A program made the position numbers and the translations under genes. Positions 1 to 34,281 of a stretch of DNA of 34,281 nucleotides are shown piece after piece (position 1 is the stretch's first letter; each line of letters opens with the position of its first letter). Below the pieces are notes generated by a model, which saw only the letters and a list, made by a program, of their open reading frames with translations, was not told the DNA's origin and did no database searches. This DNA comes from Acidimicrobiia bacterium. GTDB lineage: Bacteria; Actinomycetota; Acidimicrobiia; Spongiisociales; UBA11373. Location: NCBI GenBank assembly GCA_016932695.1, contig JAFGCH010000112.1, positions 1-34,281 of the forward strand, in the 5' to 3' direction.

Positions 1-201
1 CAGCCACTCGGCGGTCGACCCGAACCCCTGCGTCTCCGCGGCGTGAGTGCGTTGCGCCTCGGCGATCCAGACGGCGTAGGAGGCGTCAGTGCGGGCCCGC
101 AGCCGGGCCAGCCGGCACAGACCCTCACCCAGACCCGCCGGCGACCGACCCTCCGGCCTCTCTGCCAGCACCCCACAAGCGCAATCCACCTCGGTGCACA
201 T
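1..201 (-). CDS. DUF222 / 13E12-type HNH endonuclease-like protein, N-terminal fragment
   Basis: An open frame starts at ATG 201 and runs off the window edge without a stop (67 codons visible). The visible protein contains LARLRARTDASYAVW followed by TQGFGSTAEWL. This resembles the N-terminal helical region of the actinobacterial DUF222 (13E12 repeat) family, in which a conserved GF-S-x-x-x-WL segment precedes a C-terminal HNH nuclease domain. That catalytic half would lie outside the window. These genes are multicopy in many actinobacteria and their biological role is not established. The start has only a weak AGG upstream, so the true start is uncertain. A 14-bp perfect palindrome lies 81 bases upstream. 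The family assignment rests on a short fragment. Confidence 0.6.
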   Translation of the reverse strand, partial: MCTEVDCACGVLAERPEGRSPAGLGEGLCRLARLRARTDASYAVWIAEAQRTHAAETQGFGSTAEWL

Positions 202-488
202 GAGACCTATGTACCACCCAGCTACGACACGAAACCCCGGCACCACACCGCAGTTAAATGGGATCACCCCACCCCACGGGGCGGTGACGTCACCGGCCTC
301 AGCTCGGCCCTTCAGGAGTCCTCCGAGGCGAAACACCCGTCATGTGGAGGTGGTCCCGTTCAGTTTCGGGGCCGCCGCCTGCGGATAGCCGAGCCCGCCG
401 GTGGCCTGGATGTCATGGGGCCCTCATCCGGGATGAGGCAGGAGACCCGCGGTTGGAGCCGGCGAAGCTTCGCGACTGTCGCGCTCAT
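202..488. other. Intergenic region with palindromes
   Basis: No convincing gene is seen between the DUF222 fragment and the end of the squalene synthase gene; open frames here have no recognisable protein features. The region holds three compact palindromes: 282-295 (14 bp, listed separately), 422-438 (CCTCATCC, one base, GGATGAGG) and 462-473 (GCGAAGCTTCGC). The last two lie just beyond the synthase stop codon and could form part of its transcription end, but no T-run follows on the minus strand. Confidence 0.4.
282..295. promoter_or_regulatory. 14-bp perfect palindrome, possible operator
   Basis: CGGTGACGTCACCG is identical to its reverse complement. It sits upstream of the minus-strand DUF222 gene start at 201. 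The symmetry fits a site for a dimeric regulator, but no regulator is identified and the role is inference. Confidence 0.3.
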
Positions 489-1544
489 CTAGATGGACCG
501 CGCCGCCGAGAGGAAGTCCCGCTCGACTCGTCGCATCACCCGGTGGGACCACCGGCGCGAGAACGCGGCGAACAGGGAGGCGAGGACGATCGTGCCGGCC
601 CGTTTGGGCCCTCGCCAGTCGGGGCGGCCAATCCGGCGGGCGCACCACTGGTAATGGCGGTTCGTGTGCAGGAGCATCAGGACTGCTGAGGCGCGGGCGA
701 GGCTGAACCGCGTGGGGGCGATCTGCTCTGCCAGTCGCGTGTAGGCAGGCGCATGGGGGAGGGCGTGGGCCATGAGGTGGCGGCGTGCTTCTCTGACGGG
801 TCCGGCCGCGTCGGTGCTACCGAGGTGGGGGAGCAGCGAGGGGTGGTAGCCGATGCCGCGCACTAAGTCGCGCTCGACGTCGCGGGTGATGTTGGCAATC
901 TGGATCAGCTCACTGGTGGCGAGAGCGTCGCGGCGCTGTTCGGCGGTGAGGTCGGCCTTCCCCGCCAGCTGCAGCGTGAACAAGATGGGTTCGCCGATGA
1001 CGTAGTGGCAGTAGCGGCTGAGTTGCTCGGCGTTGATCAGCACGCCGCCCTGCTCCGCGAACCGTCGTAACGACCAGGCCATGCCGCTGGCCATCGCCTG
1101 CACCAGGTCGGCGACACCTTGCCGATCGGCGCCCGGCAGCGCAGCGTACACCCGGTCCACCAACGAGCACCGTTCGACCAGGAGCAGGTGTACCCGGTCC
1201 CGGTTGTCCCTGGCCGTTGCCGTCGGCACCGGCGGCGGGGGCTCCAGCGTCTTCATACGGGCCGCGAACATCTCGAGGGCGGCCTCACGATCGACGTCGC
1301 CCAGGTCCTCGTAGGTGTCGAGCATCCGGCAGTAGAGATAGGCCACAGCGGCCGTCCGGGCCTGGGCGGCGGGGAGCATCAGGATGCTGGTAGCGAATGT
1401 ACGGGCGACATGGGGGAGGATCGCCCAAACGAAGTCCGTCGGGTCGTCGATTGCCGCCAGGTGGTCGAGGTCCGGTCGATCGCGATCGGCGCGAGCCCCG
1501 CGCATCAGCAACCAGGGACGGCGGAGCGCGAACGGGACCCTCAT
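489..1544 (-). CDS. Squalene/phytoene synthase-family protein
   Basis: The 351-residue protein belongs to the all-alpha head-to-head prenyl synthase family, which condenses two farnesyl or geranylgeranyl diphosphates to squalene or phytoene. The two Mg-diphosphate-binding motifs are present: LDTYED near residue 76 and NITRDVERD near 218. An HVARTFATSI segment near residue 46 matches the family's SRTF region. The LDTxED form is closer to squalene synthases than to the DExxD form common in phytoene synthases, but the product cannot be fixed from sequence. No carotenoid or hopanoid gene lies nearby. The ATG start overlaps the stop of a short upstream frame (ATGA at 1541-1544), suggesting coupled translation. 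Confidence 0.85.
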   Translation of the reverse strand: MRVPFALRRPWLLMRGARADRDRPDLDHLAAIDDPTDFVWAILPHVARTFATSILMLPAAQARTAAVAYLYCRMLDTYEDLGDVDREAALEMFAARMKTLEPPPPVPTATARDNRDRVHLLLVERCSLVDRVYAALPGADRQGVADLVQAMASGMAWSLRRFAEQGGVLINAEQLSRYCHYVIGEPILFTLQLAGKADLTAEQRRDALATSELIQIANITRDVERDLVRGIGYHPSLLPHLGSTDAAGPVREARRHLMAHALPHAPAYTRLAEQIAPTRFSLARASAVLMLLHTNRHYQWCARRIGRPDWRGPKRAGTIVLASLFAAFSRRWSHRVMRRVERDFLSAARSI

Positions 1545-1600
1545 GCAGCGACGGCGTGGAGCATGGCGAGCTCGACGTCGAAGATCAGCAGGATCTTCAC
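1541..1600 (-). CDS. Possible 19-aa leaderless leader peptide
   Basis: GTG at 1600 opens a 19-codon frame (VKILLIFDVELAMLHAVAA) ending in TGA at 1541, which shares ATGA with the start of the squalene synthase gene. A TATCGT box (1607-1612) lies exactly six bases before the GTG, the usual geometry of a leaderless actinobacterial transcript. If so, ribosomes would load on this frame and re-initiate on the synthase. The short peptide is hydrophobic and has no known relative that I recognise. It may simply be a loading device. The frame stays open upstream to 1750, but that stretch is arginine/proline-rich and looks non-coding. Confidence 0.4.
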   Translation of the reverse strand: MKILLIFDVELAMLHAVAA

Positions 1601-1606
1601 ACGAGC

Positions 1607-1612
1607 ACGATA
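1607..1612 (-). promoter_or_regulatory. Candidate -10 box for leader ORF / squalene synthase
   Basis: TATCGT on the minus strand fits TANNNT and lies six bases from the GTG at 1600. No clear -35 hexamer is seen, but three GATGG repeats occupy the upstream region (1642-1670). Confidence 0.4.
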
Positions 1613-1641
1613 CCCAGAGTCACAGACACAAGAGCCGTTCG

Positions 1642-1670
1642 GATGGGTACTCAGATGGCCAGCCGGATGG
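1642..1670. repeat. Three GATGG direct repeats, 12-bp period
   Basis: GATGG occurs at 1642-1646, 1654-1658 and 1666-1670, exactly 12 bp apart. Relative to the predicted minus-strand transcript start at 1600 they cover about -42 to -70. That is where an activator would bind a promoter lacking a good -35 box. No binding protein is identified. Confidence 0.35.
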
Positions 1671-1959
1671 GCAGCCGGCCGCCGCGGAACTCCCCCGACC
1701 CGAAGGAGCTGCCTCCACCCCCCGGCAGGTTGGCGGGGCGACAGGACCATGAGCCCCCCTCAGAACCCCCGACTTCCCCGCCCTGTCGCTCCAAGAGCAT
1801 ACCTGCACCCCACCCCAGGCTTGGGTTACGTCGTCAGCGCGGCCGTGCGCCCAGCCCGTCACCCGGATGGGGGGCCGGAGGCAGTTCCGCACTACATCAG
1901 GAATGGCCCGCACCGAGCCTCGCCGCAGGCAATGCCTCCCCACCCCGGGAAGGGATCGC
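1671..1959. other. Intergenic stretch without a recognised gene
   Basis: Between the presumed upstream promoter region of the squalene synthase and the stop codon of rluD I see no supported gene. Open frames on both strands are rich in arginine, proline and glycine and match nothing. No tRNA or clear terminator was recognised. Confidence 0.4.
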
Positions 1960-2874
1960 CTACCCCCCTGCCGGTTCCCCGAGTCGAGCCCGCGCCTCGG
2001 CCAGATCGGCGGGCAGCGGCGACTCGACGTCGACGTCTGCGCCGGTGATGGGATGGGTGAAGCGCAGCCGGCAGGCGTGCAGGAACGTCCGGGGCGCCAG
2101 GCCGTCGTCTCGCCCGTAGCGGCGGTCGGCCACGATGGGATGGCCGATGGCCGACAAGTGCACCCGGATCTGGTGAGTGCGCCCGGTCTCCAGGCGCATC
2201 TCGAGCAGAGCCAAGGACGCCCCGGGCCAGGACTCTCGGACCCGGTAGTGGGTGCGGGCCGACCGCCCCCCGGCGTGCACCCGCACCCGGCCGCGCCGGC
2301 GTGGATCACGGCCCAGCGCCGCCTCGATGGTCCCTGTGGCAGCCGCCGGGATGCCGTGCACCAGAGCCAGGTAGGTACGCTCCGCCTCATGGCGGCCCAG
2401 CATCTGCCGCAGCGGCGGGAAGGCCTCCCGGCTCAGGGCCACCACCAGCAGCCCCGAGGTGTCTTGGTCGAGGCGGTGCACGATGCCCCAGCGGCCCTCC
2501 TCGCCCACCCCCCGTATGCCGGGCCAGCGCTGCAGGATCCCGGCCGCCAGGGTGCCCGCCCCGCCCCGACCCGCCCCGGGGTGCACCACAACGCCGGCCG
2601 GCTTGTCGATGACGGCCAGGTGCTCGTCCTCGTAGCGCACCTGGAAGGGCACCGCATCGGGCTGAAGCACCTCGGGCAGCGGGAGGTCGACTTCCAGCCG
2701 CGCCCCCGCCTGCAGTGGCTCTCGGGGGGACGCCGACCTGCCGTCGACCGTCGCTCGGCCCTCCTCGAGCAGCCGCCGGGCCAGGGTCCGGCTGATCCCC
2801 GCCAGGGCCGCCACCACCTTGTCGGCCCGCTCCCCGGCCAGGGAGGCCGGGACCTCAGCCGTCTGCCGGGGCAT
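1960..2874 (-). CDS. rluD: RluA/RluD-family 23S rRNA pseudouridine synthase
   Basis: The 304-residue protein has an N-terminal S4 RNA-binding domain (about residues 12-60, with SRTLARRLLEEGRATVDG). A pseudouridine synthase domain follows, carrying the catalytic-aspartate motif HRLDQDTSG near residue 138 and RTHQIRVH near 236. The family isomerises specific uridines in rRNA. Which uridine is modified here is inferred from the usual lspA-rluD pairing in bacteria. The ATG start lies inside the last 20 bases of lspA, so the two are probably translationally coupled, and no Shine-Dalgarno sequence is visible. It is the last gene of the DUF167-TraR-lspA-rluD group. Confidence 0.92.
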   Translation of the reverse strand: MPRQTAEVPASLAGERADKVVAALAGISRTLARRLLEEGRATVDGRSASPREPLQAGARLEVDLPLPEVLQPDAVPFQVRYEDEHLAVIDKPAGVVVHPGAGRGGAGTLAAGILQRWPGIRGVGEEGRWGIVHRLDQDTSGLLVVALSREAFPPLRQMLGRHEAERTYLALVHGIPAAATGTIEAALGRDPRRRGRVRVHAGGRSARTHYRVRESWPGASLALLEMRLETGRTHQIRVHLSAIGHPIVADRRYGRDDGLAPRTFLHACRLRFTHPITGADVDVESPLPADLAEARARLGEPAGG

Positions 2875-3352
2875 CGGTGGTCGGTTTCCGGGAGAGCACG
2901 AAGGCGGCGATGATGGCCAGGCCGGCTCCCACCGTGATGCCGCTGTCGGCCACGTTGAAAGCTGGGAAGGATTCCCAGAAGTCGAACCGGGCGAAGTCCA
3001 CCACCTTCCCGTCGAGCAGCCCCGGCCCGCGGAGGAGACGGTCGATGAGGTTCCCCACCGCCCCGCCCAACACCAGGCCCATAGCCACCGTCTCCAAGCG
3101 GCCCTCGAGGCGATGCACCACCAGGACGATCACCACGGCGGCGGCTACCGCCCCCAGGGCGATGAACGAGCCCGCCCCGGGCAGCAGGCCGAAGGCCGCT
3201 CCGGAGTTCTCCACGCGCTGCAGGTAGAGCACCCCCGGCACCAGCGACTGGGTCTCCCCGATCTGCATCGCCGCCACGACCCACCATTTGGTCAACTGGT
3301 CCACCAGCACGATCGCGGCGGCGACGAGGCAGGCGAGGAGGCGCGCGCTCAC
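2855..3352 (-). CDS. lspA: Lipoprotein signal peptidase (signal peptidase II)
   Basis: This 165-residue membrane aspartyl protease cleaves the signal peptide from lipid-modified prolipoproteins. Four hydrophobic segments are visible. The family motifs are VENSGAAFG (residues 48-55), GNLIDR with catalytic Asp104, and FNVADS with catalytic Asp136. The GTG at 3352 was chosen because it gives the normal length and overlaps the upstream TraR/DksA gene by GTGA. Upstream in-frame sequence is arginine/proline-rich and overlaps that gene. The 3' end overlaps rluD by 20 bases. Confidence 0.93.
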   Translation of the reverse strand: MSARLLACLVAAAIVLVDQLTKWWVVAAMQIGETQSLVPGVLYLQRVENSGAAFGLLPGAGSFIALGAVAAAVVIVLVVHRLEGRLETVAMGLVLGGAVGNLIDRLLRGPGLLDGKVVDFARFDFWESFPAFNVADSGITVGAGLAIIAAFVLSRKPTTDAPADG

Positions 3353-3723
3353 CGGTGGTTGGCGGCGCAGCCCACGCAGAGCCGGGTGTAGGGCAGAGCC
3401 TCGAGGCGGGCCACCGGGATGGCCTTGCCGCACTGGATGCACCGCCCATAGGTGCCGGCGCCGATACGGCCCAGGGCCTCCTCCACTTGGGCCAGCAGAT
3501 CGCCGGCATTGCGAGCGAGGGAGAGTTCCTTCTCCATCTCGAAGGCCAGCGAGCCGCCCTCGGCCGTGTTCGGGTCGGGGCTGCGCTCCGAGGAGGTCTC
3601 GGTAAGCCGGATCTCCTCTTGCTCGGCCTCGATCTCGGCGATCACCGCAAGCAGGCGCTGCCGCTCGGCGTCGAGCCTACGGCGGAAGCGGTCGAGGGTG
3701 GACTTGGCCAGATCTCGCGCCAC
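3349..3723 (-). CDS. TraR/DksA-type zinc-finger protein
   Basis: The 124-residue protein has an N-terminal charged coiled-coil region (about residues 8-40) and a C-terminal four-cysteine zinc finger, C95-x2-C98-x17-C116-x2-C119. This is the architecture of DksA/TraR proteins, which reach into the RNA polymerase secondary channel. Actinobacterial members are short, and whether they act like DksA is unclear. The GTG at 3723 is preceded by AGGAGG with a four-base gap, so this start is preferred over a longer frame opening at 3873. The stop overlaps lspA (GTGA). Location beside lspA and rluD is common in actinobacteria. Confidence 0.88.
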   Translation of the reverse strand: MARDLAKSTLDRFRRRLDAERQRLLAVIAEIEAEQEEIRLTETSSERSPDPNTAEGGSLAFEMEKELSLARNAGDLLAQVEEALGRIGAGTYGRCIQCGKAIPVARLEALPYTRLCVGCAANHR

Positions 3724-3766
3724 AGGACCTCCTGGGACGGGGCAGGCTAGCACGCCCCTCCCGGCA

Positions 3767-4075
3767 TCACCCTCTCCCCAAGGCCGCCGCCACACGAAGC
3801 GCCGCCTCCGCCGGGCCGACGCCGCGCACCAGCACCAGCTTGCGCCGGGCGGAGTGCCCCGCGACCACCTCACCCCGCCGCCCCCCCAGCGTGTGCGCCG
3901 CCAGTGCCGCCGCCGCCCGGTTGGCCTTGCCGCCCTCGGCCGGCACGCTCACCCGCAGCCGCAGAGCGCCACCGTAGATTCCGACTACCTCGTCTCGCGA
4001 AGCTCCCGGGACCACCCAAACCGTCACCAGCACCCCCTCGGGATGCGGGGCGAGCGCGGCTCGGGGATCCTCCAC
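3767..4075 (-). CDS. DUF167 / YggU-family protein
   Basis: The 102-residue protein (from GTG 4075) carries the DUF167 hallmarks: VTVWVVPGASRDEVVG near the start, LRLRVSVPAEGGKAN in the middle, and VVAGHSARRKLVLV near the end. The family has a small alpha/beta fold and no settled function. The start is uncertain. No Shine-Dalgarno motif precedes GTG 4075, and the frame stays open to 4213 with proline/glycine-rich sequence unlike the family. A 43-base gap separates it from the TraR/DksA gene downstream. It diverges from the ileS T-box leader. Confidence 0.8.
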   Translation of the reverse strand: MEDPRAALAPHPEGVLVTVWVVPGASRDEVVGIYGGALRLRVSVPAEGGKANRAAAALAAHTLGGRRGEVVAGHSARRKLVLVRGVGPAEAALRVAAALGRG

Positions 4076-4204
4076 ATCGCCATGGTACGGCGGTGCCCTG
4101 CCGGGATGCCGGCCCGCCCCGGCTACCATCCCCGCCCACGGCGACGACGGGGACGCGCCGCCCGGGCCCGAGGCCGAGCGAGCCGGCATACGGTGTGAGG
4201 CCGG

Positions 4205-4392
4205 CGCCTGCACCCGGAGCGGACATCACCCCCGAGCCGCGGGAAGAACCGGCCCTGCGGGGCCCCAGTAGAACCCGCCGGCACCCCTTCGCATGGGGCT
4301 AACGAGCGGCCGCCCTCGGGGCGGCAAGCCGGGTGGTACCGCGGGCCCCGCCCGTCCCGGCGGCGACGAACACCGAGCCGACCGAGGACGCG
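4205..4392 (+). promoter_or_regulatory. T-box riboswitch, ileS leader (isoleucine)
   Basis: The conserved T-box core GGGTGGTACCGCG lies at 4331-4343, containing the UGG-N-ACC element that pairs with the tRNA acceptor end, and CGTCCC follows at 4353. Upstream, CCC/GGG and GCGG/CCGC pairings (4213-4243) form a short Stem I. Its loop contains ATC (4225-4227), an isoleucine codon matching the downstream gene. Further hairpins are at 4251-4264 and 4309-4325, and AGTAGAACC is at 4267-4275. No T-run terminator separates the core from the ileS start 50 bases on, which fits the translation-controlling T-boxes of actinobacterial ileS. Stem I looks ultrashort; exact pairings are inferred by eye. Confidence 0.88.
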
Positions 4393-7300
4393 ATGGCAAC
4401 GCACAAGGCATTCCGCAGGATCCCCCCGGAGGTTTCGTTTCCCGCCCTCGAGGCCGGGGTGTTGCGCCTCTGGGACGAGATCGATGCCTTTGCCACCTCA
4501 GTGGAGATGCGCCCGCCGGAATCGGAGTTCACCTTCTACGACGGCCCGCCCTTCCCCACGGGCAGCCCGCACTACGGCACCCTCCTCGCCGGAGTGCTCA
4601 AGGACGTGGTGCCGCGCTACTGGACTATGCGCGGCCATCGCGTCGTGCGCCGTTTCGGCTGGGACACCCACGGGCTGCCCATCGAGATGGAGGTGCAGCA
4701 GGATCTCGGCCTCTCCGGCCCCGCCGACATCGAGAAGTTCGGGGTCAAGCGCTTCAATGAGGCGGCCCGGGCCCGGGTGGCCGCCAACACCGAATCCTGG
4801 CAGGCCTACACCCGGCGCATCGGCCGCTGGGTCGACTTCGAGCACGACTACAAGACCCTCGACCTCAGCTTCATGGAATCGGTCTGGTGGGTGTTCCGCC
4901 GCCTCTGGGACCAGGGTCTCATCTATCGCGACTTCAAGGTGCTGCCCTACTCGTACGGGGCGGCCACCCCCCTGTCGAACTTCGAAGCCAACATGGACTA
5001 CCGCGACGTCGAAGACCCGTCACTGACCCTGCGCTTCGAAGTCGTCGAGGGACGCGGGCCGGTGGGGCCCGGCGACTACTTGCTGGTGTGGACCACCACT
5101 CCCTGGACCATCCCCGCCAACCTGGCAGTCGCCGTAGGGGCCGACCTGCGCTACGTGCGCATCGACGCCCCCTTGAGTGGGCACGAGGGCCGCTACTGGA
5201 TCGCCGCGGACCGAGCCGAGGCCTACTGGCCGGACCATCACCTCCATGCCGCCGCCGAGGCCGTCGGGGCCGACTTCGTCGGGGCCGTCTATCGACCGCC
5301 CTTCGACCACTTTGCCGAGGAGCGCGCCCGCGGAGCCTTCGTGGTCATTGCCTCCGCCGACGTGGTCACGCACGAGGGCACCGGCTTGGTCCACATGGCC
5401 CCGGCCTACGGCGAGGCCGACTTCTTCGCCCTGCAGGCGGCCGGCATCGCCGCCATGGTCGACCCCCTCGACGCCGAGGCCCGGTTCACCTCGGCCGTGC
5501 CCGAGGTCGAGGGGCTCCGGGTGAAGGACGCCGACCCCGTGCTCCTCGACCTGCTCGACCGGCGCGGGGCCCTGGTGCAGAGCGGCCGCATCGTGCATTC
5601 CTACCCCTTCTGCTGGCGCACCGGCACCCCCCTCATCTACAAGGCCATCCCCACCTGGTTCGTGCGGGTGGAAGCCCTGCGCGACCGCATGGTCGAGCTC
5701 AACCGGGAGATCCACTGGGTGCCCTCCTTCGTAGGCGAGCGCCGCTTCGGCAACTGGCTGGCCCAGGCGCGCGACTGGGCCATCAGCCGCAACCGCTACT
5801 GGGGATCCTGCCTGCCGGTGTGGGAATGCCCCTCCTGCCGCCATCAGGTCTGTGTGGGGTCGATCGACGAACTGCATGCCTTGTCGGGAGTACGTCTCAC
5901 CGACCTGCACAAGCACGTGGTGGACGAGGTCACCTTCCCTTGCCCGCAGTGCGGGGCGACCATGACCCGGGTTCCGGAGGTGCTCGACGTCTGGTTCGAG
6001 TCGGGGTCGATGCCCTACGCCCAGCATCACTACCCCTTTGAGGAGCCCGAGGCCTTCTCCCGCCGCTTCCCGGCGGACTACATCGCCGAAGGACTCGACC
6101 AGACCCGGGGCTGGTTCTACACCCTGCTGGTGCTGTCCGCCGCCCTGTTCGACCGGGCCCCCTTCCGCAACTGCGTGGTCAACGGCCTGATCCTGGCCGA
6201 GGACGGGCGGAAGATGTCCAAGAGCCTCAAGAACTACCCCGACCCCCTGGCCCTCATGGAGAGCACCGGGGCCGACGCCCTGCGCGCCTATCTGATCAAC
6301 TCCCCGGTGGTGCGCGCCGAACCGCTCCGCTTCTCCGAGGAGGGGGTGCGCGAGGTGGTGCGCACCGTGATGCTCCCCTTGTGGAACGCCTTCTCCTTCT
6401 TCACCACCTACGCCGCCGCCGACGGCCTCGAGGCTGCCGACCTGGCGGCAGCGCCTCCGCCCGCCGCCCGCCCCGAGATCGACCGCTGGATCCTCTCGGT
6501 GCTCCAGAGCCTCATCGCCCGGGTCAACCACGAGATGGAGGGCTACTACCTCTACGACGTGGTCCCCCCGCTGATCGCCTTTGTGGACGACCTGACCAAC
6601 TGGTACATCCGCCGCTCCCGGCGCCGCTTCTGGCGGCAGAAGGATGCGGGTAGCGCCGCCACGGCCGCCGACACTCTGTCCGCCTTCGCCACCCTGTACG
6701 AGGTGCTGGTGGCCTTCGCCAAGATCATGGCCCCGGTGCTGCCCTTCATCACCGAGACCCTCTACCAGGAACTCGTCGTCGAGCAGGGCGAACCCGGGCA
6801 GGCCGGGCCGCGCAGCGTCCACCACTGCGACTACCCCGAGGCCGATCCCGCCCTCATCGACCCGGCGCTCGAAGCCGACATGGCGGTGGTGCGCTCGGTG
6901 GTCGGCCTGGGCCGGGCCCTGCGCCGGGCGCACGCCGTGCGAGTGCGCCAGCCTCTGCCCAGGCTGACGGTGGTGAGCCACGACCCGGCGGTGCGCGCCG
7001 CGTTGGACGGCCACGCCGAGCTGATCGCCGAGGAGCTCAACGTCAAGGTGGTGGCCACCAGCGAGGACGAAAGCGCCCACGCCCACCTGAGCGCCAAACC
7101 CAACTACCGCCGCCTGGGCCCCCGCCTGGGAGCGCGCATGAAGGAGGTAGCCGCGGCCATCGAGGCCCTCGACGAAGCCGCCGTGGCCAACCTGTTGGAG
7201 GGCGTCCCGGCCACCGCCGCCGGCGAAGAGATCACCCTGGAGGACGTCGTGGTGGCTCGCACCCCGCGCCCCGGGGTGGTGGTGGCCGCCGCCGAGCGCC

Positions 7301-7593
7301 TCGCGGTGGCTCTCGACACCACCGTTAGCCCCGAGCTTGCCCGCGAAGGCCTGGCCCGGGAGGTGGTGAAGGCGGTGCAGGCCCGCCGCCGAGCTGCCGG
7401 GCTCGAGGTGTCCGACCGCATCGTGCTCACCTGGGCTTCGGACTCCCCCGAGGTGGCCGCCGCCCTGGCCGAGCACGGGGACTGGGTGGCCGGGGAGGTG
7501 CTGGCCGTAGCCGTGGCGGTCGAGGCCCCCGGCAGGGGAGAGCTCGTGGACATCGAGGGCCACCCCGTGTGGGTGGAGGTGGCTCGCGCCTGA
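4393..7593 (+). CDS. ileS: Isoleucyl-tRNA synthetase, type 2 (eukaryote-like)
   Basis: The 1066-residue class I synthetase charges tRNA-Ile in the cytoplasm. The HIGH-equivalent is PTGSPHYG (HYG at 60-62) and the KMSKS loop is at 607-611. Cysteine pairs C479/C482 and C517/C520 look like a zinc site within the catalytic region. The editing domain lies between them and the N-terminal motif. The length, the FYDGPPFPTG...HYG form of the first motif and GRKMSKSLKNYPDP match type 2 IleRS, the form generally linked to low mupirocin sensitivity. The ATG at 4393 follows GAGG by six bases. A GTG inside the T-box core (4333) is in frame but would disrupt the riboswitch logic. Confidence 0.96.
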   Translation: MATHKAFRRIPPEVSFPALEAGVLRLWDEIDAFATSVEMRPPESEFTFYDGPPFPTGSPHYGTLLAGVLKDVVPRYWTMRGHRVVRRFGWDTHGLPIEMEVQQDLGLSGPADIEKFGVKRFNEAARARVAANTESWQAYTRRIGRWVDFEHDYKTLDLSFMESVWWVFRRLWDQGLIYRDFKVLPYSYGAATPLSNFEANMDYRDVEDPSLTLRFEVVEGRGPVGPGDYLLVWTTTPWTIPANLAVAVGADLRYVRIDAPLSGHEGRYWIAADRAEAYWPDHHLHAAAEAVGADFVGAVYRPPFDHFAEERARGAFVVIASADVVTHEGTGLVHMAPAYGEADFFALQAAGIAAMVDPLDAEARFTSAVPEVEGLRVKDADPVLLDLLDRRGALVQSGRIVHSYPFCWRTGTPLIYKAIPTWFVRVEALRDRMVELNREIHWVPSFVGERRFGNWLAQARDWAISRNRYWGSCLPVWECPSCRHQVCVGSIDELHALSGVRLTDLHKHVVDEVTFPCPQCGATMTRVPEVLDVWFESGSMPYAQHHYPFEEPEAFSRRFPADYIAEGLDQTRGWFYTLLVLSAALFDRAPFRNCVVNGLILAEDGRKMSKSLKNYPDPLALMESTGADALRAYLINSPVVRAEPLRFSEEGVREVVRTVMLPLWNAFSFFTTYAAADGLEAADLAAAPPPAARPEIDRWILSVLQSLIARVNHEMEGYYLYDVVPPLIAFVDDLTNWYIRRSRRRFWRQKDAGSAATAADTLSAFATLYEVLVAFAKIMAPVLPFITETLYQELVVEQGEPGQAGPRSVHHCDYPEADPALIDPALEADMAVVRSVVGLGRALRRAHAVRVRQPLPRLTVVSHDPAVRAALDGHAELIAEELNVKVVATSEDESAHAHLSAKPNYRRLGPRLGARMKEVAAAIEALDEAAVANLLEGVPATAAGEEITLEDVVVARTPRPGVVVAAAERLAVALDTTVSPELAREGLAREVVKAVQARRRAAGLEVSDRIVLTWASDSPEVAAALAEHGDWVAGEVLAVAVAVEAPGRGELVDIEGHPVWVEVARA

Positions 7594-7610
7594 CGCACGG
7601 GAGGCGTCAG
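7590..7610. terminator. Hairpin shared by convergent ileS and yggT ends
   Basis: CTGACGC (7590-7596), a seven-base loop and GCGTCAG (7604-7610) form a perfect 7-bp stem. The ileS stop TGA (7591-7593) is in one arm and the yggT stop (7607-7609, minus) in the other. No T-run is visible, so it would be a rho-independent-like hairpin only in a loose sense. Confidence 0.4.
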
Positions 7611-7858
7611 CAGAGGAACTGGGCGAGCAGGTTCAGGCCCAGGATGAGGACCAGGGGGGAGAGGTCCACCGCCACCGAGCCCAGCCGCACCGGCGGGAGC
7701 AGAGCCCGCAACGGCGCCAGCACCGGTTGGGTCACCAAACGCAGCAGCGACCGGGCCCGGCCGACGGGATGCTCGTCGCCCACCGGGATCCACTCCAGCA
7801 CCACCCGGGCGAACACCACCAGGGTGTAAGCCCGGAGGACCAGGCAGACGATGCCCAC
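7607..7858 (-). CDS. YggT-family membrane protein
   Basis: The 83-residue protein starts at GTG 7858, four bases after the sepF stop. It has two hydrophobic segments (about residues 3-22 and 62-82) joined by a loop with VTQPVLAPLRALLPP, the family signature. YggT proteins are found beside sepF and ftsZ in many Gram-positive bacteria and are thought to act at the membrane during division, but no reaction is known. It is the last gene of the dcw operon in this window. In many actinobacteria a divIVA gene would follow; here the convergent ileS does. Confidence 0.88.
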   Translation of the reverse strand: MGIVCLVLRAYTLVVFARVVLEWIPVGDEHPVGRARSLLRLVTQPVLAPLRALLPPVRLGSVAVDLSPLVLILGLNLLAQFLC

Positions 7859-7862
7859 CGGT

Positions 7863-8492
7863 TCAGCTGCCCTCAGGGGATTGGTAGTACCCGAGGCTCT
7901 GCAGGCGGCGGCGCTCGTCGCGGCCGACGTTCACATTGGCCGGGGTGACCAGGATGACTCCCTGGCCGATCTTGCGCATGGAGCCTCCCAGGGCATAGGT
8001 CAGCCCGCTGGCGAAGTCCACCAGTCGGCGGACCATCGCCGGCTCCACTTTGCGCAGGTCGAGCACCACCGGGGAGTTGGCCCGGATGTGATCGGCCAGC
8101 AGCTGGGCGTCGGCGTAGCTGCGGGCGGTGATCACCTGAGTCTCGAGGTCCTGCTCGGTGACGGTGCGCACCCCGCTGTACTCGGCCGGTTCCCCGATCA
8201 CCCCGGCTTCGGCCAGCGCCCCTTCGGGGCTCGGCCGGCGACGCGGGGCCATGGGCGGCTCCACCCGGCGGCCGGCGGGAGTGGGCCGAACCGCGGGCGG
8301 TTCCACCCGTCGTGCTCCGGTGACCACCCGGGCCGCCGGAGGCTCGGGCGCGATCGCCGGCCCCGGGGCCTGGGTCTCGGGACGATACCCCCTAGTGCCC
8401 CCCGGGGTCGGTGGGACGCCCGTCTCGTACCCGGGCTCCTCCTCATCCACGAGCCCCAGGTAGAAGAGGGCCTTCTGCCATACCTTGGCCAT
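7863..8492 (-). CDS. sepF: Cell division protein SepF
   Basis: The 209-residue protein links FtsZ filaments to the membrane. It begins with MAKVWQKALFYLGL, an amphipathic helix typical of SepF membrane anchors, then a long proline/arginine-rich linker (about 20-105). The SepF fold follows, with SYADAQLLADHIRANSPVVL and LVDFASGLTYALGGSM, and NVGRDERRRL lies near the end. ATG 8492 is chosen because it gives the conserved anchor and is preceded by GGGGGTAGG. The frame stays open to 8531, which would overlap yggS. In organisms without FtsA, as here, SepF is the expected FtsZ tether. Confidence 0.94.
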   Translation of the reverse strand: MAKVWQKALFYLGLVDEEEPGYETGVPPTPGGTRGYRPETQAPGPAIAPEPPAARVVTGARRVEPPAVRPTPAGRRVEPPMAPRRRPSPEGALAEAGVIGEPAEYSGVRTVTEQDLETQVITARSYADAQLLADHIRANSPVVLDLRKVEPAMVRRLVDFASGLTYALGGSMRKIGQGVILVTPANVNVGRDERRRLQSLGYYQSPEGS

Positions 8493-8496
8493 CCGC

Positions 8497-9177
8497 CTAC
8501 CCCCGCTTTCCGCTTTCAGGGAACGGACCAAAGATAGCCCGTCCGACCCGCAACAGGGTCGCTCCTTCCTCCACCGCCACCTCGAAGTCGTCGGTCATGC
8601 CCATCGACAGGTCGGTGAGCTGCGGCCAGCGCCTCCGCAGATCGTCCCGCAACGCCGCCAGCTTCCGGAACCAGGGGCGGGCCTCCTCGGGTGAAGCCCC
8701 GATCGGGGCGATGGTCATGAGCCCCCGCACCGTGATGCCCAGCCCGGCCGCCGCCTCCACCAGACTCTCGGCCGCGGCAGGCGAGACCCCCGCCTTTTGG
8801 GCCTCCCCCGACACGTTCACCTGGACGAGCACCGGCGGCGGCCGCCCCGGGCCCTTCGCCCAGTACCCCGCCAGGTCGGCCCGGTCCAGGGAGTGAAGCA
8901 GGCAGGCCCCCGGACGCACCAGGCGTACCTTGTTCCCCTGCAGACGGCCAATGAAATGCCACCGGGCGTCGCCGGGCAGCTGCCCCCAGCGAGCCACGAA
9001 ATTCGCGGCGCGATTCTCGCCGAAGTCCCGCTGCCCGGCGGAATAGGCCGCCGCCAGCAAGTCGCCGGCCACGCCCTTGCTCACCGCCACCAGGGTTATC
9101 TCCTCCGGAGAGCGCCCGGCCCGGCGGGCGGCGGCCGCCACCCGCTCCCCAACCTCGTGGAGCCTCAGGCCAGCCAT
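8497..9177 (-). CDS. yggS: YggS-family PLP homeostasis protein
   Basis: The 226-residue protein is an alanine-racemase-fold (type III) pyridoxal phosphate protein. Lys34 in LVAVSKG is the expected PLP lysine, followed by DFGENRAANF, WHFIGRLQGNK, LVQVNVSGEAQKAG, the SMGMTDDFEVAVEEGAT motif and LRVGRAIFG. YggS proteins buffer free PLP and affect amino-acid balance; they are not known to catalyse a dedicated reaction. The ATG at 9177 sits within the last codons of pgeF (13-base overlap), and sepF follows four bases after the stop. This pgeF-yggS-sepF-yggT order is standard in Gram-positive dcw clusters. Confidence 0.93.
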   Translation of the reverse strand: MAGLRLHEVGERVAAAARRAGRSPEEITLVAVSKGVAGDLLAAAYSAGQRDFGENRAANFVARWGQLPGDARWHFIGRLQGNKVRLVRPGACLLHSLDRADLAGYWAKGPGRPPPVLVQVNVSGEAQKAGVSPAAAESLVEAAAGLGITVRGLMTIAPIGASPEEARPWFRKLAALRDDLRRRWPQLTDLSMGMTDDFEVAVEEGATLLRVGRAIFGPFPESGKRG

Positions 9178-9788
9178 GCCACCGCCACCTGTCGCAGCCG
9201 GGTGGCGTCCCGGCGGAACGATCGGTAACCGTCGCCGCAGCACGTGCAGGTATCGGCCCGCCACACTTCCAGCCCCTCCAGGTCGGACAGGGCGGCGGCG
9301 GCCAGGTCCACCGCGCCTGTGCCCCGGCGGGTCACGGCCCGGAACTCCCCCAGCGCGGCCAGCACCTCCGGCCCCACCTCGTAACAGCAGGGGCCGATAC
9401 CCGGGCCCACCGCGGCCCGCTCCGGTGCCACCCCGGCGGCCTCCATTGCAGCGCGCAGCACGCCTACTACCCCAGCGGCCGCCCCGCGCCAGCCGACGTG
9501 GGCCAGGCCGACCGCTCCCGGGCCCTCGAGGGCCACGGGGTAACAGTCGGCGGTGCCGACGGCCAGGGGAAGGCCGGGGCACGTGGTGAACACAGCGTCG
9601 CCGTCGCCCTGCAGTCCGGGCGCGGCCGCCCGAAGCACCCGGCTGCCGTGCACCTGGTGGAGGTAGGCCCAATCGGGTGGGATATCGAGGGCCGCCGAGA
9701 TCCGCTGCCGGGCCGCGGAGTCGAGGCGGCCGTCGCCGTCGGTAGCGGAGCCGAAGGCCACACCCCGCAGCCCCGGGGGGCGGATCAT
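9165..9788 (-). CDS. pgeF: Peptidoglycan editing factor PgeF (laccase-domain, YfiH family)
   Basis: The 207-residue protein has the metal-binding motifs of the YfiH/DUF152 family: HQVHGSRV near residue 44, TADCYPV near 79, AHVGWRG near 96 and [12 protein letters not shown] near 128. The first three supply the His-Cys-His metal site. Escherichia coli PgeF removes miscoded muropeptides, and other family members have been described as purine nucleoside-cleaving enzymes, so the substrate here is open. ATG 9788 overlaps the ftsZ stop as [13 protein letters not shown] near the end is the family's C-terminal motif. Confidence 0.9.
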
Positions 9789-10930
9789 CCCTTGAGGAAG
9801 TCCGGGATGTCGATGTCGTCCCCGCCGGCTTCCTCTTCCCCTCCTCGGGGCTCGGCTTCGCGCGGCACCGCGGGCCGCGTGCCCCGGGACGACGGGGAGA
9901 CTCCCGGCCGCAGGGCCGGCCGGCTGTGGTCCAGGTCGAACCCGGCGGCGATGACGGTGACGCGCATCTCATCACCGAGCGAATCGTCGATGACCGCCCC
10001 GAAGATCACATTGGCGTCCGGATCGCAGTGCTCGGAGATGGCGATGGCCGCGGTGTTGACCTCATGCAAGCTCAGGTTCGAGGGTCCGGCTATGGAAAGC
10101 AGCACTCCTCGCGCCCCCTCCATGGAGGTCTCCAGCATCGGACTCGCCATCGCCTTGCGGGCCGCCTGCTGGGCCCGGTTCTCCCCGGTAGCGCGGCCGA
10201 TCCCCATGACCGCCGACCCGGCATCCTTCATGATCGCCCGCACATCGGCAAAGTCCACGTTGATCAGGCCGGGAGTGGTGATGAGGTCGGTGATGCCCCC
10301 GACCCCGTGCAACAGCACCTCGTCGGCCATGCGGAAGGCTTCCACCATGGGGAGCTCGGCGTCGGCGTACTCCAGTAGGCGCTGGTTGGGGATGATGATC
10401 AGCGTGTCCACCGCGGAGCGGAGCGACTGGATGCCCTGCTCCGCCTGTACCGAGCGCCGCCGGCCCTCGAAGCCGAAGGGCCGGGTGACCACGGCCACGG
10501 TCAGCGCCCCCACACTGCGGGCTACCTCGGCCACGACGGGGGCCGCTCCCGTGCCGGTGCCGCCTCCCTCGCCGGCGGTCACGAAGACCATGTCGGCCCC
10601 GCGCACCGCCTCTTCGATCTCGCTGCGGTGCTCTTCGGCCGCCCCGCGGCCCACTTCGGGGTCGGCGCCCGCGCCGAGCCCCCGGGTCAGATTCCGGCCG
10701 ATATCCAGCTTGATGTCGGCGTCCGACATCAGCAGGGCCTGGGCATCGGTGTTGATGGCCACGAACTCCACACCGCGCAGCCCGGCCTCGATCATCCGGT
10801 TGATGGCGTTGACGCCGCCCCCGCCTACTCCGACCACCTTGATGACTGCCAGGTAGGCCTGCAGCCCATGAGGATCTGGTGTCACCATGCGCGCGCTTTC
10901 ATCTCGTCTCGACGGTGGCCGACGCTGCAT
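9785..10930 (-). CDS. ftsZ: Cell division GTPase FtsZ
   Basis: The 381-residue tubulin homologue polymerises into the Z ring. It has the N-terminal [15 protein letters not shown] nucleotide-binding loop, the tubulin signature [12 protein letters not shown] near residue 115, and [11 protein letters not shown] in the T7 loop that completes GTP hydrolysis. After a short variable linker it ends with [11 protein letters not shown], the conserved tail that binds partners such as SepF. The ATG at 10930 follows GGGAGGTGG by a few bases and is preferred. A later ATG (10888) lacks such a site. A 55-base gap separates it from ftsQ, one of the few gaps in the operon, so extra control here is possible. 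Confidence 0.97.
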
Positions 10931-10985
10931 TGCGCCACCTCCCTGAACCTTCCGTGAAAGGTTAGTGCCCGACGCCGAGATCGCG

Positions 10986-11789
10986 TCATCCTCCATCCTC
11001 ACCCTCCACCACAGGTTCACCTTCGCCCTCGCCTTCCCCTTCACCTTCCCCGAGTCCGGGCGCGCTCGGGACCGACACCGCCGGTCTGGTAGGAGCAACC
11101 AGATCGATCACGGCGCCCTCGGGCAGCCCGGCGGCGAGCAGAGCCTCAAAGGCGCGGCCCTTGTCGGCCAGGTCCACCGCCGGCCCCAGGCGGGCCCGGT
11201 GTGCGCGCGCTTCGATCCACAACTCGCCCCCTTCCGAAGTGACCCACGCCTCCATCGCCAGCGCCGGGCTCAGGGCTAGGCCGAGGCCGGCCAACTCCGT
11301 CCACTCCGCCCCAATGAGCTCCCGGCCTGCGGCCGCCTGCTCCCACGGCACGCGCGCCCGGAGCAGCCCCTCCCCCGGAGCCTCGGCCGTCGCCAGCACT
11401 GCGCCCGTCTGGGAGACCAGCACCCAGCCCTGGCGGCCGCCCGCCCATGCCGCCGGAGTGTGCTCCAGGACTTCGACTACCACCCGGTCGGGGAAGAGAC
11501 GCTCCACCCGCACATCGAGCACCCAAGGGTCGCGCCGCACCGCCGCCTCGATCTCTCCGGGGACCAGCCAGATCATGTAAGCCCCCGGCCCAATCTCGGC
11601 GGAAGCCAGCCGCTCGCTCACCTCGGCCCGCTCGGCCCCGAGGATCTCGAGGTGATGCAGTTGCAGCCAGGGCGAATGCAGGGCTACCGCCGCCGCCCCG
11701 GCCAGCAGCAGGCACGTCAGCCCCAGGGTCCAGCCCCAGTGGAGGCGCCGCCGCGCCGGTGCTTCCACCACAGGCGGGACCATCGTCAC
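10986..11789 (-). CDS. ftsQ: Divisome protein FtsQ (POTRA domain)
   Basis: The 267-residue bitopic membrane protein has a short cytoplasmic N-terminus and one membrane segment (about residues 20-38). The POTRA domain begins at [20 protein letters not shown], and then [28 protein letters not shown], the FtsQ/DivIB hallmark, follows. It links the early divisome to the FtsW-FtsI synthase. The GTG at 11789 overlaps the murB stop (GTGA); an ATG two codons later is an alternative. The C-terminus is unusual: six tandem Gly-Glu pairs followed by more acidic residues, encoded by a hexanucleotide repeat. Confidence 0.92.
11016..11051 (-). repeat. Hexanucleotide repeat coding (Gly-Glu)6 in FtsQ
   Basis: Six successive GGNGAR units on the minus strand encode Gly-Glu pairs at the FtsQ C-terminus. 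Unit sequences vary at the third base of the codons, so it is degenerate rather than a perfect microsatellite. Confidence 0.85.
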
Positions 11790-12697
11790 CTTCGCTCTTC
11801 GAAAGGCCCCACGAACCGCACCTCCGGCTCCAGGTCGATTCCGGTGCGGTCCCGGACGCGGCGCCGCACCTCGGCCACCAGGTCGAAGAGGTCCTGGGCC
11901 GAGGCCCCCGCCTCGGCGACGAAGAAGTTAGCGTGCTTCTCGGAAACGGCCACTCCCCCCACCCTGAAGCCCTTGAGGCCTGCCTGGTCGATGATCCTTC
12001 CGGCGGCGTCGCCGGGCGGGTTCTTGAAGACGCTACCGGCGTTCAGGGTGCCCCCCGGTTGATTCTGCTTCCGCCACCGGACGATCTCGCGCATGATGGC
12101 CTCCCCCTCCCGGCGCGGCCGGGCCAGAGTGTGGAAGGTCGCCGCTACGACGAGGTCGGTGTCGGCCAGATCGCTGTGGCGATACGCCAGGCCCAGCGCG
12201 CCCACCGGACGCTCGGTCACCACCGCCCGCAGCAGATCGATGACCCGCGCCGAGACCAGCCAGGAGGCCGTGTCGCTGCCGTGGCCGCCGGCATTCATGC
12301 GCACCGCCCCGCCCACGGAGCCCGGGATCCCCACCATGAACTCCAGCCCGCCGCGGCCCGCGGCAGCACAGCGCCGGGCAACGGCCGGCTGGGAGGCGGC
12401 GGCACCGGCGGCCACCAGCCCGTCCCCGCGCACCGCCACTCCGGCCATGCCCTGAGCCGGCCGGATCACCAGCCCCGGGAAGCCCTGGGGAGATACCACC
12501 AAGTTGCTCCCTCGACCCAGCACCAGCACCGGCACCGGTTCCGCCGCCAGGGCCGCGGCCACTTCGAGGATCTCCTCCTCGTGATGGGCTTCCAGGTAGT
12601 ACCGCGCCGGGCCCCCAAAGCGGTAGGTGGTCAGCGGGGCGAGCATCACCTCCCCGGCGAGCACGCCGGCCCCCGCCAGGTCGGCCAGGGTGGTCAT
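11786..12697 (-). CDS. murB: UDP-N-acetylenolpyruvoylglucosamine reductase
   Basis: The 303-residue FAD enzyme reduces UDP-GlcNAc-enolpyruvate to UDP-MurNAc with NADPH. The FAD-binding motif GRGSNLVVS is at residues 61-69. PGSVGGAVRMNAG (125-137) and catalytic Ser222 in AGSVFKNP are present, as is SEKHANF near 260. AYRHSD at 171-176 resembles the Tyr-Arg segment of the family. Its place between murC and ftsQ is common in Gram-positive dcw clusters. Start and stop both overlap neighbours by four bases (ATGA with murC, GTGA with ftsQ). Confidence 0.96.
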   Translation of the reverse strand: MTTLADLAGAGVLAGEVMLAPLTTYRFGGPARYYLEAHHEEEILEVAAALAAEPVPVLVLGRGSNLVVSPQGFPGLVIRPAQGMAGVAVRGDGLVAAGAAASQPAVARRCAAAGRGGLEFMVGIPGSVGGAVRMNAGGHGSDTASWLVSARVIDLLRAVVTERPVGALGLAYRHSDLADTDLVVAATFHTLARPRREGEAIMREIVRWRKQNQPGGTLNAGSVFKNPPGDAAGRIIDQAGLKGFRVGGVAVSEKHANFFVAEAGASAQDLFDLVAEVRRRVRDRTGIDLEPEVRFVGPFEERR

Positions 12698-14061
12698 CGC
12701 GAGGACCCCAGCATCCCGGTGAGCTCCTCGGCGACCAGCGTGATGTCGCCGGCCCCCATCAGCAGCACCAGGTCTCCCGCCCGGGCCTCCCGGGCCACCA
12801 CCCCGGCCAGGTCGCTGCGCCGGGGCACGTAAGTGACCGCCGCCCCGGCCGCTCCGGCAGCGTCGGCCACCAATCGCCCGGTGACCCCGGGCACCGGTGC
12901 CTCACCCGCGGCGTAGACATCGGTCAGCACCACCCGGTCGGCTCCGGCCAGGGCTACCCCGAAACGTCCGGCGTGCTCGGCAGTACGGGTGAACCGGTGC
13001 GGCTGGAAGACCGCCACCAGGCGCCGGGGCGCTCCCATGCGGGCGGCGGCGATGGTGGCGGCCACCTCGGTGGGATGGTGGGCGTAGTCGTCGACCACGG
13101 TGATGTCCCGGATACGGGCCCGCACTTCGAAGCGCCGGCGCACCCCGCCGAAGGAGGCCAGGCCGGCGGCGGCGCCGGCCACGTCGAAGCCCAACTCTCC
13201 CAGCATGGCCAGCGCCCCGGCGGCATTGCGAGCCACATGGAGGCCGGGACGGGGAACGTTCACCGCCACCGCCGTGCGCCCGTGCTGCAGGGTGAAGGAG
13301 ACGGCGGCGGGGGCGGCGGCGACCTCGGTGATGCGCCATGAGGACTCCGGGTCGAAGCCGAATCCCACCACGCCCGGGACGCGCCCCGCCAGGCGCCGCG
13401 CCCCCGGATCGTCTAGGCAGGCGACCACCGGGCCGCGGCACCGGGCCGCTACCGCGACGAAAGCCTCCTCCACCGCCTCGGCGGTCCCGTAGTGGTCGAG
13501 GTGATCTGCTTCCACGTTGGTGACCGCCAGCGCCGCCAGGTGCACCTCCAGGAAGGTCCCGAAGGCCTCGTCGGCTTCGAGCACGAAGAGGCCGGGCTCT
13601 CCCCGGTGAGCGTTGGTGTTCAGGTCCACCAGTTCTCCGCCCACCATGAACGAGGGGTCGCGTCCCAGGGATCGCAAGGCCGCCACCACCAGCGCCGTGC
13701 CGGTGGTCTTGCCGTGGGTCCCCGCCACCCCGATGGCCGGGGTGCGCCGGGTCATGGCCTCCAGCAGTCGCGGCCGAAGCCACACCTCCACCCCGGCGGC
13801 CCGGGCGGCGGCCAGCTCCGGGTCGCGCGCGGGCACCGCCGAGGAGGCCACCACCAGATCCCAGCCGCCGGCGCGCGACGGACGGTGCCCAACCCAGGTC
13901 TCCACCCCGAGGCCCGCCAGGGTGGTGAGGGCGCGGCTCGGCTTCAGGTCGGACCCGCTGACCGCGTGGCCCGCCTGGGCCAGCAGCTTGGCCAGGCCCG
14001 ACATGCCGATGCCCCCGACGCCCACCAGATGTATGCGGTGAAAGCCGGCCAGCTCAGCCAC
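12694..14061 (-). CDS. murC: UDP-N-acetylmuramate-L-alanine ligase
   Basis: The 455-residue ATP-dependent ligase adds L-alanine to UDP-MurNAc. The N-terminal UDP-binding domain opens with IHLVGVGGIGMSGLAKLL (residues 10-27). The ATP loop is GTHGKTT (114-120). EADEAFGTF and NVEADHLDHYG lie in the central domain, and VVDDYAHHPTE and VFQPHRFTRT in the C-terminal domain. The start is GTG 14061, eight bases inside murG and preceded by GGAGGGGG. The longer frame to 14250 is the murG shadow. The stop overlaps murB (ATGA). Confidence 0.96.
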   Translation of the reverse strand: MAELAGFHRIHLVGVGGIGMSGLAKLLAQAGHAVSGSDLKPSRALTTLAGLGVETWVGHRPSRAGGWDLVVASSAVPARDPELAAARAAGVEVWLRPRLLEAMTRRTPAIGVAGTHGKTTGTALVVAALRSLGRDPSFMVGGELVDLNTNAHRGEPGLFVLEADEAFGTFLEVHLAALAVTNVEADHLDHYGTAEAVEEAFVAVAARCRGPVVACLDDPGARRLAGRVPGVVGFGFDPESSWRITEVAAAPAAVSFTLQHGRTAVAVNVPRPGLHVARNAAGALAMLGELGFDVAGAAAGLASFGGVRRRFEVRARIRDITVVDDYAHHPTEVAATIAAARMGAPRRLVAVFQPHRFTRTAEHAGRFGVALAGADRVVLTDVYAAGEAPVPGVTGRLVADAAGAAGAAVTYVPRRSDLAGVVAREARAGDLVLLMGAGDITLVAEELTGMLGSSR

Positions 14062-15130
14062 GAGCCCCCTCCAGCAACCGGTCGGCGATGTCGCCCGCGG
14101 CGTGCGGGCGTCCCAACTGCCCGGCGCGGCGGGCCATGTCCTCCCTGGCGGCGGGGTCGCCCAGCAGGCCGCCCACCACCTCGGGCAGTCGCGCCGCCTG
14201 GGACTGAGGAACGAGCCGCGCCCCGCCCGCCGCCACCAGGGCGGCAGCATTGTGCTGCTGGCCTACGCGGTCGAGGGGCACCAGCACCGCCGGGGTCCGG
14301 GTGGCCGCCAATTCGGCGATCGTCATGGCCCCGGCGCGGCACAGCACCAGGTCGGCGGCGGCGTAGAAGTACTCCATCTGCTCCTCGAAGGGCAGGCAGC
14401 GCCACGGTAGCGGGGCCGCCGCGGCCCGCGACGCGAACTCGCCCGCCTCCGCGCCGGCGAGGTGCACCACCGCCAGCGCGCCGGCCGGGCGACCGGCGAC
14501 CAGGGCCGCCACCGCCCGGTTGAGGACCCGCGCCCCCTGGCTCCCCCCGAGCACCCCGAGGACCGTGGTGCCGTCGGGGATCCCGTAGCGCCGCCGTGCT
14601 GCGGCGCCCAGAGCCGCCCGGTCGAATGCCGCCAGGCCGGGACGGAGCGGGTTGCCGGTCAGCACCGATCGAGGAAGCCGCTCCGCCGGGCCGGGCAGTC
14701 CCAGGAACACGGCGCAGGCCCGGCGGGCGGCCAGGCGCACCGCCAGGCCCGGTACCGCGTTCTGCTCTTGGAGGAACAGCGGGATCCCCAGGCGGCGGGC
14801 AGCTCGCGCCGCGGGGACGGTCACGTAGCCACCCATCGCCAGCACCACACCGGCCCCATGGCCGTCCAGAGCAGCCGCCATCGCCCGGCCGGTGCGCCGC
14901 AGGACGAACGGGATGCGCAGATTGCGCGGTGAGGCGCTGCGCTTGAGGGCTACCAACTCGAAACCGGCGAAGGGGAAACCGGCTGCGGGCACGACGCGAG
15001 CCTCCAACCGGTCTCCGCCCAGGAACACAACGTCGGCCGGGTCGAGGCCGCGGGCCACCAGAGCCTGGGCGACGGCCAGAGCCGGGAAGACGTGGCCGCC
15101 CGTGCCCGCGGCGGCGATGGCCACCCTCAT
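14054..15130 (-). CDS. murG: Lipid II synthase glycosyltransferase MurG
   Basis: The 358-residue GT28 enzyme transfers GlcNAc from UDP-GlcNAc to lipid I at the inner face of the membrane. AAAGTGGHVFPALAVA near the start is the glycine-rich lipid/membrane-side motif, followed by LQEQNAVPGLA, GGSQGARVLN and the sugar-nucleotide-binding stretch CRAGAMTIAELAATRTPAVL. ATG 15130 overlaps the ftsW stop by ATGA. The 3' end overlaps murC by eight bases. Length and motif order are normal for the family. Confidence 0.96.
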   Translation of the reverse strand: MRVAIAAAGTGGHVFPALAVAQALVARGLDPADVVFLGGDRLEARVVPAAGFPFAGFELVALKRSASPRNLRIPFVLRRTGRAMAAALDGHGAGVVLAMGGYVTVPAARAARRLGIPLFLQEQNAVPGLAVRLAARRACAVFLGLPGPAERLPRSVLTGNPLRPGLAAFDRAALGAAARRRYGIPDGTTVLGVLGGSQGARVLNRAVAALVAGRPAGALAVVHLAGAEAGEFASRAAAAPLPWRCLPFEEQMEYFYAAADLVLCRAGAMTIAELAATRTPAVLVPLDRVGQQHNAAALVAAGGARLVPQSQAARLPEVVGGLLGDPAAREDMARRAGQLGRPHAAGDIADRLLEGARG

Positions 15131-16293
15131 GCCGGCTCCGGCGGCGGGGCCTGCCGGGCGATGCCGACCAGGATGCCGACACCGATCAACTCGGTGAGCA
15201 GGGCACTGCCCCCATACGAGACGAAGGGCAGCGGCACCCCGGTGATCGGCAGGACCCCCACGACCCCCCCGATGTTGACCAGGGCCTGTGCCGCCAGCCA
15301 GGTGGTGATGCCTATGGCCACCAGCCTGCCGAAGCGATCACGACAGCGCAGCGCGACCAGGGTCCCCGCCGTCGTCAAGGCGATGAACAGCAGAACCACG
15401 GCGAGCGATCCGGCCAAGCCGGTCTCCTCGCCCACGATGGAGAAGATGAAGTCGGTATGGGCGTTGGGCAGGAAGGACCAGCGCGCCCGGCTGGCCCCGA
15501 GGCCCACCCCGAAGAGGCCCCCGGTGCCCAGCGCCACCAGCGATTGCATCGCCTGGTACCCGGTGTCCAACGGATCTGCCCCCAGATTGAGGAACGAGGT
15601 GACTCTCTCCCACCGGTAGGGAGAGATCATCGCCGCGGCTACCGCCGCCGCCGCGCCGATGGCCCCGCCCCCGAGTACGAAGGCCAGGGGCGCCGCCGAG
15701 GCGACCAGGACGGCGAAGCCGCCCGCGGCGATCAGGAGCGTCGTCCCCAGATCGGGCTGGGAGACCACCAACGCCCCCACCACTCCCACCGAAAGGGCCA
15801 CCGGCCACAGGAAGTCGCGGAAGCGGTGCATGGAGTCTTCTTTGCGGCTCACCAGGGTTGCCAGGAACAGCACCGTGGCCGGCTTGGCGAACTCCGACGG
15901 CTGCAGCAGCATCGGGCCGACAGAGAGCCAGCGCTCCGCGCCGCCGCGGCGTAGCCCGGCCACCTGCACCACCACCAGCAGCACCACCGTCCCCACGAAG
16001 AGGGGGAAGGCCAGCCGGCGCCACCAGCGCAGGGGGGTGAACGCCGCCGCCGCCAGGGCCGCCACCCCTCCCGCCAGCCATATCAACTGGCGGCGGAAGT
16101 AGTAGAGCGAATCCAGGTCGTTCTGCAGCGCCGGCACCGACGACGAAGAGAGGATCGCCCCCAGCCCCACCACCGCCAGCAGGCCCACGGGGATCAGCAG
16201 CGCCACGACGAGCCGCCAGGAGCGGCGGGCCGCTTCCTCGGCACGGCGCCAGGCCGCTCGGTCGGCTGCTCGCGGCAGTGTGCCCGCCGTCAT
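15127..16293 (-). CDS. ftsW: Septal peptidoglycan polymerase FtsW (SEDS family)
   Basis: The 388-residue polytopic membrane protein polymerises lipid II into glycan strands with its partner FtsI. About ten hydrophobic segments are visible. SEDS landmarks include RWLSVGPMLLQPSEFAKPA near residue 122, SQPDLGTTLL near 178, GLGASRARWSFLPNAHTDFIFS near 276 (with the conserved Asp) and GVPLPFVSYGGSALL near the C-terminus. It is labelled FtsW rather than RodA because it sits between murD and murG in the dcw operon. ATGA overlaps are present at both ends. Confidence 0.94.
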   Translation of the reverse strand: MTAGTLPRAADRAAWRRAEEAARRSWRLVVALLIPVGLLAVVGLGAILSSSSVPALQNDLDSLYYFRRQLIWLAGGVAALAAAAFTPLRWWRRLAFPLFVGTVVLLVVVQVAGLRRGGAERWLSVGPMLLQPSEFAKPATVLFLATLVSRKEDSMHRFRDFLWPVALSVGVVGALVVSQPDLGTTLLIAAGGFAVLVASAAPLAFVLGGGAIGAAAAVAAAMISPYRWERVTSFLNLGADPLDTGYQAMQSLVALGTGGLFGVGLGASRARWSFLPNAHTDFIFSIVGEETGLAGSLAVVLLFIALTTAGTLVALRCRDRFGRLVAIGITTWLAAQALVNIGGVVGVLPITGVPLPFVSYGGSALLTELIGVGILVGIARQAPPPEPA

Positions 16294-17570
16294 CGCCCCT
16301 CCTTCAGCCGGCGCACCGCGACGGCGAACACCTCACCGCGGTGGGCGTAGGAGTGGAACATGTCGAAGGAGGCACATCCCGGCGCGAGGAGCACGGTGTC
16401 GCCGGGCTCCGCCAGCCGGTCGGCCAGGGCCACCGCCTCGTCCATGCCCCCTACCAGCGTGCCCGCCCGCGCCGCCGCCACCATCTCGGGCCCTGCCTCG
16501 CCGATGCCGATCACATGCCGCAGGGAGGGCTCGGCGCTGATGGCCGCCACGTCGAGGCCCTTGTTCCGGCCTCCGGCGATCAACACCACGGGCCCGCAGG
16601 AGCGAATGGCGGCCACCGCGGCGTGCGGGTTGGTCGCTTTCGAATCGTCCACCCAGGTCACCCCGTCCCATACCCCTACTACCTCCCGGCGATGGTGCGG
16701 CGGCCGGAAGTCGGCCAGCGCCGCGGTGACCCCCGTGGGGGTGGCTCCCAGGAAGAGCGCCGCCCCGGCGGCGGCGGCGGCGTCGACCAGGAAGATGGGA
16801 TCCGCGGCCGCAGCCACCTCCACGAGGCCATCACCCACCAAGAGCCCCCCTCCCTCCGGGCCCGCCCCGCCCTCCGGGCAGCGGTGGCCGCTGACGGGCA
16901 AGAGGCGGGAGCGGGCCCCGGAGACCGCCCGCCGGGCACCGGCATCGTCGGCGTCGTACACCAGGACATCTTCCGGGCCCTGGTTGCGGTGGATACGGGC
17001 CTTGGCCGCCAGGTAGGAATCGAAGTCACCGTGCCAGTCGAGGTGGTCGGGAGCCACATTGAGCAGCACGGCGGCCTGCGGGTGGAAGCTGCTGGTGAAG
17101 CGCAGTTGGAAACTCGAGGCCTCCACCACCAACACCTCCCAGTCGGCCCCCACCGCGTCGGCCAGCGGGACCCCGATGTTCCCCACCGCCGCGGCACGCC
17201 GGCCCGAGGCGTGGAGCATCGCCACCGCCATCTGGGTCACGGTCGTCTTGCCGTTGGTGCCGGTCACCGCGAGCAGCGGCACGGTGAGGTGCCGGGAGGC
17301 GAGTTCCAACTCCCCCCACACCGTCAGGCCGGCTTCGAGCGCCGCCCGCAGCGGGGGGGCGTGCTCGGGCACCCCGGGGCTCGTCACCACCAGGTCGACG
17401 CCTTGGAGCCAGGCGGGGTCGAAGGAGCCGCTGTGGACCCGGCGCCCCTCTTCCAGTCCTTCCAGCGCGCCGGGATCGGCGTCGTAGACCGCCACCTGCT
17501 CCCCTTGCTCTTCCAGGAGGCGCACCGCCGCCCGGCCGCTGACCGCCGCCCCGACGACCAGGACCTTCAT
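16290..17570 (-). CDS. murD: UDP-N-acetylmuramoyl-L-alanine:D-glutamate ligase
   Basis: The 426-residue ligase adds D-glutamate to UDP-MurNAc-L-Ala. The N-terminal Rossmann-like domain starts MKVLVVGAAVSGRAAVRLL. The ATP loop GTNGKTT is at 104-110. EASSFQL and NVAPDHLDWHG mark the central domain, and DDSKATNPHA, LIAGGRNKG and LLAPGCASFDMF the C-terminal domain. The start is ATG 17570, overlapping the mraY stop (ATGA). A much longer frame upstream is only the shadow of mraY. The stop overlaps ftsW (ATGA). Confidence 0.96.
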   Translation of the reverse strand: MKVLVVGAAVSGRAAVRLLEEQGEQVAVYDADPGALEGLEEGRRVHSGSFDPAWLQGVDLVVTSPGVPEHAPPLRAALEAGLTVWGELELASRHLTVPLLAVTGTNGKTTVTQMAVAMLHASGRRAAAVGNIGVPLADAVGADWEVLVVEASSFQLRFTSSFHPQAAVLLNVAPDHLDWHGDFDSYLAAKARIHRNQGPEDVLVYDADDAGARRAVSGARSRLLPVSGHRCPEGGAGPEGGGLLVGDGLVEVAAAADPIFLVDAAAAAGAALFLGATPTGVTAALADFRPPHHRREVVGVWDGVTWVDDSKATNPHAAVAAIRSCGPVVLIAGGRNKGLDVAAISAEPSLRHVIGIGEAGPEMVAAARAGTLVGGMDEAVALADRLAEPGDTVLLAPGCASFDMFHSYAHRGEVFAVAVRRLKEGR

Positions 17571-18616
17571 CCCACCCCTCCCGAAGTGATGAAGTCCCCG
17601 TAGAAGATGCCCAGGGCCAGGGCCACGCCCAGCCCGGCGAGGATCCAGAAACGCACGATGACCGTGGGCTCGGGCCATCCCATGAGCTCGAAGTGATGGT
17701 GGAGGGGAGCCATCTTGAAAACCCGGCGCCCGAAGGCGTGGAAGGTGATGATCTGGATGACCACCGAGGCCGCCTCGATGACGAACAGCCCGCCCAGGAT
17801 GATGAACAGCAGGTCGGTGTTGGTGAGGAGGGCCAGAGCCGCCATGGCTCCGCCCAGCGCCTGCGACCCGGTGTCCCCCATGAAGATGCGCGCCGGCGCG
17901 GTGTTCCACCACAGGAAGCCCAGCGTCGCTGCGGTGAGAGCGGCGGCGAGCATCGCCAGATCCAGCGCCCCGCCCACGCCGTAGAAGCCGGGGTGGCGGA
18001 ACTGCCAGAAGCAGATGATGGTGAAGGCCCCAAATACCAGGGCCGACGAGCCCGACACCAGGCCGTCGAGCCCGTCGGTGAAGTTCACCGCGTTGGAGAC
18101 GGCGGTGATCATCAGCAGCACCCAGAGGACGTAGAACCAGCCCAGGTCGGCCCCGAACGGCCGGGTGAAACCGACCCGGGTCGTCAGTTCCCAGCTGAGA
18201 GCGCCCCAGGCGAAGACCCCGGCGATCAGCCCTTGGCCCAGGAACTTCCAGGTCTTGCGCAGGCCCAGGTTTCGGGCCCGCCGCACCTTGGAGTAGTCGT
18301 CCAGGAAACCGATGACCCCCATGCCGACGAAGGCCAGCACCACCAGCAGCCCCCGACGATCGAAAGGCTTGAAGCTCAGCTGCCAGGCCCCGGATGCGTC
18401 CCGCACGTCGAGGTGCCCGGCGAACCAACCTGCCACTACCGCCAGCAGGATGACCAGGCCGCCCATCGTGGGCGTCCCCTTCTTGTGCGAATGGCCCTCC
18501 ACTTCCTCCCGGATGTGCTGCCCGATGCTCCGGGCGTGGAAGAAGCGCACCGCCACCGGGGTCACCAGCACGGTGATGCCGAAGGCGATGACGGCCGCGG
18601 CGAGCATGGCGATCAC
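17567..18616 (-). CDS. mraY: Phospho-MurNAc-pentapeptide translocase MraY
   Basis: The 349-residue integral membrane enzyme transfers phospho-MurNAc-pentapeptide to undecaprenyl phosphate, making lipid I. About ten membrane segments are visible. Signature sequences are EGHSHKKGTPTMGGLVIL near residue 40, FLDDYSKVRRARNLGL with the conserved Asp pair near 102, NAVNFTDGLDGL, FMGDTGSQALGG and PLHHHFEL near 295. The GTG start at 18616 overlaps the murE stop (GTGA) and follows AGGAGG by eight bases. In most dcw clusters murF would precede it; here murE is directly upstream. Confidence 0.96.
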   Translation of the reverse strand: MIAMLAAAVIAFGITVLVTPVAVRFFHARSIGQHIREEVEGHSHKKGTPTMGGLVILLAVVAGWFAGHLDVRDASGAWQLSFKPFDRRGLLVVLAFVGMGVIGFLDDYSKVRRARNLGLRKTWKFLGQGLIAGVFAWGALSWELTTRVGFTRPFGADLGWFYVLWVLLMITAVSNAVNFTDGLDGLVSGSSALVFGAFTIICFWQFRHPGFYGVGGALDLAMLAAALTAATLGFLWWNTAPARIFMGDTGSQALGGAMAALALLTNTDLLFIILGGLFVIEAASVVIQIITFHAFGRRVFKMAPLHHHFELMGWPEPTVIVRFWILAGLGVALALGIFYGDFITSGGVG

Positions 18617-20067
18617 GGCCGGGCCTCCTGGCGCGCTACCTCGCGGTCGTCGAAGGGCACGACACGGTCGGCGAACTCCTGGCCGGTCTCGTGGCCCTTG
18701 CCCAGGACGAGGACCACATCGCCCCGTCCGGCGGACTGCAGCGCCCGGCGGATGGCGCAACGCCGGTCCACTTCCACCCGCACCTCCGCGGGCCCGGCGG
18801 CCGCCCCGGCCAGCACCTCACTGATGATGGCTTCGGGGTCTTCGGAGCGCGGGTTGTCCGAGGTGATGACCGCCAAGTCCGCAGCCGCTGCCGCCCTTCC
18901 CATGAGGGGTCGCTTCGCCCGATCACGATCGCCCCCGGCCCCGACGACGGCGATGACCCGGCCCTCCCCCACCAGGCCTCGCGCCGTGGCGATCACGGCC
19001 GCTACCCCATCGGGAGTGTGGGCGTAGTCCACCACCACGGTGCAATCCCTCTCGGTAGCTACGACCTCGAAGCGGCCCGGGACTCTGGCCACCGCCCCGA
19101 TGCCGGCCGAGATGCTATCGGCACCGATTCCGAGGTCGGCGGCAATCCCCGCCGCCACCAAGGCGTTGGCCACGTTGAACGACCCGGGCAGATGCAGACG
19201 CACCATCACCGCGGGCCCCGCCCCCAGCAAACGGAAAGAAGACCCGTCGAGGCGCAACGCCACGTCGGTCGCGGTGATGTCGGCCGGAGCCCCGAGAGCC
19301 ACCCGCGTTACGGGAAGCGGTGTCGTCGCCGCCAGGCGCTCCCCGTACGGGTCGTCGACCCAGATCACCGCCCGCCGGGCGAGGCCGGGCCCAAACAGCG
19401 ATGCCTTGGCCTGGAAGTAGGCCTCCATGTCCGGATGGAAGTCGAGGTGGTCCTGGCTCAGGTTGGTGAAGGCGGCCACGGCGAAGCGGGACCCGGCCAC
19501 CCGGCCCAGAGTCAGAGCATGCGAGGAGACCTCTACCGCCGCCACCTCCACTCCCGCTGCCACCATGCGGGCCAGGAGCCGCTGGAAGTCGGCCGCCTCC
19601 GGAGTGGTGCGGCTCACCGGCACCTCCTCGCCGGCCACGCGGGCCCCCACCGTCCCCACCACCGCCGACATCAGGCCGGCAGCGGAAGCGATGGACTCCA
19701 CCAGATGGCAGGTGGTCGTCTTCCCGTTCGTCCCGGTGACCCCGACCAGGTCCAGATGATGTGACGGGTCCCCGTGCACCCGGGCGGCCAGGGGCCCCAT
19801 GGCGGCTCGGGTGTCGGCGACCACCAGGGTCGGCCCCCCGTCGGCGGGGTCCGTCTCCACGCACACCGCGGCGGCCCCCGCAGCCCGCGCCGGGCCCACG
19901 AAGCGATGCCCGTCCACGTTGAATCCCTTGACGGCCACGAACAGCACCCCGGGCCCGGCGACCCGGGAATCGTGGGTCACTTCCTCCACTACCACGGCCG
20001 GGTCGCCCACCAGCCGCGCCCCGACCTGCGCCGCCAGCTCACCCAGGGTCACCGGCTCAGGGGGCAT
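18613..20067 (-). CDS. murE: UDP-MurNAc-tripeptide synthetase MurE (likely meso-DAP type)
   Basis: The 484-residue ligase adds the third amino acid to UDP-MurNAc-L-Ala-D-Glu. VTHDSRVAGPGVLFVAVKG near residue 30 marks the UDP-binding domain. GTNGKTTT (112-119) is the ATP loop, followed by EVSSHAL, NLSQDHLDFH and VVDYAHTPDG. TSDNPRSEDP near residue 400 carries the DNPR motif that in characterised enzymes selects meso-diaminopimelate, and GKGHET follows. ATG 20067 lies 11 bases inside ftsI; the longer open frame is ftsI antiframe. Length is normal, so it is not a MurE-MurF fusion. The stop overlaps mraY. Confidence 0.95.
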   Translation of the reverse strand: MPPEPVTLGELAAQVGARLVGDPAVVVEEVTHDSRVAGPGVLFVAVKGFNVDGHRFVGPARAAGAAAVCVETDPADGGPTLVVADTRAAMGPLAARVHGDPSHHLDLVGVTGTNGKTTTCHLVESIASAAGLMSAVVGTVGARVAGEEVPVSRTTPEAADFQRLLARMVAAGVEVAAVEVSSHALTLGRVAGSRFAVAAFTNLSQDHLDFHPDMEAYFQAKASLFGPGLARRAVIWVDDPYGERLAATTPLPVTRVALGAPADITATDVALRLDGSSFRLLGAGPAVMVRLHLPGSFNVANALVAAGIAADLGIGADSISAGIGAVARVPGRFEVVATERDCTVVVDYAHTPDGVAAVIATARGLVGEGRVIAVVGAGGDRDRAKRPLMGRAAAAADLAVITSDNPRSEDPEAIISEVLAGAAAGPAEVRVEVDRRCAIRRALQSAGRGDVVLVLGKGHETGQEFADRVVPFDDREVARQEARP

Positions 20068-21772
20068 CGGGGGGCACTCCCAGCTGGTGCAGGGCCGCCA
20101 GGGCCACGGCGGAGAACACTGGGGCCGCCCCCTTTCCCCCGCTCGCATCTTCCCGCGGCCCGTCGAGCACCACCGCCACCACCACGCGGGGATGGTCGAT
20201 GGGGGCCATGCCGATGAACGAAGCCACTACATCCTCGTCGCTGTACTCGCCCGACTCGCTCAGGTACTTCTTCGTGGTGCCGGTCTTGCCCCCCACTCGA
20301 TATCCGGGGATCGCCGCCAGAGACCCGGTGCCGCGCTCCACTACAGCGGCCAGCATCTCCCGCACTCGGCGAGCCGTCTCCGCCGACACCACTTGCTGCT
20401 CCGGCGGTTCCACCGGCATCCGGCTCCCTCGTCCGTCGACGATCTCGGCGACCAGGTGGGGCCGCACCCGCACCCCGTCGTTGGCGATGGTGGCATAGGC
20501 CGACGCCATCTGCAGCGCCGTCACCGACACGTGGTAGCCGATCGAGGTGCCGGCAACGCAGGTGGTAGGACACCACTCCTCGGGAGGGTGTAACACCCCG
20601 GCGGCCTCGCCGGGGAAGTCGATCCCCGTCTCCCTGCCCTGCCCGAAGGCCACCATGAACTCGTGCAGGCGGCGCGCCCCCAGCATCTCCCCCAACAGGA
20701 TCGTGCCCAGGTTGGAGGATTGAGCCACGATCTCGGTCACGGTGAGCCGGTCGGGATGCTGGGTGAAGTCCTGGAACACGGTGTCGAGGATCTCGATGCG
20801 CTCGGGGATCTCCAAAGTGGTGCCCGGCGTCACCAGGCCGGTCTCCAAGGCCGCCGACACCGTCACCAGCTTCTGGGTGGATCCCGGCTCGAAGAGGTCG
20901 GTCACGGCCCGATTGCGCACCTGCTCGGGCAGCAGGCCGACGCGATCCTCGGGATCGAACCCGGGGAGGTTCACCATCGCCAGGACCCCGCCCGTCGCCG
21001 GGTCGAGGACCACCACCGAGCCGGCCCGGGCCCCGGTGCGCTCGAGGGCATCCCGCAAGGCTTGAGTGGCGGCGTACTGGATGGGAGTGAGCAGGGTGAG
21101 GACGAGGTCGCTGCCCGGCTCGGCAGGCACCACCGAGTACTCCCCCTGCGGGATGGTGCGGCCCGCCGGGTCCCGTTCGACGCGCAGCTGCCCCGGAGTG
21201 CCCGCCAGCTCCTCGTCGTACTCGTACTCGAGTCCTTCGAGGCCCACGTTGCTGTCGGGCTGGACGAAGCCCACGACCTGAGCGGTGAGCGACCCTGCGG
21301 GATAGACCCGCTTGGGCTCGTGGAGGAAGTAGATGCCGGGAAGCTCGGCGGCGCGCACCCGATCGGCGTCGGCGGGATCGAGCTGCCGGGCCACGTACAC
21401 AAAGGTGCCGTCGCCGGCGAGCAGCCCCTCCACTTGCCGGGAGTCCTGGCCGGTGAGCGACGCCAGATAGCGGGCCTCCACCGCGGGGTCGGTCACTTCT
21501 CGCGGGTTGGCGTACACCGTCACCGAGTCCACCGTGAGCGCCAGCTCCCGACCCTCGGCGTCGAAGATGGTGCCCCGGTCGGCGGCCAGGGTCTCGGTGT
21601 GGAGGCGCTGGCCCAGCCCGCGAGCAGCGTATTCCTCGGCCCGGGTGCCCTGCACCACCACGAGGCGATAGCCCACCCCGAGCCAGGCCAGGGTCAGGGC
21701 CACCCCGACCATCAACAGCCGGGCGTTCAGGCCGCGCGACCGGCGGGGAGGAACGGCAGGAGGCAGGGACAC
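20057..21772 (-). CDS. ftsI: Septal transpeptidase FtsI (class B penicillin-binding protein)
   Basis: The 571-residue protein crosslinks septal peptidoglycan. A short cytoplasmic tail and one membrane segment (about 18-38) are followed by the dimerisation domain with ADRGTIFDAEGRELA (64-78). The transpeptidase domain has Ser298-x-x-Lys301 (PGSTQK), the SxN motif S352-S353-N354 and KTG at 496-498. No PASTA domains are present. The phenylalanine usual in PGSTFK is Gln here. The GTG start at 21772 has GGAGGG nine bases upstream and is 27 bases from the ftsL stop. murE starts inside its last codons. Confidence 0.94.
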   Translation of the reverse strand: MSLPPAVPPRRSRGLNARLLMVGVALTLAWLGVGYRLVVVQGTRAEEYAARGLGQRLHTETLAADRGTIFDAEGRELALTVDSVTVYANPREVTDPAVEARYLASLTGQDSRQVEGLLAGDGTFVYVARQLDPADADRVRAAELPGIYFLHEPKRVYPAGSLTAQVVGFVQPDSNVGLEGLEYEYDEELAGTPGQLRVERDPAGRTIPQGEYSVVPAEPGSDLVLTLLTPIQYAATQALRDALERTGARAGSVVVLDPATGGVLAMVNLPGFDPEDRVGLLPEQVRNRAVTDLFEPGSTQKLVTVSAALETGLVTPGTTLEIPERIEILDTVFQDFTQHPDRLTVTEIVAQSSNLGTILLGEMLGARRLHEFMVAFGQGRETGIDFPGEAAGVLHPPEEWCPTTCVAGTSIGYHVSVTALQMASAYATIANDGVRVRPHLVAEIVDGRGSRMPVEPPEQQVVSAETARRVREMLAAVVERGTGSLAAIPGYRVGGKTGTTKKYLSESGEYSDEDVVASFIGMAPIDHPRVVVAVVLDGPREDASGGKGAAPVFSAVALAALHQLGVPPDAP

Positions 21773-21799
21773 GTCACCCTCCCTCCCGTGCCGGCAGGA

Positions 21800-22210
21800 T
21801 CATGGCTGCGCACCCAGCAGCGCTTTGAGGTCGGCCCAACGCTCCTCGGTCCCGGTCCCGGCCGAGCCCATCCCGGGCACTTCGACGATCTGCACGCTTT
21901 CGGGGTAGACGAACCCCATCTCCTGGGCCCGCTCCAGGATGCGCTCCGGGGCCTGCAGCTCCGCCCCTTCCAAGCGAAGCTGCCAGTACCGCGCCTCCTC
22001 CACCGCAGTCTGGCGGTTGACCTCCTGGAGGACGAAGGCCGAGCGGTCGAGGGCGATGCGCGAGTAGATCAGCAGGAAGAAGGCAGCCAGCACCACCACC
22101 GTCAGCAGCAGCCACGACCCCACCCGGGGACGGCGGCGCGCCCGGGTGCCGATCACCACCCGCAGCGCGGGGGTTGCGGGGGCCCGCAGCGGCTGGGCGG
22201 GAGCGGTCAC
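21800..22210 (-). CDS. ftsL: FtsL-like divisome protein
   Basis: The 136-residue protein has a basic N-terminus (RARRRPR at 23-29), one membrane segment (about 32-49) and a predicted coiled coil. It then has ELQAPERILERAQEMGFVYPESVQIVEVP, which is the conserved FtsL/DivIC ending. FtsL bridges FtsQ-type proteins to FtsW and FtsI. Sequence conservation in this family is low, so the call rests on topology, the C-terminal motif and position between rsmH and ftsI. The GTG start at 22210 overlaps the rsmH stop (GTGA). Confidence 0.87.
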   Translation of the reverse strand: MTAPAQPLRAPATPALRVVIGTRARRRPRVGSWLLLTVVVLAAFFLLIYSRIALDRSAFVLQEVNRQTAVEEARYWQLRLEGAELQAPERILERAQEMGFVYPESVQIVEVPGMGSAGTGTEERWADLKALLGAQP

Positions 22211-23133
22211 CGAGCCACCTGCTCGGCGGCCCGCAGCCGGGCGCTGCGGGCCCGGGGGTTGGCCGCCACCTCCGCCTCACCGGGCACGATCGGGCGCCGG
22301 GTGAGCAAGCGCAGCTCTGCCGTTCGCCCGCACCCGCAGACCGGCAGGTCCGGCGGGCACACACAGCCGGTGGCACCGGCGGCGAAGCGGCGCTTCACGA
22401 TGCGGTCCTCCAGTGAGTGGTAGGAGACCACGGCTATCCGGCCTCCCGGCTGCAGCAAGGACAAGGCGGATTCGAGGCCTTCGCGGAGCGCTCCGAGCTC
22501 GTCGTTGACGGCGATGCGGATTGCCTGGAAGGTGCGCCGCGCCGGATGAGCTCCGCGCCGCGACCGCGCCGGGACGGCGCCGGCAACGACGCGGGCCAGT
22601 TCGGCGGCGTCGCGCAGAGGGCGGGCCCGGACGATGGCCGCGGCGATGCGGCGGGCGTGGGGGTCTTCCCCGTAGCGGCGGATGACGGCGGTGAGGCTGG
22701 CCTCATCCCACTCGTTGACCACGACTTCTGCAGTGAGCGCGCCATCCTCTCCCAGGCGCATGTCGAGAACCCCGGGCCGGTGGTAGGAAAGCCCTCGGTC
22801 CCCCACGTCGAGCTGATGCGACGAGACTCCCAAGTCGAAGACGGCAGCAGCGATCTCATCGACTCCCACTCCTCTCACCAGTCCGGTCATCTCGCGGAAG
22901 TTCCCGCAAACGAAGGTCACCGCTTCCCCCAGCGCGGCCGCCGGCGTGGCGGCATCCGGATCGCGGTCGATGCCGATCACCCGGATCCCCGGAGCGGCGG
23001 CCAACAGAGCGCGCGTGTGGCCTCCTCCCCCGAAGGTCGCGTCCAGCACCACCCCCGCGGCGGGCGGCCCGAGCAGGGCGACTACCTCCGCCGCCAGCAC
23101 CGGCACGTGATAGGGACGATCGTCCCGGCCCAT
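22207..23133 (-). CDS. rsmH: 16S rRNA (cytosine1402-N4)-methyltransferase RsmH (MraW)
   Basis: The 308-residue SAM-dependent enzyme methylates N4 of C1402 in 16S rRNA. It begins with YHVPVLAAEVVALL, then the SAM motif DATFGGGGHTRALL and FDLGVSSHQLD. RTFQAIRIAVNDELGAL and VVSYHSLEDRIVKRRF follow, and a cysteine cluster CVCPPDLPVCGCG is near the C-terminus, typical of the family. Two ATGs stand in tandem (23136 and 23133); the second has better spacing from GGGAGG. This whole initiation region is one arm of a 20-bp inverted repeat, suggesting its translation can be masked in the mRNA. Confidence 0.95.
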   Translation of the reverse strand: MGRDDRPYHVPVLAAEVVALLGPPAAGVVLDATFGGGGHTRALLAAAPGIRVIGIDRDPDAATPAAALGEAVTFVCGNFREMTGLVRGVGVDEIAAAVFDLGVSSHQLDVGDRGLSYHRPGVLDMRLGEDGALTAEVVVNEWDEASLTAVIRRYGEDPHARRIAAAIVRARPLRDAAELARVVAGAVPARSRRGAHPARRTFQAIRIAVNDELGALREGLESALSLLQPGGRIAVVSYHSLEDRIVKRRFAAGATGCVCPPDLPVCGCGRTAELRLLTRRPIVPGEAEVAANPRARSARLRAAEQVAR

Positions 23134-23219
23134 CATCAGCCTCCCGGAGCGCTGGCGCCAAGTAGGAAGCGGGCGGAGCAAGGGGCATTCCACATGGCAT
23201 CCGGGAGGCTGATGATGGG
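23129..23219 (-). promoter_or_regulatory. 20-bp perfect inverted repeat masking the rsmH start
   Basis: Positions 23129-23148 and 23200-23219 are exact reverse complements (20 bp), with 51 bases between. In the minus-strand mRNA the downstream arm holds the rsmH Shine-Dalgarno GGGAGG and both candidate ATGs. The upstream arm begins 32 bases after the mraZ stop. A hairpin would therefore hide the rsmH start. No T-run follows, so termination is less likely than control of translation. Confidence 0.7.
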
Positions 23220-23251
23220 TCGCAGACGACCCCGGAGGCGAGGTGAGCCAT

Positions 23252-23692
23252 TCAGGCTTCCTCCTCCCCGGGCTCGTCCTGGTACTGCTGGAGCGCTGCC
23301 TTCGCCCGAGTCTCCTCCTCGGGCCACCGGCGGGCGTCCCACACTTCCATGTACGGCCCGACGCCGACGATCACGACGTCGCGCTCGATCCCGACCTCGG
23401 CGCGCATGCCGGGAGGGAGCATGATGCGGCCGGCGGTGTCCAGCTCCTGGTCCTCGGCGAGGCCCATGAGCCCGCGGGACTGAAGCCGGAAGTCCCGGCT
23501 CTTCTGCGAGCCGCTGACCAGTTCGGCATGCTGGGCCTCGAAGCCCTCCGCCGTGTAGACGTGGAGACAGCGGTCGGGACTGTGGGTGATCACCACCCCG
23601 CCGGCGAGGCGCCCGCGGTACTTGGCCGGCATGACCAGCCGGCCCTTGGCATCCACGGTGTGACGGTGCGTACCGAGGAAACCGTTGTACAC
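23252..23692 (-). CDS. mraZ: Transcriptional regulator MraZ
   Basis: The 146-residue protein has two SpoVT/AbrB-like repeats. The first contains FLGTHRHTVDAKGRLVMPAKYR (here residues 5-26) and the second AEDQELDTAGRIMLPPGMR near residue 80. These are the duplicated DxxGR elements of MraZ. It binds DNA and usually represses its own dcw operon. The GTG start at 23692 follows GGAGAGG by five bases; an earlier GTG (23716) is possible but adds eight unconserved residues. It is the first gene of the 17-gene operon. A three-repeat MraZ box overlaps the promoter about 80-105 bases upstream. Confidence 0.93.
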   Translation of the reverse strand: MYNGFLGTHRHTVDAKGRLVMPAKYRGRLAGGVVITHSPDRCLHVYTAEGFEAQHAELVSGSQKSRDFRLQSRGLMGLAEDQELDTAGRIMLPPGMRAEVGIERDVVIVGVGPYMEVWDARRWPEEETRAKAALQQYQDEPGEEEA

Positions 23693-23772
23693 CTTTGCCT
23701 CTCCGTCGCTCCTCACCGCCTCCACCGAGGCGGTCCTTTGGGCCGAATCACCTGGATTCAGCCCTGCGGTTC

Positions 23773-23797
23773 TCCCACTGCCACACATTCTGACCCA
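23773..23797 (-). promoter_or_regulatory. MraZ box: three TGGG-type repeats with 10-bp period
   Basis: On the minus strand TGGG occurs at 23797-23794 and 23777-23774, with a degenerate TGTG at 23787-23784. The three are exactly 10 bp apart, matching the described MraZ site of TGGGN repeats separated by 5 bases. It overlaps the predicted -10 box, as expected for autorepression. Confidence 0.65.
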
Positions 23798-23815
23798 TAT
23801 CGCCACAAAATGCAA
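23787..23815 (-). promoter_or_regulatory. Candidate mraZ/dcw promoter
   Basis: Minus strand TTGCAT (23815-23810) and CAGAAT (23792-23787) are separated by 17 bases, resembling a housekeeping-sigma promoter. Each hexamer matches consensus only partly. The MraZ box covers the -10. Confidence 0.45.
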
Positions 23816-23902
23816 CACCAGATGTTTCGAGCCTCCCCCAGACCGGGGAGCCGCCCCACCGGGGCCCCGCCTGCTGCCCCGTCTCCCCACCGCGCCGCCG
23901 GT

Positions 23903-23908
23903 TAGCCT
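23903..23908 (+). promoter_or_regulatory. -10 box for a leaderless SDR transcript
   Basis: TAGCCT fits TANNNT and ends seven bases before GTG 23916. There is no Shine-Dalgarno sequence for that start, which supports a leaderless mRNA. Confidence 0.4.
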
Positions 23909-23915
23909 GCGCCTC

Positions 23916-24656
23916 GTGCTCGACGGCCGGCGCATCCTGGTGACCGGAGCCTCCTCGGGGATCGGTCGCGCCCTGGGGCTCGCCTACGCCGCCCAAGGGG
24001 CCACGGTCTTCGCCGTGGCCCGTACCGAGGAGCCGCTGCGCCTGGCGGCGGCCACCGCCCTGGCGGGGCGGATCAGCCCCGTCCCCGCCGACCTGGCCTC
24101 CGAGGCGGGACGGCGCGGCGCGGCCACGGCCGTGGCTCACGCTGGGGGGGTCCTGGATGTGGTGGTCCACGCCGCCGGGACGCTCGGGCCGGTGGGCGAC
24201 GCCGGCCGCCTGCGGGACTACCCCGCCGCCGAGTGGTACCGCGTCCTCGAGGTCAACCTCTCCGCCGTCCACTTCCTCCATCAGCACTTGGCCCCCTACC
24301 TCGACCGCGGCCATCGGCCCGCCGTGATCGGGGTCTCCAGCACCGTGGGCCGCCGCGGCCGGGCGGGTTGGGGGATGTACGCCGTCTCCAAACACGCCCT
24401 GGAAGGCTGGATGCAGGTGCTGGCCGACGAATGGGCCGATCGGGGCCGGGTCTACTCGGTGAACCCGGGGGCTACCCGGACCCCGATGCGAGCGGCGGCG
24501 ATGCCCGGCGAGGACCCGGCCACGCTGCCTGCCCCGCAGGAGATCACCCCCCTCTTCCTACGCCTGGCCCACCCCGCCGCCCCCGAGCCGTCGGGCTCCC
24601 TCCTGGAGGCCCGCGACTGGATCGGGCGGGATCCCTGGGAGGGCCTCGGCGCCTGA
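23916..24656 (+). CDS. Short-chain dehydrogenase/reductase (SDR)
   Basis: The 246-residue classical SDR has the NAD(P)-binding motif TGASSGIG (10-17), VHAAG as the NAG-type motif near 90, GVSSTVGRRG with the catalytic Ser, and Y155-x3-K159 (YAVSK). VNPGATRTPM lies in the cofactor-closing region. ARTEE after the second strand, with arginine in place of an acidic residue, suggests NADP preference. The substrate cannot be told from sequence. GTG 23916 is chosen because the fold begins right after it and a TAGCCT box sits seven bases upstream. An open frame extends to 23685, but it runs through the mraZ promoter and is not protein-like. Confidence 0.88.
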   Translation: MLDGRRILVTGASSGIGRALGLAYAAQGATVFAVARTEEPLRLAAATALAGRISPVPADLASEAGRRGAATAVAHAGGVLDVVVHAAGTLGPVGDAGRLRDYPAAEWYRVLEVNLSAVHFLHQHLAPYLDRGHRPAVIGVSSTVGRRGRAGWGMYAVSKHALEGWMQVLADEWADRGRVYSVNPGATRTPMRAAAMPGEDPATLPAPQEITPLFLRLAHPAAPEPSGSLLEARDWIGRDPWEGLGA

Positions 24657-24735
24657 GAGGAAGAGACGGCGCCTCCGCCCGACACCAGTCCCGGGACCGC
24701 TCCTAGAGTGGCGGCCACTTCTAGGAGGAGGCAAC

Positions 24736-25044
24736 GTGACCGGCCCGGCAGAGACGATGGGTCCCGTTCAAGAGAAGAAGACGCCCAACCTGTGGGCGGG
24801 CCCCCTGCTCACCTTGCTGGTGCTGCTCGCCCCCACGCTGATCCTGATCTTCTCCAACACCGAATCTCAGGAGCTCGAGTTCCTCGGCTGGGCCTGGAGC
24901 GCTCCCCTGTGGCTCATCCTGCTGGCCACCTTCTTGGCCGGCATCGTGCTGAGCCGCTTGTTCGGGTGGATGTGGCGTGCCTTCCGCAAGCGCCGCGCCC
25001 GTCTGCGCGCCGACATGCAGGCCACCGACCGCATGGCTTCCTGA
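24736..25044 (+). CDS. LapA-domain (DUF1049) small membrane protein
   Basis: The 102-residue protein has two membrane segments (about 20-39 and 54-74) joined by FSNTESQELEFLGW, the pattern of LapA/DUF1049 proteins. An arginine-rich tail (RKRRARLR) follows. In Escherichia coli LapA works with LapB in envelope lipid balance; in Gram-positive bacteria the role is unknown. The GTG at 24736 follows AGGAGGAGG closely. Upstream, TAGAGT (24704-24709) may be its -10 box and lies in an imperfect palindrome (TAGAGTGG/CCACTTCTA). Confidence 0.75.
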   Translation: MTGPAETMGPVQEKKTPNLWAGPLLTLLVLLAPTLILIFSNTESQELEFLGWAWSAPLWLILLATFLAGIVLSRLFGWMWRAFRKRRARLRADMQATDRMAS

Positions 25045-25056
25045 GGCCGCGCCTCA
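25042..25056. terminator. Stop-codon palindrome between LapA and HNH genes
   Basis: TGAGGC (25042-25047), loop CGC, GCCTCA (25051-25056) is a perfect 6-bp inverted repeat. The plus-strand LapA stop TGA and the minus-strand HNH stop are its outer bases. No T-run is present, so its strength as a terminator is uncertain. Confidence 0.35.
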
Positions 25057-25554
25057 CACGGCGTCGGCCAGGTACGCCTCCCAGGAAGGAGGCGGCGGGG
25101 CCGACAAGCCGATCAGCAGCCAGCCCATGCGGCGCGGGGCGCGGGGCACCGCCAGCAGGCGCAGCCCGGCCTCTTCGGGGGTGCGATCCCCCTTGCGGGC
25201 ATTGCAGAGACGGCAGGCGGCTACCACGTTCTCCCAGGTATGCGCCCCGCCGCGTGCCCGCGGCAGCACGTGATCCAGGTTCTCCGCCGGGGCCGCGCAG
25301 TACTGGCAGGCATGCCCGTCCCGGGCAAAGACCGCCCGTCGGCTCAGGGGCACCCGCCGCTCGTAGGGCACCTTGACGTAGTGCAGCAGCCGAATGACGG
25401 TGGGCACCGGGACGCTGGTGCGGGCGGAGGCCCAGCGTCGCCCGTCGGTGTGCACCAACTCCGCCTTCTCGCGCACCACCAGGACTACGGCCCGCCGGGT
25501 CGGGACGACCGACAGCGGCTCGTAGGTGGCGTTGAGCACCAGGGCCTGGGCCAT
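25054..25554 (-). CDS. HNH endonuclease-family protein
   Basis: The 166-residue protein belongs to a widespread group that starts with LVLNATYEPLSVV and has a C-terminal HNH fold. The zinc-binding pairs are C83-x2-C86 and C114-x2-C117. The metal-site residues are in NLDHVLPRARGG (Asp94, His95) and TWENVVAACRLCNARKGDRT (Asn109, Asn118). The family is presumed to cut DNA, but its biological role is not known. A TACGAT -10-like box (25569-25564, minus) lies nine bases before the ATG. It diverges from the resolvase-like gene. Confidence 0.9.
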   Translation of the reverse strand: MAQALVLNATYEPLSVVPTRRAVVLVVREKAELVHTDGRRWASARTSVPVPTVIRLLHYVKVPYERRVPLSRRAVFARDGHACQYCAAPAENLDHVLPRARGGAHTWENVVAACRLCNARKGDRTPEEAGLRLLAVPRAPRRMGWLLIGLSAPPPPSWEAYLADAV

Positions 25555-25596
25555 CGACTGGGCATCGTACCAGCGCCTCCGCCACCCTCATCTCCC

Positions 25597-25643
25597 GACA
25601 CTCTCCGCAGCCACTTGACACTCTCCGTCGCCGGAGCGAGACT
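25597..25643 (+). promoter_or_regulatory. Promoter with paired 11-bp repeats
   Basis: TTGACA (25615-25620) and GAGACT (25638-25643) are 17 bases apart, a perfect -35 with a weak -10. GACACTCTCCG occurs at 25597-25607 and again at 25617-25627, exactly 20 bp apart, with the second copy overlapping the -35. This is a good layout for an operator bound on one helix face. Confidence 0.55.
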
Positions 25644-25660
25644 GCCCACGGAGGAGGGCC

Positions 25661-26179
25661 ATGCGCGTCGTCGCCTATGTGCGCGAGGCTGCCGACCCCG
25701 CCGGGGATCGGCCGGCCTTCGCGCAGCAGGAGGAGATCCGCCGCTTCGCCGCGGCTCACGGCCTGCAGGTGGTGGCTCTGTGCCAGGACGTGCGTAGCCC
25801 GGGGCGAGCCCTGGGACGGGAGGGCTACCTGAGCCTGCTCGGAGTGCTGGCTTCGGGGAACGCCGAGGCGGTGCTGGTTCCCGGCCTGGACACCCTCTCC
25901 TCGGACCTGGTGGTGCAGGAGATCATGCTCTGGGACCTGCGGGCGCGGGGGGCCGCAGTGCTCTCCACCGAACCGGCAGACGTCGATGCCCTGGCCGCCG
26001 GCCCGTCGGACCCCACGCGCCAATTCGTGCGCCACGTCCTCGCCCGCGTCGTCGAGCACGGCGCCCTCGCCGCGGCGAGGCCGGCCGGCATGGCCCCTCC
26101 CTCCCCGCCCGCCGATGACGGTGTGGTGGTCAGCCTGCTCTCCCCCACCGAGCCGCCCCCGGCGACCGAGACCGATTGA
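25661..26179 (+). CDS. Stand-alone serine-recombinase domain, catalytically degenerate
   Basis: The 172-residue protein aligns with the N-terminal catalytic domain of resolvases/invertases. AYVREAADPA stands for YxRVS, QQEEIRRFAAAHG is the following helix, and DVRSPGRALGREGYLSLL matches the SG..R segment. VLVPGLDTLSSDLVVQEI stands for the lDRLsRd motif. By position Tyr6, Arg8 and Asp77 are kept. The nucleophile Ser10 is Ala, and the two arginines of the RLSR motif are Thr78 and Ser81. No C-terminal DNA-binding or zinc domain follows; a proline-rich tail ends the protein. It is therefore unlikely to recombine DNA. ATG 25661 has GGAGGAGGG upstream. A regulatory or structural role is inference. 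Confidence 0.72.
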   Translation: MRVVAYVREAADPAGDRPAFAQQEEIRRFAAAHGLQVVALCQDVRSPGRALGREGYLSLLGVLASGNAEAVLVPGLDTLSSDLVVQEIMLWDLRARGAAVLSTEPADVDALAAGPSDPTRQFVRHVLARVVEHGALAAARPAGMAPPSPPADDGVVVSLLSPTEPPPATETD

Positions 26180-26221
26180 GCCCGCTGCCGGGCGAGATGG
26201 CCTCTTCCCGCCTCAGTCGGT
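26171..26221. terminator. Nested hairpins between convergent stops
   Basis: Just after the resolvase-like stop, GCCCG-CTGC-CGGGC (26180-26193) forms a compact hairpin. Around it, 26171-26180 and 26212-26221 pair at nine of ten positions (the tenth is a U-G pair in plus-strand RNA). The two convergent stop codons lie in opposite arms. No T-run is seen. Confidence 0.45.
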
Positions 26222-26839
26222 GAGCGCCGCCCAGGCGGCACGGGCGATGGCGTAGGGGCGCGAGGCCCGGACCAGGCCGGCGCCGGCACCCCGGGCCCCT
26301 CCGGGCGCCTCGAGCACCACAGTGACCACCCGCGAGCCGTTGGCGGTGGCCCAGTCGACGGCAATCACCCGCGGCGGCCCGCCCACCAGCAACTCCCCGA
26401 CGGCCTCGATCACCGCCGCGGCCAACTCGTCTTCACCGACCGCGCTGCTCCGGGTCGCCTGCCTGCCGTCGGCAGCAGTCACCGTGACCTCGAGCGTGCT
26501 CGCCGTTTCCTCCAGGCGCACCGCAGCCAAGCCGGGCGCCGGACGGGCCTCCACCGGCGCCGGAGGCGGAGCCTCCTCCTCGCGAGGAGCCAACGGCGGG
26601 AGCGGCGGCAGCGGCGGGGGTGCCACTGCGGTGCCGTCCACCCGAGATCGCATGCCGTACGCCGCCAGCACGCGCTGGACTTCCAGGCCCACCCGGTCGG
26701 GATCGGCGTCGGGCGCCAGCCGGATCCGCACCCCGGAAGGCGCGCTGCCCTCCCCATCGAGCTCCACCTCGGCCACCCCGGGGAGGCCCAACAGCTCGTC
26801 TCGCAGGCTCGGTGCGGCCACAGCACCCACTCCCTTCAT
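26213..26839 (-). CDS. Unrecognised two-domain protein
   Basis: I do not recognise this 208-residue protein. Residues about 8-65 look like a small alpha/beta domain (LPGVAEVELD...VRIRLAP...VQRVLAAYGM), loosely like ACT or HMA folds. A proline-rich linker (about 70-100, PPPLPPLPPLAP) follows. The C-terminal domain (about 104-208) alternates strands and helices and ends GLVRASRPYAIARAAWAALTD. No signal peptide, membrane segment or catalytic motif is evident. ATG 26839 overlaps the stop of the upstream 77-residue gene as ATGA, so they are translationally coupled. An ATG eight codons earlier would overlap more. Confidence 0.65.
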   Translation of the reverse strand: MKGVGAVAAPSLRDELLGLPGVAEVELDGEGSAPSGVRIRLAPDADPDRVGLEVQRVLAAYGMRSRVDGTAVAPPPLPPLPPLAPREEEAPPPAPVEARPAPGLAAVRLEETASTLEVTVTAADGRQATRSSAVGEDELAAAVIEAVGELLVGGPPRVIAVDWATANGSRVVTVVLEAPGGARGAGAGLVRASRPYAIARAAWAALTD

Positions 26840-27069
26840 CCCGCTCGCTGCCTCTTCCGCCACCGCAGGTAGCGCACCAGGTCCTCCGCCGTGATGCCGG
26901 CCTCCGGGTCCCCGTAGGCGGTGAGCTTCCGCCAGCGCAGGTATTCAGACTCCGGCACCCATAGTAGCCGCTTTGGCCACTCCTTGCATCGGAAATCGCG
27001 CGCGGTGCGCAGGGCTTCCGGCCACAGCCCCGGCCGGGCGAGCACCGCCAGGAAGGCGTCGAAGCGCAC
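26836..27069 (-). CDS. Unrecognised 77-aa protein
   Basis: The protein starts VRFDAFLAVLARPGLWPEALRTA and has LLWVPESEYLRWRKLTAYGD, then ends AEDLVRYLRWRKRQRAG. It is basic, tryptophan-rich and carries two YLRWRK motifs (near residues 44 and 68), an internal echo worth noting. No family is recognised and no membrane segment is seen. GTG 27069 is preceded by TATGAT at 27081-27076, six bases away, fitting a leaderless transcript. A long frame extending upstream on this strand is antisense to moxR and is not used. The next gene overlaps by ATGA. Confidence 0.7.
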   Translation of the reverse strand: MRFDAFLAVLARPGLWPEALRTARDFRCKEWPKRLLWVPESEYLRWRKLTAYGDPEAGITAEDLVRYLRWRKRQRAG

Positions 27070-27075
27070 CCGGCC

Positions 27076-27081
27076 ATCATA
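27076..27081 (-). promoter_or_regulatory. -10 box for the 77-aa gene (leaderless)
   Basis: Minus-strand TATGAT is a strong -10 match and ends six bases before GTG 27069, with no Shine-Dalgarno sequence between. Confidence 0.5.
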
Positions 27082-27136
27082 AGGGCCAAGTCCCAGAACC
27101 CTTGAAGCCCCCGCGCCGGCGCGCAAGTGGCCGCGC

Positions 27137-27166
27137 TTAACACCCGCAAAACACCCCCGCTGATAA
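27137..27166 (+). promoter_or_regulatory. Candidate promoter for the moxR operon
   Basis: TTAACA (27137-27142) and TGATAA (27161-27166) are 18 bases apart. The region divides the moxR operon from the divergent 77-residue gene. Confidence 0.35.
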
Positions 27167-27207
27167 CCTCCGCTCGACCAGACCGCCCTTCTCCGGAGGC
27201 CCGCACC

Positions 27208-28188
27208 GTGACCGAGGCACCCGTCGGCCAGCAGGAACTTTCCTGGTTCTCCGATCGCTTCGAGGCGATCGCCGCCAACATCGAGCGGGTCATCCAGGGC
27301 AAAAGGCCCGTGGTGGACCTGGTGGTCCTGGGCCTCCTCGCGGAAGGGCACCTCCTCATCGAGGACGTCCCCGGCGTGGGCAAGACCCTCCTGGCCAAGT
27401 CGCTGGCCCGCAGCATCCATTGCGGCTTCCAGCGGGTGCAGTTCACCCCCGACCTGCTCCCCTCCGACGTCACCGGGGTCTCGGTCTGGGACCGGGAGCG
27501 CAGCGCTTTCGTCTTCCGCTCCGGGCCGGTCTTCTCCAACATCGTGCTCGGCGATGAGATCAACCGGGCCAGCCCCAAGACCCAGGCGGCCTTGCTCGAG
27601 GCCATGGAGGAGCGCCAGGTCACCGTGGACGGGGTGACGCGCCGCCTGCCCCCGCCCTTCATGGTCATCGCCACCCAAAACCCCATAGAGCACGAGGGCA
27701 CCTATCCCCTGCCCGAGGCCCAGCTGGACCGCTTCATGATGCGGCTGGTGATGGGCTATCCCTCGCGAGAGAAAGAGCTCGAGATCCTCGAGACCCACGG
27801 GGTGCGCTCCACCTACGACGACCTCGAACCGGTGATCACCGCCGAGGACGTCACCCGCATGATCGACATCGCCCGGCGCGTCTACGTCTCCGAGCCGGTC
27901 AAGGCCTACTTGGTGGACACGGTGGAGGCCACCCGCCGAGACCCCGATCTCCTGCTGGGAGCCTCGCCGCGAGCCACCCTTTTCCTGCAGCGCAGCGCCC
28001 GCACCCGGGCGGCCATGGCCGGGCGCCACTACGCCACCCCCGACGACGTCAAGGCCATGCTCCGCCCGGTGCTGACCCACCGCATGATCCTGCGGCCCGA
28101 AGCCCAGATGCGGGGGGCTTCCGTCGAGGAGATCGTCGAAGGTATCGCTCACGGAGTACCGGTCCCCGGCACACGGTCGAGGGCCTGA
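27208..28188 (+). CDS. MoxR-family AAA+ ATPase
   Basis: The 326-residue ATPase has Walker A EDVPGVGKT (52-60), Walker B NIVLGDE (111-117) and the sensor 1 segment FMVIATQNPIEHEGTYPLPEAQLDRF. These are characteristic of MoxR proteins, which act as chaperones for assembling or activating partner proteins, often those with von Willebrand A or DUF58 domains. The GTG at 27208 follows GGAGG by eight bases. The next gene, DUF58, starts on the last base of its stop (TGATG), and a transglutaminase follows. This triad is widespread, and the ATPase probably acts on one of these partners. Confidence 0.94.
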   Translation: MTEAPVGQQELSWFSDRFEAIAANIERVIQGKRPVVDLVVLGLLAEGHLLIEDVPGVGKTLLAKSLARSIHCGFQRVQFTPDLLPSDVTGVSVWDRERSAFVFRSGPVFSNIVLGDEINRASPKTQAALLEAMEERQVTVDGVTRRLPPPFMVIATQNPIEHEGTYPLPEAQLDRFMMRLVMGYPSREKELEILETHGVRSTYDDLEPVITAEDVTRMIDIARRVYVSEPVKAYLVDTVEATRRDPDLLLGASPRATLFLQRSARTRAAMAGRHYATPDDVKAMLRPVLTHRMILRPEAQMRGASVEEIVEGIAHGVPVPGTRSRA

Positions 28189-29369
28189 TGCCCACCAACC
28201 GAGGGTGGGCGGCGGCCGGCGTAGCCGGGGCGCTCCTGCTGCTGTGGGCCGGCTTCGGGGAGATCGAACTGCTGGCCACGGCCGTCTTCCTCCTGCTGGC
28301 GGTGGGCGGCGGAGTGGCCTTCGTACGCCTCGGGGCGCCGCGGCTCGAGGCCACCCGGCACATCTACCCGGCCCAGGCCCACGAGGGCGACACGGTGACC
28401 GTGGAGATGGACCTCGCCGCCGCCGCCGCCTCTCGCCATCTCTCGGTCGAGGACACGGTGCACGGCCTGGGAGTGGCCCGCTTCGCCGCCGCCGCCGCCG
28501 GCGAAGGCCAGCGGCTGGTGGCCCGCTACGAGGTCTACTGCCGGGCCCGGGGCATCTACCCCGTGGGGCCGGCCGAAGTCGCGGTGACCGATCCCTTCGC
28601 CCTCAGCGAACGCCGCGCCGTCCTCGGCAGTGTGGATCGGCTCACCGTCTACCCCGCCGTCGAGCCGCTCTCCGGGTTCCCGGCGGTGCGCGGCCTGGAC
28701 CCGGCGGTGCAATCCACCCATCCCACCTTTGCCCCCCAGGGCGGCGAGGACTTCTTCACCCTGCGCGAGTACCAGATCGGCGACGACCTGCGCCGAGTGC
28801 ACTGGCCTTCCTCGGCTAAGCGCGACGAGTTGATGATCAAGCAGCTCGAGGTGCCCTGGCAGGCCCGGGCCCTGGTGCTGCTCGACCAACGCGCCGAGCG
28901 CTACCCCTCTGCCGAGGCCTTCGAGCACGCCGTGCGGGGCGCGGCCTCGGTGGTCACTCACCTCTACCAGGGGGGCTTCAGCCCGGAGCTGTGGACCGGG
29001 GAGAGAGCCCCCGGCCTGCGCTCCGATTCCCGCTTCACCCAGGCGATGGAGGTGCTGGCGTCGGTGCAGCCGCTCCCTCATCTGGATCTTCGCCAAACCG
29101 TGACCCGCCTGCGCCGCCAGGGAGTCGGCGGCGGGGCCCTGGTGCTGGTCACCGGCCTGCCCGATGAGGGCGCCCTGGCCGCCTACCGGGTCCTCGCCCA
29201 GGACTTCGCCCGCACCGTGGTGCTCGCCGCCGCCGAGCGCCCGGGCGAGGCCCTCCTCTCCTTCCAGCGGGCCGGGGCGGTCACCGTCTCCGCCGCACCC
29301 GGGAGCCTATGGGCCCCGGCGTGGCGCACTGCTATGGAGCTGTCGTGGTCTACCGCTTCACTTGGCTAG
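28188..29369 (+). CDS. DUF58-domain membrane protein
   Basis: The 393-residue protein has two N-terminal hydrophobic segments (about 8-22 and 27-45), then a beta-rich region. The DUF58 core motif GGEDFFTLREYQIGDD-RRVHW follows near residue 185, and then a VWA-like region (KQLEVPWQARALVLLDQRAERYP) with a degenerate metal site. DUF58 proteins accompany MoxR ATPases and are likely MoxR clients in the envelope. The function is not established. The ATG shares one base with the moxR stop, and the 3' end overlaps the next gene by 25 bases. Confidence 0.92.
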   Translation: MPTNRGWAAAGVAGALLLLWAGFGEIELLATAVFLLLAVGGGVAFVRLGAPRLEATRHIYPAQAHEGDTVTVEMDLAAAAASRHLSVEDTVHGLGVARFAAAAAGEGQRLVARYEVYCRARGIYPVGPAEVAVTDPFALSERRAVLGSVDRLTVYPAVEPLSGFPAVRGLDPAVQSTHPTFAPQGGEDFFTLREYQIGDDLRRVHWPSSAKRDELMIKQLEVPWQARALVLLDQRAERYPSAEAFEHAVRGAASVVTHLYQGGFSPELWTGERAPGLRSDSRFTQAMEVLASVQPLPHLDLRQTVTRLRRQGVGGGALVLVTGLPDEGALAAYRVLAQDFARTVVLAAAERPGEALLSFQRAGAVTVSAAPGSLWAPAWRTAMELSWSTASLG

Positions 29370-31717
29370 CGGGGATCGCCGGGATCCTCTTCGCCCTGGT
29401 GCGCCTCGAGCGCTTGCTCCGCTCGTCGGTGGAGGGCCTCCCCTGGGAGCTCGTCCTGGCGGCCGCCGCGCTCCTGGGCGGGGCGCTCACCTGGGCCGGG
29501 CTCGCCTACCGGCTGCCGGCGCCGGCGCTCGCCGGGGTGAACCTGGCCGCCATGTTGCTCACCGTGGTGCGCATCGCCGTGCCCGGCACGACCTGGTTCA
29601 TCTTCCCCACCCCCTCCTCCTTCTCCGCCCTGGGTACCGAGCTCTCCTACGCCCTCGACGTGGCGCGCACCGGGGTCGCCCCGGTCCTCCCCCTTGCCGG
29701 GATCATCGCCATGCTGGCGGTCCTCTTCTGGGTCCTGGGAGCGTTTCTCGCCTGGGGGCTGCGCCGCGACCACCCCTACGTCGCCGTCCTCGCCCCGCTG
29801 GTGGCCTACCTCCAGTTCGCCACCATGGACCGGCAGCGCAGCGGCGCCTGGGCGGTGGGCTTCGTGCTGCTCCTGGGCCTGGCCCTGCTCGCCGTGGCCG
29901 CCGATCGGCGACGGCGGGGCACCGGCCTGCTCACCACCGGCCCCGGCCGCGCCGCCGTCGCCCGTACCCGCCCCGCCCTGGCGGGCAGCGGCCTGGCGTT
30001 GCTGGTGGCCCTCACCCTGGGGGCGACCACCGCCCTGGCGGAGACGCTGCCCCGCAGCGGCCTGCTCGAGTGGCGGGTGCCCTCGGCACTCACCGGGGGG
30101 TTCTACGGCAGCGTCTCCTTCAACCCCTTCGTAGGCATCCGCCAGCAACTGGTCAGCCCCACCGACACCCCTCTCCTCATTGCCGAGGTTTCCGGCGAGG
30201 TCGTCTGGCACCAGTTGTACTTCCGCCTGCTCACCCTGGAGTCCTTCAACGGGGAGCAGTGGTACTCGGACCGGCCCCGCGTTCCCCGGCCGGAGGAGAT
30301 CGACGGCTTCGAAGACGGCGACGCCGTCTTCCGCGGCCCCACCGCCCGTGCCACCCAAGTGGTCACCATCCTCGCCCTGCAGCAGGCCTGGCTCCCCGCC
30401 GCCTACTCCCCCATTCGATTCTCCGCCGACAACCGGGCGGTGGCGGCCGGGTACCGCATCAAGGTGGACGACGGTGCGCTCTACTTCGATGCCCTCACCT
30501 ACCGCGGCATGACCTACACCGTCGAATCGGCAGTGCCCCTTCCCGACCTCAGCGTCCTCGCCCTCGACGAGACCGGCAGCATCTCCCCCGTCTTCGCCGA
30601 AGCCTCCGCAGCCGAAGCCGGTTTCGAGGTCGTCCCTCCGTTGTCGGCGCCTCCGGTGTATCGCCTGCCCGACCGGGATCGCTACTTGGATCTGCCGTCG
30701 GGGATCAGCCCGGCGATCACCCGCCTCGCCGAGAACCGAGTGCGCGGGCTGGCCACCGACTTCGAGAAGGCCCTGGCCCTCGAGGCTTACTTCCGCGACT
30801 CGGGCGAGTTTCGCTACTCCATCCAGGTCGATCCCGGCCACGCCGCCACCGATCTGGCCGAGTGGCTCCTCGACCCCCTGAGCCCCAACTACCACACCGG
30901 CTACTGCGAGCAGTTCGCCACCGCCATGGCCGTCCTGGCCCGTCTCGTCGATCTGCCCAGCCGGGTGGTGCTGGGTTTCACCCCGGGCTGGCTCTACGAG
31001 GACGGCCGGGTGGTGATCAGCGACCGCAACGCCCATGCCTGGGTGGAGCTCTGGATGCCCACCCAAGGCTGGGTGCGCTTCGACCCCACTCCTCGCGGCG
31101 ACGGGGTCAATCCCGCCACCTCGGACGGTTTCCCCTTCGACCTGGCCGGTTACCTCGACATCGAAGTCACGACCTCCACCTTCGCGGAGGGCAGCAATCC
31201 TTCGATCACCCGCCCCATCGACGACGACGAGATCACGATCCCCACCGGCGCTACCCCCTCCACCGGCGGCTGGAAGATGCCCGATCTGCCGGCTTGGCTG
31301 ATCCCCGCCGCCGCCGCCCTGGCCGTGGCCTTCGGGCTGCTACCCGCCATCAAGTGGGCCCGGCGCCGCCGCCGGCTGCGCGCCCTGTCCGTCGGCGACG
31401 TGTCCGGCGCCTGGCGGGAGATCGTCGATCGGCTCTCCGACCTGGGCGACGAGCCCTCGCCCGCGGCCACCCCCGCCGAGGTAGCGGCGGGAACGGATCC
31501 CGCCATGCTGCCCCTGGCCCGGGTGTACGGCGAGAGCATCTACGGCCGGCCACCGGGCCGGGCCTTCGACCTGGGCCACGTGGTGACCGCCACCCGATCG
31601 TTCGAAGACACCGAAGGCCGCCTCACCGGCCGCTACTCCCGAGCCCGCCGCCTGGCGGCCTGGTACCGGCTGCGTTCACTCCGCCCCCGCCGCTGGCGGC
31701 GCTACCGGCACGGCTGA
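29345..31717 (+). CDS. Transmembrane transglutaminase-like protein (TgpA type)
   Basis: The 790-residue protein has about six N-terminal membrane segments (to about residue 225, DUF3488-like), a large outer region, then a transglutaminase core. Cys521 (GYCEQF), His564 (NAHAWVE) and Asp580 (FDPTP) form the catalytic triad. One further membrane segment (about 650-670) precedes a basic cytoplasmic tail with a DUF4129-like region. Related proteins are thought to act on wall or surface proteins, but the substrate is unknown. GTG 29345 follows GGAG by five bases; an ATG at 29309 is possible but overlaps DUF58 more. It is the last gene of the MoxR-DUF58 operon. Confidence 0.92.
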   Translation: MVYRFTWLAGIAGILFALVRLERLLRSSVEGLPWELVLAAAALLGGALTWAGLAYRLPAPALAGVNLAAMLLTVVRIAVPGTTWFIFPTPSSFSALGTELSYALDVARTGVAPVLPLAGIIAMLAVLFWVLGAFLAWGLRRDHPYVAVLAPLVAYLQFATMDRQRSGAWAVGFVLLLGLALLAVAADRRRRGTGLLTTGPGRAAVARTRPALAGSGLALLVALTLGATTALAETLPRSGLLEWRVPSALTGGFYGSVSFNPFVGIRQQLVSPTDTPLLIAEVSGEVVWHQLYFRLLTLESFNGEQWYSDRPRVPRPEEIDGFEDGDAVFRGPTARATQVVTILALQQAWLPAAYSPIRFSADNRAVAAGYRIKVDDGALYFDALTYRGMTYTVESAVPLPDLSVLALDETGSISPVFAEASAAEAGFEVVPPLSAPPVYRLPDRDRYLDLPSGISPAITRLAENRVRGLATDFEKALALEAYFRDSGEFRYSIQVDPGHAATDLAEWLLDPLSPNYHTGYCEQFATAMAVLARLVDLPSRVVLGFTPGWLYEDGRVVISDRNAHAWVELWMPTQGWVRFDPTPRGDGVNPATSDGFPFDLAGYLDIEVTTSTFAEGSNPSITRPIDDDEITIPTGATPSTGGWKMPDLPAWLIPAAAALAVAFGLLPAIKWARRRRRLRALSVGDVSGAWREIVDRLSDLGDEPSPAATPAEVAAGTDPAMLPLARVYGESIYGRPPGRAFDLGHVVTATRSFEDTEGRLTGRYSRARRLAAWYRLRSLRPRRWRRYRHG

Positions 31718-31788
31718 AGGGCGTCCCGGCCCGGAGAGGGCCCTCGGGTCGCTGGCGCCACCGGCCCGCGGCGCGGCGCGGCCCGGGC

Positions 31789-32280
31789 TCAGCTCCCCGA
31801 AGCCTCGATGGAAACGTCGTCTTCGACGCGTCGCAGCATCTCGAGGAACTGCTCCCGGTCGAGCTCGAAGCGGGTCACGTCCTCGGCCACCTCGCGGGTG
31901 ATCTCGCCGATAGCCACGAAGAACGCCAGCTGCCCCTCGCGCAGGGCGTCGACGACCTCTTCGTCGTTGGAGGCGACCCGAAAGATGCTGTGACCGTCGG
32001 TGATGAGGCGTACTTCGGCCAGGTGACGGTCCATGTCGGCGGTGCGCCGCAGGTAGTCCCAGGCACGGCGGACCCGCTGCAGCGACATGCCGTTGTCGAG
32101 CAGGCTCTTCACCACGCGAAGAGCAACGAGATCACGGAACGCGTAGAGGCGCCGCCGTCCCGGCCGGCCCCCGGTACGTTGCAGCGTGGGGCGTACCAGG
32201 TTGACGCGGTCCCAGTAGCGCAACTGGTGCGCGGTGCAGCCGGTGAGCCGACACGCCTGCTGTGCCGAGAAACCGTCCAA
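31789..32280 (-). CDS. MerR-family transcriptional regulator
   Basis: The 163-residue protein has an N-terminal MerR winged helix: FSAQQACRLTGCTAHQLRYWD (4-24), then RRRLYAFRDLVALRVVKSLLDNGMSLQRVRRA. A C-terminal domain of about 90 residues follows, with alternating strands and helices and no cysteine or metal-binding motif, so a metal sensor is unlikely. The target and ligand are unknown. The frame starts with TTG at 32280, preceded by GGGGAGGG seven bases away; no ATG or GTG start covers the helix-turn-helix. It is transcribed in the same direction as the DUF3040 gene 73 bases upstream and is convergent with the transglutaminase gene. Confidence 0.88.
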   Translation of the reverse strand: MDGFSAQQACRLTGCTAHQLRYWDRVNLVRPTLQRTGGRPGRRRLYAFRDLVALRVVKSLLDNGMSLQRVRRAWDYLRRTADMDRHLAEVRLITDGHSIFRVASNDEEVVDALREGQLAFFVAIGEITREVAEDVTRFELDREQFLEMLRRVEDDVSIEASGS

Positions 32281-32353
32281 AACCGTCCCTCCCCAAGGTC
32301 CCCGCCGGAGCCCCGCGGGCGGGGCCCTAGCTCCTACTCCCCCGAACCAACCG

Positions 32354-32683
32354 CTACCCGCCGCCCCCCGGATGCCGGCGCAGGCGGTCTTTCCAGCCGC
32401 GATCCGAGGCTACCCCAGCCCGCCGCCGCGCGATGGCGATGAGCCAGGCCACGGACAACACCATGATGACGAACCCGGCCAGCGCTACCAGGGTGAGCCT
32501 GGTGAAGAACACCAGCATCAGGGCGGCGCCGGCCACCAAGCCCAGCAGGGCCCACTTGAGGCGGCCGCCCGAAGCGGTGGCCATGCCCGCCGTTCTCACG
32601 ACTTCCGCCAGCTGCGGGTCGTCCTCATAGAACTGCCGCTCGATCTCTTCGAGAATGCGCTGCTCTCTGTCATCGAGGGGCAT
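32354..32683 (-). CDS. DUF3040-family membrane protein
   Basis: The 109-residue protein starts MPLDDREQRILEEIERQFYEDDP, the hallmark of the actinobacterial DUF3040 family. It has two membrane segments (about 43-60 and 63-84) and a basic tail (ARRRAGVASDRGWKDRLRR). The function is unknown. ATG 32683 follows GGAG by five bases. A TATACT box (32717-32712, minus) lies 28 bases upstream and offers it a promoter independent of dinB. The family is good support for an actinobacterial source. Confidence 0.88.
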   Translation of the reverse strand: MPLDDREQRILEEIERQFYEDDPQLAEVVRTAGMATASGGRLKWALLGLVAGAALMLVFFTRLTLVALAGFVIMVLSVAWLIAIARRRAGVASDRGWKDRLRRHPGGGG

Positions 32684-32711
32684 GAGGGCTCCGCAGTTGG
32701 CCGGTGTGCCG

Positions 32712-32717
32712 AGTATA
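32712..32717 (-). promoter_or_regulatory. -10 box upstream of the DUF3040 gene
   Basis: Minus-strand TATACT is a five-of-six match to the -10 consensus, in the 71-base gap between dinB and DUF3040. The -35 region is weak. Confidence 0.4.
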
Positions 32718-32754
32718 CCGAAGGCGAGCCGCCAGTCACTCAGCACCTTCTGCC

Positions 32755-33948
32755 TTATTCTTCCATGGCGCCCGGCGGCTCGCCGCGCCCTTTCGCAAGG
32801 CGAGCGCGACGCACGGCGTCGCGTCCGAAACGCGCTCGTGCTCGCCCCACGGCGGCCTCGACGGAACCCCAGCGGTGGCCCTCCAGCCCCAGCTGCCGGG
32901 GCGCCGCGGCCGCCTCCAGGCCCTCCCCGGCCAGGCCCAACAGCCGCACCGGGCGTGGCCCCACCGCGGCGCGCCCGAGGAGCGCCCGCGCCGCCCGATA
33001 GAGGTCGTGAGCGGTATCCACCGCCTCGGGCAGGGTGTGACTGCGGCTGATGGTGGCGAAGTCGGCAAAGCGAACCTTGAGCGACAGGGTGCGGGCCACC
33101 ACCCCCGCCGCCTGCAGCCGCTCGGCCAGCCGATCCGCCAGACGCAGCAGCTCCTCCTCGAGTGCCGCCCGCCCGGCGAGGTCAGCGGCGAAGGTCTCCT
33201 CGACCGATAACGAGCGCGCCGGGCCGCCGGCCTCTACCGGCCGCTCGTCGCGCCCCTGAGCCAGGTCGCTCAAGTGCCCCCCGAGAGCCCGCCCCAGCCG
33301 TCTCTCCAGCAGGTCTCGCGGCAGCGCGGCCAGGTCCCCCACAGTCCGCACCCCCAACTCCTCCAGGCGGGCGTGGGTCGCCTCGCCCACCCCCCATAGG
33401 GCCCGCACCGGCAGCGGGTGCAGGAAGGCGGCTTCCTCTCCGTTCGAGACCAGCCGCAGGCCGTCGGGCTTGGCCGCCCGACTGGCCAGCTTGGCCAGCA
33501 GCTTGTTGCCCGCCAGGCCCACCGACGCCGGCAGCCCGGTGCGCTCCCGCAGCGCGGCCCGCAGCGCTCGACCCACTTCCTCGGGCGAGGAGTAGCGCAG
33601 GCGCAGCCCCGAGATGTCGAGGAAGGCCTCGTCCACCGACACCGGCTCCACGCACGGGGTGAAGTCGGCGAACACGCCGAACACCTCCGCGGAGGCGGCG
33701 CCATAGGCCCGATGATCCGGGGGGAGGTAGTGGGCGCGAGGGCAGAGGCGCCGGGCATGCACCGTCGGCATGCCGGAGCCCACGCCGAGACGGCGGGCCT
33801 CATAAGAAGCCGAGGTGACCACCCCCCGGCCCCCCAGGCCGGCCACCACCACCGCAGCTCCCTTCAGTTCGGGGCGACGGCGGCGCTCCACCTCCACGAA
33901 GAAGGCATCCATGTCGACGTGGGCGATGTGCTCGGCGAAGCGCTCCAC
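32755..33948 (-). CDS. dinB: DNA polymerase IV (DinB, Y family)
   Basis: The 397-residue translesion polymerase has AHVDMDAFFVEVE (9-21, metal-binding Asp12) and the steric-gate region. SYEARRLGVGSGMP lies in the fingers and PVSVDEAFLDISG in the palm (catalytic Asp106 and Glu107). Helix-hairpin-helix sequences (LWGVGEATHARLEELGVRTVGDL) and a C-terminal little-finger domain complete it; RQLGLEG near the end resembles a clamp-binding QLxL element. GTG 33948 is preferred because TACGGT sits seven bases upstream (leaderless). GTG 33966 in the same frame is an alternative. No LexA box is visible, so SOS control is not supported. Confidence 0.93.
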   Translation of the reverse strand: MERFAEHIAHVDMDAFFVEVERRRRPELKGAAVVVAGLGGRGVVTSASYEARRLGVGSGMPTVHARRLCPRAHYLPPDHRAYGAASAEVFGVFADFTPCVEPVSVDEAFLDISGLRLRYSSPEEVGRALRAALRERTGLPASVGLAGNKLLAKLASRAAKPDGLRLVSNGEEAAFLHPLPVRALWGVGEATHARLEELGVRTVGDLAALPRDLLERRLGRALGGHLSDLAQGRDERPVEAGGPARSLSVEETFAADLAGRAALEEELLRLADRLAERLQAAGVVARTLSLKVRFADFATISRSHTLPEAVDTAHDLYRAARALLGRAAVGPRPVRLLGLAGEGLEAAAAPRQLGLEGHRWGSVEAAVGRARARFGRDAVRRARLAKGRGEPPGAMEE

Positions 33949-33955
33949 GATGCCT

Positions 33956-33976
33956 ACCGTAACCACTCCCTACACT
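33956..33976. promoter_or_regulatory. Back-to-back -10 boxes for dinB and the phosphatase
   Basis: TACGGT on the minus strand (33961-33956) is seven bases from the dinB GTG 33948, and TACACT on the plus strand (33971-33976) is seven bases from GTG 33984. Both fit leaderless starts. The two polymerase sites would overlap, so the genes may interfere with each other. Confidence 0.4.
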
Positions 33977-33983
33977 CGCGACC

Positions 33984-34281
33984 GTGCTCGGCCGCCTCCA
34001 CCTCGTGCGCCATGGGGAAGTGCACAACCCGCGTCACGTCTGCTACGGCGACCTTCCCGGTTTTCGACTCAGCCCCACCGGGCGTCGCCAGGCGGCGGCC
34101 GCGGCGCGCCACCTGGCGACGGGCGGCGCCGATATCCTCCTCAGCTCGCCCTTGCAGCGCGCCGCGGAGACCGCCGCCATCATCGGGCGCCGCCTTCGGC
34201 TGGCGGCCTCACCGGATCCCCGGCTGACCGAGTGGCGCCTGGCGATGCGCTGGAACGGGGTGATCTGGGAAGACCTGCCCG
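33984..34281 (+). CDS. Histidine phosphatase family protein, N-terminal part
   Basis: The frame opens at GTG 33984 and runs off the window (99 codons visible). HLVRHGEVHNP gives the RHG phosphohistidine motif (His10), and LSPTGRRQAAAAARHL and LLSSPLQRAAETA are the next conserved blocks of the phosphoglycerate mutase-like superfamily. Asp-Pro-Arg-Leu-Thr-Glu-Trp lies where the catalytic acidic segment usually falls. Members remove phosphate from sugars, nucleotides or proteins; the substrate here is unknown. TACACT seven bases before the start implies a leaderless mRNA. It diverges from dinB. Confidence 0.85.
   Translation, partial: MLGRLHLVRHGEVHNPRHVCYGDLPGFRLSPTGRRQAAAAARHLATGGADILLSSPLQRAAETAAIIGRRLRLAASPDPRLTEWRLAMRWNGVIWEDLP

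Follow-up and report, generated by a model that had tools for sequence, protein, structure and literature searches.

MurF is regarded as a universal, soluble enzyme that carries out the last cytoplasmic step before MraY. Its canonical form, captured by the family model TIGR01143, shares with the ligase described here the domains PF08245 and PF02875, the P-loop GSxGKTxTK, the motif DDTxNxNP and a link to Ddl, and is both its best family match and its closest structure. MurE-MurF fusions (PRK11929) are known that likewise remove a separate murF from the dcw cluster. MurT of the MurT/GatD pair is a Mur ligase without a UDP-binding domain whose closest fold is MurF, according to an excerpt of PMC6113224, which also has the UDP part bound by the N-terminal domain in MurC-F; in an excerpt of PMC6085368, MurT, whose substrate is lipid-linked, acts on lipid I/II rather than on UDP precursors. 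The ligase reported here, tmMurF, differs from canonical MurF in that a helical membrane domain of about 150 residues takes the place of the UDP-binding domain PF01225, in its score below the family cut-off and in its fixed α/β-hydrolase neighbour. Unlike MurT, it contains PF02875 and not MurT_C (PF08353), appears to be built into the membrane, and is adjoined by a hydrolase and Ddl rather than by GatD. We set it apart from the canonical family because two defining features, a score over the cut-off and PF01225, are missing. A search of the open-licence PMC literature, with preprints and subscription journals outside its scope, revealed no account of a membrane-embedded MurF.

The window, that is, the whole stretch of 34,281 nucleotides that was analysed, corresponds to contig C112 of a draft genome with 161 contigs, a size of 2.44 Mb and 95.5% completeness; it carries a dcw cluster in the order rsmH, ftsI, murE, mraY, murD, ftsW, murG, murC, murB, ftsQ, ftsZ (Table 1). 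The first-pass annotation had described this cluster as complete apart from murF, a loose wording, since mraZ, ftsL and ftsA were outside the search. It had further stated that murE and mraY overlap by GTGA with nothing between them, that mraY has a good Shine-Dalgarno sequence and that MurE is of normal length and unfused. All of this was borne out: the overlap lies at the murE-mraY junction, AGGAGG precedes the GTG start on the minus strand by 7 nt, and MurE reaches curated MurE scores. MurE and MraY are above their cut-offs in profile searches and MurG is slightly under its own. The longest murE ORF encodes 511 aa, of which residues 49-508 match MurE (NCBIfam), and its first 92 nt (window 20057-20148) run into the end of ftsI, so that translation of murE may actually begin further downstream. 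A MurE-MurF fusion was rejected, since the bifunctional model PRK11929 is covered by window MurE at 27-497 of 965 positions, the MurE half only, and by tmMurF at 588-936 of 965, in separate genes. Elsewhere in the window, two long ORFs at 29164-32442 (1092 aa) and 26836-28152 (438 aa) have no Pfam match at E ≤ 1e-5 and may or may not be genes, given the GC-rich sequence.

Table 1. Positions of the Mur genes and of the murE/mraY junction, with the profile scores on which the assignments are based.
Feature	Location	Coordinates	Strand	Remarks
murE	window	18613..20148	-	NF001124 503.7 bits and TIGR01085 471.1 bits, both above cut-off
murE/mraY overlap GTGA	window	18613..18616	-	murE stop TGA and mraY start GTG; murF site in sister genera
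mraY	window	17567..18616	-	TIGR00445 283.7 bits, cut-off 192.05
murD, next in cluster	window	16290..17567	-	TIGR01087 361.7 bits, above cut-off
murC	window	12694..14250	-	TIGR01082 420.6 bits, above cut-off
tmMurF	G000, contig C121	10614-12119	-	502 residues, assuming the GTG start after the hydrolase gene

A genome-wide search with the Mur ligase middle domain (Mur_ligase_M) returned six genes, of which only MurC, MurD and MurE lie in the window; the others are MurT (C154), FolC (C66) and one MurF-like gene (C121). TIGR01143 singles out the last with 189.1 bits, against at most 74.4 bits elsewhere (MurE, MurD, MurC, MurT and FolC), although no gene in the genome exceeds the cut-off for canonical MurF of 288.6 bits and the C121 gene itself stands at 187.9-189.1 bits. 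This gene, tmMurF, contains PF08245 (94.7 bits) and PF02875 (41 bits), and TIGR01143 is its best NCBIfam match. Ahead of residue 286 of the 615-aa ORF, no Pfam domain, PF01225 included, is recognised at E ≤ 0.01, and MurT_C is not matched. MurT and FolC were considered as stand-ins for MurF and rejected on their family matches; MurT on C154 has a GatD-like ORF beside it. The first-pass annotation had reasoned that MurF must have either a gene elsewhere or a substitute, and had pointed to the neighbourhood of ddl as the place to look. Both halves of its statement apply: the single MurF-like ligase is on another contig, where the order is α/β-hydrolase, tmMurF, ddl, and it counts as a replacement because its UDP-binding domain has been exchanged for a membrane domain. 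The Ddl homologue directly downstream is divergent (179.9 bits, cut-off 245.65). murF is thus displaced, not lost, in this genome.

Eighteen full-length tmMurF sequences of the order, including that of the window's genome, were aligned (48-77% identity to the first). Their N-terminal 150 residues consist mainly of hydrophobic helices with RxxQREHY and WTxRLRR motifs, and the P-loop, DDTxNxNP and a C-terminal YENDLPDH are common to the set. The P-loop is invariant in 18/18 sequences, and Glu217, His247, Lys261 and DDT-N-NP (L085 numbering) are invariant as well; we take these to be the catalytic residues of Mur ligases. An AlphaFold2 model of the named homologue L085, built from an alignment of 30 sequences (A2), has a pLDDT of 92.7 and a pTM of 0.89 and places seven helices up to residue 156 ahead of the ligase fold. 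The ten best Foldseek matches of this model in the PDB are MurF entries (4qf5, E 3e-23, over the ligase part), counting 2am1 at rank 8, which is titled 'sp protein ligand 1' and given as MurF in another listing. VIA-align likewise ranks a MurF first, that of Thermotoga maritima (3zl8; Z 37.6, rmsd 4.2, 358 residues). For the membrane domain alone (pLDDT 95.1), the PDB search gave 11 matches, none below E 5, which does not make the fold new. A Gln-Tyr motif in this domain (QREHY, QLEEY, QQEEY and similar) and the C-terminal ENDLPD are kept in most sequences across phyla. Two versions from candidate phyla (L122:4085-4507 and L130:3995-4318) reach the P-loop after only about 110 residues and have seemingly lost most membrane helices, with the motif kept as QLEEY/QIEEY.

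The murF-less junction was described in the first-pass annotation as long settled, in agreement with gene order in relatives. In 18/18 loci of the order with both genes, window included, murE and mraY range from a 16-base overlap to 37 bases apart, with mraY starts taken from the alignment and two of the loci coming from genomes in which neither MurF was found (G030 and G037); canonical murF is also absent from between the two genes in 28/28 further tmMurF genomes. In G003, a member of the window's family, 1,327 nt containing a canonical MurF separate murE and mraY, which indicates that murF was lost from its dcw place in the window's genus. In the proposed comparison of dcw order, then, members of the window's family do carry murF at the site. 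An assembly error was rejected, as the congeneric G001, which also encodes tmMurF, has the identical -4 overlap. Adjacency of murE and mraY is by itself no marker of replacement: where it could be placed, canonical MurF lies away from mraY in 19/22 genomes of the class, paired with another Ddl in all loci opened, and murE and mraY adjoin in 14/14 examined genomes of this kind. The class thus shows three states, with murF in the dcw cluster, murF beside ddl elsewhere, or a tmMurF cassette. Canonical MurF and ddl pairs outside the dcw cluster were seen in many Acidimicrobiia (L206, L207, L210, L215-L222), and in G614 and G659 a single ddl is flanked by two canonical MurF genes.

The class is taken to be Acidimicrobiia, to which many of the named tmMurF records belong. 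Of its 296 genomes with a completeness of 90% or more, 165 have canonical MurF (over the cut-off) and 127 have tmMurF (E ≤ 1e-70), with both in none and neither in four (G030, G472, G499 and G582). The per-genome tables were compared by eye; about 71 genomes with both would be expected if the two were independent, a figure that carries no formal test because the genomes are related. The 40 nearest genomes, including the window's own, divide into 19 with MurF over the cut-off, 19 with the N-truncated form only and two with neither (G030 and G037). The switch between the two enzymes falls inside eight families (f1, f3, f13, f14, f16, f99, f101 and f115) and even within two genera (g321 and g35), and therefore happened more than once. 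In a wider sample of the phylum, 30/396 genomes reached E ≤ 1e-70, including 14 of family f20 from another class, with matches starting at profile positions 80-84. Deep splits are weak in trees of tmMurF, MurE and MraY; those of MurE and MraY place the window genus beside G003, which has murF in its dcw cluster (support 0.98), so gain by transfer and parallel loss are both possible.

An α/β-hydrolase gene is directly upstream of tmMurF in 19/19 loci of the order and 44/47 testable named loci, and Ddl lies within the locus in 13/16 and 29/38 loci with enough flanking sequence. The hydrolase (L007:12116-12964; L085-L140) has a nucleophile elbow of the GHSFGG type in 18/18 aligned sequences, three of them with one substitution (GHSLGG, GHSHGG and GHSFGA), and its Asp and His are kept in at least 85%. 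As these three elements are conserved across phyla, the hydrolase probably has enzymatic activity. In the window's genome the cassette is flanked (L007:12987-16712) by subtilase-like and CapA-like ORFs, both of which end, as judged by eye, in Gly/Asp-rich nonapeptide-like repeats. Ddl is displaced along with MurF in tmMurF-only genomes: G000, G001, G016, G018, G019 and Actibacterium have, apart from weak ATP-grasp matches, only the cassette-type Ddl (about 177-194 bits), whereas that of G003 scores 329 bits, over the cut-off of 245.65. The tmMurF-only Yonghaparkia isolate G435 has a second Ddl (214 bits); in Nocardioides, which encodes both kinds of MurF, there are several.

The trio of hydrolase, tmMurF and ddl is also found in Bacillota (L118 and L119), in candidate phyla (L122 and L130) and in Pseudomonadota (L123-L126, L131 and L139). 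Of 120 genomes from the family of Actibacterium atlanticum, which belongs to another phylum than the window, 116 encode a full-length canonical MurF and one a fragment; the remaining three encode tmMurF only, with the cassette confirmed in 3/3; an extra Mur-like match in G768 was rejected as tmMurF, having neither membrane domain nor cassette. Outside the class, the two enzymes do not always exclude each other. Of 26 named tmMurF genomes, at least three contain both kinds (Nocardioides sp. YR527, Sporosalibacterium faouarense and Pseudooceanicola nanhaiensis), which implies that the cassette can coexist with canonical MurF or serve another use there. Amesbacteria G447 encodes a second N-truncated MurF, which is over the cut-off.

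The best explanation of these data is that tmMurF is the D-Ala-D-Ala-adding enzyme, whichever substrate it uses, and we put the probability of this at about 0.9. The assignment is inferred from the mutual exclusion with canonical MurF, alongside the MurF-type domains, the operon-like linkage to Ddl and the structural match to MurF. Weighing against it are a score under the MurF cut-off, the draft state of the genome and the coexistence with canonical MurF in some named genomes. A canonical murF could be hidden in an assembly gap, with tmMurF doing something else, as 161 contigs at 95.5% completeness and the relatives with neither enzyme, evidently a consequence of gaps (G030 and G037; 4/296), might suggest; but G001 and 125 other tmMurF genomes of the class also lack canonical MurF, so that an assembly gap would need to fall on this one gene in every case, and we regard this as very improbable. 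Another account is that the wall is made from tripeptide-only precursors, or that MurE or MurT covers the step, so that tmMurF does not add D-Ala-D-Ala. Its sole support is that the canonical enzyme is absent, and it sits poorly with the Ddl-family gene adjoining tmMurF, the presence of the transpeptidase FtsI, an ordinary MurE, and a MurT with its own MurT_C and GatD-like neighbour ORF; we consider it, too, very improbable.

If tmMurF does add D-Ala-D-Ala, Ddl would make the dipeptide and tmMurF would join it to a muramyl tripeptide at the membrane surface. The enzyme is predicted to be membrane-anchored, with the ligase domain and the basic motifs on the cytoplasmic side, and RxxQREHY and WTxRLRR probably bind the substrate at its pyrophosphate end. 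The analogy with MurT, which has no UDP-binding domain and a lipid-linked substrate, raises the possibility that the tripeptide form of lipid I or lipid II is the substrate of tmMurF. MraY, and perhaps MurG, would then act on the tripeptide precursor, and the membrane MurF would add D-Ala-D-Ala to the lipid-linked intermediate, its membrane domain replacing the uridine-binding domain as substrate anchor, a swap made repeatedly within Actinomycetota and also in Pseudomonadota. We advance this scheme tentatively, and its central element, addition of D-Ala-D-Ala after MraY, by analogy and at somewhat under even odds. The loss from tmMurF of the uridine-binding domain of MurC-F speaks against a competing scheme in which the enzyme works on UDP-MurNAc-tripeptide and hands UDP-MurNAc-pentapeptide on to MraY, the membrane domain only placing it beside MraY and the order of the pathway being unchanged. 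That scheme rivals the lipid-linked substrate and not the MurF role, and it is favoured by the ordinary look of the rest of the pathway, with MurE and MraY over their cut-offs and MurG just below, by the retention of both enzymes in some genomes, and by the finding that no MraY signature is tied to the MurF type. Co-variation with MurF type in 41 tmMurF and 16 canonical genomes gave no signal for MraY, with 1/334 columns at a balanced accuracy of at least 0.85, compared with 0/439 for MurE, 2/351 for FtsW and 4/416 for MurD; MurG, with only four canonical rows, was unusable. Rows shorter than 80% of the query, three loci outside the class (L236, L242 and L248) and L069, L082 and L083 were left out. 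The odds between lipid I/II-tripeptide and UDP-MurNAc-tripeptide as the substrate are about equal, and the UDP-linked scheme, too, is a serious possibility that we hold only provisionally.

Since the tmMurF family excludes MurF across a class and replaces it in another phylum, genomes recorded as missing murF may not be missing it. Bacteria with tmMurF form a natural group of possible escapees from MurF inhibitors, and they make a textbook point testable, namely whether transfer of the precursor to the lipid carrier requires that D-Ala-D-Ala has been attached beforehand. The swap in several bacterial groups is a hint that one of the textbook steps in wall synthesis may be located at the membrane.

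The dcw cluster of Actibacterium atlanticum differs in a further respect: mraY and murF are both missing from it, and a gene for a 240-aa TPR protein lies between murE and murD (L199:5822-9757). The sole MraY-family match in this genome is on another contig (L256:2809-3867) and is divergent, with 120.6 bits against a cut-off of 192; it adjoins a polysaccharide-export-like ORF.
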